From NCBI RefSeq assembly GCF_003258515.1, contig NZ_QGEH01000001.1, positions 124,001-188,000 of the forward strand: a stretch of DNA of 64,000 nt. The letters run 5' to 3'. The position numbers were made by a program, and so were the translations under genes. A model generated the notes under the pieces. It was not told the origin of the DNA. It saw nothing but the letters and a program-made list of their open reading frames with translations, and searched no databases. This document shows, in pieces, positions 1 through 64,000 of this stretch. This stretch comes from Marinobacter bohaiensis. GTDB lineage: Bacteria; Pseudomonadota; Gammaproteobacteria; Pseudomonadales; Oleiphilaceae. Each line of letters starts with the position of its first letter. Positions within the stretch are counted from its first letter, which is position 1.

Positions 1-2
1 AG

Positions 3-629
3 TCGGTGAAGGATGTGGCCGGCAAGACCGTCGCCACCTCGCCGTTCAGTTCCTCGAACCTGTTCTTTCCGCTGTTGCTGGACGTGAATCAGGTGGACGA
101 AAGCGGCATCAAGCTGGTCAAGACCGACCCTGGCGCGCTCAACCCGATGCTGCTGACCGGGCGCACCGACGTAGTGATCAGTTGGGTCACCGACACCGAG
201 AAATACCAGGCCATGGCCGACCAGGCCGGCAAGACGCTGAACGTGATGCCCTGGTACGACGCCGGTCTGGCGTTCTATTCCACCTCGGTGATCGCCAGCG
301 AACGCTTTCTGGAAGAACGCCCGAAGGTGGCGCGCCGCTTCGTGAAAGCATACGCCAAGGCCATCGAATACACCTGGGCCCACCCGCAGGAAAGCGGCGC
401 CATGGTGCACGCCCAGGTCCCGGACGTGGACCCGGCCATGGCGGCGGACACCATCCGTTCCATCCGCCCGCTGGTCTACAACGAGGCCAGCGAGACCCAG
501 GGCATGGGGGCGTTCAACCCGGAGCGTCTGGCCACCACCTGGCACTGGACCGCCAAGGCCCAGGAGATCGACGAAGCGTCTTTCGACCCGGAGACGGCCG
601 TGGACCGGTCGTTCATGCCCGGCTCGTAA
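3..629 (+). CDS. ABC transporter substrate-binding protein, NMT1/THI5-like (5' partial)
   Basis: The reading frame is open to the left edge, so the signal peptide and first lobe are missing; about 209 C-terminal residues remain. The text reads as the second lobe of a periplasmic binding protein of the NMT1/SsuA superfamily (aromatic and amide-type ligands such as pyrimidines, taurine or riboflavin): a V-G-KTV-ATSPFSSSN stretch, then a TGRTDVVISW segment, then a YAKAIEYTWAHP segment typical of the C-terminal helices. The ligand is not readable. It lies 131 bp upstream of an oxygenase and the purine island, so a nitrogenous heterocycle ligand is possible but inferred only from position. Its ATPase and permease would be left of the window. 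Confidence 0.75.
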   Translation, partial: SVKDVAGKTVATSPFSSSNLFFPLLLDVNQVDESGIKLVKTDPGALNPMLLTGRTDVVISWVTDTEKYQAMADQAGKTLNVMPWYDAGLAFYSTSVIASERFLEERPKVARRFVKAYAKAIEYTWAHPQESGAMVHAQVPDVDPAMAADTIRSIRPLVYNEASETQGMGAFNPERLATTWHWTAKAQEIDEASFDPETAVDRSFMPGS

Positions 630-759
630 GAGCCTCAACGGCGGGCCGGGGCACCGGTCCGCGCCCAGTACGGAGTAGAAGCGGCGGGCGAGGGTCAACC
701 TCGCCAGGCATTGCTCCAATCAACGGCGGGGCGACCTGCCAAGCCATTGGAGAAAACGA

Positions 760-1764
760 ATGAGTCAAAGCAAAGCCTACGGACTGAAAGAACTGGAATT
801 CGAATCCACCATCGGCGGCGAGGGCATCGAGACCGATCGCCAGATCCCGCTGATCGATCTGAGCGATTTCGACAATCGCCGCGCCGAGATCACCGAACAG
901 TTGTGGCAGGCGGCCAGCGAGGTGGGCTTCTTCCAGCTGGTCCATCACGGCCTGGACGTGGCGCGGGTGCGGGAAGCGTTCGCCATGGCGGAGGCCTTCT
1001 TTGCCCTGGACGCCGACACCAAGGGCCGGTTTCCCCTCAAGGAAGGCCTCAATACCGGCTGGGAGTTCAAGTCCCAGGTGCGTCCGTCCACCGGCACCGC
1101 CGACGAGAAAGAGTCTTTCCAGGTGACGCTGCCCTACATGGACGACCTGTGGCCGGGCCAGACCACCCTGCCGGAATTCCAGCGCGTGATCCTGGATTTC
1201 GAGCACTGCTGCTGGCAGGTGGGCATGGAGATCCTGTCCTGCTTCGCCGACAAGCTCGGTTTCGAGCGCGACTTCTTTACCCGGGCTCACGATCGCAGCT
1301 CACCGGAGTACCAGAGCACCCTGCGGCTGCTGCACTACCTGCCGTTGCCGGAAGGCGCCGAGTACCCGCCCGGCACCTGGCGCGCCGGTGCCCACACCGA
1401 CTTCGACTGCCTCACCATGGTGTTCCAGAAGGAAGGCCAGTTCGGCCTGCAGGTGTGTCCCGGCAAGGACGCCCAGGGCCGCGCGGACCAGGAATGGACC
1501 AGCGTGGTGCCGCGGGACGACGTCATCACCTGCAACATCGGCGACATGCTGATGCGCTGGAGCGACGACAGGCTCCGATCCACCCTGCATCGGGTGCGCA
1601 TGCCGCGCCCCGGCGAGTATCAGGGTCCGCGCTACAGCATGGCGTTCTTCTGCCAGGCGAATAAGGACGTCATGATCCAGGGGCCGGAGCAGAAATACCC
1701 CGCAATCTCCGCCCGGGATTACCTGCTGCAGCGGATCAACGCGAACTTCGCCGGGAAGATGTAG
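760..1764 (+). CDS. 2-oxoglutarate/Fe(II)-dependent oxygenase, isopenicillin N synthase family
   Basis: A 334-residue cytosolic non-haem iron oxygenase. The 2-His-1-carboxylate iron site is visible as H212-x-D214 in the AHTDFDCLTM stretch and H277 in LHRVR; the 2-oxoglutarate-binding R-x-S is R291-S293. The DIOX_N-like half occupies roughly residues 28-130 (IPLIDLSDF, SEVGFFQLVHHG). The ATG is preceded by GGAG at 749-752. The substrate is unknown. Members of this family often sit beside purine or pyrimidine catabolic genes, and a second member closes the same island at 20318-21277. A rho-independent terminator follows, so it is not co-transcribed with the downstream toxin-antitoxin pair. Confidence 0.85.
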   Translation: MSQSKAYGLKELEFESTIGGEGIETDRQIPLIDLSDFDNRRAEITEQLWQAASEVGFFQLVHHGLDVARVREAFAMAEAFFALDADTKGRFPLKEGLNTGWEFKSQVRPSTGTADEKESFQVTLPYMDDLWPGQTTLPEFQRVILDFEHCCWQVGMEILSCFADKLGFERDFFTRAHDRSSPEYQSTLRLLHYLPLPEGAEYPPGTWRAGAHTDFDCLTMVFQKEGQFGLQVCPGKDAQGRADQEWTSVVPRDDVITCNIGDMLMRWSDDRLRSTLHRVRMPRPGEYQGPRYSMAFFCQANKDVMIQGPEQKYPAISARDYLLQRINANFAGKM

Positions 1765-1778
1765 ATAAGGATGAAGAC

Positions 1779-1812
1779 AAAAGCCCGCGCCGGGAGGTGC
1801 GGGCTTTTTTTT
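1779..1812 (+). terminator. Rho-independent terminator after the oxygenase gene
   Basis: The arms AAAAGCCCGC (1779-1788) and GCGGGCTTTT (from 1799) form a 10-bp stem around a short loop, followed directly by an eight-T tract. It starts 14 bp after the oxygenase stop codon. Confidence 0.9.
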
Positions 1813-1839
1813 GGCTGAACAATTTTGATGCTGTCTCCA

Positions 1840-1855
1840 TTATCATTTATGATAA
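1840..1855. promoter_or_regulatory. Inverted repeat, likely toxin-antitoxin operator
   Basis: TTATCA-TTTA-TGATAA is a perfect 6-bp inverted repeat that ends 23 bp before the toxin start codon. HigA/XRE antitoxins normally bind such palindromes over their own promoter; the binding here is inferred from position and symmetry. Confidence 0.5.
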
Positions 1856-1878
1856 CCTTCAGGAATTAGGATGATTCT

Positions 1879-2208
1879 ATGACATGGGACGTTAGATTTT
1901 ACGGCGACGTCCAGCAGGACATTCTGGGTATGCCGCCTAAGATCCAGGCACGAATGATCCGGTTGCTGGAGATGATCGAGAAATATGGCGCGAATCTGGG
2001 TGCACCTCACACCAAGGCAATGGGTGGCGGGCTTTTCGAGATTCGCGCAAGAGCCAAGGAAGGGATCGGGAGAGGGTTTTACTGCTATATGAAGGGTGAA
2101 GCGGTCATGGTGCTTCACGCCTTCGTCAAGAAGACCCAGAAAACGCCTTTGAAAGAGCTGAGGCTTGCGCAAGAGCGGCTTCGGGAGGTGAAACAGTATG
2201 AGTCTTAA
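1879..2208 (+). CDS. HigB/RelE-family toxin (phage-derived Gp49-like, DUF891)
   Basis: A 109-residue protein of the RelE/ParE superfamily Gp49-like branch (COG4679), whose members are mostly ribosome-dependent mRNA interferases. Typical features are the EIRARA..G.GRGFYCYM strand region (about residues 54-74), the LHAFVKKTQKTP segment (about 81-92) that carries the basic catalytic surface, and a C-terminal helix ending in ERL. The toxin precedes the antitoxin, which is the order of higBA rather than relBE, and the two genes overlap by 11 bp. The rather AT-richer sequence than its neighbours suggests acquisition. Confidence 0.85.
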   Translation: MTWDVRFYGDVQQDILGMPPKIQARMIRLLEMIEKYGANLGAPHTKAMGGGLFEIRARAKEGIGRGFYCYMKGEAVMVLHAFVKKTQKTPLKELRLAQERLREVKQYES

Positions 2209-2488
2209 GGCACTTAAGCAGAAAGCATTTCAAAATAAAACGGTGCGGAACGAATACGACAAGCTGGCGGGTGAGTTTGAATACATTGAGCAACTGATCA
2301 GCATGCGTGCTCATGCGGGACTGACTCAGGACGACTTGGCCAAGCGGATCGGAACCGCCAAAAGCAATATTTCTCGCCTGGAAGGCGGTCGGGGCAACCC
2401 AAGCTGGAGCACCCTGAGGAAATACGCCTCGGCCTGCGGCTACCGAATCAAGCTGGAAGCTAACGAGGACACTAGCTCTCGTCCATAG
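2198..2488 (+). CDS. XRE-family antitoxin, HigA-like
   Basis: A 96-residue protein with a helix-turn-helix of the Cro/C1 type at about residues 33-87 (MRAHAGLTQDDLAKRIGT, then SNISRLEGGRGNPSWSTLRK). The start codon lies inside the end of the toxin gene, implying translational coupling. It should neutralise the toxin and, with it, repress the promoter at the 1840-1855 palindrome. N-terminal residues 1-30 are charged and may be the toxin-binding part. Confidence 0.85.
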   Translation: MSLKALKQKAFQNKTVRNEYDKLAGEFEYIEQLISMRAHAGLTQDDLAKRIGTAKSNISRLEGGRGNPSWSTLRKYASACGYRIKLEANEDTSSRP

Positions 2489-2519
2489 CGAGCAGCCGCC
2501 ATCGTTTGCGTGAGCTCAC

Positions 2520-2564
2520 GTAGTGGTCACTCTAGCTTCCGGGCAGGCCGCAGGGCCTGCCCGG
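2520..2564 (+). repeat. REP-like extragenic palindromic element
   Basis: It begins with GTAG, ends its 20-nt head with TAGCTTC, and continues into a perfect 11-bp stem (CCGGGCAGGCC, loop GCAG, GGCCTGCCCGG). The head has the same length and ends as the two elements at 17277-17381. It sits between the antitoxin and the 3' end of puuD. Confidence 0.65.
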
Positions 2565-2615
2565 CAAAAGCTCGAGGCGTGAAGTCTCTGCGACACGGAC
2601 TTCCCGGATCTTCCT

Positions 2616-3833
2616 TTACTTGTGCGCCTGCAACCAGGCCCCCAGCTTTTTGCGATCCTCCTCGGTCATGCCGGTGGTGTTGCCCAGCGGCATGTACTGG
2701 CTGTTCACCGCGGCCTGCATGATCTGGTCGTTGTGCTGCACCACTTCGTCCAGGGTGTCCAGGGCGATGCCGGCCGGCGCGGCCTGGAACGCCGGGCTAC
2801 TGGGCTCCTTGGCGTGGCAGCCCGCGCAGTGGGTGCTGACCAGGGAGTGAATGTCCGCGTCGCTGACCTCGCCGGCTGCCTCGGCCGCCGCTGCCGCCTG
2901 GGCCGCGGCCTGTTTGCCGGTGGGCGGGGCGATCACGCCGATCAGGATCACGGTCATGATGCCGCAGGCGAGGATGATCGACGGCCGGTACGCGCCGCGA
3001 TGCTTCAGGTTGAAGAAGTGGCGCGCGAAGGCGGTAATGAACCCGATGGCCGCCAGGATAAGCCAGCCGTGGGCGTGGCCGTACAGCATCGGGTAGTGGT
3101 TGCTGATCATGATGAAGATGACCGGCAGGGTCAGGTAGTTGTTGTGGGTCGAACGCAGCTTGGCCAGGGCGGCCAGCTGGGCCACCCGCTCGTCCGGCTC
3201 CCGGCCCTGTTCCACGGTTTCCACGAGCGCCCGCTGGGACGGCATGATACCAAGGAACACGTTGCCCACCATGAGGGTGCCGATCACCGCGCCCACGTGG
3301 ATAAACGCGCCACGGCCGGCGAACACCTGGAACAGCGCCCAGTCGACCACCAGCAGTAGGGCGAATAGTACCGCCCCGAACGCCATCCCGTTCCGGGCCA
3401 GCGGGCTGCGGATCAGCAGTTCATAGACCAGCAGCACACCGCCGATGAAGCCCAGACCGATCAATGCGGCGGACAGGGTGGACAGTTCCACCTTGGCGTT
3501 GTCGATCAGGTAGCCGGGGGAGCCGAAGTAGTACACGGAAAACAGCAGCGCGGTGCCGGACAGCCAGGTGCTGTAGGCTTCCCACTTGAACCAGTGCAGG
3601 ATGCCGGGCATTTTCTCGGGCCCCAGCTTGTACTTGGCCACTTCGTAGAAGCCGCCGCCATGGACGGCCCACAGGTCGCCCTTGATGCCTTTTTTCTTCT
3701 TCCACTCGGGCGGATCTTCCAAGTGGTTATCCAGCCAGATGAAATAGAACGACGCCCCGATCCAGGCGACGCCTGCAATCACATGGAACCAGCGGATGAG
3801 CAGGCTGAGCCATTCACTGAGGTAGGCGGCCAT
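2616..3833 (-). CDS. puuD: Urate hydroxylase PuuD (membrane urate oxidase with cytochrome c domain)
   Basis: A 405-residue integral membrane enzyme that oxidises urate to 5-hydroxyisourate and passes electrons to the respiratory chain rather than to oxygen directly. The N-terminal half has about eight hydrophobic helices starting with LIRWFHVIAGVAWIG, a DUF989-type region. The C-terminal periplasmic domain has one c-type haem site, CAGCH at 336-340, with a probable axial Met in YMPLGNTTGMT. The start has a strong AAGGAG and lies 20 bp inside the end of guaD. It is the last gene of the leftward xdhA-to-puuD operon and supplies the uricase step between XdhAB and UraH. Confidence 0.93.
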   Translation of the reverse strand: MAAYLSEWLSLLIRWFHVIAGVAWIGASFYFIWLDNHLEDPPEWKKKKGIKGDLWAVHGGGFYEVAKYKLGPEKMPGILHWFKWEAYSTWLSGTALLFSVYYFGSPGYLIDNAKVELSTLSAALIGLGFIGGVLLVYELLIRSPLARNGMAFGAVLFALLLVVDWALFQVFAGRGAFIHVGAVIGTLMVGNVFLGIMPSQRALVETVEQGREPDERVAQLAALAKLRSTHNNYLTLPVIFIMISNHYPMLYGHAHGWLILAAIGFITAFARHFFNLKHRGAYRPSIILACGIMTVILIGVIAPPTGKQAAAQAAAAAEAAGEVSDADIHSLVSTHCAGCHAKEPSSPAFQAAPAGIALDTLDEVVQHNDQIMQAAVNSQYMPLGNTTGMTEEDRKKLGAWLQAHK

Positions 3834-5175
3834 CGGTTACTCCTTTCTCTGAAATAGGGTCTGCATCCCGATCGAACCGACACTGGCCGGCAATGTAGGT
3901 GCGTTGGATGACCCGGTCGTCGCCCAGGATCATCAGGTCGAACAGCCTGTCGCGCAGGCTGGTGCTGTGCTGCTTGAGGCTCAGCATGGGGGTGGCGTCC
4001 GTATCCAGCAGTACGAAATCGGCGATCTTGCCGGGGGCGAAGTTGCCGATCTCGTCGTCCCGGTGCAGCGCCTTCGCGTTGCCCAGGGTGGCCAGGTAGA
4101 ACGCCTGGAAGGGTGTCAGCGCCTGCTCGCGCAGCTGACAGACCTTATAGGCCTCGGCCATGGTCTTGAGCAGCGACAGGCTGGTGCCGCCCCCCACGTC
4201 CGTGGCCAGACTCAGGGGGACGCCCGCCTGATGGGCGCTGCGCAGGTCGAACAGGCCGCTGCCGAGGAAGGTGTTGGACGTTGGACAGAAGGCGATGCGC
4301 GCGCCCGTTTCCACCAGCCGCTGGCGGTCGCCGTCGTTGATGTGGATGCCGTGGGCCAGCACCGCCCGGTCGTTGAGCAGGCCGTAATGGGCGTAGACGT
4401 CCAGGTAATCGGCCCGGTCCGGGAACAGTTCACTCACCCAGGCGATTTCCGCCTTGTTCTCGGCCCAGTGGGTCTGCATCAGCACGCCCGGGTTGTCCGC
4501 CACCAGTTTGCCGGCCAGCTCCAACTGACGCGGCGTGGAGGTGGGCGCAAAGCGCGGGGTCACGGCGTACTGCAGCCGGCCCTGATGGTGCCAGCGGTCG
4601 ATCAGCGCCTGGCAGTCCCGGTAGCTGCTCTCGGCCTCGTCGCACAGGCCTTCCGGGGCGTGGCGGTCCATCATCACCTTGCCGGCGGTGATGGCCTGGC
4701 CGCGGGCCTCGGCGGCCTCGAACAGGGCGTCCACCGACTGCGGATGCGACGTGCAGAACACCAGCCCGGATGTGGTGCCGTGGCGCAGCAACTGGTCGAG
4801 GAACCGATTGGCCTGGCTCCTGGCCCAGTCGGTCTCGGCAAAGCGCATTTCCGCCGGGAAGGTGTAGGTCTCCAGCCAGTCCAACAACTGGGCACCATAG
4901 CTGCCGATCACCCCGAGCTGGGGCAGGTGCACGTGGGTGTCGATAAAGCCCGGCAGGATCACGTGCTCCGGCCAGTGCTCGATCGGCGTGCCTTCAGGCA
5001 GCGATCCGATCAGCTCATCCGCGGAGCCGACGGCCTTGACCCGTCCGTCCTCGACCACCAGCAGCCCGTCCTCGAACCACTCGTAACTGTTGTCCGCCGG
5101 TGTCTCCAGGCCGGGATCGGCCAGGAAATGCAGCAGCCTACCCCGGTAGGCCTGCACCGGTTGCGATGACGCCAT
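3814..5175 (-). CDS. guaD: Guanine deaminase
   Basis: A 453-residue amidohydrolase that converts guanine to xanthine and ammonia. Metal and catalytic residues are in place: H81-x-H83 in IDTHVHLP, HWAE in the middle of the barrel, HGIH, and a TDVGGG strand, as in the GuaD/AtzA-like group. An in-frame start 36 bp upstream exists, but the chosen ATG has GGGAG 8 bp before it and leaves a 5-bp gap to uraH instead of an overlap. The product feeds xanthine to the dehydrogenase encoded upstream in the same operon. Confidence 0.93.
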   Translation of the reverse strand: MASSQPVQAYRGRLLHFLADPGLETPADNSYEWFEDGLLVVEDGRVKAVGSADELIGSLPEGTPIEHWPEHVILPGFIDTHVHLPQLGVIGSYGAQLLDWLETYTFPAEMRFAETDWARSQANRFLDQLLRHGTTSGLVFCTSHPQSVDALFEAAEARGQAITAGKVMMDRHAPEGLCDEAESSYRDCQALIDRWHHQGRLQYAVTPRFAPTSTPRQLELAGKLVADNPGVLMQTHWAENKAEIAWVSELFPDRADYLDVYAHYGLLNDRAVLAHGIHINDGDRQRLVETGARIAFCPTSNTFLGSGLFDLRSAHQAGVPLSLATDVGGGTSLSLLKTMAEAYKVCQLREQALTPFQAFYLATLGNAKALHRDDEIGNFAPGKIADFVLLDTDATPMLSLKQHSTSLRDRLFDLMILGDDRVIQRTYIAGQCRFDRDADPISEKGVTDGRLPQ

Positions 5176-5180
5176 GGTGA

Positions 5181-5525
5181 TCAGCTCCCGCGGTAGGTCG
5201 AGTAGCCCCACTGATTGAGCAGCAGCGGCACGTGGTAGTGGTCCTGGTCACCGCTGACGGAGAAGTCGATGGTCACCTGGGGGTAGAAGCAGTCCTTGCC
5301 GTAAGACTGGAAGTAATCGCCTGTGGCAAACGTCAGGCGATACAGGCTGGTCACCAGCGGGCCGTCGAACCATTGGCCGATGCGGCCGTCGCTGTCCGTG
5401 GTGCCCTTGGCCACCTGGGTCCAGCCGTCGCCGTCCTGCTGCTCGAGGGTCACGACGACGCCTTCGGCGGGGTAGCCGCTGCCGAGGTCGAGGATATGGG
5501 TCGTAATCGGGCTGCGTTCGCTCAT
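5181..5525 (-). CDS. uraH: 5-hydroxyisourate hydrolase (transthyretin-like)
   Basis: A 114-residue transthyretin-related protein that opens 5-hydroxyisourate to OHCU. It starts with the family signature ITTHILDLGSGYPA and ends with the C-terminal YRGS tetrapeptide that lines the active site; no signal peptide is present. It overlaps uraD by 4 bp (ATGA), so the two are translationally coupled. It acts on the PuuD product. Confidence 0.95.
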   Translation of the reverse strand: MSERSPITTHILDLGSGYPAEGVVVTLEQQDGDGWTQVAKGTTDSDGRIGQWFDGPLVTSLYRLTFATGDYFQSYGKDCFYPQVTIDFSVSGDQDHYHVPLLLNQWGYSTYRGS

Positions 5526-6022
5526 ACCAGTTTATCCAGTCTCAGGTGGGTGATTTTTGCCTGCTCGCGGCCGGCGTTCTCGATTTCCTGCGCGCGGGTG
5601 TTGGGCAGGCGCGCTTCCAGCAGGGCCAGCATCTCGTCGGCGGACTTGCCCGTGGCGCAGACGATGAAGATAAAACCGAATGTCTCGTGATAGGCGTCGT
5701 TGCCGTCTTTCAGGCGATGCAGCACGTCATCGCTGGCGACGGCCGTGGAAGACTGCTCGCCGCTGGCCAGGGCGTGGGTGTTGGCGTACTTGGCCTTGAG
5801 ACTTTTCACGTCGCCGATCTTGGGGTGGGCGTCGAACGCCGCGAGCCAGTCGCTCTCGGTCATGGTCGGCCACAGGGCCTCGGCCTTGCGGTGCAGGTCG
5901 TCGCGATCGGTAAACGGACGGGCGGCGACCATGCCCTCGATCCAGCGGTCGGCGGCGCAGCAGGTGCGCAGAACTTCGGCAGCCTCGGTCGCGCTCATCG
6001 CGTTGAGGGATTCCAGGGACAT
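5522..6022 (-). CDS. uraD: 2-oxo-4-hydroxy-4-carboxy-5-ureidoimidazoline (OHCU) decarboxylase
   Basis: A 166-residue all-helical OHCU decarboxylase that makes (S)-allantoin. Family markers are the FDAHPKIGDV segment (about residues 82-91, with the catalytic His), the ETFGFIFIVCATGKSADEML segment (about 133-152) and the E.R..N....E C-terminal helix. It is placed directly between xdhC (no gap) and uraH (4-bp overlap). Confidence 0.94.
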   Translation of the reverse strand: MSLESLNAMSATEAAEVLRTCCAADRWIEGMVAARPFTDRDDLHRKAEALWPTMTESDWLAAFDAHPKIGDVKSLKAKYANTHALASGEQSSTAVASDDVLHRLKDGNDAYHETFGFIFIVCATGKSADEMLALLEARLPNTRAQEIENAGREQAKITHLRLDKLV

Positions 6023-6901
6023 TCAGTTCTCCAGCTTCGGGTTTGACGTGGGCGCCGGTTCGGCGTCTTCCCGCATCAGGGTTTTCAGGTTGGACCAGGA
6101 CAGGCCGCGGCGGGACGGTTTGTCCGTCGTTTCGGTCGCCAGTGTCAGCAGCTCGGCGGATATCGACACCGCCACTTCCATAGGCCGCTTGCCGGGCACG
6201 TCGCGCCGGCCGACCGGACAGCGGATGCTGTCGATCTGCGCGTCGCTGTAGCCGCGATGGGCCAGCCGCTGTCGGAACCGTTCGGCCTTGGTGTCGGAGC
6301 CGATCAGGCCGATGGAGGCGGCGTTGCCCGCGTCCAGCAGGGTGCGGCACAGGTCAAAGTCCAACTGGTGATTGTGGGTCAGGATCACCACGTGAGCGCC
6401 ATCGGCCAGCGCGGCGGCATCGCCCACCGGATCGTCGGTGTGATGACGGCGCACGTTCACCGGCAGCTCGTCCGGGAAACTGTCGGCGCGGTTGTCGACC
6501 CAGGTAATCTGCCAGGGCAGCTCGCCCATGATGGTGATCAGCGACTTCGCCACGTGACCGGCGCCGAACACCAGCAGTCGGCCATCGCCGCCGGCATGGC
6601 CTTCCATCAGGACCGCCACACTGCCGCCGCAGCACTGACCGAGGCTGGCGCCCAGCGGGAAGTGGGCCATCTCGTAGGTGTAGTCCCGCGCCGCCAGACG
6701 CTCCCGGGCGCTGGCGATGATGCGGTACTCCAGGTGGCCGCCGCCGATGGTGTCGTGGCTCTGCTCGCCGGTAACCACCATCTTGCTGGCGGGTTCGCGC
6801 GGCACCGAACCGGTCACACCCAGCACGGTCACCAGCACGTAGGGTTCACCGCGCCGCTCGCAGTCGGCCACGGCTTCGTACCAGTTCAGGCGCTTTTGCA
6901 T
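6023..6901 (-). CDS. xdhC: Xanthine dehydrogenase accessory protein XdhC
   Basis: A 292-residue XdhC, which binds and inserts sulfurated molybdenum cofactor into xanthine dehydrogenase. An N-terminal XdhC/CoxI region with TVLGVTGSVPREPASKMVV is followed by a GGGHLEYRI segment and a Rossmann-like C-terminal half beginning LLVFGAGHVAKSL. The start chosen has GGAGG 9 bp upstream and overlaps the end of xdhB by 16 bp; an in-frame codon 30 bp upstream lacks such a site. It belongs to the xdhA-xdhB-xdhC-uraD-uraH-guaD-puuD operon. Confidence 0.93.
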   Translation of the reverse strand: MQKRLNWYEAVADCERRGEPYVLVTVLGVTGSVPREPASKMVVTGEQSHDTIGGGHLEYRIIASARERLAARDYTYEMAHFPLGASLGQCCGGSVAVLMEGHAGGDGRLLVFGAGHVAKSLITIMGELPWQITWVDNRADSFPDELPVNVRRHHTDDPVGDAAALADGAHVVILTHNHQLDFDLCRTLLDAGNAASIGLIGSDTKAERFRQRLAHRGYSDAQIDSIRCPVGRRDVPGKRPMEVAVSISAELLTLATETTDKPSRRGLSWSNLKTLMREDAEPAPTSNPKLEN

Positions 6902-9255
6902 GAGGAATCGCCTCCGTTTTCGGCTAGCCACTGCCGGGTCGCGGTAACGGCCTTGAGAACCTGCTCCGGCGTGGCCGGGCTGTCAAAAGGCGGGCTGTAA
7001 CGATAGTCCGCCAGACTGGCGACGGCGTCGCGCAGGGCGCACCAGACCGCAATGCCCAGCATCAGCGGCGGCTCGCCCACCGCCTTGGAGCGGAACACCG
7101 TCGCTTCCCGGTTGGGGCTGTGGGGTAGCAGGGACACGCGGAAATCCTCGGGCGCGTCGGACACAGCCGGGATCTTGTAGGTGGCCGGACCGGTGGTCAT
7201 CAACTGGCCCTTGTCGCTGTACATCAGTTCCTCGGTGGTCAGCCAGCCCATGCCCTGGATGAAACCGCCCTCGATCTGGCCGATGTCGATCTCCGGATTC
7301 AGGGACTGGCCCACATCGTGGAGGATGTCGGTGCGCACCACCCGGTACTCGCCGGTCAGGGTGTCCACCACCACTTCGGAGCAGGCCGCGCCGTTGGCGT
7401 AGTAGAGGAACGGGCGGCCCTTGCCGGTTTCCGGGTCGTAGTGGATCTTGGGTGTGGCGTAGAAGCCGGACGACGACAGCGACACGCGGGCCATGTAGGC
7501 CTGCTGCACGAAGTTGGCCCAGCCAAAGAGGTCCTTGCCCACACGCACCTGGTTGTTGGCGAATTCGACGTCGTCGGCCGAAACACCGTAGGTCTCAACC
7601 GCAAACTCCACCAGTCGCGCCTTGATCTTCTCGCAGGCGTCCAGCGCCGCCATGCCGTTCAGGTCGGAGCCGGAGGAGGCGGCAGTGGGTGACGTATTCG
7701 GCACCTTGTCCGTGCGGGTGGCGGAGACCTTGATGCGGTCGATGTCCACCTGGAACGCGGAGGCCACCACCTGGGCGACCTTGATGAACAGACCCTGGCC
7801 CATCTCCGTGCCGCCGTGGTTCAGGTGGATGCTGCCGTCGGTGTAGATGTGCACCAGCGCGCCCGCCTGGTTCAGGTGCTTGGCGGTGAAGGAGATGCCG
7901 AACTTCACCGGCGTCAGCGCCAGCCCGCGTTTGACCACCGGGCTGCGGCGGTTGAACTCGGTAATGGCCCGGCGCCGCTCGCGGTAATCGGAACTGGCCT
8001 CCAACTGCTCGATCAGTTCGGGCAGCACGTGCTGTTCCACGGTCTGGCCGTAGTGGGTCTTGTCCCGGTCCGGGCCGTAGAGGTTGCGCTTGCGCACGTC
8101 CAGCGGGTCGAGGCTGCGGTGGCGGGCGATGTCGTCCATGGCCCGCTCGATGATCATCATGCCCTGCGGGCCGCCGAAACCCCGGAACGCGGTGTTGGAC
8201 ACCGTGTGGGTCTTGCAGCGGTGACCGACCACCCGGGCCTGGTCCAGGTAATAGGCGTTGTCGGCGTGGAACATGGCGCGGTCGACGATGGCGTCGGACA
8301 GGTCCGGCGAGTAGCCGCAGCGTCCGGCCACCATGATGTCGGCGCCGTGGATCAGGCCCTCGTCGTCGAAGCCGATGTCGTAGGTGTTGTAGAAGTCGTG
8401 GCGCTTGCCGGTCTGGACCATGTCGTCCGGCCGGGCCATGCGGTATTTCACCGGCCGGCCGGTGTGCCGGGCCAGCAGGCTGGAGATACAGGCCAGCGGC
8501 GCCGCCTGGGTTTCCTTGCCGCCAAAGCCGCCGCCCATGCGGCGCACTTCCACCTGCACTTCGTGAATCGGCAGGGCCAGCACCTCCGCTACCAGCTTCT
8601 GCACCTCGGACGGGTGCTGGCTGGAGGTGTGCACGAACACGCCGGCGTCCTCGGTGGGTTCCACCAGACACGCCTGACCTTCCAGGTAGAAGTGTTCCTG
8701 CCCGCCCACGTCCATCTCGCCCCGCAGTCGGTTCGGCGCCTCGGCCAGGGCCTTGTCCGGATCGCCCCGTTCCTGGGTGTGGGACGGGCGCACGAAAAAC
8801 TGTTGGGCCAGCGCGTCTTTCGTCGTCAGCACCGGTTCCAGCGGCTCGTACTCCACCTTCGCCAGCCGGGCCGCCTGACGCGCGGCGCGCAGGGAGGTGG
8901 CCGCCACCGCGAACAGCGGCTGGCCGATGAACTCGACGATCTCGCCGGCCAGCACCGGGTCGCCGGGAAACACCGGGCCAATGTCCGTGTGGCCGGGCAC
9001 GTCGTTGACGGTCAGCACGGCTTCCACGCCGGGATAGGCGCGCACGGCGCTCAGGTCCATGGACTTGATGCGGGCGTGGGCCTGGCTGCTCTGACCGACG
9101 GCGGCGTGCAGCAGACCGGGCGGCTCGGGCAGGTCGTCGATGTAACGGGCCTGGCCACTGACGTGCTTCCAGGCGCTGTCGTGGGCGATTTTCGAGCCGG
9201 CAGTGCCGCGTGCCGACACCGGCGGCTGAACGAGATTATCGGGCAGTTTACGCAT
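6886..9255 (-). CDS. xdhB: Xanthine dehydrogenase, molybdenum-binding large subunit
   Basis: A 789-residue molybdopterin-binding subunit that hydroxylates hypoxanthine and xanthine to urate. It has the aldehyde oxidase/xanthine dehydrogenase hammerhead domain (about residues 25-140), the EGQACL and GGGFGGKE motifs of the cofactor-binding domain, FRGFGGPQG, and a GEPPLMLG segment near the C-terminus that carries the catalytic glutamate region. The ATG has GGAGGTGAG upstream and overlaps the end of xdhA by 8 bp. Length is normal for the bacterial split form. Confidence 0.95.
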   Translation of the reverse strand: MRKLPDNLVQPPVSARGTAGSKIAHDSAWKHVSGQARYIDDLPEPPGLLHAAVGQSSQAHARIKSMDLSAVRAYPGVEAVLTVNDVPGHTDIGPVFPGDPVLAGEIVEFIGQPLFAVAATSLRAARQAARLAKVEYEPLEPVLTTKDALAQQFFVRPSHTQERGDPDKALAEAPNRLRGEMDVGGQEHFYLEGQACLVEPTEDAGVFVHTSSQHPSEVQKLVAEVLALPIHEVQVEVRRMGGGFGGKETQAAPLACISSLLARHTGRPVKYRMARPDDMVQTGKRHDFYNTYDIGFDDEGLIHGADIMVAGRCGYSPDLSDAIVDRAMFHADNAYYLDQARVVGHRCKTHTVSNTAFRGFGGPQGMMIIERAMDDIARHRSLDPLDVRKRNLYGPDRDKTHYGQTVEQHVLPELIEQLEASSDYRERRRAITEFNRRSPVVKRGLALTPVKFGISFTAKHLNQAGALVHIYTDGSIHLNHGGTEMGQGLFIKVAQVVASAFQVDIDRIKVSATRTDKVPNTSPTAASSGSDLNGMAALDACEKIKARLVEFAVETYGVSADDVEFANNQVRVGKDLFGWANFVQQAYMARVSLSSSGFYATPKIHYDPETGKGRPFLYYANGAACSEVVVDTLTGEYRVVRTDILHDVGQSLNPEIDIGQIEGGFIQGMGWLTTEELMYSDKGQLMTTGPATYKIPAVSDAPEDFRVSLLPHSPNREATVFRSKAVGEPPLMLGIAVWCALRDAVASLADYRYSPPFDSPATPEQVLKAVTATRQWLAENGGDSSCKSA

Positions 9256-10783
9256 GAGGGCTCACCTCCACAGGAGCAAGATCGGTCACCGTCAGGGGCG
9301 TTGATGAATCAGAGGGGCCGCCCGTTTCCAGCAGGGCGCGCTGCAGCAGGTTGCCGGCCACCTGCAAGCGGTAGTCGGCGGAGGCGCGCACGTCCGACAT
9401 GGGGGTGAAGTCGCCGGCCAGGGCGGCGATGGCGGCGGTAACCGTGGCGTGGTTCCAGGGCTGTCCCTGCATGGCCTGCTCCGTGGCCGCGGCCCGCCTG
9501 GGAATGGCGGCCATACCACCAAAAGCGAGGCGACAGTCGCTCACCGCGCCGTTATCCAGTTGCAGCCAGAAAGCACCGAGCACGGCGGAGATGTCGTCGT
9601 CCAGACGTTTGGAGATCTTGTACAGCAGCAGGTGCTCGCCGGCTTTCGGCAAGGGCACCCGCACGCCGCGGATGAATTCGTGGGGCTGCAGCTCGGTCTG
9701 CTTGTAGTCCCGGAAGAAATCCGCGAGAGGGATCCGGCGCACGCCGTCCAGACTGTCCAGTTCCAGCTCGGCGTTCAGGGCGATCAACGCGGGGGGCATG
9801 TCGCCGATGGGGGAGGCGTTACCGATATTCCCGCCCAGGGTGCCGCGATTTCGAATCTGTAACGATCCCAGACGTTCCAGTAACGGTGCAAAGTGGGGCC
9901 AGTAACCGGGCAGCACGTCATTGAGCTGGCGGTAGGTCAGACCCGCACCCAGGTAGAGGTGATCGTCCGTCACCTCCAGTCGCTGCAGGTCAGCGACCCG
10001 CTCGACGCTGATCAGGTGATCCAGGTCGCGCAGCTGCTGGGTGATTTCCAGCGCCAGGTCGGTGCCGCCGGCGATCAGGCGGGCTTCGGGGTATTGCGCG
10101 CGCAGGGTGCGCAGCTCGTTCAGGCTGCCCGGAAGGTCGTGACGGTGCCCCGGGCTTTGCAGTCCGCCTCTCTCGCCCTGGATGCGTTTCAGGGTGGCCT
10201 GCATGGCGCTGTCCTGCAGCCAGGCGGGACCGCTGTGGGGGCGGTCCTTGCGGCTGGGTTCCCAGGTTTCCACGCAGGCGCGGCGGCCGGCCTCGACGAT
10301 CGGCCGGTAGCCGGTGCAGCGGCACAGGTTGCCGGCCAGGGCTTCCAGCAGCTCGTGGTGGGACGGTGGCTGGGCCAGGCGCTGCGGATTCGCCTGCCGC
10401 TCCGTGTGCAGGGTAAACAGGGACATCACGATACCCGGCGTGCAGAACCCGCATTGCGCACCGTGACAGTCGATCATGGCTTTCTGGACCGGGTGGACAG
10501 GTTCTTCCTTTAGGACATCCACGGTGACCAGATGTTTCCCGTGCAGGCTGCCGATCAGGGCAATGCAGCTGTTGACGCTTTCATAGCGCAACCGGCCGCT
10601 GGCGCCGTCCGGGACGCCAATGCTGACGGTGCAGGCGCCACAGTCGCCGGAGGCGCAGCCTTCCTTGGTGCCGGTGAGCCGCATTTTGGTGCGCAGCCAC
10701 TCCAGGATGCTCAGGTTTGGGTCGGCCTCCGTCAGTTTCTGCGGCTCGCCGTTGAGAAAGAATTCGATCACAGGTCTCACCAT
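9248..10783 (-). CDS. xdhA: Xanthine dehydrogenase small subunit (2Fe-2S and FAD domains)
   Basis: A 511-residue subunit. Two [2Fe-2S] sites are seen: C43, C48, C51, C73 (plant-ferredoxin type) and C111, C114, C154, C156 (CGFC...CRC). An FAD-binding domain follows from about residue 205, including the RLIAGGTDLALE and LGGNIGNASPIGD motifs. An open frame continues 60 codons upstream, but that stretch is AT-rich non-family sequence, so the ATG at 10783 is preferred; its Shine-Dalgarno is weak. It is the first gene of the leftward purine operon and faces the transporter operon across the 10784-11082 control region. Confidence 0.93.
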   Translation of the reverse strand: MVRPVIEFFLNGEPQKLTEADPNLSILEWLRTKMRLTGTKEGCASGDCGACTVSIGVPDGASGRLRYESVNSCIALIGSLHGKHLVTVDVLKEEPVHPVQKAMIDCHGAQCGFCTPGIVMSLFTLHTERQANPQRLAQPPSHHELLEALAGNLCRCTGYRPIVEAGRRACVETWEPSRKDRPHSGPAWLQDSAMQATLKRIQGERGGLQSPGHRHDLPGSLNELRTLRAQYPEARLIAGGTDLALEITQQLRDLDHLISVERVADLQRLEVTDDHLYLGAGLTYRQLNDVLPGYWPHFAPLLERLGSLQIRNRGTLGGNIGNASPIGDMPPALIALNAELELDSLDGVRRIPLADFFRDYKQTELQPHEFIRGVRVPLPKAGEHLLLYKISKRLDDDISAVLGAFWLQLDNGAVSDCRLAFGGMAAIPRRAAATEQAMQGQPWNHATVTAAIAALAGDFTPMSDVRASADYRLQVAGNLLQRALLETGGPSDSSTPLTVTDLAPVEVSPHA

Positions 10784-10918
10784 CTTGCGTATTATGTTCG
10801 CCCTGAAAGTTTGCCGGAGGCCGTTCGTGGCGGGGCTCCGGGGCAGGCGGTTTGTATGGCGTAACAGGCAGATGCCCGTTATTGAATCCACCTTCTGACC
10901 GATGGTTTTGCAATTTTC

Positions 10919-10932
10919 TGACCAATTAGTCG
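10919..10932. promoter_or_regulatory. RutR-like operator box 1
   Basis: TGACCA-AT-TAGTCG matches the published E. coli RutR palindrome TGACCA-NN-TGGTCA at 10 of 12 defined positions. A RutR-like regulator gene lies in the same island at 15636-16328. Binding is inferred. Confidence 0.5.
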
Positions 10933-10995
10933 AGTTTATAGCAAATTTGATTTTTCTCGCCACTTGGCAAGCAAATTGCTAACAACACGAAATGT

Positions 10996-11009
10996 TGATT
11001 ATCTGGTCA
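10996..11009. promoter_or_regulatory. RutR-like operator box 2
   Basis: TGATTA-TC-TGGTCA matches the same 14-bp RutR palindrome at 10 of 12 defined positions, this time with the perfect half on the right. It lies 77 bp from box 1 and nearer the transporter operon, so each box could serve one of the two divergent promoters. Confidence 0.5.
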
Positions 11010-11082
11010 GTTTATTGGGAAGTGACAGGACGGTTCATTTCCATAACAACGAATCCGGTCACTTTGATTACGAGGTAAAGAC

Positions 11083-12627
11083 ATGACGGCAGTGGCTCGG
11101 CTACGTCTGGAGAACATCGTCAAGGAGTACCCGGGGTGCCGGGCCAACGACGGTGTCGACCTGACCGTGGCCCCCGGCGAAATCCACGCCCTGCTGGGTG
11201 AGAACGGCGCTGGCAAGAGTACCCTGATGAAGGTGATATACGGGGTCATCCAGCCCGACGAAGGCACCCTTTTCTGGGACGGTGAAAAGTTGACCCTGCA
11301 AGGTCCGGCCCATGCCCGCCAGTTGGGGATCGGCATGGTGTTCCAGCACTTTTCCCTGTTCGAAACCCTGACCGTGGCGGAGAACATCGCCCTGGGGCTG
11401 CCGGCCAGTCAGGCCAGGGATCGCAAGGCGCTGGAACAGCGCATTCGCGAGGTGTCCCAGCATTATGGCATGGCTCTGGACCCGCGCCGCTTCGTGCACA
11501 GCCTGTCGACCGGCGAGCGCCAGCGGGTGGAGATCGTGCGCTGCCTGATCCAGGACAGTCGCCTGCTTATTCTCGACGAGCCCACCTCGGTGCTGACCCC
11601 GCAGGAAGTGTCCGATCTGTTCCGCACCCTGCGCCAGTTGGCGGGTGAGGGCTGCAGCATCCTGTTCATCAGCCACAAACTGCAGGAAGTGCGCGACCTG
11701 TGTCACCACGCCACGGTGCTGCGCAACGGCAAGGTCACCGGCGAATGCGACCCCACTGAAACCTCCACCGACGCCATTGCCCGTCTGATGGTCGGCGACG
11801 AAACACCGCTGACCACCGAGGTGCCGCCGGCCAGCCCGGGCGAGCCGCTGCTCAGGGTGCGCGGACTGACCCACAAGAGCAGCGACCCGTTCGGTACCAG
11901 CCTGAATAACGTGGCCATGGAGCTGCGCGCGGGCGAGATCGTCGGCATTGCCGGGGTGGCCGGTAACGGCCAGGACGAACTGCTGCGGGCCCTGTCGGGC
12001 GAGCTCAAGGCCGCACCGGAACAGGTGCACCTGGCGGGCCAGTCGATCGGTCAGCTGGGCCCCGACGCCCGCCGTCGTGCCGGCATCGCCGTGGTGCCGG
12101 AAGAGCGCCTGGGCCGGGGCGCGGTGCCGGACATGTCACTGGTGGACAACACCCTGCTGACCGCGTCCGCCCGCGGCCTGGTGAGCCGGGGCTGGGTGTC
12201 CTACCGCAAGGTGCGCGATTACGCCCGCCGGGTGCGCGAGCGCTTCCAGGTGAAATCGGACGGCGTCGACGCCACGGCGCGCAGTCTGTCCGGCGGTAAC
12301 CTGCAGAAATTCATCATCGGCCGCGAGGCCCTGCAGGAGCCGCAATTGCTGGTGGCCTCGCATCCCACCTGGGGCGTGGACGTGGGCTCCGCCGTGGCCA
12401 TTCACGAAGTGCTGGTGGAGCTGCGCGACAAGGGCGCGGCCGTCCTGCTGATTTCCGAGGACCTGGAGGAGCTGTTTGAACTCTGTACCCGCATGGGGGC
12501 CATCTGCGCGGGCCGTCTGTCGCCCATCGTGCCCACCGAATCCCTCACCATCGAGCAGCTCGGACAATGGATGGCCGGCGACTTTGACGACCAGGCGGCC
12601 GGGGAGGTAGACCATGCTGTTGCTTGA
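11083..12627 (+). CDS. Nucleoside/purine-type ABC transporter, double ATPase subunit
   Basis: A 514-residue ATPase with two ABC cassettes, as in the YufO/RbsA-like group. The first has Walker A GENGAGKST (about residues 39-47), LSTGERQRVEIVRCL and Walker B LLILDEPTSVL. The second lacks a canonical Walker A (VAGNGQDELLRALSG) and has LSGGNLQKFIIGR and SHPTWGVDVGSA, the usual degenerate second half. The start has GAGGT upstream and faces xdhA across the RutR-like boxes. Two permeases follow without gaps. The pairing with purine catabolic genes suggests import of xanthine, guanine or nucleosides. Confidence 0.88.
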   Translation: MTAVARLRLENIVKEYPGCRANDGVDLTVAPGEIHALLGENGAGKSTLMKVIYGVIQPDEGTLFWDGEKLTLQGPAHARQLGIGMVFQHFSLFETLTVAENIALGLPASQARDRKALEQRIREVSQHYGMALDPRRFVHSLSTGERQRVEIVRCLIQDSRLLILDEPTSVLTPQEVSDLFRTLRQLAGEGCSILFISHKLQEVRDLCHHATVLRNGKVTGECDPTETSTDAIARLMVGDETPLTTEVPPASPGEPLLRVRGLTHKSSDPFGTSLNNVAMELRAGEIVGIAGVAGNGQDELLRALSGELKAAPEQVHLAGQSIGQLGPDARRRAGIAVVPEERLGRGAVPDMSLVDNTLLTASARGLVSRGWVSYRKVRDYARRVRERFQVKSDGVDATARSLSGGNLQKFIIGREALQEPQLLVASHPTWGVDVGSAVAIHEVLVELRDKGAAVLLISEDLEELFELCTRMGAICAGRLSPIVPTESLTIEQLGQWMAGDFDDQAAGEVDHAVA

Positions 12628-13723
12628 ACGCCGCCAGGTGAATTCCCGCCTGATGCAGTACGCCTCGCCGATCCTGGCGCTGGTGCTGACCCTGATCACC
12701 GGCTTCCTGATTTTCCTGGGCCTGGATCGGGATCCCGTCGAAGGCCTGCGTCATTTCTTCATCACGCCAATCAGCGACGCCATCGGCTGGGCGGAATTGG
12801 GCCTCAAGGCCGCTCCACTACTGCTGTGCGCCGCCGGCCTGACGGTCTGCTACCGGGCCAAGCTGTGGAACATCGGCGCCGAGGGGCATTTCCTGATGGG
12901 GGCCGTGGGCGCCACCATCGTCGCTCTCCAGATCGGTGAGAGCAGTGGCTTCTGGGTCCTGCCGCTGGTGTTGCTGGCGGGGATCGTCTTCGGGGCGCTG
13001 TGGTCGGCCATCGCCGCCTTCCTCAAGACGCATTTTCACTGCAACGAAATCCTCACCACCATCATGCTCAACTACATCGCGCTGAACCTGCTGCTGTTCT
13101 GCGTGCACGGGCCGCTGAAAGATCCCTACGGCTTCAGCTTCCCGCAGTCGGCGATGTTCGGCGACTCGGCCCTGTTGCCAATGCTGATCCCCGGTACGCG
13201 CCTGCACATCGGCCTGCTGTTCGCGGTGCTGGCGGCGGTGGCCGTGGGCGTGCTGTTCGCACGCACCTTCATTGGCTTCCAGCTCAAGGTGCTGGGGGAA
13301 GATGAACAGGCCGCGCAGTTCGCCGGCTTCCCGCGCAAACGGCTGATCTGGTTCGCCTTCCTGGTCGCCGGTGGGCTGGCCGGTCTGGCCGGCGCGTCGG
13401 AGGTGACCGGCCCGATTGGCCAGCTGGTGCCCCAGGTATCGCCGGGCTACGGCTACACCGCGATCATCGTGGTGTTCATGGGGCGCATGAAGGCGGTCGG
13501 CCTGATCCTGGCCAGCGCGCTGCTGGCACTGACCTTCCTGGGCGGCGAGATGATGCAGATCGCCATGAACCTGCCCAAGGCCATGACCGGCCTGTTCCAG
13601 GGGCTGTTGCTGTTCTACCTGCTCGCCTGTGACGCGTTCATCCACTACCGGGTGCGTCTCAAACACAAGCCGGTGGCCGAGAGCCGCCCGGCGTCCACCC
13701 CCGTCGCCACACAGGAGAGCTGA
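12614..13723 (+). CDS. ABC transporter permease 1 (nucleoside/purine type, YufP-like)
   Basis: A 369-residue inner-membrane permease of the BPD_transp_2 family with about nine hydrophobic segments. The conserved LCAAGLTVCYRAKLWNIGAEGHF stretch near residue 75 (a GxEGhf motif) and EILTTIMLNYIA near 145 are typical of nucleoside permeases. The start codon, with GGGAGGT before it, lies 14 bp inside the ATPase gene. The last 30 residues are a hydrophilic Pro/Ala tail. Confidence 0.88.
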   Translation: MLLLERRQVNSRLMQYASPILALVLTLITGFLIFLGLDRDPVEGLRHFFITPISDAIGWAELGLKAAPLLLCAAGLTVCYRAKLWNIGAEGHFLMGAVGATIVALQIGESSGFWVLPLVLLAGIVFGALWSAIAAFLKTHFHCNEILTTIMLNYIALNLLLFCVHGPLKDPYGFSFPQSAMFGDSALLPMLIPGTRLHIGLLFAVLAAVAVGVLFARTFIGFQLKVLGEDEQAAQFAGFPRKRLIWFAFLVAGGLAGLAGASEVTGPIGQLVPQVSPGYGYTAIIVVFMGRMKAVGLILASALLALTFLGGEMMQIAMNLPKAMTGLFQGLLLFYLLACDAFIHYRVRLKHKPVAESRPASTPVATQES

Positions 13724-13724
13724 G

Positions 13725-14651
13725 ATGGAACTGGATATGATCGTCAACATCCTCTCCGCCACCGTGGTGGCCGGCACGCCGCTGCTGATGGTGGCCCTGG
13801 GGGAACTGATCTGTGAGCGCTCCGGCGTCCTCAACCTGGGGCAGGAAGGCATGATGCTGATCGGCGCCGTGGCCGGATTCGCCGCGGTGTTCGCCACCGG
13901 CAGCCTGTTGGCCGGCGTCATCGTCGGCATGCTGGCGGGTGTCGCCATGTCCCTGCTGTTTGGTTTCATGGCCATCACCCTGGCGGCGAACCAGTACGCC
14001 GCCGGCCTGGCCCTGACCATCTTCGGCACGGGTCTGAGCGCCTTCATCGGCGCCGACTACGTGGGCAAGACCATCGACGGTTTCACCAAGATCGCCATTC
14101 CCGGCCTGAGCGACATCCCCGTGCTGGGGCCGGTGCTGTTCAACCACGATCTGCTGGTTTACGTCTCCCTGGGGCTTTTCGTGGCGGTCTACGTCTTCCT
14201 GCGCCACAGCCGGGGAGGCCTTTTACTGCGGGCGGTGGGCGAGTCGCCGGAATCGGCCAACGCCAACGGCCTGCCGGTGCTGCTGATCCGCTACCTGGCG
14301 GTCAGTTTCGGCGGTGCCCTGGCGGGCCTGGCCGGCGCCTACCTGTCCCTGGCCTACACCCCGCTGTGGACCGAGGGCATGACCGCCGGCCGCGGCTGGA
14401 TCGCCCTGGCACTGGTGGTGTTCGCCACCTGGCGGCCGGTGCGGGTGCTGCTGGGCGCCTACCTGTTCGGCCTGGCCAGCATCCTCCATCTGGTGCTGCA
14501 GGGCTTTGGCTGGGACATCTCGCCGGAACTGCTGGCCATGCTGCCTTACGTGGTCACGGTGGTGGTGCTGGTTTTGCTGTCCGCGAATCCGACACGGACC
14601 CGGTTGCACACGCCGCTGTCCATCGGTCAGCCCTACCGGCCCAATCGGTAA
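13725..14651 (+). CDS. ABC transporter permease 2 (nucleoside/purine type, YufQ-like)
   Basis: A 308-residue BPD_transp_2 permease with the matching LGELICERSGVLNLGQEGMM motif in helix 2. The ATG follows GGAG and comes 1 bp after the first permease's stop; an upstream in-frame GTG would overlap that gene deeply and lacks the family sequence. It completes a heterodimeric channel with the previous gene. No BMP-type binding protein gene follows, which is unusual for this family. Confidence 0.88.
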   Translation: MELDMIVNILSATVVAGTPLLMVALGELICERSGVLNLGQEGMMLIGAVAGFAAVFATGSLLAGVIVGMLAGVAMSLLFGFMAITLAANQYAAGLALTIFGTGLSAFIGADYVGKTIDGFTKIAIPGLSDIPVLGPVLFNHDLLVYVSLGLFVAVYVFLRHSRGGLLLRAVGESPESANANGLPVLLIRYLAVSFGGALAGLAGAYLSLAYTPLWTEGMTAGRGWIALALVVFATWRPVRVLLGAYLFGLASILHLVLQGFGWDISPELLAMLPYVVTVVVLVLLSANPTRTRLHTPLSIGQPYRPNR

Positions 14652-14666
14652 CAGAGAAGAAAGCAA

Positions 14667-14700
14667 GGGAGCGCGGCTGTGGAGGGACAGCCGCGTTCCC
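14667..14700 (+). other. Strong hairpin between permease and Tsx-like gene
   Basis: CGCGGCTGT and ACAGCCGCG form a perfect 9-bp stem with a 6-nt loop, extended by GGGA/TCCC. No T tract follows, so it is more likely an mRNA-stabilising or processing hairpin than a full terminator. Confidence 0.5.
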
Positions 14701-14805
14701 AAGCGTGCGAGTAGATAGAGAGCCCGTCAGAGGTTCCGCGATTTCAATAACGAGAAATGCCACTGCCAACGATGCCTAGAAGAAACGACAGAGGATAGAT
14801 TGACC

Positions 14806-15579
14806 ATGAAGGCACTTCGTAAAACATTGCTAGCGACCTGTGTTATGGCGGCCTGTATGCCGGCGGCGCATGCGGAAAAGTTCTTCGGCGGCTCCAGCAT
14901 CACCGTGCTGCACAGTGCGGACTATGAGGATTTCGGCGGCAAGAAAGAGGACACCTTCTTTACCTTCGAAAACGTCACGGCCCACAACTGGGGCGGTACG
15001 TTCTTCTTCATCGACCGCAACCACGGCCACGGCAGCTCCGAGGGTGACGACGACGTATACGGCGAGTTCTCTCCCACTCTCAGCATGAACTGGCTGAGCA
15101 ACAACGACCTCAGCTTTGGCCCGATCAAGGATGTGCTGCTGACCGGTACCTACGAGTTTGGCGGCGGCACCGAGTCCAACAACTATCTGGTTGGCCCTGG
15201 GCTGGCGTGGGATGTGCCGGGCTTCCTGTACTTCAACACCCTGTTCTACTACGCCAACAACAACGCCGACGCGCCGGGCTTTGACGATCCGGGCGACGAC
15301 TGGCAGACCACCATCACCTGGGGGCTGCCGTTCGAAGTGGCGTCCGCCAAATTCCTGTTCGACGGTTACATCGACTGGTCCACCGCCACCCGCGACCACG
15401 CCAGCGAATTCCACTTCAACCCGCAGTTCAAACTGGACATCGGCGACTTCGCCGGTCATCCGGGCATGCTCTACGCCGGTATTGAATATTCCTACTGGAA
15501 CAACAAGTACGGCGAAGCCGATGATAGCGTGATGGACACCGAGAGCGCGGTCAGTGCCCTCGTGAAGTTCCATTTCTAA
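14806..15579 (+). CDS. Tsx-like nucleoside-specific outer-membrane channel
   Basis: A 257-residue protein with a clear signal peptide (KALRKTLLATCVMAACMPAAHA) and a beta-barrel pattern ending in the C-terminal aromatic FHF. The sequence matches the Tsx channel family (glycine and aromatic-rich strands such as WGGTFFFIDRNHGHG, and repeated NNKY/NNNAD turns). The start is the ATG with GAGGAT about 9 bp upstream rather than the TTG two codons earlier. In this position it would let nucleosides or purine bases through the outer membrane to the ABC system just upstream. Family assignment is good; substrate is inferred from context. Confidence 0.75.
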   Translation: MKALRKTLLATCVMAACMPAAHAEKFFGGSSITVLHSADYEDFGGKKEDTFFTFENVTAHNWGGTFFFIDRNHGHGSSEGDDDVYGEFSPTLSMNWLSNNDLSFGPIKDVLLTGTYEFGGGTESNNYLVGPGLAWDVPGFLYFNTLFYYANNNADAPGFDDPGDDWQTTITWGLPFEVASAKFLFDGYIDWSTATRDHASEFHFNPQFKLDIGDFAGHPGMLYAGIEYSYWNNKYGEADDSVMDTESAVSALVKFHF

Positions 15580-15587
15580 ACCCTGTT

Positions 15588-15618
15588 GGGGAGGCCGGGA
15601 TTCCGGCTTCCCCGCTTT
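15588..15618 (+). terminator. Terminator-like hairpin after the Tsx-like gene
   Basis: GGGGAGGCCGG and CCGGCTTCCCC form an 11-bp stem (one G-T pair) with loop GATT, followed by GCTTTC. The T tract is short, so it may attenuate rather than stop transcription into the regulator. Confidence 0.6.
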
Positions 15619-15635
15619 CAAAGCGATGGACGCTC

Positions 15636-16328
15636 ATGACTCAGCAGCCTGAAGCCAGAATCAACGAGATCGGGGACGCGGCGGAAAACGGCCGGGGCCG
15701 TCGATACCGTCCGGGGCGGATTCGGGAAAAGAACCGTGAACGGATTATCGCCGCGGCGGAGGAAGAGTTCGCCCAGCACGGGTTCCGCGGCGCGACCATA
15801 CAGAACATCGCCGAACGGGCGGAGCTGCCCAAGTCCAACGTGCTTTACTATTTCAGCAACAAGAAGCGCATTTACTCGGCGCTGTTCGACGACATCATGA
15901 GCCGCTGGAATGCGGTGTTCTCCGAGATTCGTCCGGAGGACGATCCGGCCGAGGCGCTGGAGACGTTCGTGCGCACCAAGGTGGAAATGTCACGCCAGCA
16001 TCCCATGGCGTCCCGCCTGTTCGCCCAGGAAATCATCCAGGGCGCCCCGTTCCTCAAGGATCACCTGCGCACCAACATGCGCGAATGGGTGCGGGGACGG
16101 GCCAAAGTGATTCAGCAGTGGATCGATGACGGTCGCATGGCGCCGGTCGATCCGGTGCAGCTGATTTTTTTGATCTGGTCCTCGACCCAGCATTACGCGG
16201 ACTTCCAGGTCCAGATCCTGATGGTGGAAAACAAGGCCGAATACGAACCGCAGGACTTCGAGCACGCCGCCAATTTCCTGACCGGCGTCATCCTGCGCGG
16301 CTGCGGACTGGAGCCGACGAAACGATGA
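15636..16328 (+). CDS. TetR-family regulator, RutR-like
   Basis: A 230-residue repressor. The TetR helix-turn-helix lies at about residues 45-75 (FRGATIQNIAERAELPKSNVLYYF). The C-terminal ligand domain closely follows E. coli RutR: ASRLFAQEIIQGAPFL and a later IFLIWSSTQHYADFQVQ stretch. RutR senses uracil/thymine and controls pyrimidine and purine genes; here the gene overlaps puuE by 4 bp and sits in the purine island, so it probably controls this island through the boxes at 10919-11009. The ligand here could differ (for example xanthine or urate). It has an extended, Arg-rich N-terminus of about 35 residues. Confidence 0.88.
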   Translation: MTQQPEARINEIGDAAENGRGRRYRPGRIREKNRERIIAAAEEEFAQHGFRGATIQNIAERAELPKSNVLYYFSNKKRIYSALFDDIMSRWNAVFSEIRPEDDPAEALETFVRTKVEMSRQHPMASRLFAQEIIQGAPFLKDHLRTNMREWVRGRAKVIQQWIDDGRMAPVDPVQLIFLIWSSTQHYADFQVQILMVENKAEYEPQDFEHAANFLTGVILRGCGLEPTKR

Positions 16329-17257
16329 GCATCCACGACGATTATCCCCGCGACCTGCGCGGCTACGGGGCCGAGCCGCCCCACGCCAACTGGCCGGGAA
16401 AAGCACGGATCGCCGTACAGTTTGTCCTCAACTACGAGGAAGGGGGCGAGAACTGCGTCCTGCACGGCGACAGCCACTCGGAAATGTTCCTGTCCGAGAT
16501 CATCGGCGCCCAGCCGTATCCGGATCGCCACATGAGCATGGAGTCGATCTACGAGTACGGCTCCCGTGCCGGGGTCTGGCGCGTGCTGCGGGAATTCCGC
16601 AAGCGCGGCCTGCCGCTGACGGTCTTTGGCGTGGCCATGGCCCTGCAGCGCAACCCGGACGTGACCCAGGCGTTCCTGGACGACGGCCACGAGATCGCCT
16701 GCCACGGCCTGCGCTGGATTCACTACCAGGACATGGACGAATCCCGCGAGCGCCAGCACATGGAACAGGCCATCGCCATTCAGGAAGAACTGACCGGCAG
16801 CCGCCCGCTGGGCTGGTACACCGGCCGCGACAGTCCCAATACCCGCCGCCTGGTGGTGGAGACCGGTGGCTTCGAATACGACAGCGACTACTACGGTGAC
16901 GACCTGCCGTTCTGGACCACCGTCGAAACCCGCGACGGCGAGGAGAAGCCGCATCTCGTGGTGCCCTACACCCTGGACACCAACGACATGCGCTTCGCCA
17001 CCAACCAGGGCTTCAACTCCGGCGAGCAGTTCTTCCAGTACCTGAAGGACGCGTTCGACGTGCTGTACGAGGAAGGCGCCGACACGCCCAAGATGCTATC
17101 GATCGGGCTGCACTGCCGCCTGATTGGCCGGCCGGGCCGGTTCCGGGCGCTGCAGCGGTTCCTCGACTACGTCCAGAAGCATGAGCAGGTGTGGATCTGC
17201 CGGCGGCTGGATATTGCGCGGCACTGGAAGGCGGAGCATCCGTACAAGCCAAAATGA
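16325..17257 (+). CDS. puuE: Allantoinase PuuE (polysaccharide-deacetylase fold)
   Basis: A 310-residue cofactor-independent-type allantoinase that hydrolyses allantoin to allantoate. Family markers are DLRGYGAEPPHANWPG at the N-terminus, the FVLNYEEGGE strand, HEIACHGLRWIHYQDM, and WYTGRDSPNTRRLV. The ATG overlaps the regulator's stop by 4 bp. A REP pair and 180 bp separate it from the allantoicase gene, so the downstream genes may have their own promoter. Confidence 0.94.
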   Translation: MSIHDDYPRDLRGYGAEPPHANWPGKARIAVQFVLNYEEGGENCVLHGDSHSEMFLSEIIGAQPYPDRHMSMESIYEYGSRAGVWRVLREFRKRGLPLTVFGVAMALQRNPDVTQAFLDDGHEIACHGLRWIHYQDMDESRERQHMEQAIAIQEELTGSRPLGWYTGRDSPNTRRLVVETGGFEYDSDYYGDDLPFWTTVETRDGEEKPHLVVPYTLDTNDMRFATNQGFNSGEQFFQYLKDAFDVLYEEGADTPKMLSIGLHCRLIGRPGRFRALQRFLDYVQKHEQVWICRRLDIARHWKAEHPYKPK

Positions 17258-17276
17258 ATCGATAACAGGGCAATGA

Positions 17277-17381
17277 GGGGCACCTGCGGTGCCTCAGAAG
17301 CTGAAGCGTCTGCTACACGCGCGAGTGAACTGGAAATGTAGCCGACGCTTTAGCTTCGGAGCAGCCTGCAAGGCTGCCCTG
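17277..17381. repeat. Inverted pair of REP elements (BIME-like)
   Basis: Two REP elements face each other with a 21-bp spacer. The minus-strand copy (17316 to 17279) reads GTAGCAGACGCTTCAGCTTC then a GGCACC-GCA-GGTGCC hairpin. The plus-strand copy (17338 to 17381) reads GTAGCCGACGCTTTAGCTTC then a GCAGCC-TGCAA-GGCTGC hairpin. The 20-nt heads differ at only 2 positions. This matches bacterial interspersed mosaic elements mobilised by RAYT transposases; no RAYT gene is in the window. Confidence 0.75.
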
Positions 17382-17437
17382 ATTCAATAACGCGCATTCA
17401 CGCCGCTGCCCCGGAACAACCAGAGAGCCAACACAAC

Positions 17438-18454
17438 ATGAGTGATGTACAAGTCGCCCCGATCATCGAAGGGCCTGATTTTTCCCGGGACTACCTGAAC
17501 CTCGCCGACGGCAGCCTCGGTGCCGAGGTTACCTGGGTCACCGACGAATTCTTCGCGCCGCGCGAGCGTATGCTCGACCCGGAACAGCCGCGCTTCTACC
17601 CGGACAAGTACGACGATCACGGCAAGTGGATGGACGGCTGGGAAACCCGTCGCCGTCGCAACACGGGCCACGATTGGTGCATCCTGCGCCTGGCCATGCC
17701 GGGCGTGCTGCACGGTGTGGATTTCGACACCAGCTTCTTCACCGGCAACTTCGCCCCGGCGGCCTCCGTCGAGGCCTGCTGGTCGCCGGACGGCGATCCC
17801 GACAACGACGCCGACTGGCAGGAAATCCTGCCGGCGCTGTCCCTGTCCGGCAACGACCATCGCTTCGAGGCCCTGGCCGCCTCCGGACCCTGGACCCACC
17901 TGCGCCTGCACATCTGGCCGGACGGCGGTATGGCCCGCTTCCGGGTGTACGGCCAGCCATTCTGCGACTGGGACAACCGCAGCGCCGACGAACGCCTGGA
18001 CCTGCTGGCCCTGGCCAACGGCGGCGACCAGGTCGCCTGGAGCGACGCCCACTACGGCGAGCCGCGCAAACTGCTGCGTCCCGGGCGCGGCATCAATATG
18101 GGCGACGGCTGGGAAACCCGACGCCGTCGTGAGCCGGGCAACGAGTGGTGCATCCTCAAGCTGGGACACAAAGGCGTGGTGGACGGCATCGACATCGACA
18201 CCGCCCACTTCAAGGGCAACTTCCCGGACCGCTTCTCGATCCAGGCGGCCTGCGTGGAGCAGGGCACGCCCCAGTCCATCATCACCCAGAGCATGTTCTG
18301 GGAGACCCTGATCGACGAGCAGCCGCTGACCGCCGACGCCATCCACGAGTTCCGCGAGCTGAACGATCTGGGCCCGATCACCCACATCCGCGTGAACAGC
18401 ATTCCCGATGGCGGCATCAGTCGGGTGCGCCTGTGGGGCAAGGCGGTCCGATGA
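17438..18454 (+). CDS. alc: Allantoicase
   Basis: A 338-residue enzyme that hydrolyses allantoate to ureidoglycolate and urea. The two internally repeated allantoicase domains are visible by their duplicated motif: GWETRRRRNTGHDWCIL near residue 67 and GWETRRRREPGNEWCILKLG near 226, each followed by a G-x-D-x-DT-x-F/H-F-GNF strand. It overlaps allA by 4 bp (ATGA). It acts directly after PuuE. Confidence 0.95.
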   Translation: MSDVQVAPIIEGPDFSRDYLNLADGSLGAEVTWVTDEFFAPRERMLDPEQPRFYPDKYDDHGKWMDGWETRRRRNTGHDWCILRLAMPGVLHGVDFDTSFFTGNFAPAASVEACWSPDGDPDNDADWQEILPALSLSGNDHRFEALAASGPWTHLRLHIWPDGGMARFRVYGQPFCDWDNRSADERLDLLALANGGDQVAWSDAHYGEPRKLLRPGRGINMGDGWETRRRREPGNEWCILKLGHKGVVDGIDIDTAHFKGNFPDRFSIQAACVEQGTPQSIITQSMFWETLIDEQPLTADAIHEFRELNDLGPITHIRVNSIPDGGISRVRLWGKAVR

Positions 18455-18942
18455 ACGCGCCACGGACGATCCCCAGCCAGCCGCTGACCCGGGAGGCGTT
18501 CGCGCCGTTCGGCGACGTGATCCAGACCGAGGGCGCGGCGTCGTTCCCCATCAACGCCGGTCGCACCGAGCGCTTCCACGCGCTGGCGGCGGTGGAGACC
18601 CTGGGCGAAGGCGCCGACGCGATCATCTCCATCTTCCGGGGCCAGCCGCTGGCGCCGCTGGTCATCGACCTGATGGAGCGCCATCCGCAGGGCAGCCAGG
18701 CGTTTGTGCCGATGGGCGATCAGCCTTACTGGGTGGTGGTGGCACCGCCGGGCGACTTCGATCCGGCGCAGGTGCGGGTGTTTCGCGCCGGACCTGGGCA
18801 GGGCGTGAACTACCGCGCCGGCACCTGGCACGCGCCGCTGCTGCCGGTGAACGCGGATGCGGATTTCCTGGTAGTGGATCGTCGCGGCCCCGGTGACAAC
18901 TGCGATACCGTCGACCTGGACCCGCCGATCCGGCCGGAGTGA
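18451..18942 (+). CDS. allA: Ureidoglycolate lyase (AllA)
   Basis: A 163-residue cupin-fold enzyme that splits ureidoglycolate into glyoxylate and urea, the last purine-ring step. Seen are the N-terminal LTREAFAPFGDVI, a strongly conserved FRGQPLAPLVIDLMERHPQG, QAFVPMGD and YRAGTWHAPLLPV. The start codon overlaps the allantoicase stop. Two ureas are produced by this branch; no urease gene is in the window. Confidence 0.94.
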   Translation: MNAPRTIPSQPLTREAFAPFGDVIQTEGAASFPINAGRTERFHALAAVETLGEGADAIISIFRGQPLAPLVIDLMERHPQGSQAFVPMGDQPYWVVVAPPGDFDPAQVRVFRAGPGQGVNYRAGTWHAPLLPVNADADFLVVDRRGPGDNCDTVDLDPPIRPE

Positions 18943-18949
18943 GCTTGAT

Positions 18950-20296
18950 ATGACCCGTTTTGCGATAACCCACGTGGCCGTGTTCACGGTCGATCCGAAC
19001 AACACGGTGATCCCGGACGCCACGGTACTGGTCGAGGACGACCGCATCGCCGCCGTGGGCCCGGCCCAAACCATCGATGTGCCGGACGATCTGCCCGTGG
19101 TGGACGGCCGCGGCAACGTGCTTATGCCCGGGCTGGTGGACGCCCATTCCCATTCCAGCCTGATGCGCGGCGTCACCGAAAACATGCCGCTGATGCAGTG
19201 GCTGCCGTATTACCAGCTGGAGCATCGGGCGCTGACGGAGGAGGACGCCTACCATTCGGCCCGCCTGTGTTACCTCGAAGCGCTCAAGGGTGGCACCACC
19301 TGCGTCATGGACATGTTCCGCTTCATGGACCGCTGCGCCGACGCGGCTGGTGAGGTCGGCCTGAGGGTCAATCTGGCGCCCTACGTGGCGGACCAGCCGG
19401 GCAAGGATTTCTTCGCCACCCGCGACGAGAACAAGCGCCTGATCAAGACGCACCACAACAGTCAGTCCGGACGCATCCAGGTCTGGATGGGGCTGGAGCA
19501 CCTGTTCTACTGCAGCGAGGACGCCTATCGCGACGCCGTTCGCTGCCAGCGGGAATACGGCGTCGGCATCCACACCCACGCCTGTGAACAGAAGGAAGAG
19601 GAAGCGGCGGTGCTGGAAGCCTTCGGCCGTCGCTCCATTGGGATGCTGGACCACTACGGCGTTCTCGGGGAAAAGACCCTGATCGCCCACTGCGTCTGGC
19701 TCAACGACGACGAGATCAAGCGCCTCGCCGATACCGGCACCGCGATTGCCCATTGCCCGGTCAGCAACGCCAAACTCGCCAGCGGTGTGGCCCGCACGCC
19801 GGACATGCTGGCGGCGGGGCTGACGCTCGGGCTGGGCACCGACGGCCCGGTGTGCAACAACAGCCTCGACCTGTTCGAGGAAATGAAGTTCGCCTCCCTG
19901 ATCCAGAAAGCCACGCGGCTGGACGCCACGGCGTTGCCGGCGGACCGTATCCTGCGCATGGCCACCATCGACGGCGCCAGGGCGCTGGGACTGGACGGGG
20001 AGATCGGCTCGATCGAGGTGGGCAAGAAAGCCGACCTCGTGATGCTGGACCTGGGCGCGCCCAATCTGACGCCCCACGACATCAGGGACGATGGCGGCAA
20101 CCTGTTATGGAATCTGGTCTTTGCCGCACGCGGCAGCAACGTTACCCACGTCTGGGTGGACGGACGCTGCCTGATTGAAAACGGTCGGTCGACACAGGTC
20201 GACGAGGGCCATGTGGTCGCCACGGCACAAGCCCGTGGTCTGTCCCTGTATGAACGATGCCGTGCTCTGGATCATCTCCGTGTGGATATGGTCTAG
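18950..20296 (+). CDS. Amidohydrolase of the cytosine/guanine-deaminase-like group (substrate unknown)
   Basis: A 448-residue metal-dependent hydrolase of COG0402. Ligands are present: H66-x-H68 in VDAHSHSS, HTHACEQ, HCVW, and GTDGPVCNN. It differs clearly from guaD in the same island, so a different base is likely; members of this clade deaminate 8-oxoguanine, isoxanthopterin, triazines or adenosine derivatives. The start is the ATG 8 bp after allA. It is followed after 21 bp by an oxygenase, so the two may act on the same compound. Confidence 0.8.
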   Translation: MTRFAITHVAVFTVDPNNTVIPDATVLVEDDRIAAVGPAQTIDVPDDLPVVDGRGNVLMPGLVDAHSHSSLMRGVTENMPLMQWLPYYQLEHRALTEEDAYHSARLCYLEALKGGTTCVMDMFRFMDRCADAAGEVGLRVNLAPYVADQPGKDFFATRDENKRLIKTHHNSQSGRIQVWMGLEHLFYCSEDAYRDAVRCQREYGVGIHTHACEQKEEEAAVLEAFGRRSIGMLDHYGVLGEKTLIAHCVWLNDDEIKRLADTGTAIAHCPVSNAKLASGVARTPDMLAAGLTLGLGTDGPVCNNSLDLFEEMKFASLIQKATRLDATALPADRILRMATIDGARALGLDGEIGSIEVGKKADLVMLDLGAPNLTPHDIRDDGGNLLWNLVFAARGSNVTHVWVDGRCLIENGRSTQVDEGHVVATAQARGLSLYERCRALDHLRVDMV

Positions 20297-20317
20297 AGGG
20301 GCTCTTAGGAGCATAGA

Positions 20318-21277
20318 ATGAAAGAAATTCCCCTGATTTCCATTGCCGGTCTGCGCAGCGACGACATTGAAGAGCGCCGCAACACTGCCGCCGAGCTGGG
20401 CCGGGCCTGCCGCGAGGTGGGCTTTTTCTACGCCGTGGATCACGGCATTCCCCAGTCGGTGATCGACACGGCGTTTGCCGAGTCCCAGCGCTTCTTTGCG
20501 TTGCCGGTGGACGACAAGCAGGCGCTGTCCATCAAGCGCTCGCCCCATAACCGCGGCTACGTGGCCATGGCGGACGAGAAGCTGAACCCGGAATCCGGCG
20601 CCGACATGAAGGAGGCGTTCAACCTGGGTGTGGAGTTGCCGGACGACCATCCGGAAGTGGTGGCGGGCAAGCCGTTCCGTGGTGTGAATTTCTGGCCGGA
20701 GCTGGACGGCTGGCGCGACAATCTGCTGGCCTATTTTGACGCGTGCCTGGATCTGGGCCGGGTCATCCATCGCGGCTTCAGCCTGGACCTGGGGGTATCG
20801 GAAGATTTCTTCGCCAAGCACCTGGCCGAGCCGGTCGTCACCATGCGCATACTGCGCTACCCGGCCAGTGCCGGTGAGTCCGATCGCAAGGACGGCGGTG
20901 CCGGGGCCCACACCGATTACGGCAACCTGACGCTGTTGGCCACCGACAAGGTGGCGGGGCTGGAAGTGCTGACCCGTCAGGGTGAATGGATCGACGCGCC
21001 GCACGTGGAGGGCGCCTTTGTCTGCAACATCGGCGACTGCCTGATGCGCTGGAGCAACGACACCTACGTGTCCACGCCGCACCGCGTGCGCCCGCCGCAG
21101 CAGGAGCGTTATTCCATTGCCTATTTCCTGGAGGCCAACCCGGATTCGGTGGTCGACCCCAGGGATATTTACCCGGACGAAACGCCCAGGTACGCGCCGG
21201 TGACCTTCGCGAATTACCTCAAGTCACGGCTGGACGCCACCTACGAGCACCGAGCCGAGGACAACGCCTCGATGTAA
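20318..21277 (+). CDS. 2-oxoglutarate/Fe(II)-dependent oxygenase, isopenicillin N synthase family (second copy)
   Basis: A 319-residue oxygenase with the iron triad H198-x-D200 (AHTDYGNLTLL) and H255 (PHRVRPP), and the R264-x-S266 cosubstrate motif. The N-terminal DIOX_N part begins IPLISIAGLRSDD. It is related to the product of 760-1764 but clearly diverged, so this is not a recent duplication. It ends the alc-allA-amidohydrolase operon. Oxidation of a purine derivative, a methylated purine or a by-product is plausible but unproven. Confidence 0.85.
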   Translation: MKEIPLISIAGLRSDDIEERRNTAAELGRACREVGFFYAVDHGIPQSVIDTAFAESQRFFALPVDDKQALSIKRSPHNRGYVAMADEKLNPESGADMKEAFNLGVELPDDHPEVVAGKPFRGVNFWPELDGWRDNLLAYFDACLDLGRVIHRGFSLDLGVSEDFFAKHLAEPVVTMRILRYPASAGESDRKDGGAGAHTDYGNLTLLATDKVAGLEVLTRQGEWIDAPHVEGAFVCNIGDCLMRWSNDTYVSTPHRVRPPQQERYSIAYFLEANPDSVVDPRDIYPDETPRYAPVTFANYLKSRLDATYEHRAEDNASM

Positions 21278-21290
21278 GCTGGGAACCAAC

Positions 21291-21312
21291 GGCCGGCGCC
21301 TGGGCACCGGCC
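21291..21312. terminator. Hairpin at the convergent end of the purine island
   Basis: GGCCGG and CCGGCC form a stem around a 10-nt loop between two converging genes. There is no T tract, so termination activity is uncertain. Confidence 0.4.
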
Positions 21313-21331
21313 GGGGAGCAGAGCGCCGCTA

Positions 21332-21889
21332 TCAGGCGCCTTGCTTGGTCCAGGCAAACGGTTTGGCGGCGTCGTCCAGCGGCGTGTCGGCCACGTGGTT
21401 GATGTAGTTGCTCATGACCTTCTGGGACAGGCCGAGAATGACTTCCAGCACGTGGTGCTTCTCGTACCCGGCGTCGTAGAACGCGCTCAGGTCCTCGCCG
21501 TTGACGTTGCCGCGCTTGCGGACCATCGCCAGGGTGAAGGTGCGCAGCGCCTCCAGCTTGTTGTCCGGCAGCGGGGTTTCGTCCCGCAGGGCGTTGCTGA
21601 TCTCGTCGGAGACGCCCATCTTCTTGGCGATCCCGGTGTGGGCCGGAACACAGTAGTGGCAGGCGTGCTCGACGTTGATGGTCTGCCAGACCACGGTTTT
21701 CTCGTCGTTGTTGAAGCTGCTTTCCAGAAACAGCTGGTGCAGCTGCTGGTAGCCGTCCAGCACCCCCGGCGCGTCGGCCATGATGGCGTGCAGGCCCGGA
21801 ATACGGCCGAACCCTTTCTCGGATTTTTCCAGCAGCGCCTTGGATGCCTCCGGTGCGGATTGCTTGTCGTGCATGGTGAAATCGGTCAT
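21332..21889 (-). CDS. Carboxymuconolactone decarboxylase/AhpD-like protein
   Basis: A 185-residue protein of the AhpD/CMD fold with the redox motif C77-H-Y-C80-x3-H84 in the helix EHACHYCVPAHTG, as in alkylhydroperoxidases that act on peroxides through a disulfide. There is no signal peptide. It is divergently transcribed from a TetR gene, with three 16-bp boxes between, so it is probably the target of that repressor. The physiological substrate is unknown. Confidence 0.85.
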   Translation of the reverse strand: MTDFTMHDKQSAPEASKALLEKSEKGFGRIPGLHAIMADAPGVLDGYQQLHQLFLESSFNNDEKTVVWQTINVEHACHYCVPAHTGIAKKMGVSDEISNALRDETPLPDNKLEALRTFTLAMVRKRGNVNGEDLSAFYDAGYEKHHVLEVILGLSQKVMSNYINHVADTPLDDAAKPFAWTKQGA

Positions 21890-21956
21890 GACGGTTTTCT
21901 CCTGTCGTTCGACGATGTAACCCTGTGGCTGTTTCGTTGCCCGTCAGCCATGATTT

Positions 21957-22034
21957 TTGAGCGATCGATCAATTATGGGTCAACGCTAACTGTTATTGAG
22001 TGATCGTTCAAGTTAAAATTGAGTGAACACTCAA
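21957..22034. promoter_or_regulatory. Three 16-bp TetR-type operator boxes
   Basis: Boxes begin TTGA and end TCAA: 21957-21972 (TTGAGCGATCGATCAA), 21996-22011 (TTGAGTGATCGTTCAA) and 22019-22034 (TTGAGTGAACACTCAA). The last is a 7-bp inverted repeat with a 2-bp centre. They fill the divergent control region of the AhpD-like gene and the TetR gene. Confidence 0.65.
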
Positions 22035-22062
22035 TAAAGCGCCCCACGCCGGAGTCGATGCC

Positions 22063-22689
22063 ATGCCCCGCAAAGCCCGCTACAGTCGCGAAGAAGCTCT
22101 GGACCGCGCCGTTGCCCTGTTCTGGTCGCGCGGGTATCACGCGACCTCGCTCAAAGACATCGAGCGCGCGTTGGATATGCGCCCGGGCAGCCTCTACGCC
22201 ACCTTCGGTTCCAAGCAGGCGCTTTTTATCGAAGCGCTGGACGTCTATTCCCGGCGCATGGTCGCCGATCTGGACGTGGCGATGCAGGGCGCGGAGGGCC
22301 CGCTGGACGGGATCTGCCGTTACCTGAGAAACCTGGCCGGTGCCTGCATCGACGTGGACCGCCACGGCATGGCGGCGCCGGCCTGCATGATCGTCAAGAC
22401 ACTGCTGGAGTCCACCGGCCAGGATGCGGAACTGTCGGAGGCCGCCAACGGCTTGCTGGATGGTGTCGAACGCCGCCTGGCCGGTCTGCTGGAGCAGGCG
22501 CGCGAGGCCGGCGAGCTAAGGCCGGACGCGGATTGCGAGCGTCTGGCGCGATTGCTCCAGGCCCAGATCATGGGCATGCGCGCGTTCGCCCAGCGCCGGG
22601 TGGACGCCGACAAGGTGACGGCCCTGGCGGAGGATATGGTGGCGATGCTGGCGGGGTATCGGGCGGTTGAGGGTCTGACGAGCGGATGA
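22063..22689 (+). CDS. TetR/AcrR-family regulator
   Basis: A 208-residue repressor with an N-terminal helix-turn-helix at about residues 25-50 (YHATSLKDIERALDMRPGSLYATFGSK) and a C-terminal ligand domain (about 80-195). The pattern MRPGSLYATFGSKQALF is that of regulators controlling adjacent thiol- or electrophile-response genes. It likely represses itself and the divergent AhpD-like gene. A Shine-Dalgarno GGAG lies rather close to the ATG. Confidence 0.87.
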   Translation: MPRKARYSREEALDRAVALFWSRGYHATSLKDIERALDMRPGSLYATFGSKQALFIEALDVYSRRMVADLDVAMQGAEGPLDGICRYLRNLAGACIDVDRHGMAAPACMIVKTLLESTGQDAELSEAANGLLDGVERRLAGLLEQAREAGELRPDADCERLARLLQAQIMGMRAFAQRRVDADKVTALAEDMVAMLAGYRAVEGLTSG

Positions 22690-22709
22690 CGTGAAGAGGT
22701 GGGGGTGAT

Positions 22710-22742
22710 GCCGGGCTGTCTCAAACCGTGAGACAGCCCGGC
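22710..22742. terminator. Perfect 14-bp hairpin between convergent genes
   Basis: GCCGGGCTGTCTCA and TGAGACAGCCCGGC pair completely around a 5-nt loop. It lies between the TetR gene and the 3' end of ribH2, so it can act in both directions. No long T tract is present. Confidence 0.6.
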
Positions 22743-22748
22743 GTCCTG

Positions 22749-23606
<858 letters not shown>

Positions 23607-23710
23607 CGAAGCCCGCGGTTACCCACGGGCGGCGCCATTGTATGCGGTTGCGCGTTTTTCCACCAGCCCCGAATGCGACCGGCCATGATCCGGGCCATGG
23701 CCGGTCCGGT

Positions 23711-25696
23711 TCAGTTGAGCAGCGATTCGGCGACCGCTTGCACGTTGTCCGCGGTAAAGCCGAAGGCCTTGAACAGATCCCCGGCGGGGGCGGACTCACC
23801 GAAGGTGGTCATGCCGATGACGCGGCCGTCCAGGCCCACGTACTTGTACCAGCCGTCCGGATGCCCCGCCTCGACGGCCAGCCGGGCTTTCACGGTGGCG
23901 GGCAGCACCTGCTCGCGGTAGGTGGCGTCCTGGGCGTCGAACACATCGCAGCAGGGCATGGACACCACACGCACGGCGCGGCCCTGCTGGGTCAGGGCCT
24001 CGGCGGCGGCCGTCGCCAGGCTGACTTCCGAGCCGGTGGCGATGAGGATCAGTTCCGGTTGCCCCGCGCAGTCTTTCAGCACGTAGCCGCCACGGCGGAT
24101 GTTCGCGAGCTGGCCGCGGTCGCGCGGCTGGTGCGGCAGCCCCTGGCGGGACAGCACCAGCGCGGTGGGGCCGTCGGCCCGCTCCAGGGCGGCCTGCCAG
24201 GCGGCGGCGGTCTCCACCGCGTCGGCCGGGCGCCAGGTGGACAGGTTCGGAGTGGCTCGCAGGGTGGCCAGTTGCTCGATGGGCTGGTGCGTGGGCCCGT
24301 CCTCGCCCAGCCCGATGGAATCGTGGGTGAACAGGTGAATCACCCGCTGCCTCATCAGCGCCGCCATGCGCACCGCGTTGCGCATGTATTCGGAGAAGAT
24401 CAGGAACGTCGCGCCGTAGGGCACGAAGCCGCCGTGCAGAGCAATACCGTTCAGGATCGCGGCCATGCCGAATTCGCGCACGCCATAATGCATGTAGTTG
24501 GCACCGGGGTGCTCGGCGCTGATGGGTTCGGCGCCGTCCCATACCGTCAGGTTGGACGGCGCCAGGTCGGCGCTGCCGCCCAGCAGCTCCGGCAATTGCG
24601 GGCCCAGGGTGTTGAGACAGCCCAGCGAGGCCTTGCGCGAGGCGATGGATTCTTCGCGGTCCAGGGCGGCGCCGGCCAGGTCGGTTTCCGCCAAGGCATC
24701 GGGTAACCGGCCCGCCATGCGCCGTTTGAACTCGGCAGCGGCGCCCGGGAAGGCTTCGGCGTAACGGGCGAAACGGGTGTTCCAGTCGTTCTCGCGGCGG
24801 GCGCCGGTGGCCCGGGCGTCCCAGCCTTCGTAGATGGATTGCGGTACGTGGAAGGCGGCGTGGGGCCAGTCCAGGTGGACCCGGGCGGCGGCCACTTCAT
24901 CCTCGCCCAGCGCGGCGCCGTGACAGGACTCCTGGCCCTGTTTGTTGGGCGCGCCGAAGCCGATGATGGTCTTGCAGATCAGCAGGCTGGGACGGTCGTC
25001 GGCCCGGGCCTGCTCAATCGCGGCGCGGACCTGCTCCGGGTCGTGGCCGTTCACCTGCTGGACCTGCCAGTGGTAGGCCTCGAAGCGCTTGGCGGTGTCG
25101 TCGGTGAACCAGCCTTCGACCTCGCCGTCGATGGAGATACCGTTGTCGTCGTAGAACACGATCAGCTTGCCCAGGCCCTGGGTGCCGGCCAGGGAGGCGA
25201 CTTCGTGGGAAATACCCTCCATCAGGCAGCCGTCGCCCACCAGGCAGTAGGTGTAGTGATCGACGATGCGGTGGCCGTCGCGGTTGAACTGGGCGGCGAG
25301 CGTGCGTTCGGCCAGGGCCAGCCCCACGGCGTTGGCCAGCCCCTGGCCCAGCGGCCCGGTGGTGGTTTCGACGCCGGGCGTGTAGCCGAACTCCGGGTGG
25401 CCCGGGGTTTTGGAGTGGAGCTGACGGAACTGCTTCAGGTCGTCCAGGCTCACCTCATAGCCGGACAGGTGCAGCAGCGCGTACTGCAGCATGGAGCCGT
25501 GGCCGTTGGACATGACGAAACGGTCGCGGTTGGGCCAGTCCGGGTTGCCGGGGTTATGGCTCAGGAAGTCGTTCCACAGGACTTCGGCGATGTCGGCCTG
25601 ACCCATGGGGGCGCCGGGGTGGCCGCTGCCGGCTTTCTGTACGGCGTCCATGGCCAGGGCGCGGACGGCGTTGGCCAGTTCGAAACGGGATGGCAT
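23711..25696 (-). CDS. tkt: Transketolase
   Basis: A 661-residue thiamine-diphosphate enzyme of the pentose phosphate pathway. Visible are the N-terminal [18 protein letters not shown], the TPP/Mg motif [19 protein letters not shown] with downstream DDNGIS, and the Pyr-domain [18 protein letters not shown]. Length and motif order are those of full-length bacterial transketolase. It lies downstream of transaldolase and the DhaK/DhaL pair on the same strand, in a locus that should make erythrose 4-phosphate, one of its substrates. It is likely a dedicated copy; a housekeeping copy may exist elsewhere. Confidence 0.95.
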
Positions 25697-25733
25697 GGCA
25701 AAGCTCCTTGTGGCGGTTCAGTGGGGGGCCGGA

Positions 25734-26693
25734 TCAGTGTTGAGCCAGGCGTTCGGCGATCAGCCGTTCCAGGCGTTCCTGGTCGGCGGCGAAACGGCGG
25801 ATGCCTTCGGCCAGCTTGTCGTTGGCCATGGCGTCCTGGTTGTGGCCCCAGCGGAAGTCGGCTTCCGACAGCGCCGGGGTGGCGCGGCCCTGGTCCGGGG
25901 CGACGTGTACGGTCGGGCTGACGTCGCCGTCGGTGCCGGCCAGTTCCTCCAGCAGCGCCGGGGAAATGGTCAGCCGCGGGCAGCCGGCGAGTCCCAGCAC
26001 CTGGCCGGTGTTGCGGAAGCTGGCGCCCATGACCACGGTGTCGTAGCCGCCGGCATTGAGCCGTTCGCACACGCCGCGCACGAAGCGCACGCCGGGATCG
26101 GTCTCGGCGGTGTACGCTTCGCCGGTGTGCTGCTTGTACCAGTCGGTCACCCGGCCCACGAACGGCGAGATCAGGAACACGCCGGCGTCGAAGCAGGCCT
26201 GGGCCTGGGCGTCGCTGAACAGCAGCGTCAGGTTGCACTGGATGCCTTCCTTTTCCAGTACTTCGGCGGCGCGGATGCCTTCCCAGGTGGAGGCCAGTTT
26301 GATCAGCACCCGGTCACGCCCCACGCCACGCTGCTCGTATTGCCCAATCAGGTCAAACGCCTTGCGGATGCTGGCGTCGGTGTCGAAGGACAGGCGCGCC
26401 GCCACTTCGGTGGAGACCCGGCCGGGGACCAGGCCGGCGATCTCGCACCCCATGGCCACCGACAGGGTATCGACCGCTTTCTCCACCTGCTGCTCGCGGG
26501 TGTCGCCGGTGCCTGCAAGGGCAGCCAGCTCCCGTTCGATCAGCGGCTGGTAGTCGGGCAGCTCGAAGGCCTTGAGGATCAGGGACGGGTTGGTGGTGGC
26601 ATCCTGCGGCTGGTAGCGGCGGATGGCGGACAGGTCACCGGTGTCGGCGACGATCAGGGAATGGGCTTTGAGCGCGTCGAGTTGCGATGGCAT
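25734..26693 (-). CDS. tal: Transaldolase
   Basis: A 319-residue TalB-type aldolase that moves dihydroxyacetone units between sugar phosphates, with erythrose 4-phosphate as acceptor. The Schiff-base lysine lies in RVLIKLASTWEGI (about residues 129-141), preceded by EVAARLSFDT and followed by NLTLLFSDAQA and SPFVGRVTDW, all hallmark segments. The ATG is 37 bp upstream of tkt's start on the same transcript. Confidence 0.95.
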   Translation of the reverse strand: MPSQLDALKAHSLIVADTGDLSAIRRYQPQDATTNPSLILKAFELPDYQPLIERELAALAGTGDTREQQVEKAVDTLSVAMGCEIAGLVPGRVSTEVAARLSFDTDASIRKAFDLIGQYEQRGVGRDRVLIKLASTWEGIRAAEVLEKEGIQCNLTLLFSDAQAQACFDAGVFLISPFVGRVTDWYKQHTGEAYTAETDPGVRFVRGVCERLNAGGYDTVVMGASFRNTGQVLGLAGCPRLTISPALLEELAGTDGDVSPTVHVAPDQGRATPALSEADFRWGHNQDAMANDKLAEGIRRFAADQERLERLIAERLAQH

Positions 26694-26912
26694 GACAAGG
26701 CTCCTCTGTCGGGAAACGGCGAAATATGAAGGCTGCGAACGGTGACGTCGTCGAACGCCGAAACCGGCGAGCGCTGCGCCCGGTTGCGTTAACGTTCGGC
26801 GATGACCGTGTCCGCCAGCGCGACGTCGTGAACGTCGCGGCGCCGGCGGTTCGAAGCGGGAAAGGCGAGTCGGGCGCCGTCGACGAATGGCAGCGCCCCG
26901 GAATCAACGGTC

Positions 26913-27566
26913 TCAGGCGGCCCGTGGCTGCAGGCGGGCCTCGGTGCTGTCCGCCAGTTGCGTCAGCAGCAGGCAGCAGGACACGGCACCGGCGTCCAGA
27001 TGACCCCGCGAGCGCTCGCCCAGGCGCGCCGAACGTCCGATTTTCGACACCAGGTCGCGGGTCGACTCCTTGCCCTGTTCCGCGCTCTGGCGCATGCGTT
27101 CGAGGGCGCCGGCAAAGTCGGCGCCGTCCACGAGCGCGGCCTGATAGGCCTCGACGGCGGGCACCAAGGTGTCGAGCAGGCACTTGTCGCCCACCTGGGC
27201 GTCGCTGATGTCCTGCAGGGATGCCAGGCCGCCGGCGAGCATGTCGCCGAAGGTCTGCGGATCGACGATCTCCTTGTCCTTGACCGTGGTCGCCATCCCC
27301 AGGAACAGGCTGCCGTAGAGTGGTCCCATGGAGCCGCCGATGGAGCCCATCAACACGCTGGCCAGTTTGCCCAGCCCCTTGGCCAGGGACAGGGACTGGC
27401 CGTCGATGGCCTCGCCGCACTGGCGGAAGCCCTTGGCCATGTTGATGCCGTGGTCGCCGTCGCCGATGGCACCGTCCACTTCGCTCAGATATGTACGGTT
27501 TTCCATAATGATGGCGACCAGATCCTGCAGGATCTCGTCACCTTTTGATGCGTCCAGATAATGCAT
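26913..27566 (-). CDS. Dihydroxyacetone kinase-type ADP/ATP-binding subunit, DhaL-like (erythrulose kinase partner)
   Basis: A 217-residue DhaL-domain protein. The Mg-nucleotide motif DGAIGDGDHG at 31-40 supplies D31, D36 and D38, and the helical barrel continues through GSIGGSMGPLYGSLF and DLVSKIGRSARLGERS, with GHLDAGAVS at the end. The ATG has GGGAGAA upstream; an open frame continuing into dhaK is not coding. Together with the upstream DhaK-like protein it forms a two-chain kinase. No PTS DhaM is nearby, so ATP is the likely donor. Confidence 0.88.
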   Translation of the reverse strand: MHYLDASKGDEILQDLVAIIMENRTYLSEVDGAIGDGDHGINMAKGFRQCGEAIDGQSLSLAKGLGKLASVLMGSIGGSMGPLYGSLFLGMATTVKDKEIVDPQTFGDMLAGGLASLQDISDAQVGDKCLLDTLVPAVEAYQAALVDGADFAGALERMRQSAEQGKESTRDLVSKIGRSARLGERSRGHLDAGAVSCCLLLTQLADSTEARLQPRAA

Positions 27567-27595
27567 GAGGGTTCTCCCGGCGGTGGCCTGTGGGA

Positions 27596-28588
27596 TCACT
27601 GGCTCAGGGCCAGGGATCGTGCGGGGGCGTCGAGCAGCGTCTTCAGCTCGTCGTCGAGCTGCATCAGCGTCAGGGTGGCGCCCATCATTTCCAGTGAGGT
27701 GAAGTAGTTGCCGATGTAGGTGCGGTGCACCTTGATGCCGGCCTCGTCCAGAATGTCGGCGATCTCGGCGTAGAGCAGGTTCAGTTCCATCACCGGTGTG
27801 GCGCCCAGCCCGGACACCAGTACCGCTACTTCGTCGCCGCGCTTGAAGGGACGGTCTTCCAGTACCGGTTTGCACAGTGTTGCCGCCATTTTCCTGGCCG
27901 AGGGCAGGTCGGTGATTTCAATGCCGGGCTCGCCATGGTGGCCGATGCCCAGTTCCATTTTGCCCGGCTCGATGGAGAAGTTGGGTTTGCCGTTGGCGGG
28001 AATGGTGCAGCTGCTCAGGCCGGCGCCGATGCTGGAGCAGGCGTCCACCGCCTTCTGGGCCAGGCGGATCACCTCGTTCAGGTTGTCGCCGCGGGCGGCA
28101 GCGGCCCCACCGATCTTCCACATCATGATTTCGCCGGCTACGCCGCGGCGTTTGTCGCGCTGGTCCGCCGGCGCCGAGGCCACGTCGTCCCGGGCCACCA
28201 CGGTCTGGACTTCGATGTCCTCCAGCTCCGCCATCTTGCGCGCCAGCTTCACGTTCATGTTGTCGCCGGCGTAGTTGCCGTAGAGGCAGGCCACGCCACG
28301 ACCCTGGTTGGCGGCATCGAAAGCCTGGAAGAAGGCGTCGGCGGTGGGGGAGGAGAAAATTTCGCCGATGGCCACGGCGTCGCACAGCCCCTCGCCGACG
28401 TAGCCGAGGAAGGCGGGTTCGTGGCCGGAACCGCCGCCGGTGACGACACCGACCTTGTTGCGGGGTTCGCCCGCGTACTTCAGGACCCGGGGATGGTCGG
28501 TGGCGGCGTAAAGAGTGGGGGAGGCGCGCAGGTAGCCGCGTACGGCGTCGTCCACCACGTTATCGGGATCGTTGATGATGCGTTGCAT
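27596..28588 (-). CDS. Dihydroxyacetone kinase-type substrate-binding subunit, DhaK-like (probable erythrulose kinase)
   Basis: A 330-residue DhaK. Conserved sites match E. coli DhaK numbering: GGGSGHEP with H56, GNYAGDNMN with D109, and the substrate-linking H218 in GHHGEPG, which binds short-chain ketoses covalently. It is first in the leftward dhaK-dhaL-tal-tkt operon and faces an RpiB-family isomerase. In Mycobacterium erythritol and threitol pathways, DhaK-family kinases phosphorylate D- or L-erythrulose; the neighbours here point the same way, but dihydroxyacetone kinase is not excluded. Confidence 0.88.
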   Translation of the reverse strand: MQRIINDPDNVVDDAVRGYLRASPTLYAATDHPRVLKYAGEPRNKVGVVTGGGSGHEPAFLGYVGEGLCDAVAIGEIFSSPTADAFFQAFDAANQGRGVACLYGNYAGDNMNVKLARKMAELEDIEVQTVVARDDVASAPADQRDKRRGVAGEIMMWKIGGAAAARGDNLNEVIRLAQKAVDACSSIGAGLSSCTIPANGKPNFSIEPGKMELGIGHHGEPGIEITDLPSARKMAATLCKPVLEDRPFKRGDEVAVLVSGLGATPVMELNLLYAEIADILDEAGIKVHRTYIGNYFTSLEMMGATLTLMQLDDELKTLLDAPARSLALSQ

Positions 28589-29027
28589 GGGATCTTCCTC
28601 ATGGATGGCTTGTTGTTGTGAATCCAGGGAGTGATCGGAACCCTCATCCTATGCGGGTTCCGACTCGAGGCCCAGCACGCGGGTTGATGAGCGCCATGAC
28701 GGATAGTGCGATCGATCATCCCGGTGATTAATGTTCTATATGCGATCAAATGTTTAGGGATCTTGCCGGTCTCTGTCAAGCGGCAACTCCGGTTTGCGGG
28801 TTCGCCTTTTGTCTATATTTTGTCCTTTTCTCTTGGCGTTTAATCCTCAATCCATTGAAAATAATGGTTTTATTTATATTTTCTGGTTTTTCGATCGTAA
28901 GATCGGTCATCGAATAAATGTTGCAACGGATGTCCTTCGTGGTTTACAAATGATCTAACAATGATAATTTGTAAATTCGATCGACCGGTATTGGGCCGGC
29001 GACTCCGACACCAGTGGAGGGCTACCT
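28589..29027. promoter_or_regulatory. Divergent control region of the tetritol locus
   Basis: This 439-bp, strongly AT-rich stretch between dhaK and the isomerase gene has no gene. It contains a 9-bp inverted repeat TTTACAAAT (28943-28951) and ATTTGTAAA (28967-28975) with a 15-nt spacer, and a second palindrome CGATC-GTAA-GATCG at 28892-28905. Both are candidate sites for the SorC-family regulator encoded at 29598-30578. Confidence 0.6.
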
Positions 29028-29525
29028 ATGTCTGAACCAACCACGGCCAGGCCGGCCACCATGCGAATCGCTCTGGGCGCGGACGAGGCGGCGTTCGAGC
29101 TCAAGGAGGCCTTGATCGAGCACGTGCGCGAACTGGGCTTCGAAGTGGTGGATTTCGGGACCTATAACGCCGAGCCCGTGCTTTATCCGGATGTGGCGGT
29201 GCGCGTGGCTCAGGCCATTAGCGCCGGAGAGGTGGAGCGCGGTGTGCTGGTCTGCGGTACCGGTATCGGTGTGGCGATCTCCGCCAACAAGGTGCGGGGC
29301 ATCCGCGCCGCCCAGGCGCACGATACCTATTCCGCCGCCAAGGCTCGTTCCAGCAACGATGCTCAGGTGGTGACGCTGGGCGCGCGCGTGGTCGGTCCGG
29401 AGCTGGCGAAAAGCATTGTTGCGGTGTTCCTCGGCGCGGACTTCGGCGGCGGTGCCTCGGCGGACAAGGTGGCGCGTATCGCCGATTACGAGCGTGAATT
29501 CTTCCGCGACGCCCCTAACAACTGA
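29028..29525 (+). CDS. RpiB/LacAB-family sugar-phosphate isomerase (probable erythrulose 4-phosphate isomerase)
   Basis: A 165-residue isomerase of the ribose-5-phosphate isomerase B fold. The catalytic-Cys loop GVLVCGTGIGVAISANKVRG is intact and the C-terminal NDAQVVTLGARVVG is typical. The N-terminal substrate loop reads ALGADEAAFELK: the usual D-H-A-G has Glu instead of His. In the mycobacterial tetritol pathway the RpiB-family enzymes DerI and LerI convert erythrulose phosphates to D-erythrose 4-phosphate, and this gene likely does the same. GGAGG precedes the ATG. RpiB function on ribose 5-phosphate cannot be excluded. Confidence 0.85.
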   Translation: MSEPTTARPATMRIALGADEAAFELKEALIEHVRELGFEVVDFGTYNAEPVLYPDVAVRVAQAISAGEVERGVLVCGTGIGVAISANKVRGIRAAQAHDTYSAAKARSSNDAQVVTLGARVVGPELAKSIVAVFLGADFGGGASADKVARIADYEREFFRDAPNN

Positions 29526-29597
29526 TCAGTGAGGGTTCGCCTGTTCATTATGGTATCGTTGCCCGGTCATTGAATTCCGACCGCATGAGACGTTGCC

Positions 29598-30578
29598 ATG
29601 GAAGAGAAAGTCGATAACGCCGATATCAGCCTGATGACCGAGATCGCCACTCTCTATTACGTGGAGGGCGAAACCCAGGAGGTCATCTCCCGGCGGCTCA
29701 AGGTGTCCCGGGTGAAAGTGGGGCGCCTGCTCAAGCGGGCCCATGCGGAGGGTGTGGTGGACGTGCGCGTGCGCCAGCATCCGGCGGCCAGCGCGGAGCT
29801 GGAGAAGGAGCTGATGCGCCGCTTCAATATCAAGCGGGCGCTGATTGCGCTGGATCACGTGGATGAGGATGTGCAGCGTTCCGGCGTAGCCAGCCTGGTC
29901 GCGGATCATTTGTCCCGTAACCTGCACGACGGTTCCATTGTCGCGGTGGGGATGGGACGCAACGTCGGTGCCGTCGCGGAGAACACCTTCGATCAGGGAG
30001 AGCGCAAATGTTCGTTCGTCTGCGCCATCGGGGGCTCCATCCGCGCTGGTGAGTACATGAACCCGGATCACATCTGTCGGCGCCTGGTGATGAAGTACGG
30101 CGGTGACAGCGAGACGCTCTACGCGCCGGCGCTGGTGCAGGACTCGGCCCTGCGCGATGCGATGTGCGAGAACCCGACGGTGCGCCAGACGCTGGATCGG
30201 GCGCGGCGGGCTGATGTTGCCCTGATTGGTGTGGGGGATATCAGCGAGAACAGCAATATGGTGCGAATGGGCTGGTTCTCGGCGGAGGAGATTGCCGAGG
30301 CCCGGTTGTCCGGTGCTGTCGGCGACATGATGGGGTACGACTTTATCGACCTGTACGGCAAACCCTCGGTGACGCCCATGCAGGGACGAGTGATCGGTCT
30401 GACGATCGGTGACCTGGCCCGTATTCCGGATGTGATTGCCATTGCCAGCGAGAACACCAAGGCGGTGGGTATCCTGGGGGCGCTGCGTACCGGTGTCATC
30501 GATACCCTGGCGACCAGCGTTACCAATGCCCACACCATTCTGCGCCTGGATGAGGCCACGCCGAACCTGGACTCCTGA
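29598..30578 (+). CDS. SorC/DeoR-type sugar-sensing transcriptional regulator (EryD-like)
   Basis: A 326-residue regulator with an N-terminal helix-turn-helix at about residues 28-60 (EVISRRLKVSRVKVGRLLKRA) and a C-terminal phosphosugar-binding domain of the SorC type (GMGRNVGAVAE, DVALIGVGDISENSNM, GVIDTLATSVTNA near the end). EryD, which controls erythritol genes in Brucella and rhizobia, belongs to this family. It sits between the isomerase and dehydrogenase genes and is likely to regulate both divergent operons, with an intermediate such as erythrulose phosphate as inducer. Confidence 0.88.
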   Translation: MEEKVDNADISLMTEIATLYYVEGETQEVISRRLKVSRVKVGRLLKRAHAEGVVDVRVRQHPAASAELEKELMRRFNIKRALIALDHVDEDVQRSGVASLVADHLSRNLHDGSIVAVGMGRNVGAVAENTFDQGERKCSFVCAIGGSIRAGEYMNPDHICRRLVMKYGGDSETLYAPALVQDSALRDAMCENPTVRQTLDRARRADVALIGVGDISENSNMVRMGWFSAEEIAEARLSGAVGDMMGYDFIDLYGKPSVTPMQGRVIGLTIGDLARIPDVIAIASENTKAVGILGALRTGVIDTLATSVTNAHTILRLDEATPNLDS

Positions 30579-30745
30579 GGTCGGCGTCGGCCAGGGAGTG
30601 GTCGTGATTCCCGTATTTCCTGCCTGAACATATGTGCGCGATCTGAATATAGGATTGCGACTTAGCCTGCTGGTTTTTCGGCCTGCTTTTCCTTTAATTT
30701 TTGGCTATTTATTAAAAATACAACAATAACAATAATTTAAGATAA

Positions 30746-30761
30746 TAAGACTAAAGTCTTA
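30746..30761. promoter_or_regulatory. Inverted repeat upstream of the dehydrogenase gene
   Basis: TAAGACT-AA-AGTCTTA is a perfect 7-bp palindrome in an AT-rich 290-bp gap (30579-30868). It lies 107 bp before the dehydrogenase ATG. It is a candidate operator for the SorC-family regulator. Confidence 0.45.
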
Positions 30762-30868
30762 CAAAAAAGTTTTACCGTCTCATTGACGGCGGCTTTCCTA
30801 AAGTTCTTAATGCAAATGTACACAACAAGATCAAATGAAAAGGCATTGTCAGCCTAGAGGAGGCCCTC

Positions 30869-31981
30869 ATGAACGACACCCTCGCCCAACCCGAATCCTC
30901 GCAAGTGTCCATTCCCAAGACCATGAAGGCCATCGTGGCCTATGCGCCGGGCGACTATCGCCTGGAAGAGGTCGATGTCCCGGAGATCGGTGAAAAGGAA
31001 ATCCTGGTCAAGGTGGAAGCCTGCGGTATCTGCGCCGGCGACCTGAAGGCCTACGAGGGTGCGCCCAGTTTCTGGGGCGATGAGAGCCAGCCTGCCTACA
31101 TCAAGGCACCGATGATTCCGGGGCACGAGTTCGTGGGGCATGTGGTCAAGATGGGGCCGGGGGCCAAGGGCTTCGAGATCGGCGACCGGGTGATCTCCGA
31201 ACAGATCGTGCCCTGCTGGGACTGCCGTTTCTGCCATCGCGGCCAGTACTGGATGTGCGAGAAGCACGACGTCTACGGCTTCCAGAACAACGTCAACGGC
31301 GGCATGGCCGAGTACATGAAGTTTCCCAAGGAAGCCATCAACCACAAGCTGCCGGACGATGTGCCGGTGGAAAACATCGTACTGACCGAGCCTTTCTCCT
31401 GCTCCATGCACGCGGTGGAGCGCGCCCAGATCCAGTTGGGTGACGTGGTGGTGCTGTCCGGCGCCGGCACCCTGGGCCTGGGTATGATCGGCCCGGCCAA
31501 GAAATCCGGCCCCGCCAAGCTGGTGGTCCTGGACCTGCACGGCGAACGTCTGGAACTGGCGAAGAAGTTCGGCGCCGACGTGGTGCTCAATCCCAGCGAA
31601 GAGGACGTGGTCCAGATCGTCAAGGACATGACCGACGGTTACGGCTGCGACATCTACATCGAAGCCACCGGCGCGCCCAAGTCGGTGGAACAGGGCCTGG
31701 CCATGCTGCGCAAGCTGGGCCGGTTCGTGGAATTCAGCGTGTTCAAGGACCCGGTCACGGTGGACTGGAGCATCATCAGCGACCGCAAAGAGCTGGACGT
31801 GCTCGGCGCCCACCTGGGGCCCTACTGCTATCCCCACGTGATCAAGGGCATCGAGAGCGGTGATTTCCCCACCGACGGCGTGGTGACCCACAAGCTGCCG
31901 CTGGAGGAGTTCCACAAAGGCATCGACCTGATGAAGCACGATAGCAGTGCCCTCAAGATCATGCTGGTGCCGGGCGCCTGA
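30869..31981 (+). CDS. Zinc-dependent alcohol dehydrogenase, erythritol/L-threitol dehydrogenase-like
   Basis: A 370-residue medium-chain dehydrogenase. Catalytic zinc ligands are C55 in ACGICAGD and H86-E87 in GHEFVGHV; the structural zinc is held by C116, C119, C122 and C130. A Rossmann NAD-binding motif GAGTLGLG lies near residue 200. The sequence resembles the mycobacterial EltD enzyme (FWGDE, EQIVPCWDCRFC, SCSMHAVERAQI and DVLGAHLGPYCYP). It would oxidise a tetritol to erythrulose, feeding the DhaK/DhaL kinase. AGAGGAGG upstream of the ATG is a strong ribosome binding site. Confidence 0.85.
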   Translation: MNDTLAQPESSQVSIPKTMKAIVAYAPGDYRLEEVDVPEIGEKEILVKVEACGICAGDLKAYEGAPSFWGDESQPAYIKAPMIPGHEFVGHVVKMGPGAKGFEIGDRVISEQIVPCWDCRFCHRGQYWMCEKHDVYGFQNNVNGGMAEYMKFPKEAINHKLPDDVPVENIVLTEPFSCSMHAVERAQIQLGDVVVLSGAGTLGLGMIGPAKKSGPAKLVVLDLHGERLELAKKFGADVVLNPSEEDVVQIVKDMTDGYGCDIYIEATGAPKSVEQGLAMLRKLGRFVEFSVFKDPVTVDWSIISDRKELDVLGAHLGPYCYPHVIKGIESGDFPTDGVVTHKLPLEEFHKGIDLMKHDSSALKIMLVPGA

Positions 31982-31995
31982 TCGCATCGTTCAAA

Positions 31996-32020
31996 CGTCG
32001 CGGCCGTTCCGGCCGCGACG
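31996..32020 (+). other. Perfect hairpin between dehydrogenase and transporter genes
   Basis: CGTCGCGGCC and GGCCGCGACG form a 10-bp stem with loop GTTCC, 14 bp after the dehydrogenase stop. No T tract follows; it may stabilise the upstream mRNA or reduce read-through into the transporter genes. Confidence 0.5.
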
Positions 32021-32068
32021 CGCCCAAGACCCTCAAGCGACTAACAACAAAAGCCAGAGGTCCACATC

Positions 32069-32725
32069 ATGAACCCATCGGCCAGTCTTCCATCGGCCCT
32101 GTCACCGCGACAGTCCCCCGCGCGTCTGGCGGCCATCGTCGTTGGCGTGGCCGTGCTGATCCTGATGGCGCTGGACACGACCGTCGTTGAGATCGGCTCG
32201 GCACAGGATGCCCGGGACGACGGTTTCAACCCCGAGCAATACGGCCAGAGCCAGTTTCCCGCTATTCGTTCCCATGTCGAGGAACGCGCGGTCAGCGCCG
32301 CCACCCTGGCGTCAGCCATCGCCGAGGACCAGACCGCGGCCGGCCAGGAATACGGCACACCGGCCGGTATCGGGCCGATCATGCCCGTAACCTTCACCGG
32401 TGTGGCCGGGGAGGGCAAATCCGGTATCTATCCCGTGACGGTCGACGGCGTGCCCGGGAAAGTCACCGTGCGAGTCCAGACCGGCCCGGCCATCAACGGT
32501 ACCGACCTGCGCGACGCCACCGGCGAGATCGAATTCGGCCAGTTCACCAACCAGATCGAGTACCAGAACGCCGGCGCGGCGATCAACAACGCCATGAAGG
32601 CGGACGTGCTGGCGGATGTCGACACCGACAGTCTGGCGGGCAAGACCGTCACGGTCACCGGTGTGTTCAAGCTGATCAATCCGAACAACTGGCTGGTGAC
32701 GCCGGTCAGGATGGACGTGCAATGA
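32069..32725 (+). CDS. DUF2291 periplasmic protein linked to sugar ABC transport
   Basis: A 218-residue protein with one N-terminal hydrophobic helix (about residues 20-38) and an exported body that ends in PNNWLVTPVRMDVQ. The TGVAGEGKSGIYPVTVDGV and DVDTDSLAGKTVTVTGVF segments are typical of DUF2291, a family found only next to RbsABC-type sugar transporters. The ATPase start overlaps its stop by 4 bp. There is no lipobox Cys after the helix. Function is unknown, presumably assisting polyol uptake. Confidence 0.75.
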   Translation: MNPSASLPSALSPRQSPARLAAIVVGVAVLILMALDTTVVEIGSAQDARDDGFNPEQYGQSQFPAIRSHVEERAVSAATLASAIAEDQTAAGQEYGTPAGIGPIMPVTFTGVAGEGKSGIYPVTVDGVPGKVTVRVQTGPAINGTDLRDATGEIEFGQFTNQIEYQNAGAAINNAMKADVLADVDTDSLAGKTVTVTGVFKLINPNNWLVTPVRMDVQ

Positions 32726-34266
32726 CCCCAGAGACCGTATCCAGCGATGCCGGCCCGGACGAGGTGGTGCTGTCCGCGCGCAATGTGGCCAAATCCTTCG
32801 GCAACGTCCATGCGCTCAAGACCGTCAACTTCGACGTGCATCGTGGCCAGGTCACCACCCTGTTCGGTGAAAACGGCGCCGGCAAGTCGACGTTGATGAA
32901 AATCCTGTCCGGCGTGATCCAGCCTACCTCCGGCGAGGTGTTGCTGGAGGGCGAGCCGGTGTCGTTCGCCTCCACCACCGACGCCCAGCGCCGGGGGATT
33001 TCGATCATCCACCAGGAGCTGAGCCTGGCGCCCAACCTGAGCGTGCGCGACAACATCTTCATGGGGCGCGAGCTGGTCCGTCGCGGCGGTATCGACTACG
33101 CCGAGGAAGAACGCCAGACCCGCCTGCTGATGGAGGAACTGGACGAGCCCATCGATCCGCGCACCCCGGTGGAGGACCTGCGCCTGGGGCAGCAGCAGAT
33201 CGTGGAAATCGCCCGGGCGCTGTCCGTGGACGCACGCATCCTGATCATGGATGAGCCCACCTCGGCGCTCAGCGCCTCGGAAGTGGAGGTGCTGTTCCGG
33301 GTGATCCGCGATCTCAAGAGCCGCGGCGTGTCCATCGTCTACATCTCCCACCACCTGGAAGAGGCCCTGCAGATCACCGATCACGCGGTGGTCCTGCGCG
33401 ACGGCACCATGACCGCCTACGCCCGGCGCGAGGACATCGACCTGGAGTGGATCGTGCGCAACATGGTGGGGGAGAACTTCAACCTGGGCGAGCCGCCCAC
33501 CGGCCACGCCTTCGGCGAGGTGGCCCTGTCCCTGGACCGGATTTCCGTGCCCGACCCGGTGCTGCCGGAGCGCCGCGTGGTGGACGAACTGTCGCTGGAC
33601 GTGCGCGCCGGCGAGATCGTCTGCATCTACGGCCTGATGGGCGCCGGCCGCACCGAACTGTTCGAGTGCGTGGCCGGGCGGATGCCCCGGAGCGAAGGCG
33701 TGGTGCGGCTCGACGGGCACGACGTGTCCGCCCTGAGCATCGCCGAGCGTATCGAACGCGGCCTGGTGCTGGTGCCCGAAGACCGGCAGCGCGATGGTCT
33801 GGTGCAGACCATGTCGGTGGGGGAGAACCTGTCCCTGGCCAGCATCGGCGCCTTTACCCGGGGCGGGCTGACCTCGTCCAGCCGCGAGCAGGGTGTGGTG
33901 CATGAGGCCATCCGAGATGTGCACATCAAGACAGACGGTCCCGAGGCGGGCATCGGTTCCCTGTCCGGCGGCAACCAGCAGAAGGTGGTGATCGGCAAGA
34001 TGCTGGCGACCCAGCCGCGCGTGGTGCTGCTCGACGAGCCCAGCCGGGGGATCGATATCGGCGCCAAGGCGGAAGTCTTCCGCCTGCTCAGCGAAGGCGC
34101 CGAACAGGGCCTGGCGGTGATCTATTCCACCTCGGAGGTGGGGGAATGCCTGAGCATCGCCCACCGCATCCTGGTCATGAGCCGCGGTCGCATCGCGGCG
34201 GAGTTCGGGGCCGATGCCAGCAAGGCGGAGATCATGGCCGCCTCCGGCGAGGCCGTGGTCGCCTGA
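32722..34266 (+). CDS. Sugar ABC transporter, double ATPase subunit (RbsA-type)
   Basis: A 514-residue ATPase with two cassettes. The first has GENGAGKST (about residues 53-61), a late QQQIVEIARAL helix and Walker B ILIMDEPTSAL; the second has a GLMGAGRTELFE P-loop-like segment and LSGGNQQKVVIGK with VVLLDEPSRGIDIG. This is the RbsA/AraG/XylG pattern. It is coupled to the DUF2291 gene by a 4-bp overlap and followed by permease and binding-protein genes. Expected cargo is a tetritol such as erythritol or threitol, by context. Confidence 0.9.
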   Translation: MTPETVSSDAGPDEVVLSARNVAKSFGNVHALKTVNFDVHRGQVTTLFGENGAGKSTLMKILSGVIQPTSGEVLLEGEPVSFASTTDAQRRGISIIHQELSLAPNLSVRDNIFMGRELVRRGGIDYAEEERQTRLLMEELDEPIDPRTPVEDLRLGQQQIVEIARALSVDARILIMDEPTSALSASEVEVLFRVIRDLKSRGVSIVYISHHLEEALQITDHAVVLRDGTMTAYARREDIDLEWIVRNMVGENFNLGEPPTGHAFGEVALSLDRISVPDPVLPERRVVDELSLDVRAGEIVCIYGLMGAGRTELFECVAGRMPRSEGVVRLDGHDVSALSIAERIERGLVLVPEDRQRDGLVQTMSVGENLSLASIGAFTRGGLTSSSREQGVVHEAIRDVHIKTDGPEAGIGSLSGGNQQKVVIGKMLATQPRVVLLDEPSRGIDIGAKAEVFRLLSEGAEQGLAVIYSTSEVGECLSIAHRILVMSRGRIAAEFGADASKAEIMAASGEAVVA

Positions 34267-34323
34267 CCGGCCCGAACCATCGATAACAGCCCCGAACCAA
34301 CAATAACAGCGGAGTCCAGAACC

Positions 34324-35481
34324 ATGTCCGATACCAGCCAAGCGGCCAGCCGGCCGGGATTCCCGTTCCCGGGCGGCCAGTTCGACCTGGGGCGCATGCT
34401 CCTCGATGGCCGGGCGTTCTTCGCCCTGATCGCCATCATCGTGATCTTCTCGGTCCTGTCGCCGGTCTATTTCTCGACCAACAACTTCCTGACCATGTCC
34501 TCCCACGTGGCCATCTTCGGCCTGCTGTCGATCGGCATGCTGCTGGTGATCCTGACCGGCGGGATCGACCTGTCGGTGGGCTCGACCCTCGGCCTGGCCG
34601 GCGTGGTGGCCGGCTACCTGATGCAGGGCGTGCAGATCGACGCCCTGGGCGTGGTGCTCTACCCGCCAGTGTGGGTGGTGGTGATCCTTACCTGCGCGCT
34701 GGGGGCTTTTGTCGGCGCCATCAACGGCGTGTTGATCGCCTACTTCAAGGTGCCGGCGTTCGTGGCCACCCTGGGGCTGCTCTACGTCGCCCGCGGCGCG
34801 GCGCTGCTGATGACCGACGGCCTGACCTTCAACAACCTGGGCGGCTCGGCGGAGCTGGGTAACACCGGCTTCGAGTGGCTCGGCTTCAACCGGCTGTTCG
34901 GCGTGCCCATCGGCGTGCTGGTACTGGCGGCCGTGGCCATCCTGGTGATGCTGATGCTCAATCGCACGCCCTTCGGTCGCTGGGTCTACTCCACCGGCGG
35001 CAACGCCCGGGCGGCGGAACTGTCCGGGGTGCCGGTCAAGCGGGTGCAGGTGTCCGTGTATGTGCTGTCCGGTATCTGCGCGGCGATTGCCGGTCTGGTG
35101 CTGTCCTCCCAGCTCACTTCCGCTGGCCCCACCGCCGGCACCACCTACGAACTGACCGCCATCGCCGGCGTGGTGATCGGCGGCGCGGCCCTGGCCGGCG
35201 GCCGGGGCAACGTGCGCGGCACGCTGCTGGGCGCCTTCGTGATTGGTTTCCTGTCCGACGGCCTGGTCATCATCGGCGTGTCGTCCTACTGGCAGACTGT
35301 GTTCACCGGTGCGGTGATCGTCCTGGCCGTGTTGCTCAACAGCATCCAGTACAAGGGCCGCAAGAAACAGCCGCCGGCCGCCGAGTCGTCGAAAAGCGCG
35401 TCGCGGCCGGCGTCGCCGGATGCTTCTCCGTCTTCTCCATCTTCGCACGATAGCGCCCGGGAACAGGCAGTCGGGCACTGA
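34324..35481 (+). CDS. Sugar ABC transporter permease (RbsC-type)
   Basis: A 385-residue permease of the BPD_transp_2 family with about ten hydrophobic segments. The LSIGMLLVILTGGIDLSVGS motif near residue 75 and FVATLGLLYVARG near 143 are standard for ribose and polyol permeases. An Ala/Ser-rich hydrophilic C-terminal tail of about 40 residues is an oddity. The gene is 57 bp downstream of the ATPase gene and 60 bp upstream of the binding protein. Confidence 0.9.
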   Translation: MSDTSQAASRPGFPFPGGQFDLGRMLLDGRAFFALIAIIVIFSVLSPVYFSTNNFLTMSSHVAIFGLLSIGMLLVILTGGIDLSVGSTLGLAGVVAGYLMQGVQIDALGVVLYPPVWVVVILTCALGAFVGAINGVLIAYFKVPAFVATLGLLYVARGAALLMTDGLTFNNLGGSAELGNTGFEWLGFNRLFGVPIGVLVLAAVAILVMLMLNRTPFGRWVYSTGGNARAAELSGVPVKRVQVSVYVLSGICAAIAGLVLSSQLTSAGPTAGTTYELTAIAGVVIGGAALAGGRGNVRGTLLGAFVIGFLSDGLVIIGVSSYWQTVFTGAVIVLAVLLNSIQYKGRKKQPPAAESSKSASRPASPDASPSSPSSHDSAREQAVGH

Positions 35482-35541
35482 TGCGCAAGCCATCGCCGGT
35501 ACGCCGGTATAACAAGCACAATAGAAAACAAGGGTGAACCA

Positions 35542-36510
35542 ATGATGTGGAAAAACGCAAAGCGCCTGCTGATCGCCGCCGTCATGACGACCACCTCGCT
35601 GTTCGCGACGGTCGCCGCGGCCGAGGATCAGGGCCTCATCTCGATCATCGTCAACGACACCTCCAACCCCTACTGGTTCACGGAAGGCAAGGTTGCCAAG
35701 GCCACCGCCGAGGAACTGGGCTACCGCGCCAACGTGAGCTCCCACAAGGGCGATACCAACACCGAGAGCAATCAGGTGGATACCGCCATCACCAACCAGG
35801 CCAAGGCGATCATCCTGGATCCGGCCAACGCCAACGGCTCCATCGGGGCGGTGCGCAAGGCGGTGAGCGCCGGTATCCCGGTGTTCATCGTTAACGCGGA
35901 AATCAACAAGCAGGGTCTGGCCAAGGCGCAACTGGTGTCCAACAACGCCCAGGGCGCGGCGCTGGGGGCGCAGAAATGGGTGCAGGCCGCCGGTGACGGC
36001 GCCCACTACGTGGAGCTCAAGGGCGCGCCTTCGGACAACAACGCGGCGACCCGTTCCAACGGTTTCCGCACCGTGCTCAGCCAGTACCCGAGCCTGGACC
36101 GGGTGGCGTCCGACGTGGCCAACTGGGACCGCACCCAGGGGTACAACAAGATGCAGAGCATGTTGCAGGCCAATCCGGACATCGACGGGGTAATCAGCGG
36201 TAACGACGAGATGGCGCTGGGCGCGATCGCCGCCCTGAAGGAAGCCGGCAAGCTGGACGGTGTGGTCGTCGGCGGCTTTGACGGCTCACCGGACGCGGTG
36301 GAAGCGGTGCGCGAAGGCGAGCTGGCCTACACCGTGCTGCAGCCGGTGGCCATCTTCTCCGCCGAAGCGGTGCGCCAGGCCGACCACTTCATCCGCACCG
36401 GCGAGACCGGCGTGGAACGTGAGAAGCAGCTGTTCGACTGCGCCCTGATCACACCGGACAATGTAGACAAGTACTCGTCCGCCTTCGTGCTGGACGGTCA
36501 GGGCAGCTGA
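35542..36510 (+). CDS. Sugar ABC transporter substrate-binding protein (RbsB-type)
   Basis: A 322-residue periplasmic binding protein of the Peripla_BP_4 family with a signal peptide ending ATVAAAEDQ. Ligand-site motifs include NDTSNPYWFTEG, AIILDPANANGSIGAVRKA, DGVISGNDEMALGAIAALKEAG and GGFDGSPDAVEAV, all of the ribose/polyol group. A rho-independent terminator follows. It closes the transporter operon. Confidence 0.9.
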   Translation: MMWKNAKRLLIAAVMTTTSLFATVAAAEDQGLISIIVNDTSNPYWFTEGKVAKATAEELGYRANVSSHKGDTNTESNQVDTAITNQAKAIILDPANANGSIGAVRKAVSAGIPVFIVNAEINKQGLAKAQLVSNNAQGAALGAQKWVQAAGDGAHYVELKGAPSDNNAATRSNGFRTVLSQYPSLDRVASDVANWDRTQGYNKMQSMLQANPDIDGVISGNDEMALGAIAALKEAGKLDGVVVGGFDGSPDAVEAVREGELAYTVLQPVAIFSAEAVRQADHFIRTGETGVEREKQLFDCALITPDNVDKYSSAFVLDGQGS

Positions 36511-36538
36511 TCGACGGCACTCTTCCAGAACCGGAAAA

Positions 36539-36577
36539 AAAAGCCCGCGGGATGCGCTCCCGCCGGGCTTTTTGGTT
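36539..36577 (+). terminator. Rho-independent terminator after the sugar transporter operon
   Basis: AAAGCCCGCGGGA and TCCCGCCGGGCTT pair around a 5-nt loop with one mismatch, flanked by A-rich and T-rich runs. It could function in both directions. Confidence 0.85.
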
Positions 36578-36797
36578 TGTGGGCCGCCGCCCAATGGCTC
36601 AGCGATACGCCCACGGACGTGAAGAGGGTGATGGCGTCATCCCGGGTGCGGCCGGGATGCACGCCACTGCCAGTTCAGCCAACTCCGCCTGAATGGCCCC
36701 ATCTCAAAAACACCGTCCTTAACGGCTGTCCTTATCAGCATAGTGCACATCGCCGGCTTCGCCCCGGGGGGGCTGCCGGCGTCGTTTGCACGTCGGC

Positions 36798-38123
36798 TTA
36801 CCAGGACGGTCCGCCGGTAATGCCCGGCAGCCACATGACCGCCGGCTCGTAGAAGAGCACCACGGCCAGCACGATCAGCTGGATCACGATGAACGGGATC
36901 ACGCCCTTGTACATGTGCTTAAGGGTGATCTCCGGCGGCGTGATGGCCCGCAGGTAGAAGATCGACGGAGCCAGTGGCGGCGTCAGGTAACTGGTCTGCA
37001 GCACCACCAGGAAGGCCACGCAGAACCAGATGTCGTCGAAGCCCAGGGCGCGCACCACCGGCATGGCGACCGGGATCACGATCAGGACCACGGACATCAT
37101 GTCCAGCACGAAGCCGGCCAGGAAGGCGATCAGCAGGATCAGGCCGATGATGGCCCAGGGCTCCAGGCCGGTGGCCATGAGCATGGACTGCACCGTGGCC
37201 ATGCCGCCTGCGGCGAAGAACACGCCGGCGAACATGTGCCCGCCCAGCAGGATCAGCAGGATCATGGCGGTGATGTTGACCGTGCGCCCGCAGGAGTCCC
37301 AGAACACCTTCAGGTTCAGGTTGCGGTAGAAGGCGGACAGCAGCAGCGCGCCGGCAGCGCCGCAGGCGGCGGCTTCGGTCGGCGTGGCCAGGCCCATGAG
37401 GATGGTGCCCAGCACCGTGAAGATCAGGGCCGCGGTCGGCAACAGGGCGTAGACGGTGACCTTCATCTTCTGGCCGAGGGAATAGTGCACCGCCTCGTCA
37501 TCGACGCGCGGCGCCATGGACGGCTTGAAGTAGGCCACGCCGATGATGTAGATCACGAACAGCGCGGCCATCAGCAGACCCGGGATCAGCAGACCGCTGA
37601 ACAGGGAGCCGACGGAGACGCTGGCCACCGGACCCAGTACGACCACCGTGATCGACGGCGGAATCGCGGTACCCAGGGAACCGGCCGAGCAGATCACGCC
37701 GGACATCAGGCTCTTGTCGTAGTGGTGCTTCATCATCACCGGGATGGCGAGCATGCCGATCACGGCTTCGGTGGCTCCGACGACGCCGGACGACGCGGCG
37801 AAGATGGTGCCCAGCACGATGGCGCCCACGCCCAGCCCGCCGGGCAGGCGCACGGTCCACATGTGGACCGCCTTGAACAGGCGCTCGGCGATGCCGGATT
37901 TTTCCAGCATGGCGCCCATGAAGATAAACAGCGGCACCGCCGCCAGGATGGCGTTGGAGGCGGTGTCCTCGATCTTGGTGAGCAGTTGATAGGGCGCGGT
38001 CTGACCAAAAATCATCAGGCCGAACACCGCCGCCACCAGGATCATCGAAAACGCAATCTGGAAGCCCGCGAAGATCAGCAGCATCAACAGCGGGAACATC
38101 AACAGCGACAGGTAATCGCTCAT
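36798..38123 (-). CDS. dctM: TRAP transporter large permease (DctM)
   Basis: A 441-residue inner-membrane protein of the DctM family with about twelve helices. Recognisable are the FQIAFSMILVAAVFGLMIFG start, LFIFMGAMLEKSGIAERLF, the long G-rich AIVLGTIFAASSGVVGATEAVIGM, AAACGAAGALLL and FVLDMMSVVLIVIPVAMPV. It overlaps dctQ by 4 bp. It provides the sodium-driven translocation route for a solute captured by DctP. Confidence 0.92.
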   Translation of the reverse strand: MSDYLSLLMFPLLMLLIFAGFQIAFSMILVAAVFGLMIFGQTAPYQLLTKIEDTASNAILAAVPLFIFMGAMLEKSGIAERLFKAVHMWTVRLPGGLGVGAIVLGTIFAASSGVVGATEAVIGMLAIPVMMKHHYDKSLMSGVICSAGSLGTAIPPSITVVVLGPVASVSVGSLFSGLLIPGLLMAALFVIYIIGVAYFKPSMAPRVDDEAVHYSLGQKMKVTVYALLPTAALIFTVLGTILMGLATPTEAAACGAAGALLLSAFYRNLNLKVFWDSCGRTVNITAMILLILLGGHMFAGVFFAAGGMATVQSMLMATGLEPWAIIGLILLIAFLAGFVLDMMSVVLIVIPVAMPVVRALGFDDIWFCVAFLVVLQTSYLTPPLAPSIFYLRAITPPEITLKHMYKGVIPFIVIQLIVLAVVLFYEPAVMWLPGITGGPSW

Positions 38124-38644
38124 ACCAGTTCCTCCCGGTGCTCTGTCTGGCCGTCACCCTTGATCAGGGTGCAAATGGATTTCAGGAATTCGGCCAGCAA
38201 CTGCAGGCACATCAGGGAAAAACCGACACACCAGACCAGGTACACCGGCCAGACGATCGGGTTCCAGGCCGAGCGTCCGGAACGCTCGCCGCTTTCCCAG
38301 GCGTCGTGGAAGTACTTGAACACTTCCCAGGTCAGCCAGATCATCAACGGCAGGAAAAACAGGTAACACAGGGTGCGGATGGCGGCGTTGACACGCGGCG
38401 ACAGCTTCAGGGTGATTACATCCACGCTCACGTGCTGACCGACGCGAAGGGCGTTGGCCATGCCCAGCATGAAGATGGCGCCCATCACCATGTAACTTGT
38501 TTCGAAGGCCCACAGGGTGGGGGAGCCCAGCACGTATCGGCTGAAGACTTCGTAGACCAGGGCGGCTACCAGGGGAAGTATGAGGATGGCCGCCAGGTGC
38601 CCGGCGTACCGGGTGAGGCTTTCTATAAATGCAATCAGTTTCAT
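38120..38644 (-). CDS. dctQ: TRAP transporter small permease (DctQ)
   Basis: A 174-residue four-helix membrane protein of the DctQ family (YAGHLAAILILPLVAALVYEVFSRYVLG, then a LWAFETSYMVMGAIFMLGMA helix). The ATG at 38644 (MKLIAFIES) starts at the first helix; an upstream in-frame codon lies in the terminator-like hairpin and is not plausible. Its Shine-Dalgarno is weak. It partners DctM and DctP. Confidence 0.88.
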   Translation of the reverse strand: MKLIAFIESLTRYAGHLAAILILPLVAALVYEVFSRYVLGSPTLWAFETSYMVMGAIFMLGMANALRVGQHVSVDVITLKLSPRVNAAIRTLCYLFFLPLMIWLTWEVFKYFHDAWESGERSGRSAWNPIVWPVYLVWCVGFSLMCLQLLAEFLKSICTLIKGDGQTEHREELV

Positions 38645-38660
38645 GAGCGTGTTCCGGACA

Positions 38661-38697
38661 AATAAAAGCCGGGGTAGCCGACGGACGGCCACCCCGG
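38661..38697 (-). terminator. Terminator-like hairpin between dctP and dctQ
   Basis: On the minus strand CCGGGGTGGCC and GGCTACCCCGG form an 11-bp stem (one mismatch) followed by CTTTTATT. It sits in the 70-bp gap between dctP and dctQ and probably lowers permease expression relative to the abundant binding protein. Confidence 0.65.
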
Positions 38698-38714
38698 TTG
38701 TTTCTTAGTGGAAA

Positions 38715-39776
38715 TCAGTCTTCAGACTTGCCGATCGTCAGGCGGTACTGAGGCCAGCTTTCCATGTCCTTCTTGAACTTGCGCTGGGATTCGAGAACCT
38801 TGGCGAACCAGTCGTTGTCCTTGGCCTTTTCGTTTTCCCAGGCTTCGGTCTCGTCGTAGATTTTTTCAACGAAGGCCGGGTCCAGGCGAACGATTTCGTT
38901 CGGGCCTTCTTCCAGCTCGCGGTAGGCTTCCAGATCCGAGTAGGAGGCGGCCAGCCAGGAGTCGAAGACGGTCAGCTTGGCGGCTTCGCGCATGACGTTT
39001 TTCTGCTGGTCGTTCAGCTCGGCCCAGGCGTCCTTGTTGATCTGACACTCGAGCACGCCGCCGGACTGGTGAACGCCCGGTACGATCACGTACTTGGCGA
39101 CGTTCTGGAAACCGGTCGGCTTGTTCATCTCCGGGCTACCCCACTCGGCGGCGTCGATCACGCCACGTTCCAGAGCGGTGTAGATGTCGGAGCCGGCCAT
39201 CACGACGGTGGACGCCCCCAGACGCGAGGCGATTTCAGCCCAGGCACCGGAGGTGCGCAGACGCAGGCCCTTGAAGTCTTCCAGGGTCTGAACCTTCTTG
39301 TTGGAGTGCAGGAAGATCTCGGTACCCAGGATGGAGCACGGGAAGGCCACCACGCCGAATTCTTCCATGCGGAACTCTTCGTAGAGCTTGGCGCCGCCGC
39401 CCTGGTACATCCACAGCATGAACTCTTCCGGAGTCAGGCCGCTGGAGTGGCCAGCCAGCAGGGCCGCGGTGGGATCTTTGCCGTAATCGTAGGCCAGGTA
39501 GTTGTGGCTGACCTGGGCCACGCCGCTTTCCACGGTTTCGGTGACTTTCAGGGCGCTGCCCAGGGTGCCGCCCGGGAAGACCTGCAGGTTGATTTCGCCG
39601 TCGCTCAGTTCGGTGACGTGGTCGGCGAAGTCCTGGGCGTCACGTTCCAGCCAGGGGCCGCCGCTCCAGGGCGTGGCCATACGCCAGGATTTCTCCTCGG
39701 CCTGAGCCGGGGCAATGCTGCCGGCGATGGCTGCCGACAAAAGCGCAGCGGAAGCGAGTTTGTGCATCGGTTTCAT
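38715..39776 (-). CDS. dctP: TRAP transporter substrate-binding protein (DctP)
   Basis: A 353-residue periplasmic protein with a signal peptide (ASAALLSAAIAGSIAPAQAEE). DctP-family motifs are VFPGGTLGSALKVTETVESG, LRLRTSGAWAEIASRLGA and the DAAEWGSPEMNKPTGFQ ligand-contact segment. The ATG follows a weak AGGCACAAC context; a long open frame upstream is a shadow of proC. The ligand is unknown; the W/R pattern is consistent with an organic acid such as a 2-oxo acid. It is 57 bp downstream of proC's start codon side, on the same strand. Confidence 0.9.
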   Translation of the reverse strand: MKPMHKLASAALLSAAIAGSIAPAQAEEKSWRMATPWSGGPWLERDAQDFADHVTELSDGEINLQVFPGGTLGSALKVTETVESGVAQVSHNYLAYDYGKDPTAALLAGHSSGLTPEEFMLWMYQGGGAKLYEEFRMEEFGVVAFPCSILGTEIFLHSNKKVQTLEDFKGLRLRTSGAWAEIASRLGASTVVMAGSDIYTALERGVIDAAEWGSPEMNKPTGFQNVAKYVIVPGVHQSGGVLECQINKDAWAELNDQQKNVMREAAKLTVFDSWLAASYSDLEAYRELEEGPNEIVRLDPAFVEKIYDETEAWENEKAKDNDWFAKVLESQRKFKKDMESWPQYRLTIGKSED

Positions 39777-39832
39777 AGTTGTGCCTTTCTTTTTTTGGTG
39801 GGAAGAGCCCGCAGGTGTCGTGGGTGCACCCG

Positions 39833-40660
39833 TCAGGATGAAAACTCTTTCTGCATTTCCTGAGCGCGGTTGGCGCAGGCGGTCATGGCTTTTTTGAAAA
39901 CCTCGTTCAGGTCGGACGCCTCGAAGCTGGCGATGGCCTGCTCGGTGGAACCCTTCGGCGACATCACGTTGCGCTTGAGCTGGGCCGGCGACTCGTCGCT
40001 GGCCAGGGCCATGCAGGCGGCGCCAAAGCCGGTCTGCAGCGCCAGGCGGCGGGCCGTGTCCCGGGGTAGGCCGAGGGACGCACCGGCTTCTTCCATGGCC
40101 TCGAAAATCTGGAAGAAGTAGGCCGGGCCACTGCCGGAAACGGCGGTCACCGCGTCCATCAGGGATTCCTGCTCGATCCACTCCACCTGGCCGACGGCGG
40201 CCAGCAGCTCGCCGGCACGGGCGCGCTGGTCTTCGGAGACCCGGTCATTGGCCCACAGGGCGGAGGCACCGGCGCGGACCAGCGCGGGGGTGTTGGGCAT
40301 GCAGCGCACGATGGGCAGGTTTCCGCCCAGCAAGGTGTCGATGTGTTCGCCCAGCACTCCGGCCGCGACTGAGATGATCAGCGGTGCCGTGTCGCGGGAC
40401 TGGATGGTGTCTTTCAGGGGCTCGCAGACGGCCTTCAGGATCTGCGGTTTGACCGCCAGGACCAGAACGTCGGCGGTCGCAGCGGCCTGGTTGTTGTCGG
40501 CGTGGGCGTGGATGCCGAACTTGTCGCGAACGTTGTCCTGGGCGGCCGTGTCCGGGGACGTGGCGGTGATCCGGTCGGCGGCCAGGCCGCTATCGATCAA
40601 TCCTCCGATGATGGCGCCGGCCATGTTGCCGGCACCGATGAAGGCGACTGTCTGGTTCAT
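39833..40660 (-). CDS. proC: Pyrroline-5-carboxylate reductase
   Basis: A 275-residue NADPH-dependent enzyme that reduces pyrroline-5-carboxylate to proline. It begins with the Rossmann motif VAFIGAGNMAGAIIGGLI, contains RCMPNTPALVRAGASAL and ends with the helical AVSGSGPAYFF and GVLGEH regions. It lies just upstream of dctP on the same strand and may be co-transcribed with the TRAP genes. The usual neighbours (YggS and YggT genes) are absent, so this may be a secondary, pathway-specific copy. Confidence 0.92.
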   Translation of the reverse strand: MNQTVAFIGAGNMAGAIIGGLIDSGLAADRITATSPDTAAQDNVRDKFGIHAHADNNQAAATADVLVLAVKPQILKAVCEPLKDTIQSRDTAPLIISVAAGVLGEHIDTLLGGNLPIVRCMPNTPALVRAGASALWANDRVSEDQRARAGELLAAVGQVEWIEQESLMDAVTAVSGSGPAYFFQIFEAMEEAGASLGLPRDTARRLALQTGFGAACMALASDESPAQLKRNVMSPKGSTEQAIASFEASDLNEVFKKAMTACANRAQEMQKEFSS

Positions 40661-40939
40661 GGTGTTGCTCTCTGGTTACGGGCGGGAGCCAGCTTCATCG
40701 GTTGGCGCTGGGCCCCATGAATGACGGCATGAACGATGCTTCATACGATTGTCGTAAGGGGAACCCGTAACGGTCTTGCTCAGGGGTGCGGGGTTTTTGT
40801 GTCAAGCTCCTGAGTTGATCAAGAATATGTCTATCGAAACGATAAAAAACGATAAGTTGGATGTTTTTTGGTTTATTGTTTGCATAGACTTCGTCTATCG
40901 GTAAGATCATCCATGTTAGCATCGAAATGATAATCAGTT

Positions 40940-41686
40940 ATGACGACGCGCATCCGGACGTTCCCCCTTCCCAATAGTTGTCTGCATCATGATCACGACT
41001 ACCACCAGCTGGTAATCGCCATGAAGGGGCAGGCGGAATTCGAGATCGCCGGCAAAGGCGGTCGCGTGGACGCCCTGCATGGCTGCCTGGTGCCGGGTGG
41101 GGAAGTGCACTTCTACGAGGGAATCGGCGAGAACACGCACATTGTCGTGGACCTGCCGTCCGAACATGTCGGGGCCAATGTGGTGCGACTGTTTGACGGG
41201 CCGCGCTACTTTGAGGCGGATTCCGGTCTGCGTCTGCTGCTGACCTATATCCAGCGCGAAGCCTCCATCTGGCAGGACTATCCCGAAGCGGCCGACGGCA
41301 TGGCCCAGGGGCTGCTGGCGGCGCTGCATCATCGCACGTTCGACCGCGATCTCGACCGCAAGTCGTTCGGCAAGCTGGATCTCGCGGCTCTTGATGCCTT
41401 CATCTACCGCCACCTGCACGAGCCCCTGCCGGTCTCCCGACTCGCCGGCGTGGTCCACATGAGCGTGGGCCATTTCCATCTGCTGTTCCGCGACATGACC
41501 GGCATGACTCCCTATCGCTACCTGCTCGAAGCGCGCCTGCGCCGGGCCCGGGAACTGCTCCTGCAAAGCACCCTGCCGCTGGCGGATATCGCCTGCCAGG
41601 TGGGATTCTCCAGCCAGAGTGCCCTGACCCACGCGTTCCGCCGCCAGTACGGCGAAACGCCGGGACGCATGCGCCGCCTGCACTGA
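40940..41686 (+). CDS. AraC-family transcriptional regulator
   Basis: A 248-residue regulator with an N-terminal cupin-like sensor (HHDHDYHQLVIAMKGQAEFEI) and a C-terminal double helix-turn-helix at about residues 148-245 (VVHMSVGHFHLLFRDMTGMT, LPLADIACQVGFSSQSALTHAFRRQYG). It is divergent from proC, 279 bp away across an AT-rich gap, and is the likely activator of the proC-dctPQM genes. A metabolite such as an amino or 2-oxo acid would be sensed by the cupin. Confidence 0.85.
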   Translation: MTTRIRTFPLPNSCLHHDHDYHQLVIAMKGQAEFEIAGKGGRVDALHGCLVPGGEVHFYEGIGENTHIVVDLPSEHVGANVVRLFDGPRYFEADSGLRLLLTYIQREASIWQDYPEAADGMAQGLLAALHHRTFDRDLDRKSFGKLDLAALDAFIYRHLHEPLPVSRLAGVVHMSVGHFHLLFRDMTGMTPYRYLLEARLRRARELLLQSTLPLADIACQVGFSSQSALTHAFRRQYGETPGRMRRLH

Positions 41687-41907
41687 GTGCGGCCAGCCGG
41701 GGGCGCCGTCGCATCCCCTGCCGCCGAAGCGGTTTCTGTCCCCCGGAAACTGTGATGGATACAGAGGCTCAATCCCGACCCACTGTCACGCCCACAATGC
41801 CCTTTCCTGTGTCTGCCCGAACAACCGTCGATTGGCGATGCTGTGTGCTACCGGGCCCGTTCCATCCGGCCCGGTTCGTCTTCACAGTTTCAGCGGAGGA
41901 AAGCATC

Positions 41908-42078
41908 ATGTCCGGTACCGTCGTCCAGACCCTGCGAGTCTGGCAGCAACGCGCAGCAACACGGCGCTCACTCAGGCGCCAACTGGAATGGTCCGATTCG
42001 GGACGAATCGAGAAGGATATTGGCCTGCGGCCCGGCAGCCTCTACCGGGAAGCGCGCAAGCCGTTCTGGATGGCGTAG
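41908..42078 (+). CDS. Small DUF1127 (YjiS-like) protein
   Basis: A 56-residue basic protein. The pattern R-R-x-L-R-R-Q-L, R-I-E-K-D-I-G-L and ending RKPFWMA is that of DUF1127/YjiS proteins, small Arg-rich proteins often involved in RNA or stress functions. A strong GGAGGAAAG precedes the ATG. It was located from this motif and is shorter than the open frame around it. Its stop is 1 bp before the stop of the converging permease gene. Confidence 0.8.
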   Translation: MSGTVVQTLRVWQQRAATRRSLRRQLEWSDSGRIEKDIGLRPGSLYREARKPFWMA

Positions 42079-42079
42079 G

Positions 42080-42823
42080 CTAGAACCAGACGCCCTTGAC
42101 CACCAGCAGGCAGCCGGAAACCAGCAGCAGACCGCGGCAGATGCGGATAAACGTGGCGCCGTCGAAGTGCTTCTGGATCCGGTAGCCGAGCTGGATGCCG
42201 ATCCAGGCGGCCGGCAGCAGGCACAGGGAAACCAGCAGCAGCCGGCCCTCCCAGAACCCATTGATCTGGTAAGGCACCACTTTGGTCAGGTTCATCAGCC
42301 CGAACAGTACCGCGGCGGTGCCCAGCCAGCGCAGCTTGTCCAGTTGCTGGCCCAGGAAGTAGACGCTCAGCGGCGGGCCGCCGGCGTGGATGAGTGTGCT
42401 GGTGACCCCGGAGACGCCGCCCCAGAACCAGCCCGCCCGCTGGAAGCGCTGCAGCCAGCCGGCCAGGTTCTGCCAACTGGCGAACAGGATCGAGACCACG
42501 CCGGTCATCAGTTCCAGCCGGTCCGTGGACAGCGCTCCCAGCAGCAACCCACCCAACCCGATGCCGATCAGAACCCCTGGCGCCAGCCGCTTCAGCTCCG
42601 CCCGGTCCGCGTGACGCCAGTACAGGTGGATGGCGCGAACGTCCATGAACAGCAGCACCGGCAGCATGATCACCGTCGCCATGGGCAGGGGAATGACCAG
42701 TGCCAGCAACGGCACGGCGAGCACGCCGGCGCCGCCGGCAAAGCCGGACTTGGAGATGCCGGTCAGGATGACGCCGATGACGGCCAGCAGCCAGAACAGC
42801 GGGGTATCAAAGGGTGGGGCCAT
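42080..42823 (-). CDS. TauE/SafE-family membrane transporter
   Basis: A 247-residue inner-membrane protein of the TauE/SafE family (COG0730) with about seven or eight hydrophobic helices. The FWLLAVIGVILTGISKSGFAGGAGVLAVPLL N-terminus with its conserved K-G-G pattern and the middle FWGGVSGVTSTLIHAGGPPLSVYFLGQ repeat are typical. Family members export sulfite, sulfoacetate or related anions; the substrate here is not readable. It is not clearly part of an operon. Confidence 0.85.
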   Translation of the reverse strand: MAPPFDTPLFWLLAVIGVILTGISKSGFAGGAGVLAVPLLALVIPLPMATVIMLPVLLFMDVRAIHLYWRHADRAELKRLAPGVLIGIGLGGLLLGALSTDRLELMTGVVSILFASWQNLAGWLQRFQRAGWFWGGVSGVTSTLIHAGGPPLSVYFLGQQLDKLRWLGTAAVLFGLMNLTKVVPYQINGFWEGRLLLVSLCLLPAAWIGIQLGYRIQKHFDGATFIRICRGLLLVSGCLLVVKGVWF

Positions 42824-42901
42824 GAGGGATTCAGGATTCCATGCGACGTCGAACGGCGACCAGTCTGCGGTAAAGCAGCCGCGCTGTCCAAGTGGGCGGC
42901 G

Positions 42902-44938
42902 TCAGCTCGACAGCCCCAGAACCTCGTGGCCCGGTTTGGGGCGGGCGAAGAAATAACCCTGGCCCATGTCGCAGTCCATTCCCCTGAGGATGCGGGCCTG
43001 GGCCGCCGTCTCGATGCCCTCGGCGGTGATGCGCAGGTTGTTGGCCTTGGCGATGGCGATTACCGAGCGCACCAGGGTGGCGCCGCGTTCGCTCTGCAGG
43101 TCGTCGATGAAGACCTTGTCGATCTTGAGTTCGTCCACCAACAGGTGGCTCAGGTAACTCAGGGAGGAATAGCCGGTACCAAAATCGTCGATACTTACCT
43201 GGATGCCCTGCGTGCGTAGCCGTTCCATCACCTGCGTCGTGGTCTGACGCATCTGCATGACCATGCCTTCGGTGATTTCCAGCTGCAGCGATTCAGGAGG
43301 AAACTTGTACCGGCGCATCAGCTGCTCCAGATACTCCGGCAGTGCCAGATCGGAGAAGTGTCTGGCGGTGACGTTGACGGCGATCACCGGGACGGGGCGG
43401 CTCTGCTGCCTGCAGCGGGCGATGAGCTGGGCGGCGCTGTTCAGCACGTAGCGGTCGAGTTTTTGACCCAGGGCGCTGCGTTCGGCAATGGGGATGAAGT
43501 CAGCCGGCGAGATAAAGCCCCGTTCGGGATGCTGCCAGCGCACCAGCGCCTCGTAACTGTGAACGGTGTGGTCGTCGAGTCCGATCTTGGGCTGGAGGTA
43601 GACTTCGATGTCCTGATTATCGAGCGCCTCCTTGAGGCCCTGCTCGATTTCCATCTGCTTCTTCAGGTCCTCGTGGTAGTCGGCGTCGAAATACGCCGCC
43701 GTCGCGCCATGGTCGCGGGCATCCCGCGCCGCGGAGCTGGCCATGTTCTGCAGTGTTTCCTGGGAGGCCGAATCGGCCGGATACAGGGCAATGCCGCAGA
43801 CCACGTCCAGGCGCAGGCTGGAGCCATTGACCCGGTAGGGGCGCTCCAGGCTCTGCACCAGTTGCAGGGCCGTGTCGTGGGCTTCTTCGTTATCCCGGAC
43901 GCCGATCACCACCAGCATGTCGCTGCCGGTTCGGGCGCACAGGTTGGGCCGGATCAGAGTGAGGCGTATACGCTTGGCGGCCTCCACAATGACGTTGTCG
44001 CCGGCGTCATAGCCGTACTGTCGGTTGATCATCTCGAACCGGCCGCAGGCCAGGTGGAGCAGCGCGTAACGGCGACGGGGCTCGATCCATGCTTTCATTG
44101 CGCTGGAAAAGGCGCGCATGTTCAAAAAGCCGGTCAGGTAGTCGTGGTTGCGCAGGTACAGGGCCTGCTGCAGGGCGGCTTCCTGTTGCGAGATGTCGAT
44201 GCCGAAACCCTGCAGCTCCGGTTCCTGCGGGTCGCCGGCGCCGTCCACCCGCTTGAACGACCAGTCCACCAGGGCACCGCTGTCCCGGGACTTCATCGTC
44301 ACCTTGATGTTCACCTCGTTCAGGTTGCCGTGGGCCCGGAACATGCCGGCGAGCAAGTGGCCCAGCCGGTGTTCGTCGTCGTCCGCGATTTCCGTCAGCG
44401 GAAGGCCCATCAGGGCGTCGTGCTGGACGCCGATCACCTGGGAAAACGACGCGTTGGCGAAGGTGATACGCAACTGGCTGTCGACGCGGCAGATCAGTTG
44501 CTTCTGGCTTTCGACGATGTCGCGGTAACGCTGTTCGGTTTCTTCCAGCTGCTCGACGATCTCACGGTATTTCGACAGGTCGTGGCAGATGCCGATAAAG
44601 GTACGTTTGCCCTCGTGAACGGCCTCGCCGACGGAGAAATGCAGGGGAATGCGCGAACCGTTCCGGTGTTGGCCCTCGACCTCACGACCGATGCCGATGA
44701 CGCGGGGTTTTCTCGTGCTCAGGTAGTTCTGCAGGTATCGATCGTGTCGGGCGGCGGTGTCCGGGGGCATCAGCAGGTTCACCTTGCGCCCCACCACCTC
44801 GTCCCGGGAATAGCCAAACAGTCGCTCGGCGGCGCTGTTGAAACTGGTGATGAAGCCCTGCTCATCGATGGTGATGATGGCATCGACGGCGGCTTCCAAC
44901 AGCGTTGAGTAAAGATCGCCCAGCTCGGAGAGTTTCAT
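42902..44938 (-). CDS. PAS-PAS-GGDEF-EAL protein, c-di-GMP phosphodiesterase with inactive GGDEF
   Basis: A 678-residue signalling protein without membrane helices. PAS 1 (about 8-125) includes a FixL-like VVGRKVNLLMP and IGIGREVEGQHRNGS segment; PAS 2 is about 133-248; a degenerate GGDEF domain (about 255-420) has GSDML at the active-site position. The EAL domain (about 430-675) keeps EAL in YEALVRWQHP, VNVTARHF, LEITEG, DDFGTGYSSLSYL, ELKIDKVF and ITAEGIET, so it is probably an active phosphodiesterase. No operon partner is seen. Confidence 0.9.
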   Translation of the reverse strand: MKLSELGDLYSTLLEAAVDAIITIDEQGFITSFNSAAERLFGYSRDEVVGRKVNLLMPPDTAARHDRYLQNYLSTRKPRVIGIGREVEGQHRNGSRIPLHFSVGEAVHEGKRTFIGICHDLSKYREIVEQLEETEQRYRDIVESQKQLICRVDSQLRITFANASFSQVIGVQHDALMGLPLTEIADDDEHRLGHLLAGMFRAHGNLNEVNIKVTMKSRDSGALVDWSFKRVDGAGDPQEPELQGFGIDISQQEAALQQALYLRNHDYLTGFLNMRAFSSAMKAWIEPRRRYALLHLACGRFEMINRQYGYDAGDNVIVEAAKRIRLTLIRPNLCARTGSDMLVVIGVRDNEEAHDTALQLVQSLERPYRVNGSSLRLDVVCGIALYPADSASQETLQNMASSAARDARDHGATAAYFDADYHEDLKKQMEIEQGLKEALDNQDIEVYLQPKIGLDDHTVHSYEALVRWQHPERGFISPADFIPIAERSALGQKLDRYVLNSAAQLIARCRQQSRPVPVIAVNVTARHFSDLALPEYLEQLMRRYKFPPESLQLEITEGMVMQMRQTTTQVMERLRTQGIQVSIDDFGTGYSSLSYLSHLLVDELKIDKVFIDDLQSERGATLVRSVIAIAKANNLRITAEGIETAAQARILRGMDCDMGQGYFFARPKPGHEVLGLSS

Positions 44939-45126
44939 GGTGCCTGCGCCTCGTGACCGACCTGGTGACAGGTCAATTTCCCTGGCGACAGACCCTGTTA
45001 CGACTGCTTCGCTGCAACGCGCTGCCGCGCACCCTGGTGAATCCTTGCCATTGCAGTTTAGACCGCTGTCCCCAGTCTCGCTAAACCTGTCTCTGTTAAA
45101 GTCACAAGATTGTGCGGTCGGGTCTG

Positions 45127-45918
45127 TCAGGGCCCGGTGACCGGCGTCGACGCAGGCTCCCAGGGATCCAGCAGGCTGAGCTGGCCAATACCCGGCAGTT
45201 TGATTCCCAGGGCCAGCGGATCAATGCCGAAGGACAGGCCCAGCAGGTTGATCTCCAGTCCCTCATAGGCGCTGGCGAGCACGCCGGCATAGCCGAAGGC
45301 GGACACCTGGAAACCGGAATCGCTGGGCGTTTCCGCGACGAAAGGCGGGTCCAGATAGTCCTTGCCGATGGCAATGTTGGGCAGCGCCACGTCGAAGTCC
45401 GGCACGGCGCGGATCACCCAGGCGGTAAAGGTGTTGCTGTTGGGGCCCGGCCAGGCTTCGTATTCGCGCTGGTAGGGGTAGTCGGTGATCGCCGCCTCAA
45501 TCTTTGGGATCAGCTCGGCCGCCTTGTCGCCGCGAATGTCCGCGATCAGGTGGGGTTCGTTGCCGTACCAGGCGCGATCCGGGTCGCCGGGGCGGGACCG
45601 GACCTTCTGGCGGCTCCAGCCAGTCACTTCATGCACCTCATAGGTGCCGGCGCCGGCCGGCTTGGTGGCGATCCAGGTGTGCACCGCGAAATAGCCGCGC
45701 CAGCCGAAGGCGCGGGCGTGGTAAACCTGCACGATGGCTTCCGGCGCGTCCTCCGGCTGCGGCGCGATGCCCGCACTGGAGCGGTCCGCGTCGTACCAGT
45801 TCTGGGAGGTGGCCAGGCCGCTGCAGGCGGCCATCAACAAGGGCCCGATGAGGAGTGCGATGAGCAGCAGGACGGCGCGCAGCGTCCAGCGGAACGTGAA
45901 CTTCATGGAATGGTGCAT
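45127..45918 (-). CDS. DUF3750 protein (probable membrane-anchored)
   Basis: A 263-residue protein. An N-terminal helix (AVLLLIALLIGPLLMAACSG) anchors it to the inner membrane, and LMAAC at its end resembles a lipobox. The body has VQVYHARAFGWRGYFAVHTWIATKPAGA and NSNTFTAWVIRAVPDF segments found in DUF3750. The likely start is the ATG at 45918; another ATG is 12 bp downstream, and a TTG 33 bp upstream is less likely. Function is unknown. Confidence 0.75.
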   Translation of the reverse strand: MHHSMKFTFRWTLRAVLLLIALLIGPLLMAACSGLATSQNWYDADRSSAGIAPQPEDAPEAIVQVYHARAFGWRGYFAVHTWIATKPAGAGTYEVHEVTGWSRQKVRSRPGDPDRAWYGNEPHLIADIRGDKAAELIPKIEAAITDYPYQREYEAWPGPNSNTFTAWVIRAVPDFDVALPNIAIGKDYLDPPFVAETPSDSGFQVSAFGYAGVLASAYEGLEINLLGLSFGIDPLALGIKLPGIGQLSLLDPWEPASTPVTGP

Positions 45919-46009
45919 CGTGTAATCCGGGATCTGGGTGACCTCAATCAATAAGCGAGAACCGTTCCAATTTACGCTTTTTCGATCGAAGCCGACCAGT
46001 CCGGATCGA

Positions 46010-46885
46010 TCAGGTTGTCCCGGGCCGGATGCGCATCCCCTGTGACAGCAGCGCCCCGGCTACCACCGCCGTGGCCGCCAACGCCAGTTGATAGCTGGCC
46101 GGGCTCCAGCCCAGCAGGACCAGCAGCAACGCCGCCAGAACCGGTACCAGATAGGTCATCAGCCCCAGCAACGTGGCGGGTCCGCGCTGCAGGGCGAAGC
46201 CCCAACTGATGAAAGCCGCGCCGTAGGGGCCCAGGCCGATCAGGCCGGCCACCGCCCAGTCGCGGGACGTGGCGGCTTCGGGCAACTGCTCGAACAGCCC
46301 GTGCATCGCCAGGGCAACCAGGCTCACGTGCAGGAACAGGGAGCGGTAGCCGTGCAGGGACAGGGCGCCGGCCTGCCGCAGGTACACGGAGAACGCGATC
46401 CAGCAGATGCCGGCGGCCAGTCCTGCGGCGTAGGCGATGAGCGACGTCGCCTGGCCCTCGCTGCCGGACAGCACCAGCGGCGCCAGCCCGGTGAAGGCGA
46501 TCGCCGAGCCCAGCAGCAGCCGCAAACTCAGGCCCTGGCCGGCGAGACGGTTGGCGATCAGCACAAAGCCCAGCGGCCAGGTGTAGGTTACCAGGGTGAT
46601 CCTGGCCGGATCGCCGTTCTGCAAAGCCAGGAAGTAGAAATACAGCGCGCCGGCCAGGCCGCCCACGGCCATCAGCCAGTAACGTCCTTCCCGGATCCGG
46701 CTGGTGTCCTTGCGCACGTAATGCAGGCTGGCCATATGAGCCAGCCCCGCGGCGCAGATCATGGCGACGGCGGCGATCAGCATCGGCGGTAGGTGCGCAA
46801 AGCTGCGCAGGACCGGCAGACAGGACCACAGGAGGACCGTCACAAGCCCCGCCAAAATGCCCGCGTACTGACCTTTATGACACAT
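46010..46885 (-). CDS. EamA-family (DMT superfamily) transporter
   Basis: A 291-residue protein with about ten hydrophobic helices in two EamA repeats, such as ILAGLVTVLLWSCLPVLRS at the start and WAVAGLIGLGPYGAAFISWG in the second half. The ATG follows AGGAGT with 8-bp spacing; an earlier in-frame codon is less likely. It is divergent from a LysR gene, the typical arrangement for a regulated exporter of amino acids or small metabolites. Substrate unknown. Confidence 0.85.
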   Translation of the reverse strand: MCHKGQYAGILAGLVTVLLWSCLPVLRSFAHLPPMLIAAVAMICAAGLAHMASLHYVRKDTSRIREGRYWLMAVGGLAGALYFYFLALQNGDPARITLVTYTWPLGFVLIANRLAGQGLSLRLLLGSAIAFTGLAPLVLSGSEGQATSLIAYAAGLAAGICWIAFSVYLRQAGALSLHGYRSLFLHVSLVALAMHGLFEQLPEAATSRDWAVAGLIGLGPYGAAFISWGFALQRGPATLLGLMTYLVPVLAALLLVLLGWSPASYQLALAATAVVAGALLSQGMRIRPGTT

Positions 46886-46983
46886 CGATGTCACTCCTGT
46901 TAACGCTTGTCCGATGCCATTACCCGGCGTATTTTGGAGAACACAGCTCAATCGGTGAAACGAAGTCTTTCGATCAATCGATC

Positions 46984-47898
46984 ATGAAACGTGATGCAAC
47001 GATGCCGAACCCGAGACCCCTCGATCTGGCGGTGCTGAAAACCTTCGTCACGGTGGTGGAAAGCGGTGGCTTCACCGCCGCCGCCGAGCGCCTGCACCTG
47101 GCCCAGTCCACGGTCAGTGCCCACATGGCGCGGCTGGAAGACACGCTGGATCGCCCGTTGCTGCAGCGCGGGCGCCGCGCCGCCGTGCCCACGCCAGCCG
47201 GCGAACGATTGCTGGCCCACGCCCGCCAGATGCTGCGCCAGAATGCCCTGGCCTGGCAGGACGTGCTGGACCAGCGCCTCGACGGCGTGGTGCGGCTGGG
47301 CATCCCGGACGACTACGTGGTGTACCTGCCGGAGGCCCTGGCCGAGTTCGAGGCCCGCTATCCCGGCGTGGAGCTGGAGGTGCGCTGCGGTCTGAGCGTG
47401 GAGTTAATGGAAGAGGTCAAAGCCGGGTCGCTGGATCTGGCCATCGTCACCCGGCAGCCGAAAAGCCCGGGCGGGGAAGTGCTGGTGCGCGAGCCCATGG
47501 TCTGGGCCGGCGCCACCGGCTACGACACCCACCAACGCTCGCCGCTGCCGCTGGCGGTCTCCCGGGAAGGTGTGTGCGTCTTCCGCGAACGGGCGCTGGC
47601 GGCGCTGGACGCGGCCGGCATCCCCTGGCGCATCGCCTACACCAGTGCCAGCCTGTCCGGGTTGTCGGCGGCGGTGCGCGCGGGTCTGGCGCTTACCGTG
47701 CTGACGCCCTCCATGGTGGGGCCGGAGATCCGCACGCTGGGCGTCGACGATGGACTGCCGGACCTGCCCCACACTGAAATCACCCTGCACCGCAGCCCCG
47801 GCCGTCCCAGCGAAGCGGCGCGGCAACTTGCCGCCCAGTTGATGGAACGGTTCGAGCGCCAGTATGCGGGGGACGCACGACGGCCCGCCGCCGTCTGA
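46984..47898 (+). CDS. LysR-family transcriptional regulator
   Basis: A 304-residue regulator with an N-terminal winged helix at about residues 12-70 (VLKTFVTVVESGGFTAAAERLHLAQSTVSAHMARLE) and a periplasmic-binding-protein-like effector domain. The likely start is the ATG at 46984, since the stretch before it is not conserved; ATG 47002 is an alternative. It is divergent from the EamA gene, which it likely controls. The 98-bp gap between them would hold its operator. Confidence 0.85.
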   Translation: MKRDATMPNPRPLDLAVLKTFVTVVESGGFTAAAERLHLAQSTVSAHMARLEDTLDRPLLQRGRRAAVPTPAGERLLAHARQMLRQNALAWQDVLDQRLDGVVRLGIPDDYVVYLPEALAEFEARYPGVELEVRCGLSVELMEEVKAGSLDLAIVTRQPKSPGGEVLVREPMVWAGATGYDTHQRSPLPLAVSREGVCVFRERALAALDAAGIPWRIAYTSASLSGLSAAVRAGLALTVLTPSMVGPEIRTLGVDDGLPDLPHTEITLHRSPGRPSEAARQLAAQLMERFERQYAGDARRPAAV

Positions 47899-47927
47899 AG
47901 CCACAAACGCCTGACCCGGGAAGATCG

Positions 47928-48440
47928 ATGCGATTACGCCGGCTCCGCCACGACGACAGCGACGCCTTGCTGGCGTTCGAGCGCGACAACCGTCACTGGT
48001 TCGAGCGATTTATCGAGAGCCGTGGGGAGGCGTTCTACTCCGCCCGAGCGGTGGCGGAGCACGTCCGGACGAGTCTCGCCGAACACGCCGACGGGGTGAT
48101 GTTTCCCGGACTGGTGGTGCAGGGCGGCGTGCTACTGGGGCGGGTGAATCTGCGGGAGATCGACCGGACTCGCGGCACCGCGCGGCTGGGCTACCGTGTC
48201 GCCGAGAATGCGGCCGGGCAGGGCGTGGGCCGCTTCGCGGTGAGCGCGATCGTCGATCTCGCCAGAACGACCTACAAACTGCGCCAGCTCACCGCGTTTG
48301 TGTCTGTGGATAACCCTGCCTCCCGACGGGTGCTGGAGAAGCAGGGTTTCCGGGTCGTTGGGCGGCGCCCCGGTATGGCTGAGGTCGGCCCGCGTCGGAT
48401 CGACTGTCTGGAGTACCAGCGCTGCCTCAGCCGCCGTTAA
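47928..48440 (+). CDS. GNAT-family acetyltransferase (RimJ/RimL-like)
   Basis: A 170-residue GNAT protein. The acetyl-CoA loop appears as [20 protein letters not shown] at about residues 92-111, followed by [21 protein letters not shown], characteristic of the ribosomal-protein or aminoglycoside-type N-acetyltransferases. The target cannot be read. It starts 29 bp after the LysR gene and converges on arsB with a 14-bp overlap. Confidence 0.85.
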
Positions 48441-49737
48441 CCAGCGGCAGCCACCAGGCCAGGGCGAGCAGGGTGACCAGCAACACCGGCGGTGTGATGA
48501 TCAGCCCCACCTTCATGTATTGCCCCCAACTGATGCGATGGCCGCTGCGCGCGAGCACGTGCAGCCAGAGCAGCGTGGCCAGGCTGCCGATGGGCGTGAA
48601 CTTGGGCCCCAGGTCGTTGCCGATCACGTTGGCGTACACCATCAGCTCCCGGATCAGCGGCGACACCGGCGCCTGGTCGATGGCCAGCGCGCCCACCAGC
48701 GTAGCGGGCATGTTGTTCATGATCGAGGCCAGCAGCGCCGAGGCGAACCCCGTCCCCACGGTCGCGACCAGCGGCCCCTGCTGCGCCAGCCAGCCCAGCA
48801 GTTGCGCCGCCCGGTCGGTCAGGCCGGCGTTGCCCAGGCCGTAGACCACCAGGTACATCCCCACCGAGAACAGCACGATCTGCCAGGGCGCGTGTTTCAG
48901 TACCCGTTTCAGGGAAATCACCCGGCCGCGCTTGGCGACGTACCAGCGTCCGGCGATGGCCATCAGGATCAGGGCCGCGATGCCCGTGACCAGCGCGATG
49001 GGCAGATCCAGCGGCGCGGTCACGAAATAGGCCACCATCAGGATCGTCAGCAGCGGGAAGCCGGCGCGGAACACCTGCGGATCGCGAATCGCCGTGGCCG
49101 GCTCGGCCAGCGCGCTCACGTCGTAACGCCGGGGGATGCGCCGCCCGAAGAAGCACCAGAGCACGGCCAGAGTAGCGGCCAGGGATGCCAGGTTCACCGG
49201 CACCATCACCAGGGCGTAGTGCTCGAAGGAGATATCGAAGTAGTTGGCGCTGACGATGTTGACCAGGTTGGAGATCACCAGGGGCAGGCTGGTGGTGTCC
49301 GCCACGAAGCCGGTGGCGATGATGAACGCCAGGGCTGCCGGCGGCGGGAACTGCAGCCGCAGCAGGATCGCCATGACGATCGGCGTCAGCAGCAGGGCGG
49401 CGCCGTCGTTGGCGAAAAACGCGGCGATGAAAGCGCCCAGCACCACGATCAGCGGGAACAGCACATGCCCGCGCCCGCCGCCCCAGCGAGCGACATGCAG
49501 CGCCGCCCAGGCGAAGAAGCCGGCCTCATCCAGAATCAGGGAAATGATGATCAGGGCGACGAAAGTGAAGGTGGCGTCCCAGACGATGTCCCAGACCACC
49601 GCCACATCCGGCCAGTGCACGACACCGGTGGCCAGCGCCACGGCGGCCCCGCCCAGCGCGCTCCAGCCGATGCCCAGCCCCCGGGGTTGCCAGATCACCA
49701 GCACCAGGGTGACGACGAAGATTGCGAATGCCAGCAT
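48427..49737 (-). CDS. arsB: Arsenical pump membrane protein ArsB
   Basis: A 436-residue inner-membrane arsenite exporter of the ArsB/NhaD family with about twelve helices. Family segments are the [19 protein letters not shown] stretch near residue 108, [20 protein letters not shown] (about residue 139), [16 protein letters not shown] and [20 protein letters not shown]. No ArsA ATPase is present, so it would work as a secondary pump for arsenite. It is the last gene of the ars operon and is 10 bp after arsH. Confidence 0.92.
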
Positions 49738-49747
49738 ATCGATTCCG

Positions 49748-50470
49748 TCAGATGGACGTCTGGTTGACGCGCCTGGACACGGCCTCGGCGCTCTCCACCC
49801 GCTCGGAATAGCGGTCGGTCAGGTAGGCGTCGTGGCCTCGGGTCAGCCAGGTGAATTTCACCAGCTCCTCGCACACGTCCACCACCCGCAAGTAAAGGGG
49901 CGAGGGTTTCATGCGGCCGGCGTCGTCGAACTCGTTGAACGCCTTGGGCACCGATGACTGGTTGGGGATGGTCAGCATACGCATCCAGCGGCCCAGCACC
50001 CGCAGCTGGTTGACCGCGTTGAAGCTCTGGCTGCCGCCGGACACCTGCATGATCGCCAGGGTCTTGCCCTGGGTGGGGCGTACACCACCCAGGGACAGTG
50101 GAATCCAGTCGATCTGGGCCTTCATCACCGCGGTCATGGCGCCGTGCCGCTCGGGGCTGACCCACACCATACCTTCGGACCACTCGGCCAGGTCACGCAG
50201 TGCCCGCACCCTGGGGTGGTCCGCCTCGGCGGCGTCGGGCAGCGGCAGGCTGTGGGGATCGAACGTGCGCACCTCGCAGCCGAACCAGCGCAGCAGGCGG
50301 CTGGCTTCCTCCGACAACAGTCGCGAGTAGGACCGCTCCCGCAACGAGCCGTACAGAACCAGGATGCGCGGCGCGTGTCGCGGCGCACCGGGTGCGGCCA
50401 GGCGGTCGTGGTCGATGGGCCGGAGCTGCTCCGGGTCGATGTTGGGCAGATCGTGTAGGGACAGGCTCAT
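49748..50470 (-). CDS. arsH: ArsH, NADPH-dependent FMN reductase
   Basis: A 240-residue flavoprotein. Diagnostic are [19 protein letters not shown] for FMN phosphate binding, [19 protein letters not shown], and [21 protein letters not shown]. ArsH oxidises trivalent methyl- and aryl-arsenicals and reduces quinones or oxygen. It overlaps arsC by 4 bp at its start, so the ars genes are coupled. Confidence 0.94.
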
Positions 50471-50880
50471 AAGTCATTATCTCCGGAGACCACGACATCC
50501 CCGTCTTCCTTGACGAAGCGTGCGGGAGGGTGGGGCAGCAGAGTGAATACAGTCTCGGACGGACGGCACAGCCGGATGCCCAGGTCGGTTTCCACGATGG
50601 GCCGGTTGATCAGGATTGGGTGTGCCATCATGGCGTCGATCAGCTCGCCGTCAGTCAGCGCCGGGTCGTCGAGATTCAGGTCGTCGTAAGGTGTGCCTTT
50701 GCGTCTTAGCAGTTCCCGGGGCGGCATGGCCATCGCCTGTAGCATGGCTTCCAGCTTTTGCCGCGAAGGCGGCGTTTTCAGGTATTCGATGACGTGCGGT
50801 TCCTCACCGGACGCCCGGATCATGGCCAGGGTGTTGCGCGATGTACCGCAGTCGGGGTTGTGATAGATCACGGTGATCAT
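50467..50880 (-). CDS. arsC: Glutaredoxin-dependent arsenate reductase
   Basis: A 137-residue enzyme that reduces arsenate to arsenite for export by ArsB. It has the ArsC active site [13 protein letters not shown] with C11 and R-x residues, and the later [10 protein letters not shown] and R-P-S-E segments of the Spx/ArsC fold. The glutaredoxin type has a single catalytic cysteine in this motif. It lies 9 bp downstream of the arsR stop codon. Confidence 0.95.
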
Positions 50881-50889
50881 GTCAGTCTC

Positions 50890-51240
50890 TCAGGCGTCTG
50901 TTTTCGGGGTACAGCAGGGCGCCAGGTCGTCTATCAGCGGCTGGCACAGTTCCGCCCGGCCACCGCAGCAGTCCTGGACCAGGAAGCGGATTGCCTGGTG
51001 CACGGTTTCCAGGTCGGCACGGTAGATGATGGAGCGGCTGCGGCGTGCCGAACGCACCAGACCGGCGCGGCTCAGCACGCTCAGGTGGGCCGACATCGTG
51101 TTGTGCGGCACCGACAGCTGACGGGCCACATCGCCGGCGGCTAGCCCCTCCGGTTCGTGGGCGACCAGCAGGCGGAAAGCGTCCAGACGTGTGGGCTGAG
51201 CCAGGGCCGCGAATGCTTCGATGGTGTTTGATGTGTCCAT
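50890..51240 (-). CDS. arsR: ArsR-family arsenite-responsive repressor
   Basis: A 116-residue winged-helix repressor with the recognition helix SVPHNTMSAHLSVLSRAGLV. The C-terminal sensor reads QDCCGGRAELC, close to the adjacent-Cys site of Acidithiobacillus ArsR, plus a further CC at the end. The ATG at 51240 is chosen because a 7-bp inverted repeat ends over it; an upstream in-frame codon would place the protein before its operator. It controls arsC, arsH and arsB downstream. Confidence 0.93.
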   Translation of the reverse strand: MDTSNTIEAFAALAQPTRLDAFRLLVAHEPEGLAAGDVARQLSVPHNTMSAHLSVLSRAGLVRSARRSRSIIYRADLETVHQAIRFLVQDCCGGRAELCQPLIDDLAPCCTPKTDA

Positions 51241-51262
51241 ATGTCCAATATTATCGACATAT
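51239..51262. promoter_or_regulatory. ArsR operator
   Basis: ATATGTC and GACATAT form a perfect 7-bp inverted repeat with a 10-nt AT-rich spacer, overlapping the arsR start codon. The symmetric ATATG/CATAT ends are usual for ArsR/SmtB operators. Confidence 0.7.
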
Positions 51263-51309
51263 AATTCCATCTGCAACAAGGTGTGCCTTGAACACGAGGG
51301 CCTTTGGCG

Positions 51310-51807
51310 CTACCGGTCGGCCGTCAGGGTGCGCTGCCAGAGACCCACATCGACCCAGCGGTCGAACTTGTAGCCTACCTCGTGCAGCTTCCCCGCCGGT
51401 GTCATCCCGAACTTCTGGTGCAGGGCCTCGCTGGCGGGGTTGGGCAGGGCAATCAGCCCGATGACGGCGTGCACGCCGAGGCCCATCAGTGCCTCGAACA
51501 GCGACTCATAGAGCTGCGAGCCCAGGCCCCGCCCGCCGGCGTCGGGATCGAGGTACACCGTCACTTCCACCGAAAAACGATAGGCGTAGCGCGGGTGCCA
51601 GGGGCCGGCGTAGGCGTAGCCCAGCACGGCACCGTCCTCCTCCGCCACCAGCCAGGGGAAGCCGGCGTTGACGCCGCTTTCGATACGCTTGGCCATGGTG
51701 CCGGCCGTGATCGCCTCTTCCTCAAAGGTGATGACCGTATCGCGGATGTAGTGGTTGTAGATGCGGACGATGCCTTCGGCGTCGTCGGGTGTGGCAGGGC
51801 GAATCAT
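51310..51807 (-). CDS. GNAT acetyltransferase, ArsN/phosphinothricin acetyltransferase-like
   Basis: A 165-residue N-acetyltransferase. The start MIRPATPDDAEGIVRIYNHYI, the EVTVYLDPDAGGRGLGSQLYESLF acetyl-CoA motif and ALPNPASEALHQKFGM match the phosphinothricin acetyltransferase group, to which ArsN1 (arsinothricin N-acetyltransferase) belongs. It lies immediately upstream of arsR on the same strand, so arsinothricin detoxification is the favoured function; a methionine sulfoximine or phosphinothricin acetylase is possible. Confidence 0.78.
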   Translation of the reverse strand: MIRPATPDDAEGIVRIYNHYIRDTVITFEEEAITAGTMAKRIESGVNAGFPWLVAEEDGAVLGYAYAGPWHPRYAYRFSVEVTVYLDPDAGGRGLGSQLYESLFEALMGLGVHAVIGLIALPNPASEALHQKFGMTPAGKLHEVGYKFDRWVDVGLWQRTLTADR

Positions 51808-51931
51808 GCCTGTCGCACCTCCTTGTGATGCCTTGTAAACGGATTCCTGTGACTCAGCTTACCACGGCCGCGACTGGCCAAACTCCGGCGATTGTGATGG
51901 CATGGTCGACCCCCTTATTCCCGGAGTCACC

Positions 51932-52414
51932 ATGTCCGCTATCGAAATCCGCACCGCGACCGTCGACGACGTGCCGCAAATCCTCGCCTTCGTGCGCGAG
52001 CTGGCCATCTACGAGAAAGCCGAGCACGAGGTCGTGGCCACCGAGGCGACCGTCGCCGAATCCATCTTCGGGCCGGATTCCACCGTCCACGCCCTGATCT
52101 GCGAGAAAGCCGGCCAACCCATCGGGTTTGCGGTGTATTTCTACAACTATTCCACCTGGCTGGCGAAGAACGGCCTGTTCCTGGAAGACCTCTACGTCAC
52201 CCCGGACGAGCGCGGCAGCGGCGCCGGCAAGGCACTGCTCCGGCACCTGGCGCAGATTGCCGTGGCCAGGGGCTGCGGCCGTTTCGAATGGAACGTGCTG
52301 GACTGGAACGAACCGGCGATCAATTTCTACGAATCCATCGGCGCCAAGCCCCAGAGCGAATGGATCGGCTACCGCCTGACCGGACAGGCCCTGCTGGATC
52401 TGGCGGAATCCTGA
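51932..52414 (+). CDS. GNAT acetyltransferase (SSAT/diamine acetyltransferase-like)
   Basis: A 160-residue GNAT protein. The sequence ILAFVRELAIYEKAEHEVVATEA and LFLEDLYVTPDERGSGAGKALLRHL resembles bacterial thialysine and diamine acetyltransferases, followed by FEWNVLDWNEPAINFYESIGA. The start ATG follows CGGAG. It is divergent from the ArsN-like gene. The true amine substrate is unknown. Confidence 0.88.
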   Translation: MSAIEIRTATVDDVPQILAFVRELAIYEKAEHEVVATEATVAESIFGPDSTVHALICEKAGQPIGFAVYFYNYSTWLAKNGLFLEDLYVTPDERGSGAGKALLRHLAQIAVARGCGRFEWNVLDWNEPAINFYESIGAKPQSEWIGYRLTGQALLDLAES

Positions 52415-52742
52415 CGTTCCGGGGTACCTGTCACTCAATCGGGAGTGGCCCGGTCGCTGATGGGACCAGGGTCCTTGGCCGAGTGCTGATGCGGTGGCAT
52501 TTGCCTGAAACCTTTCTACGCTTATTGAGTAATCTGCATCGGATTTCGAGGTTTCCACCCGCCATTGGCGCGAGGGTAACCGTGCCCCAGGCGCTGTGAT
52601 CAGCGCCGTCGTTGCAGGATGCACTGGAGGTCATGGCAAGCGGTGTCGTTGGCTGACTCCCGCTGCTGGGAGCTACAGAGCCTTCCTGCTTCCTCCTGAA
52701 GGATAGCGGCCCGGGTTGCGGGTCGTTCGTTCCGAAGTGACA
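52415..52742. other. Intergenic stretch upstream of the DUF1254 leader
   Basis: This 328-bp gap has no credible gene. It contains the 11-mer TTCTACGCTTA at 52514-52524, which recurs at 55657-55667, upstream of the second enzyme-barrel module; a promoter is likely here. The following 92 bp form the leader listed separately. Confidence 0.45.
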
Positions 52743-52834
52743 TGGAAGGCACGCTGTTCGGTATTTGCCTTCCCCGTAGTTGTATTGACGCAGGCGCATC
52801 GACGCCTCTGTATCAACGAAGGGGAGCATCCGAC
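52743..52834 (+). promoter_or_regulatory. Conserved 5' leader with sequestered ribosome binding site (module A)
   Basis: It begins TGGAAGGCACG and ends with GAAGGGGAG-CATCC-GAC before the ATG. GTTG/CAAC and CCCC/GGGG pair around an inner AGGCG/CGCCT hairpin, so the ribosome binding site GGGGAG lies in the closing stem. The same beginning and end occur at 55991-56057 before the alkyl sulfatase gene. Function as a translational switch is inferred. Confidence 0.5.
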
Positions 52835-54304
52835 ATGAAAACGGTTATCGATAGATTTCTGTGCGCGGCTTTCTCGGTCGTGCTGGGGGTGATCAGCGCG
52901 GCGGCGCTTGCAGCCCCCGAGAAACCCACCTTCGACGAACTGGCCAAACCGAGTACGGACGTCAACATGACGCCGGCGTACGCGAAGATGCTGGCTCGCA
53001 AGGCCTACGTCTGGGGTTGGCCGATGGTCAACATGTACAACCGCCGGGCGACCATTACCCAGGCACCAAAGCCCGGCCTCCTGGGCGGCATCCTGCCCGT
53101 TGCACCGCAGGGGCAGATCGCGATGCTCAGCGATTATATCGATCCCGCCGAAACCTTCGTGACGTGCCCCAACCAGGACGTGGTATATGGACTGGGGTTC
53201 TTCGACCTGGACAGCCAGCCGATCGTTATCCAGGTGCCGGATTTTGGCGACCGCTTCTGGATCTACGCCTTTTACGATGCCCGCACCGACCAGTTCGGCG
53301 AACTTGGCAAGCCTTATGGCAGTCAGCCCGGCTTTTACCTGGTCGTCGGACCCAACTGGGAGGGCGAGACGCCGGATGGCATCAACGGTGTGATTCACGG
53401 CACCACATCGCTGGCCAATGTCATTCCACGGGCGTTTATGGACGATACGGAGGCCGACCGCGCGGCGATTCAGTCCGCGGTGGATCAGATCGTTGCCTAT
53501 CCGCTGTCCGAGTTCGATGGCTCGATGAAGACCATGGACTGGAGTGAACTGCCGTCGATTCCCAATCCGAATGCGGACCAGGGCGGCGGTGGAGAAACCC
53601 AGTGGGTGGTGCCGGAAAAATTCTTCGACGAGTTGGGGACGGTGCTCGACATCGTGCCGCCGCTGCCGGGCGAGGAAGCCCTGTACGCGCAACTGCGCTG
53701 GTTACTGGCCGTGGCGGAAACCAATCCGGACATCAGACAAGTCATCGTCGACGAGGCCGTCGCCGCCGACAAGGACGTCATCAAGCCGTTCTTCCGTTGG
53801 GAATACAATGGCAAACCCGCCGGCAACGGCTGGAACCGTTCGGTGCATAACTCGGAGTGGGGCATTGATTACTACAACCGCACTGGCACCGCCAAGTCGA
53901 ACATGTTCGACAACCGGCCCAGTGAGACCCAGTATTTTTACACCGACTACGATTCCGACGGCGAGCAGCTCGATGGCTCGAAGACCTACGCCGTGACCTT
54001 CGCCAAAGGACAGGAACCGCCGGTGAACGGATTCTGGTCACTCACCCTCTACAACGACAAACACCTCTTTTACCCCAATGATCTGCACCGCTATTCCCTG
54101 GGGACCAAGAACAAGAACCTCAAGCGCAACGACGACGGCTCGCTGACCCTGTACGCGGGGGGCACCTCGCCCGGCGCGGACAAGGAGAGCAACTGGTTGC
54201 CGGCGCCTGACGGTGAGTTCTCCCTCTATATCCGCGCCTACTGGGGCAAACAGGGGATTCTGGAAGGGTCCTGGCAGCCGCCCGAGGTGGACGTGGTGGA
54301 GTAA
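52835..54304 (+). CDS. DUF1254/DUF1214 secreted protein
   Basis: A 489-residue exported protein with a signal peptide ([25 protein letters not shown]). A DUF1254 region covers about residues 50-215 ([15 protein letters not shown], then [24 protein letters not shown] with the family's [18 protein letters not shown]) and a DUF1214 region lies near the C-terminus (about 365-480, [20 protein letters not shown]). These families have no defined enzymatic role. The ATG has GGGGAG upstream. A small barrel-type protein gene follows, as in the next module. Confidence 0.88.
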
Positions 54305-54309
54305 GTTTA

Positions 54310-54343
54310 CAGACGCGGGGGCCACCCCCGCGGCACGTGTCTG
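54310..54343 (+). other. Nested hairpin after the DUF1254 gene
   Basis: GCGGGGG and CCCCCGC pair perfectly around a triloop, flanked by CAGAC and GTCTG. It starts 5 bp after the stop codon. There is no T tract; it may end or protect the mRNA. Confidence 0.45.
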
Positions 54344-54517
54344 CTTCCCCTCGACGATGTGGGCCGGTGTCTGTTCCGGTTTCGAAGCGGTCTGCACTGC
54401 GGGCCCGCCAGGTCAATCAACGTCCCGAGCGGTTTGGCCTCATGCCCGATTGTGAACTGGACGAAACGCACCGTGCCGACAACACTGGAGTCACGCTTTC
54501 AGGGATGGGAGATCAGG

Positions 54518-55594
54518 GTGCGGGGTAGGAGTCTGGGATGGCGTCTGGTTTGCGGTGCGTGTGCCTGTCTAGTCCCGTTATTCGGGGCGGGCGCTGAGAG
54601 AGTCACTCAGTCATCCGAACCGGCACCGTCGCCCTGGGTGGTCGCTCCCAAGTTCAGCAGTGACCCGAAAGTTGGCACGTCGCTGGGTTTCCTGGCCGGT
54701 TACCTGTTCAAGCTCGATCCCGGCTCCACATCGTCGATGGCCGGGGCCATGGGCACCTACAGCAACACCGATTCCTACCTCGCCACGGCCTTCCTGCGTT
54801 CCTACTGGGACAAAGACCGCAAGCGCCTGACGGCGGCCATCGGCGGCGGTCGGATCAGGAACGACTATTCCGATTTCCTCGGCTCCGGCCTGCCCGCCTC
54901 CACCACCGACGAGATGAAACTGGCCTACGCGCGCTACCTTCAGGCCGTGCGGTCCGACTGGTTCGTGGGTGTTCAGGGTGTCTACACCAACTACCTGGCT
55001 GTGGGCGATGACTTCCGCACCGACGAAGTCCTCAAGGCCCTGGGGTTGAACGGCGTCGATTCCGGCGCGCTGGGGCTCGTGCTGATGTACGACGACCGCA
55101 ACAACCAGAACGACCCCAGCGCCGGTAAACTGCTCGACATCAACAATTTCGCCTACCGCGAAGCGTTCGGTGGGGAAGAAAACTTCGATACCCTTAATCT
55201 CGATTTCACACATTACATCGCCCACGCCAAGGGCGCTGTGTTTGCCTATCACATTGCCGGACGCTGGACGCACGACGCCCCCAATAGCGGTTATTCCAGT
55301 GTTCACCTGCGCGGTTACACCCGGGGGCAGTACCTGGCGCCGCATTCGGTGAGCCTGGAAGTGGAAGAACGCCTGCCGTTATACGAACGCTTCGGTGTCA
55401 ACGTGTTTGCCGGCGTCGCCTGTCTATATGGTGACGGGGAAGACTGTGGCGAGCGCGATAACCTCTATCCCAGTGCGGGTGTGGGGATGTCCTACCTGCT
55501 CAAACCGTCGGAACAGATGGTGGTGACGCTCGACTACGCCAAGGGCGAAGGCGAAAACAGCGGCTTTTACGTGCGCTTTGGCCGGGCTTTTTGA
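54518..55594 (+). CDS. Outer-membrane beta-barrel protein, BamA/surface-antigen-like (unknown function)
   Basis: A 358-residue protein. The predicted signal peptide (SLGWRLVCGACACLVPLFGAGA) follows a GTG start with GGGAG upstream, chosen because the open frame before it shows no conserved sequence. The body has alternating strands such as GRSLGWR at the start, SDWFVGVQGVYTNYLAV and YLAPHSVSLEVEERLPLYERFGV, and ends YVRFGRAF with the terminal Phe of a barrel. The nearest family is the surface-antigen/BamA barrel. It follows the DUF1254 gene by 213 bp. Confidence 0.7.
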   Translation: MRGRSLGWRLVCGACACLVPLFGAGAERVTQSSEPAPSPWVVAPKFSSDPKVGTSLGFLAGYLFKLDPGSTSSMAGAMGTYSNTDSYLATAFLRSYWDKDRKRLTAAIGGGRIRNDYSDFLGSGLPASTTDEMKLAYARYLQAVRSDWFVGVQGVYTNYLAVGDDFRTDEVLKALGLNGVDSGALGLVLMYDDRNNQNDPSAGKLLDINNFAYREAFGGEENFDTLNLDFTHYIAHAKGAVFAYHIAGRWTHDAPNSGYSSVHLRGYTRGQYLAPHSVSLEVEERLPLYERFGVNVFAGVACLYGDGEDCGERDNLYPSAGVGMSYLLKPSEQMVVTLDYAKGEGENSGFYVRFGRAF

Positions 55595-55681
55595 GTCGTC
55601 CCGGACGTCCGGTAGAGAGCTCCAGGCTGTTGTACAGTGGATATTTTTCGAACGCCTTCTACGCTTACAGGAGGCGTTTCA

Positions 55682-55705
55682 ATGAAACGTCTTGTTTACG
55701 TCTGA
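55682..55705 (+). CDS. Candidate 7-residue leader peptide
   Basis: ATG to TGA encodes MKRLVYV. AGGAGG (55669-55674) lies 7 bp upstream at ideal spacing, and a perfect palindrome CGTTTCA-A-TGAAACG (55675-55689) covers the start codon. It could be a regulatory leader peptide or a chance start; evidence is limited to the strong ribosome binding site. Confidence 0.25.
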   Translation: MKRLVYV

Positions 55706-55745
55706 GGCGGTTGGCCCGTTGAGAGGGAGTCCACGGGCCACCGAA

Positions 55746-55780
55746 GTAGCGACGGTGAGGCAGGGTCTTTGCCCTGCGCC
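55746..55780 (+). repeat. REP-like element (weak)
   Basis: It begins GTAGCGACG, like the three better REP heads, then forms a GCAGGG/CCCTGC hairpin (55760-55777). The head is shorter than theirs, so membership is uncertain. Confidence 0.35.
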
Positions 55781-55990
55781 ATTGCAGATGGAGTTGCTGG
55801 TCATAGCTGTCGGATGCCTCAAGTGTGTCGAGGCCATAGAGTCACTCCGCATCCTGCCTGAACCAGATCGATATCGCGTGCCGTCCTGCCGTACCCGAAC
55901 AACAGGTTATCTCGAATTGCGGTCGGGCGTGTGTGACGCCCTCCTGTGATGGTCGATGCGCCGCACCCGTTGGCGCCGATCCCAGCCAAG

Positions 55991-56057
55991 TGGAAGGCAC
56001 GTGGTATCGGTTTTCGTCTTCCCTTGAGTCTCAAGCTCGAAAGGGAGTCATCCAGAC
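55991..56057 (+). promoter_or_regulatory. Conserved 5' leader with sequestered ribosome binding site (module B)
   Basis: It begins TGGAAGGCACG and ends CGAAAGGGAGTCATCCAGAC before the alkyl sulfatase ATG, close to the leader at 52743-52834. A CTTGA-GTC-TCAAG hairpin sits inside, and TTCCC pairs with GGGA(G) of the ribosome binding site. Confidence 0.5.
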
Positions 56058-58052
56058 ATGAATATGCAACACCTGTTCCAACGCCATCGGCTGCTTTCCG
56101 GCCTCGCCGCCGGCTTGCTCGCATTCGGTGCGGGCACTGCCCCGGCTCAGGACGCCGCCACGGACGCGACGCGATCCGCCAACCAGAAACTCCTGGAAGA
56201 ACTGCCGTTCAGCGACCGGCAGGATTTCGATGATTCCAGCCGGGGCTTCATCGCTCCGTTACCCGACAACGGCGTCATCAAGAATGAGAAGGGCGATACC
56301 ATCTGGGACGCCAGCCAGTTCATGTTCGCCAGGGACAAGGACGCGCCCGACACGGTCAACCCCAGCCTCTGGCGTCAGCTCCAGTTGCTGGCCCAGCCCG
56401 GGCTGTATGAAGTCACCGATCGCATCTATCAGGTGCGCGGGGCCGATCTCTCCGGTATCACGTTCATCGAGGGCGATTCGGGGATCATCGTGATTGATCC
56501 CTGTATCTCTGCGGAAACCGCCAAGGTGGCTCTCGAACTCTACCGCGAGCATCGCGGGGACAAGCCGGTCACGGCGGTGATCTACACCCACAGTCACATC
56601 GACCATTTCGGCGGCGTTCGCGGCGTGCTGGATGAAGCCGACGTCGAGGCTGGCAAGGCCAAGGTCGTGGCGCCGGAAGGTTTTGTCGAGGAAGCGGTCA
56701 GCGAGAACGTTTTCGCGGGTAACCACATGACTCGCCGCGCCGGTTTCATGTACGGCAACCTGATTGAAAAAGGGCCGCAAGGCAGTCTGGGGACAGGGCT
56801 GGGGCTCTCCACCTCGACGGGCACCGCCACATTGATTGAGCCCACCGATCTCATCACGGAAACCGGACAGAAAATGACCCTGGATGGCGTCGAGTTCGAG
56901 TTCCTGATGGCGCCGGGCAGTGAGGCGCCGGCGGAGATGCATTTCTACGCGCCCGAGCTGAAAGCGCTCACCACTGCGGAGAACGCCACCCACACCATGC
57001 ATAACCTCTACACCCTGCGCGGGGCCAAGGTGCGCAACGCCAAGGCGTGGTCCGGTTACCTGCACGCCTCCCTGGAACGCTGGGGCGATGAGGTGGAGGT
57101 GCTCTACGCGCCGCACCACTGGCCCATGTGGGGCAACGAAAACATCGTCAACCACCTCAAGAAGCAGCGAGACCTGTACAAGTACATCAACGACCAGACC
57201 CTGCGTCTGGCCAACCAGGGCTACAACATGATCGAGGCGGCGGAGATGATCGAGCTGCCGGACGAGCTCGACCAGTACTGGCCCAGCCATGGCTACTACG
57301 GCAGCCTTAACCACAACGTGAAGGCCACCTGGAACTTCTACCTGGGCTGGTTCGACGGCAACCCGGCGCGCCTGCATCCGTTGCCCCCGGTGGAAGCCGG
57401 CGACAAGTTCGTGGAGTACATGGGCGGGGCCGACGCCATCCTGGAAAAAGCTCAAAAGGACTACGACGAAGGCAACTACCGTTGGGTCGCCCAGGTGCTG
57501 GACAAACTGGTCATGGCCCAGCCGGATAACCAGGAGGCCAAGGATCTGATGGCGGCCGCCTTCACGCAAATGGGCTACCAGGCCGAGAGTGGGCCGTGGC
57601 GTAACTTCTACCTGTCCGGGGCCAAGGAACTGCGTCAGGGCGTCAAGGTATTGCCGATGCCCAACACCAGTTCGCCGGATATCGTGAAAAGCATGCCCAT
57701 GGAAATGTTCTTCGACTTCCTGGCGGTGCATGTGGATGGCGAGAAAGCGGCCGGGAAAACCATCGTCATGAATATTGAACTGCCGGATCTGGACAAGCGC
57801 TATGGCCTGGTGCTGGAGAACGCGGTTCTGAACTACTACGCCGAACCGCAGGATGAGGCGGATCTGTCGATTTCGGTCACCCGCGAGAACTTCAACAAAG
57901 TCATCATGGGGCAGTCGTCCCTGCAGGATCTGATCGAGGCGGGCGATGCCACGATCGATGGGAATTCCAGCCAGTTCGACGAATTCCGGTCGACGCTGGT
58001 TGAGTTCGACCCCTGGTGGCCGATTGTGACGCCTAAACAGGCCGCTATGTAA
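56058..58052 (+). CDS. Alkyl sulfatase, SdsA1-like metallo-beta-lactamase
   Basis: A 664-residue secreted enzyme with a signal peptide (HRLLSGLAAGLLAFGAGTAPAQ). The binuclear zinc motif THSHIDH at 177-183 gives H178, H180, D182 and H183, followed by the alkyl-sulfatase dimerisation helices (about 400-520) and a C-terminal SCP2-like domain (about 540-660). SDS hydrolases such as Pseudomonas SdsA1 share this order. It would cleave alkyl sulfates to alcohols and sulfate. The barrel gene downstream is only 70 bp away. Confidence 0.9.
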   Translation: MNMQHLFQRHRLLSGLAAGLLAFGAGTAPAQDAATDATRSANQKLLEELPFSDRQDFDDSSRGFIAPLPDNGVIKNEKGDTIWDASQFMFARDKDAPDTVNPSLWRQLQLLAQPGLYEVTDRIYQVRGADLSGITFIEGDSGIIVIDPCISAETAKVALELYREHRGDKPVTAVIYTHSHIDHFGGVRGVLDEADVEAGKAKVVAPEGFVEEAVSENVFAGNHMTRRAGFMYGNLIEKGPQGSLGTGLGLSTSTGTATLIEPTDLITETGQKMTLDGVEFEFLMAPGSEAPAEMHFYAPELKALTTAENATHTMHNLYTLRGAKVRNAKAWSGYLHASLERWGDEVEVLYAPHHWPMWGNENIVNHLKKQRDLYKYINDQTLRLANQGYNMIEAAEMIELPDELDQYWPSHGYYGSLNHNVKATWNFYLGWFDGNPARLHPLPPVEAGDKFVEYMGGADAILEKAQKDYDEGNYRWVAQVLDKLVMAQPDNQEAKDLMAAAFTQMGYQAESGPWRNFYLSGAKELRQGVKVLPMPNTSSPDIVKSMPMEMFFDFLAVHVDGEKAAGKTIVMNIELPDLDKRYGLVLENAVLNYYAEPQDEADLSISVTRENFNKVIMGQSSLQDLIEAGDATIDGNSSQFDEFRSTLVEFDPWWPIVTPKQAAM

Positions 58053-58122
58053 TGGTTTGCGGCGCCGGCACGCATAGTGCGGCCGGCGCCCGGGATGTGT
58101 TGGCCAGTCAGGGAGAATCATA

Positions 58123-58956
58123 ATGATGGAAATAAGGCGTCTATCGGCGCGAACCGGTAACTTTGCGGTAGGTCTGGCGGTGGCGCTGGGGGCCAGTCTG
58201 TCCAGCCCGGCAGCCTGGGCGCAGGACGCGTCCGACCTGGCCAAGCAGTTGGCCAATCCCGTCGCCAGTCTGATTTCGGTGCCGATCCAGTCCAATTTCG
58301 ACTGGAACATCGGCCCGGAAGACGACGGCGAACGCCTGACGGTCAACGTCCAGCCGGTGGTGCCCTTTTCGCTGAATGACGACTGGAACCTGATCAGCCG
58401 GACTATCCTGCCGATCATCGACCAGAGCGATATTTTCCCCGGGGCGGGCAGCCAGTCCGGGCTGGGGGACACGGTCCAGAGCCTTTTCCTGTCGCCGGTG
58501 GAACCCACCGCCAACGGCTGGATCTGGGGTGCCGGGCCGGTGTTCCTGTTGCCGACCGGAACGGACGACCTGCTGGGCTCGGATAAATGGGGCCTCGGCC
58601 CGACGGCCGTGGCGCTCAAGCAGTCTGGCCCCTGGACCACCGGCGGCCTGGCGAATCACATCTGGTCCGTGGCCGGGGACGACGACCGCGAGGACGTGAG
58701 CCAGACGTTCGTCCAGCCGTTTTTCACCTACACAACACCCACCGCGCTAAGCGTTACCCTGACCGCCGACTCCACCTACAACTGGAAAACCAACGACTGG
58801 ACGATCCCCGTCGGGCTGTTCGCCGCGCAGGTGTTCAAGGTCGGATCGCAGACGATGCAGGTCCAGGCCGGGCCACGCTATTACGCCGAAAGCCCGGACA
58901 GCGGCCCCGAAGGCTGGGGCGCGCGGGTCAACATCGTGTTTCTTTTTCCCAGGTAG
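58123..58956 (+). CDS. Outer-membrane transporter-like beta-barrel (MetA-pathway-of-phenol-degradation type)
   Basis: A 277-residue protein with a signal peptide (NFAVGLAVALGASLSSPAAWA). The LANPVASLISVPIQSNFDWNIG start, the NVQPVVPFSLNDDWNLISRTILPIID segment and ending VNIVFLFPR are those of the Phenol_MetA_deg/neuromedin-U-type outer-membrane family. The role may be passage of hydrophobic substrates or products. It starts after GGGAG and is likely co-transcribed with the alkyl sulfatase. Confidence 0.75.
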   Translation: MMEIRRLSARTGNFAVGLAVALGASLSSPAAWAQDASDLAKQLANPVASLISVPIQSNFDWNIGPEDDGERLTVNVQPVVPFSLNDDWNLISRTILPIIDQSDIFPGAGSQSGLGDTVQSLFLSPVEPTANGWIWGAGPVFLLPTGTDDLLGSDKWGLGPTAVALKQSGPWTTGGLANHIWSVAGDDDREDVSQTFVQPFFTYTTPTALSVTLTADSTYNWKTNDWTIPVGLFAAQVFKVGSQTMQVQAGPRYYAESPDSGPEGWGARVNIVFLFPR

Positions 58957-58965
58957 AATCGTGGA

Positions 58966-59748
58966 TCAGGCGGTCGTTTCCTCCGCCTCAGCCATCGCCC
59001 GATACTGCGGCATCAGCTTCTCCACCAGTCCGCTCCAGCCGATGGGCAGACGCTTTTCCAGCGCGGCCAGGGTGGGGTCACTGGATGGGGGGATCGCGAC
59101 CGGCTGCTTGCTGGCGTAGATCACGTAGTTGTTGGTCCGGGTGCGGTAGAGCATGACTTCTGGAAACAGCCGCGCCAGATGGCGGACGAGGGTGCCGTCC
59201 CGGGCTGGGGCCAGGTGGAAGTTCATGGCCAGCCAGCCGGTGTCGCTGAGCACCCGGCTGCACTGGTCGATGAAGCGACGGTGGGCCTGCACCGGGCTCA
59301 TGCGGTCGGCGCTGTAGAGGTCGGTGAGGATCAGGTCGGTGCTGGCGTCAGGCATGTCGCGCAGGGCCGGACGCACGTCGGAGACGCTGATGCGCACGCG
59401 CGGGTCGTCCGGCATGTGGAAGTACTCCCGCGCCACATCCACCACCGCCTGGCGCAGCTCCACGCCGTGGATGTCACAGTCCGGCAGCAGCCGGTGCAGG
59501 GCGCCGATCATCACGCCGCCGCCGACACCCAGCACCGTGGCCCGCGCCGGCTCCGTGAACGCCAGCGGCAGCAGCATGGCGCGGTTGTATTCGTGCACCG
59601 GCAGCCAGGGTTTCCGGCGGGCGATCTTGCTTTGTTCGAACACCGAGTCGAAAGTCAGCACCCGGTGCTTGCGGTAATCCAGGACGCGGATGGGACCCAG
59701 GGCATCCCCGGTCTCGTAGGTGACGTTGCCGTTGAGGCGGAAGGGCAT
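58966..59748 (-). CDS. Spermidine synthase-like methyltransferase-fold protein
   Basis: A 260-residue protein of the SpeE-like Rossmann family. The nucleotide-binding GVGGGVMIGALHRLLPDCDIHGVELRQAV (motif GxGGG...E) and the D-rich DLILTDLYSADRMSP are conserved. No signal peptide or membrane helix is present. True spermidine synthases have a D-x-x-D-polyamine pocket that cannot be confirmed here, so this may be a fused-type or orphan member. It converges with the barrel gene, 9 bp apart. Confidence 0.8.
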   Translation of the reverse strand: MPFRLNGNVTYETGDALGPIRVLDYRKHRVLTFDSVFEQSKIARRKPWLPVHEYNRAMLLPLAFTEPARATVLGVGGGVMIGALHRLLPDCDIHGVELRQAVVDVAREYFHMPDDPRVRISVSDVRPALRDMPDASTDLILTDLYSADRMSPVQAHRRFIDQCSRVLSDTGWLAMNFHLAPARDGTLVRHLARLFPEVMLYRTRTNNYVIYASKQPVAIPPSSDPTLAALEKRLPIGWSGLVEKLMPQYRAMAEAEETTA

Positions 59749-59790
59749 AATCAGGCTTCTTGCGAGTGTCCGCCCCTATCCTACGCCAGA

Positions 59791-60861
59791 TCAGTCCCGC
59801 CGTCCCAGGTAGCGATCGATGGTCGCCTGCCAGCCGGGGGATTCGGTGACCGCCAACACTTCCGCCGATACGGACTCACGCAGCGGGCTGCCCTCGGGCA
59901 GGGCCAGGGCGTAGAGCTGCTGTTCGAACACGCCCGGCAGCACCGTCAGCGGCCGGCCTTCCTGCTGGTTGCGGTATTGCAGCAGGGCCTGGTCGTAGAC
60001 GATGGCGTCGGTGTCGCCGCTGGCGGTGGAGCGCAGCGCGCTGGTCAGGTCGGGGTACAGCGAGTGGCGCACGCGCTGTTCTTTGAGGTACTCCTCGCTG
60101 GCGGTGCCGGCGACGGTAGCGATGTGGTTTCCGGGCAGATCGGAGGGACCCTGGATCTGGTTCTGCAGGTTGCTGACGGTCAGCGACGAGGTGATCGCCG
60201 CGGTAAAGCTGGCCACCATGATCAACCCGGCGAACATCCACACCAGCGCAATCAGGCGCCCGGCCAGGGACACCGGCGCCTTGTCGCCATAGCCCACGGT
60301 GGTCATGGTCACCGCCGCCCACCAGAAGCTGGAGCCGATGCCCTGGGCCGGTGTGCCGCCGAATTGCTCCGGATTACGCCGCCGCTCCACCAGCCACAGC
60401 GCAAAGCCCACGGCCAGCAAGAGTGCCGCGAGGCCCACGATGACGCTTAGGAACTGCCAGCTCACCAGCGCCCTGAACGTGCTGAACAGGCTGGTTTCCG
60501 GCACCGGCGGAATCGCGATGGACAGGCCGGTCTGATAGAACGGGTGGCTGAAATCGAAGCGGTTTTCCCGGTCGGCGGTCATGGTCAGCGCGCCCACAGC
60601 GACGTCGATCTCGCCGCTTTCCACCTGCTCAAGCAATTCGCGAAAGGGCAGGGGCTCGTACTCGAAGTCCCGTCCCAGGTCGTCGGCGATCTGCTGCCAC
60701 AGCTCGATGCTGATCCCGGACCACGTGCCGTCGTCGTCCTGGATGACAAACGGGGGGACTTCGGTGATGCCCACTTTGAGGGGCGTGGTGGATTGGCCGT
60801 GGGACAGGGAACAAAGCAGGGTAAGCGCAACAAGAGTCAGCAAACGTCCGGGTAACCGCAT
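59791..60861 (-). CDS. GluR0-type ligand-gated potassium channel
   Basis: A 356-residue protein: signal peptide (about 1-23), a periplasmic binding S1 lobe (about 27-118), membrane helix (about 135-157), a pore loop with the potassium filter TTVGYGD (187-193), a second helix (about 202-225) with a SFTAAITSS segment like the M3 SYTANLAAF motif of glutamate receptors, then the S2 lobe (about 235-345). R98 in TADRENRFDF is a likely amino-acid carboxylate ligand. The order S1-pore-S2 matches bacterial GluR0. The ligand is unknown. Confidence 0.9.
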   Translation of the reverse strand: MRLPGRLLTLVALTLLCSLSHGQSTTPLKVGITEVPPFVIQDDDGTWSGISIELWQQIADDLGRDFEYEPLPFRELLEQVESGEIDVAVGALTMTADRENRFDFSHPFYQTGLSIAIPPVPETSLFSTFRALVSWQFLSVIVGLAALLLAVGFALWLVERRRNPEQFGGTPAQGIGSSFWWAAVTMTTVGYGDKAPVSLAGRLIALVWMFAGLIMVASFTAAITSSLTVSNLQNQIQGPSDLPGNHIATVAGTASEEYLKEQRVRHSLYPDLTSALRSTASGDTDAIVYDQALLQYRNQQEGRPLTVLPGVFEQQLYALALPEGSPLRESVSAEVLAVTESPGWQATIDRYLGRRD

Positions 60862-61120
60862 CGTGAATCCTTGGTTTTCGATGTTGTGTGTTGTCTAAAC
60901 GATAGGTTTCCAATGCATACGTCGCAAACGGCTTCCGGATGCATGCCGCGCGGAATACAGCCCGACCAGTGGCAATCTCCCGGTTTCCTTCTAGGCTTAT
61001 CTCAGGCGTCTCGAAATGTATAACGGCTTGGCCAGCAAGGGAATTACCGCCGGGTCGACGAGCGGGGTGCCGTTCAGTGTTCGCCCACCGGGTACCACTC
61101 CCTGAGCAGAGGTTGATGTC

Positions 61121-63349
61121 TTGAGCAGACGATGGATGTGTCTGGTTTTGTTGTGCCACGTGGGTGTCGTTATGGCGATGGAACGGGGTGTATCCCTGCC
61201 GGATGCGGCCGGCTACGTTGGTACCGAAACCTGCGCCGGCTGCCACCAGACAGCGACCGCCGACTGGCGGGAGTCCCACCACGATCTGGCGATGGAGCCG
61301 GCCACGCCGGACACCGTGCTCGGCGATTTCGACGATGCCCGCTTTGACTACTACGGCACGGAATCCCGCTTTTTTCGTCGCGGCGAGGATTTTTTCGTCC
61401 GTACCGACGGCCCGGACGGCGAACTGGCGGACTTTCGCATCGCCTACACCTTCGGCGTGGAACCGCTGCAGCAGTACCTGATTGAGATGCCCGGCGGCCG
61501 CCTGCAGGCGCTGAGTATCGTCTGGGATGCCCGCCCCGAAAGCGACGGCGGGCAGCGCTGGTACCACCTGTTTCCGGACGAGCCAATCCGGGCTGGCGAT
61601 CCGCTGCACTGGACCGGGCGCGACCAGAACTGGAACTTCATGTGCGCCGACTGCCACTCCACCAACCTGCAGAAAAACTACGACCGCGAATCGCACACCT
61701 ACGCCACCACCTGGAGCGAGATCGATGTCGCCTGCGAAAGCTGCCACGGGCCCGGTCAGACCCACGTGGAAGCGATGCAGGCGGACAACTGGGATCTGCC
61801 TCACAGTGGTTTCCAGCTCTCCCTGTCCCGGGCGGAAACCCGGGTCTGGGCCATCGACCCGAAAACCGGCAATCCGCACCCCTGGCAGAGCGGCCCCGAA
61901 GCCCAGCCGGAGCTGGAAGTCTGCGCCCAGTGCCATTCCCGCCGCGCCACCCAGTTCCACGGCGCGCGCCCGGACGACGGCCTGTTCAACCATTTCATGC
62001 CGTCCCTGCTGGAAGATGGCCTGTACCACGCCGACGGCCAGATCGACGGGGAAGTCTACGTTTACGGCTCCTTCGTGCAGAGCAAGATGCATCAGGCGGG
62101 CGTGACCTGTTCGGATTGCCACAACCCCCACAGCCTGGCGCTGAAAGCCGAGGGCAACGCCGTCTGCGGCCAGTGCCACCAGGTCTCCAAGTACGACGCG
62201 GAAACCCATCACGGCCACCCCCAGGGCAGCCCAGGCGCCCAGTGCGTGAATTGCCACATGCCCGAGAAAACCTACATGGGCGTCGACGACCGGCGCGATC
62301 ACAGCTTCCGCATCCCGCGTCCGGACCTGAGCGTCGAGCTGGGCGTGCCCAACGCCTGTACCCAGTGCCACGACGACCGCGATGCCCAGTGGGCCGCCGA
62401 GGCCCTGGAGAAGCGCCACGGCGAACCGCCGCAGGGGCATTTCGCCCGGGCGCTGTACGCCGGGCGCTACGGTGGACCGCAGGCGGAACAGCGGTTGTCC
62501 GACCTGATCCTCGATACCACCCAGCCGGCCATCGCCCGGGCCACGGCGGTGTCGCTGCTGCCGCGCTACCTGTCCCAGCAATCGGCACCGGTGCTGCAGC
62601 AGGCCAGCCGCTCCGACGATCCGTTGATCGCTTTGGGTGCCGCCGAGTCGCTGGATGGCCTTCCCCAGCAGTACCGTCCCATGTTTGGCCTGCCCGGCCT
62701 GTACGATGGTCACCGGGTCATCCGCAGCCTGACGGCCAGCAGCCTGTCGCCCTCAAGTATTCCCGCCAATCCGCCGGATCTGCGGCAGCGCTATGACGCG
62801 GCGCTGGACGAATACATCGAATCCCAGCGCAACAACGCCGACCGGCCGGAGTCGTTGACCAACCTGGGGGACATCCGGGGCCGGCAGGGAGACGCCGAAG
62901 CATCGGAGGCCAGCTACCGCGACGCCATCGACCTGGCGCCGGAATACACCCCGGCCTACGTCAACCTGTCGGATTTCCTGCGCAGCCAGGGCCGTGATGA
63001 GGCGGGGCGCGAGGTGCTGGAACAGGGATTGAGCCGCGTGCGCGATCCGGCGCCGATTCATCACGCCCTGGGGCTACTGCTGGTGCGCCAGAAGCAGCTT
63101 GGCGCCGCGTTGCCCCACCTGCGTCAGGCGGCGGAGGCGCCTTCGGCCAGCACCCGCTATCGTTATGTGTATGCCGTCGCGCTGCAGTCCAGTGGCGATG
63201 TGCGCCGGGCCATCGAGGTGTTGGAAATGGCCCACAACGACGATCCCGGCGACCGCGACGTGCTGGCGGCTCTGGTGTCCTACCTGCGCGCGACGGGGCA
63301 GGCACAGAAGGCGGATTTCTACGTCCGTCGACAGGCGGGCGGTGGTTAG
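61121..63349 (+). CDS. Octahaem c-type cytochrome with C-terminal TPRs
   Basis: A 742-residue periplasmic protein with a signal peptide (WMCLVLLCHVGVVMA). Eight CxxCH haem sites are seen: CAGCH, CADCH, CESCH, CAQCH, CSDCH, CGQCH, CVNCH and CTQCH, the first at 38-42. A HEAT-like Ala-rich region (about 440-560) and three or four TPRs (about 585-735) follow. The TTG has AGAGG at 8 bp; ATG 61136 is the alternative. It may act in electron transfer or a multiprotein redox complex. No close enzyme match is assigned. Confidence 0.85.
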   Translation: MSRRWMCLVLLCHVGVVMAMERGVSLPDAAGYVGTETCAGCHQTATADWRESHHDLAMEPATPDTVLGDFDDARFDYYGTESRFFRRGEDFFVRTDGPDGELADFRIAYTFGVEPLQQYLIEMPGGRLQALSIVWDARPESDGGQRWYHLFPDEPIRAGDPLHWTGRDQNWNFMCADCHSTNLQKNYDRESHTYATTWSEIDVACESCHGPGQTHVEAMQADNWDLPHSGFQLSLSRAETRVWAIDPKTGNPHPWQSGPEAQPELEVCAQCHSRRATQFHGARPDDGLFNHFMPSLLEDGLYHADGQIDGEVYVYGSFVQSKMHQAGVTCSDCHNPHSLALKAEGNAVCGQCHQVSKYDAETHHGHPQGSPGAQCVNCHMPEKTYMGVDDRRDHSFRIPRPDLSVELGVPNACTQCHDDRDAQWAAEALEKRHGEPPQGHFARALYAGRYGGPQAEQRLSDLILDTTQPAIARATAVSLLPRYLSQQSAPVLQQASRSDDPLIALGAAESLDGLPQQYRPMFGLPGLYDGHRVIRSLTASSLSPSSIPANPPDLRQRYDAALDEYIESQRNNADRPESLTNLGDIRGRQGDAEASEASYRDAIDLAPEYTPAYVNLSDFLRSQGRDEAGREVLEQGLSRVRDPAPIHHALGLLLVRQKQLGAALPHLRQAAEAPSASTRYRYVYAVALQSSGDVRRAIEVLEMAHNDDPGDRDVLAALVSYLRATGQAQKADFYVRRQAGGG

Positions 63350-63415
63350 CGGGCATCCGTCGGGCACCCGCTGACGTAATCGGCTGGAAAAAGAAAGCAA
63401 TCAGGAAAACAGAAT

Positions 63416-63478
63416 ACAGGAAGCAGGAAGCAGGAAGCAGGAAGCAGGAAGCAGGAAGCAGGAAGCAGGAAGCAGGAA
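63416..63478. repeat. Heptanucleotide tandem repeat upstream of mltF
   Basis: Eight perfect AAGCAGG units run from 63421 to 63476, preceded by a partial copy (ACAGG) and followed by an A run. The array ends 16 bp before the mltF ribosome binding site, so a change of unit number would alter promoter or leader spacing. Confidence 0.9.
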
Positions 63479-63505
63479 AAATCAGAACAACGGGGAGATC
63501 CCATT

Positions 63506-64000
63506 ATGAGATCGACGGTTCCCTGCCTGGCCACGCTGTGCTTATCGCTCACGCTGGCCGCGTGCGACACACGGGATGATACTTCGAAGGATCAGGCCGC
63601 CACCGCCGGCGGGACGGACTCGCCACCGGCCGAAGCGCCGCGTGAAGAGCAAGATCGCCTGCAGCCGCCCGGCGAAAGCGGTGTGTTGCGGGTGGTTACC
63701 CGCAACGGCTCCACCACCTACTACCTGGACCGTCTGGAGGAGCCCGCCGGTCCCGAACACGACCTGGTGCAGGCGTTCGCCCGGCAGCAGGGCTGGGCGG
63801 TGGAATGGGTTGTGGTGCCGTCCACGGCCGAGGTGCTCCAACGTTTGCGGGCCGGTGATGTGCATCTGGCCGCCGCCGGCCTGACCCATCTGGCCTCGCG
63901 GGACGCCGCGTTCCTGCGCGGTGGCCAGTATCGCGCCATCACCGAGCAACTCGTGTGCAACCGGGCCCTGCGCCCGTTGCCGGATACGGCGGCGGAAATG
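63506..64000 (+). CDS. mltF: Membrane-bound lytic murein transglycosylase F (3' partial)
   Basis: The first 165 residues of a lipoprotein. The lipobox LTLAAC lies at the end of the signal peptide, then a 35-residue Ala/Pro/Asp linker, then GVLRVVTRNGSTTYYLD, the start of the amino-acid-binding-protein-like domain that precedes the transglycosylase domain in MltF. The ATG has GGGGAG at ideal spacing. The catalytic SLT domain lies beyond the window. The gene was found by reading, because it has no stop in the window. Confidence 0.85.
   Translation, partial: MRSTVPCLATLCLSLTLAACDTRDDTSKDQAATAGGTDSPPAEAPREEQDRLQPPGESGVLRVVTRNGSTTYYLDRLEEPAGPEHDLVQAFARQQGWAVEWVVVPSTAEVLQRLRAGDVHLAAAGLTHLASRDAAFLRGGQYRAITEQLVCNRALRPLPDTAAEM

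Follow-up and report, generated by a model that had tools for sequence, protein, structure and literature searches.

A gene cluster of Marinobacter bohaiensis with a predicted role in growth on erythritol

Described tetritol pathways and the Marinobacter locus

The erythritol/threitol pathway reported for M. smegmatis employs EltD, LerK/DerK, LerI and DerI (PMC10733421, PMC12780249). According to the first of these reports, EltD and LerK together convert erythritol to D-erythrulose 4-phosphate, and L-threitol is a further EltD substrate. In the Rhizobium/Brucella ery system (EryABC, EryH/I, EryD, EryEFG), phosphorylation precedes oxidation. The erythritol cluster described for the eukaryote Yarrowia lipolytica joins a dehydrogenase to a dihydroxyacetone-kinase-like erythrulose kinase and an RpiB-like isomerase, a combination also proposed for the locus considered here; it further has a TPI homologue and a different regulator (PMC5992420). 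The same article, citing Barbier 2014, notes DhaK in genomes without eryA and eryB, and an erythritol pathway with an importer is predicted for Halomonas sp. HL-93 (PMC5507952).

We analysed a 64,000-nucleotide stretch of M. bohaiensis contig NZ_QGEH01000001.1 (the window), in which eleven open reading frames (ORFs) at 23711-36510 match the genes named in an earlier sequence-only reading. The minus-strand genes tkt-tal-dhaL-dhaK diverge from the plus-strand genes isomerase-sorC-adh-DUF2291-abcA-perm-sbp. The cluster is real: the ORFs are in place, and all ten proteins searched against Pfam fall above cut-offs in the expected families (Transketolase_N, TAL_FSA, Dak2, Dak1, LacAB_rpiB, Sugar-bind (SorC), ADH_N/ADH_zinc_N, DUF2291, BPD_transp_2 and Peripla_BP_4). 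The one remaining protein, the ABC ATPase (32722-34266), was assigned through its identity to ATPases at the equivalent position in relatives.

We consider it highly probable that the cluster is inducible and supports growth on erythritol, and D-threitol is probably a substrate as well. An EryEFG-type ABC importer and its DUF2291 partner would bring in erythritol, which the zinc dehydrogenase would oxidise to D-erythrulose. DhaK and DhaL, most likely with ATP, would then form D-erythrulose 4-phosphate, and a DerI-type isomerase would convert this to D-erythrose 4-phosphate, from which the extra transaldolase and transketolase could yield fructose 6-phosphate and glyceraldehyde 3-phosphate. The proposal draws on the genes present, the orthology of the importer, the altered residues of the isomerase, common operator-like sites and genome searches that detected no EryC, DhaM or second triosephosphate isomerase; from these we infer the reactions, their stereochemistry, ATP use, the inducer and regulator binding.

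Such a route would be a variant of known ones and not a new type of system: it would follow mycobacterial logic but use a kinase of two chains and an importer of rhizobial type. As in M. smegmatis, an EltD-kind dehydrogenase would act first, followed by a kinase and by DerI-type formation of D-erythrose 4-phosphate. The tetrulose kinase of M. smegmatis is a single chain, whereas the cluster here has a two-chain kinase, an EryEFG-type importer, a SorC regulator and its own transaldolase and transketolase, and it lacks LerI and an SDR. With the ery system it shares an orthologous importer with DUF2291, a SorC-family regulator and the predicted end product, D-erythrose 4-phosphate, but its kinase and dehydrogenase belong to other families, and EryA kinase and EryB dehydrogenase are absent among the cluster proteins. 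The sequence-only reading had described this combination as a hybrid not obviously described. That view is not sustained, since a two-chain kinase with dehydrogenase, isomerase and SorC regulator is common in gammaproteobacteria, and the DhaK observation of PMC5992420 and the Halomonas prediction of PMC5507952 came earlier.

Importer and enzymes of the proposed route

The periplasmic substrate-binding protein (35542-36510, plus strand) shares 73.7% identity with EryG of R. leguminosarum (L100); the cut-off applied by Geddes 2013 was 73%. All 14 pocket positions defined on RbsB are identical between the two proteins, as against 9 of 14 in the binding protein of the R. etli apiose locus and 7 of 14 in E. 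coli RbsB, and the ribose pocket residues Asp89/Arg90 are Asn/Ala. The R. leguminosarum importer locus holds eryA-, eryB- and eryC-like genes, and eryEFG is reported to be needed for growth of this species on erythritol (PMC3599248). By sequence, the binding protein is an EryG orthologue and the importer is of EryEFG type. It had been read as RbsABC-like; we rejected a ribose importer because the pocket positions differ from those of RbsB. The plus-strand ATPase is 68-91% identical to the ATPases that occupy this position in loci of Paracoccus, Roseibium, Vibrio and halomonad type, and is followed by the permease (34324-35481, plus strand; PF02653, 162 bits). The DUF2291 gene (32069-32725, plus strand; PF10054, 157 bits), encoding a lipoprotein-like importer accessory, adjoins the importer in L002, L004 and L091, as well as in 16 of the 80 loci with a DhaK homologue.

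The apiose-type p42f locus of R. etli CFN 42 (L091) likewise combines DhaK/DhaL and an RpiB-fold isomerase with DUF2291 and a related importer, which raises the alternative of a D-apiose/apiitol route. The nearest solved binding proteins, 5ibq and 4ry0, which we take to be the R. etli protein of that locus, would fit this idea. Yet 5 of the 14 pocket positions are different, the R. etli pocket being nearer the ribose type, and of the two loci only that of R. etli has OiaX, a Gfo/Idh/MocA oxidoreductase, a four-carbon acid sugar kinase and its own TPI. The window DhaK also falls outside the branch of R. etli DhaK. We rejected the apiose route, which is extremely unlikely, on the lack of apiose enzymes in the cluster and the differing pocket.

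The zinc alcohol dehydrogenase (30869-31981, plus strand; 370 aa; ADH_N, ADH_zinc_N) is the proposed erythritol/D-threitol 2-dehydrogenase. It is 54% identical to a protein annotated as erythritol/L-threitol dehydrogenase (H92), has the structural-zinc spacing Cys116/119/122/130 and scores below every NCBIfam cut-off. Family and identity are in keeping with its earlier description as EltD-like. Alternatively, this enzyme could make L-erythrulose from erythritol or L-threitol, with DhaK and DhaL forming L-erythrulose 1-phosphate and the housekeeping TPI replacing LerI. The use of L-threitol by EltD would permit such a route, as would the homology of TpiA and LerI, which may possess each other's activity (PMC10733421). 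However, we found a single TPI-family gene genome-wide, lying away from the cluster, and no second copy, whereas the R. etli apiose and Zobellella ery loci have their own; the L-erythrulose route is unlikely. The tetritol route to erythrose 4-phosphate proposed by the sequence-only reading is retained for erythritol and, probably, D-threitol; it is not supported for L-threitol, which requires LerI, a gene absent from the cluster.

In the favoured D-erythrulose route, the proposed D-erythrulose 4-kinase comprises a DhaK-type subunit (27596-28588, minus strand; 330 aa; Dak1, 374 bits) and a DhaL-type subunit (26913-27566, minus strand; 217 aa; TIGR02365, 168 bits, cut-off 138). We placed the DhaL start at the Met at 27566 because the longer mechanical ORF, which begins at 27875, would overlap dhaK. 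DhaL and E. coli DhaL have the GDxDHG motif in common. DhaK scores 350 bits with the NCBIfam dhaK1 model, under its cut-off of 406, and has Gly at the position of E. coli Lys104, as do 80 of 80 cluster-type kinases. In a tree of 28 rows, four of them long-branched, the window DhaK belongs to a clade of 22 rows with support of 100/100 that excludes E. coli DhaK; the kinase of a Bacillus cluster (L105) also lies outside this clade. An ordinary dihydroxyacetone kinase operon with adjoining pentose-phosphate genes would account for the conserved catalytic residues His56/Asp109/His218 and for this DhaK being the only one found genome-wide. Against it stand the Gly substitution, the EryG-type importer and the DerI-type residues of the isomerase. 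Moreover, the DhaM model TIGR02364 matches nothing in the genome and detects the E. coli control. We rejected a PTS dihydroxyacetone kinase on this search, and the lack of the PTS subunit makes ATP the most likely phosphoryl donor of DhaK and DhaL. Of all the alternatives, we give the dihydroxyacetone operon the least credence.

The RpiB/DerI-like isomerase (29028-29525, plus strand; LacAB_rpiB) retains the catalytic Cys66. Relative to E. coli RpiB, His10/His99/Asn103/His134/Arg137 are Glu/Ser/Gln/Ser/Lys and Arg133 is Ala, so that the ring-opening His and the phosphate-binding His/Arg set are replaced. Loci L010-L089 yielded 68 isomerase ORFs, of which 64 have the [ED]SQSK pattern. Ser99, Gln103 and Ser134 are common to the isomerase and the DerI-like proteins of R. 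etli and Zobellella, which agrees with its identification as DerI-like. The fungal RpiB-like protein of Coccidioides immitis (3QD5) has Asp/Ser/Gln/Ser/Lys at the positions of Glu/Ser/Gln/Ser/Lys in the window isomerase, and the report of its structure describes a Ser-Ser-Lys set that holds phosphate and suspects shorter substrates (PMC3212906). The isomerase, the only RpiB-family protein found in the genome, scores too low for the rhizobial DerI model of NCBIfam (164 bits; cut-off 240) and for its actinobacterial RPI model (153.5 bits; cut-off 168). It passes the RpiB models NF004051 and TIGR01120, and a broad RpiB/LacA/LacB model.

The two RpiB models could point instead to a pentitol or pentose route, in which the dehydrogenase would form D-ribulose or D-xylulose, DhaK and DhaL would phosphorylate it and the isomerase would be a true RpiB. 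Transaldolase and transketolase act on pentose phosphates too, and the nearest solved binding proteins carry ribose transporter names. The altered ribose pocket argues against this reading, and the replaced ring-opening and phosphate residues led us to reject a true RpiB. In P. viridiflava, where the core is present in one genome (L079), 89.5% of 48 isolates used erythritol and 2% adonitol (PMC9412563). The pentose route is very unlikely.

The erythritol route would end with a transketolase (23711-25696, minus strand; 661 aa; TIGR00232, 971 bits, cut-off 682) and a transaldolase (25734-26693, minus strand; 319 aa; TIGR00874, 414 bits, cut-off 396). Both are second genomic copies, in keeping with their earlier description as dedicated enzymes: the other transaldolase lies at 1766357 of contig C1, and the one other strong transketolase match at 976731 of C1, with three weak matches (25-38 bits).

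Regulator and operator-like sites

The SorC/DeoR-family transcriptional regulator (29598-30578, plus strand; 326 aa; PF04198, 228 bits) had been called EryD-type. Its SorC family membership stands; close orthology to EryD does not, given identities of only 27% and 29% to the SorC genes that adjoin eryC in L038 and L004. The locus further departs from Rhizobium/Brucella ery in that EryC had no match in its own genome at E 0.001, in a search that found the R. leguminosarum plasmid control, on which we rejected an ery pathway. Of 13 other genomes with the cluster, 12 likewise gave no EryC.

This one regulator may act on CATTTGATC-type operators in the dhaK and dehydrogenase promoters and on a variant half-site in the isomerase promoter. 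The divergent promoter region between dhaK and the isomerase (28589-29027) contains, on the dhaK side, the operator-like sequence CATTTGATC-N7-GAACAT at 28731-28752, its sole exact match in the genome, and on the isomerase side the variant half-site CATTTGTAAA at 28943-28952. Conserved blocks run through the promoter region across 15 aligned sequences, the window included. The promoter region of the dehydrogenase/importer unit (30579-30868) has half-sites at 30626-30634 and 30829-30837, and an operator-like match with one mismatch at 30816-30837. With up to one mismatch, the operator pattern, which was derived from the same regions later searched, has three matches genome-wide, two of them in the cluster; the backward pattern, used as a control, has one. 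A pattern with an 8-base spacer gave two one-mismatch sites, none in the cluster, and was set aside, the alignment having given a spacer of 7. Single half-sites carry little weight by themselves: for CATWTGWTC the window has three matches where 1.07 would be expected, a number reached in 7 of 100 shuffles, although all three matches fall within the two promoter regions. A promoter scan returned 2 sites (2.1 expected) and a terminator scan 12 (8.0 expected).

Distribution of the core and erythritol phenotypes

We compared 80 loci that contain a DhaK homologue, taken with flanks no longer than 10 kb; 19 of these loci are shorter than 18 kb. We found dhaL in 78, the isomerase in 67, the dehydrogenase in 62, SorC in 52, transaldolase in 24 and transketolase in 22; tblastn matches covering less than half the query or under the identity thresholds were dropped, as were matches shorter than half the reference in locus-to-locus identity comparisons. 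The gene neighbourhood is conserved far beyond chance. Complete or partial versions of the core occur in halomonads, Serratia, Providencia, Pseudomonas and Vibrio. A second dehydrogenase (SDR) and different importers accompany most of the versions in Pseudomonas, Serratia and Providencia, so the substrate there could differ.

On balance, we lean toward the idea that this core (EltD-like dehydrogenase, two-chain DhaK/DhaL, Ser-Ser-Lys isomerase, SorC and often tal/tkt) is the unrecognised genetic basis of classical erythritol use in gammaproteobacteria, namely in halomonads, Providencia rettgeri, Serratia biotypes and the Pseudomonas syringae group. The isomerase and kinase of the core would then be bacterial tetrulose-phosphate subfamilies now called ribose-5-phosphate isomerase B and dihydroxyacetone kinase. 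If this is true, genes could be assigned to an old diagnostic trait, and a widespread misannotation could be corrected, the "RpiB" and "dihydroxyacetone kinase" of such clusters being tetrulose enzymes. Metabolic engineering would also gain a short oxidative route in which three enzymes lead from erythritol to erythrose 4-phosphate.

Erythritol phenotypes in Pseudomonas are mixed, judged by phenotype counts alone: 89.5% of 48 P. viridiflava are positive (PMC9412563), as are 28% of 18 other P. syringae, 0% of 33 P. syringae pv. actinidiae and 0% of 2 pv. actinidifoliorum. A Serratia marcescens biotype test used erythritol, and a 2022 genus-wide study, where it treats this trait, assigns no pathway to it (PMC9440931). 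Erythritol use or acidification is reported to separate P. rettgeri within Proteeae (PMC5663057, PMC10796120). Across 24 Providencia genomes, 12 have a close DhaK (90-100%), five have one of only 41-44% and seven have none. The core is carried by P. heimbachae, P. vermicola, P. burhodogranariea and one P. alcalifaciens genome, a partial mismatch with acidification called unique to P. rettgeri.

Gene content and proposed route

The sequence-only reading proposed a complete tetritol route at window positions 23711-36510, and the cluster is borne out as real and complete, with eleven genes in two divergent sets. From the centre outward, the minus strand carries dhaK (27596-28588), dhaL (26913-27566), transaldolase (25734-26693) and transketolase (23711-25696). 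The plus strand carries genes for an RpiB-fold isomerase (29028-29525), a SorC regulator (29598-30578), a zinc dehydrogenase (30869-31981), a DUF2291 protein (32069-32725), an ABC ATPase (32722-34266), a permease (34324-35481) and a binding protein (35542-36510). A search of the Marinobacter genome (4.76 Mb, 11 contigs) found DhaK and the RpiB-family protein in single copy, one triosephosphate isomerase gene outside the cluster, two transaldolases, and two strong plus three weak transketolase matches; DhaM was not found in this genome. Given the second transaldolase and second strong transketolase, the cluster's copies are extra.

The mycobacterial pair EltD and LerK reportedly yields D-erythrulose 4-phosphate from erythritol and L-erythrulose 1-phosphate from L-threitol (PMC10733421). 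From these products, erythritol and D-threitol require only dehydrogenase, kinase and DerI, and the cluster's dehydrogenase, kinase and DerI-type isomerase would thus form a sufficient set for both. Use of L-threitol would require LerI, which the cluster does not contain. Dihydroxyacetone kinase has been noted in genomes that lack eryA and eryB (PMC5992420, citing Barbier 2014). EryC searches recovered the R. leguminosarum control but gave no match in the Marinobacter genome. Twelve of 13 other cluster genomes likewise gave none; in the remaining one, from Zobellella, ery genes adjoin the core. In Zobellella denitrificans (L038, 9433-20955), DhaK, DhaL and the isomerase lie beside ery-type genes (eryC-like, a separate TPI and a DerI-type isomerase), and two tetritol routes may therefore exist there side by side.

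Enzymes of the core

A four-carbon 4-phosphate cannot close into a furanose ring. In alignment with E. coli RpiB, the window isomerase retains Cys66 and Thr68 and replaces His10, His99, Asn103, Arg133, His134 and Arg137 with Glu, Ser, Gln, Ala, Ser and Lys, respectively. The equivalent of His99 is described as acting in ring opening, and those of His10, Arg133 and Arg137 at the phosphate (PMC4783025); residue equivalence between that enzyme and E. coli numbering comes from our alignment. The replacements match those in the C. immitis protein 3QD5, in which phosphate is bound by Ser109, Ser145 and Lys148; its authors pointed to the missing ring-opening His and suspected that its substrates have shorter chains (PMC3212906). 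Among the 68 isomerases of loci L010-L089 (the best 80 of 368 DhaK loci), the motif [ED]-S-Q-S-K is present in 64, and His is absent from the His10 and His99 positions throughout. Family-model scores point the other way: the window isomerase falls below the cut-offs of the NCBIfam rhizobial DerI model (164 bits; cut-off 240) and actinobacterial RPI model (153.5 bits; cut-off 168), and passes those of two RpiB models and a broad RpiB/LacA/LacB model. On these model scores, we read it as a probable subfamily that does not yet have a family model.

In a DhaK tree of 28 rows, 22 rows including the window protein form a clade with support of 100/100, although several branches near it are long or weak; E. 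coli DhaK, R. etli DhaK and the kinase of a Bacillus cluster (L105) fall outside. All of the cluster-type DhaK proteins (80/80, best 80 of 368 loci) retain His56, Asp109 and His218, and all 80 have Gly at the position of E. coli Lys104. Because R. etli-type kinases also carry this Gly, the change marks a break from E. coli and is not proof of a tetrulose substrate. The kinase slot on a Halomonas plasmid (L009) holds frameshifted pieces resembling a fused single-chain kinase; clusters of this kind may thus accept either a one-chain or a two-chain kinase. On three alphaproteobacterial plasmids (L002, L007, L008), a DhaK closer to that of the window has a second, divergent one nearby (38-42% to the window protein). 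The divergent copy of L002 (13706-15793) bears the annotation of a fused sugar-binding regulator/DhaK and is possibly a sensor made from a kinase subunit.

The dehydrogenase retains the structural-zinc Cys spacing. It shares 54% identity with a protein of Providencia named, by annotation only, erythritol/L-threitol dehydrogenase.

Importer and regulation

The solved structures nearest to the window binding protein are 5ibq and 4ry0, which we take to be R. etli complexes with apiose and ribose. The R. etli p42f locus has both oiaX and a binder of this kind. We compared fourteen positions, listed from E. coli RbsB, that we take to line the sugar pocket. All 14 are identical between the window protein and EryG of R. 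leguminosarum (L100). Ten further close orthologues were aligned: nine share all of these residues, and the remaining one, a Vibrio sequence truncated where its locus ends, shows a gap at a single position. In contrast, the R. etli binder differs from the window protein at 5 of 14 positions and RbsB at 7. The nearest plasmid-borne relatives share 73-75% identity with the window protein, and two of those examined (L004, L100) adjoin GlpD-like and TIM-barrel sugar-phosphate genes. By tblastn, L100 encodes eryC-like (84%), eryB-like (79%) and eryA-like (two pieces) sequences. Erythritol growth of R. leguminosarum is reported to require eryEFG, whose transcript is headed by a hypothetical gene (Geddes and others, PMC3599248) that we take to be the DUF2291 gene.

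Both intergenic regions were aligned across 15 sequences (the window and L010-L023). Half-sites of the CATTTGATC type fall in conserved blocks at the promoters of dhaK and of the dehydrogenase gene; the isomerase promoter has a variant half-site, CATTTGTAAA. The pattern CATWTGWTC-N7-GAWCAT, with at most one mismatch, matches three times genome-wide, twice in the cluster (28731-28752 and 30816-30837); its backward control matches once. As the pattern was derived from the regions later searched, the conservation among relatives carries more weight than these matches.

Distribution, phenotypes and neighboring genes

A DhaK scan used one genome per species. Among the best 80 of 368 loci, dhaL accompanies DhaK in 78, the isomerase in 67, the dehydrogenase in 62, SorC in 52, an SDR in 47, transaldolase in 24, transketolase in 22, an MFS transporter in 17 and an EryG-type binder in 16. 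As far as contig ends allow, the window's layout is repeated in 14 loci (L010-L023) from Chromohalobacter, Halomonas, Modicisalibacter, Aidingimonas and one genome named Marinobacter mangrovi. In a sample of 61 genomes from the window's own family, DhaK matched in three and closely in only two, the Marinobacter genome itself and the same-genus genome of L010 (92%); this patchiness suggests horizontal arrival of the cluster from halomonads.

In Serratia, Providencia and enterobacterial plasmids, the core is present and an MFS transporter replaces the ABC importer, usually with an additional SDR, which is missing beside the Klebsiella plasmid copy. Pseudomonas loci mostly have a different ABC importer and an SDR, and in the Vibrio loci neither the dehydrogenase nor the SorC gene is present within the stretch examined. 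At least 80% of the Klebsiella version is present in 1 of 5426 E. coli genomes, on a plasmid. The core with MFS transporter lies on plasmids of Salmonella and Klebsiella (L003, L006) and of one E. coli (NZ_CP063469); the Salmonella and Klebsiella plasmids examined are typed as conjugative. On a Pseudalkalibacillus plasmid (L105, 9001-15853), genes for the dehydrogenase (72%), isomerase, DhaK and DhaL are accompanied by those for an MFS transporter and a class II fructose-bisphosphatase, which extends the range of the core to Bacillota. In two Vibrio species (L049 and L054, 1-11650), isomerase, DhaK and DhaL lie beside two ABC importers, one of EryG type and the other unrelated to it.

The individual parts of the cluster are already known. 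Among the matches listed from open-access titles and abstract openings, with subscription literature mostly outside this scope, none assigned a bacterial dehydrogenase-DhaK-DhaL-isomerase core to erythritol. Printed phenotypes are consistent with the erythritol reading but are not a test of it, because genotype and phenotype come from different strains; one entry cites EC 2.7.1.27, presumably erythritol kinase. Halomonas sp. HL-93 is reported to grow on erythritol, with a predicted erythritol pathway and ABC importer (PMC5507952), and Chromohalobacter salexigens is listed as erythritol (+/+), with EC 2.7.1.27 among manually added reactions (PMC3034673). Acid from erythritol is reported for about three quarters of P. 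rettgeri isolates (PMC5663057). P. viridiflava is positive in 89.5% of 48 (PMC9412563), P. syringae pv. actinidiae in 0% of 33 and other P. syringae in 28% of 18 (PMC10890144). For Serratia marcescens, m-erythritol served as a biotype test, reported without a pathway assigned to it (PMC9440931).

A RibH-like (lumazine synthase) gene (22749-23438, minus strand) adjoins the cluster's transketolase; an FMN riboswitch (RF00050, 112.5 bits, 23461-23611, minus strand) stands immediately before the RibH-like gene. Lumazine synthase uses a four-carbon ketose phosphate as substrate. RibH homologues occur in five fetched loci (L009, L010, L018, L020, L021), on varying sides of the cluster. Beyond the other end (36798-40181, minus strand), open reading frames resemble by eye a TRAP transporter, with a large permease, a small permease and a binding protein.
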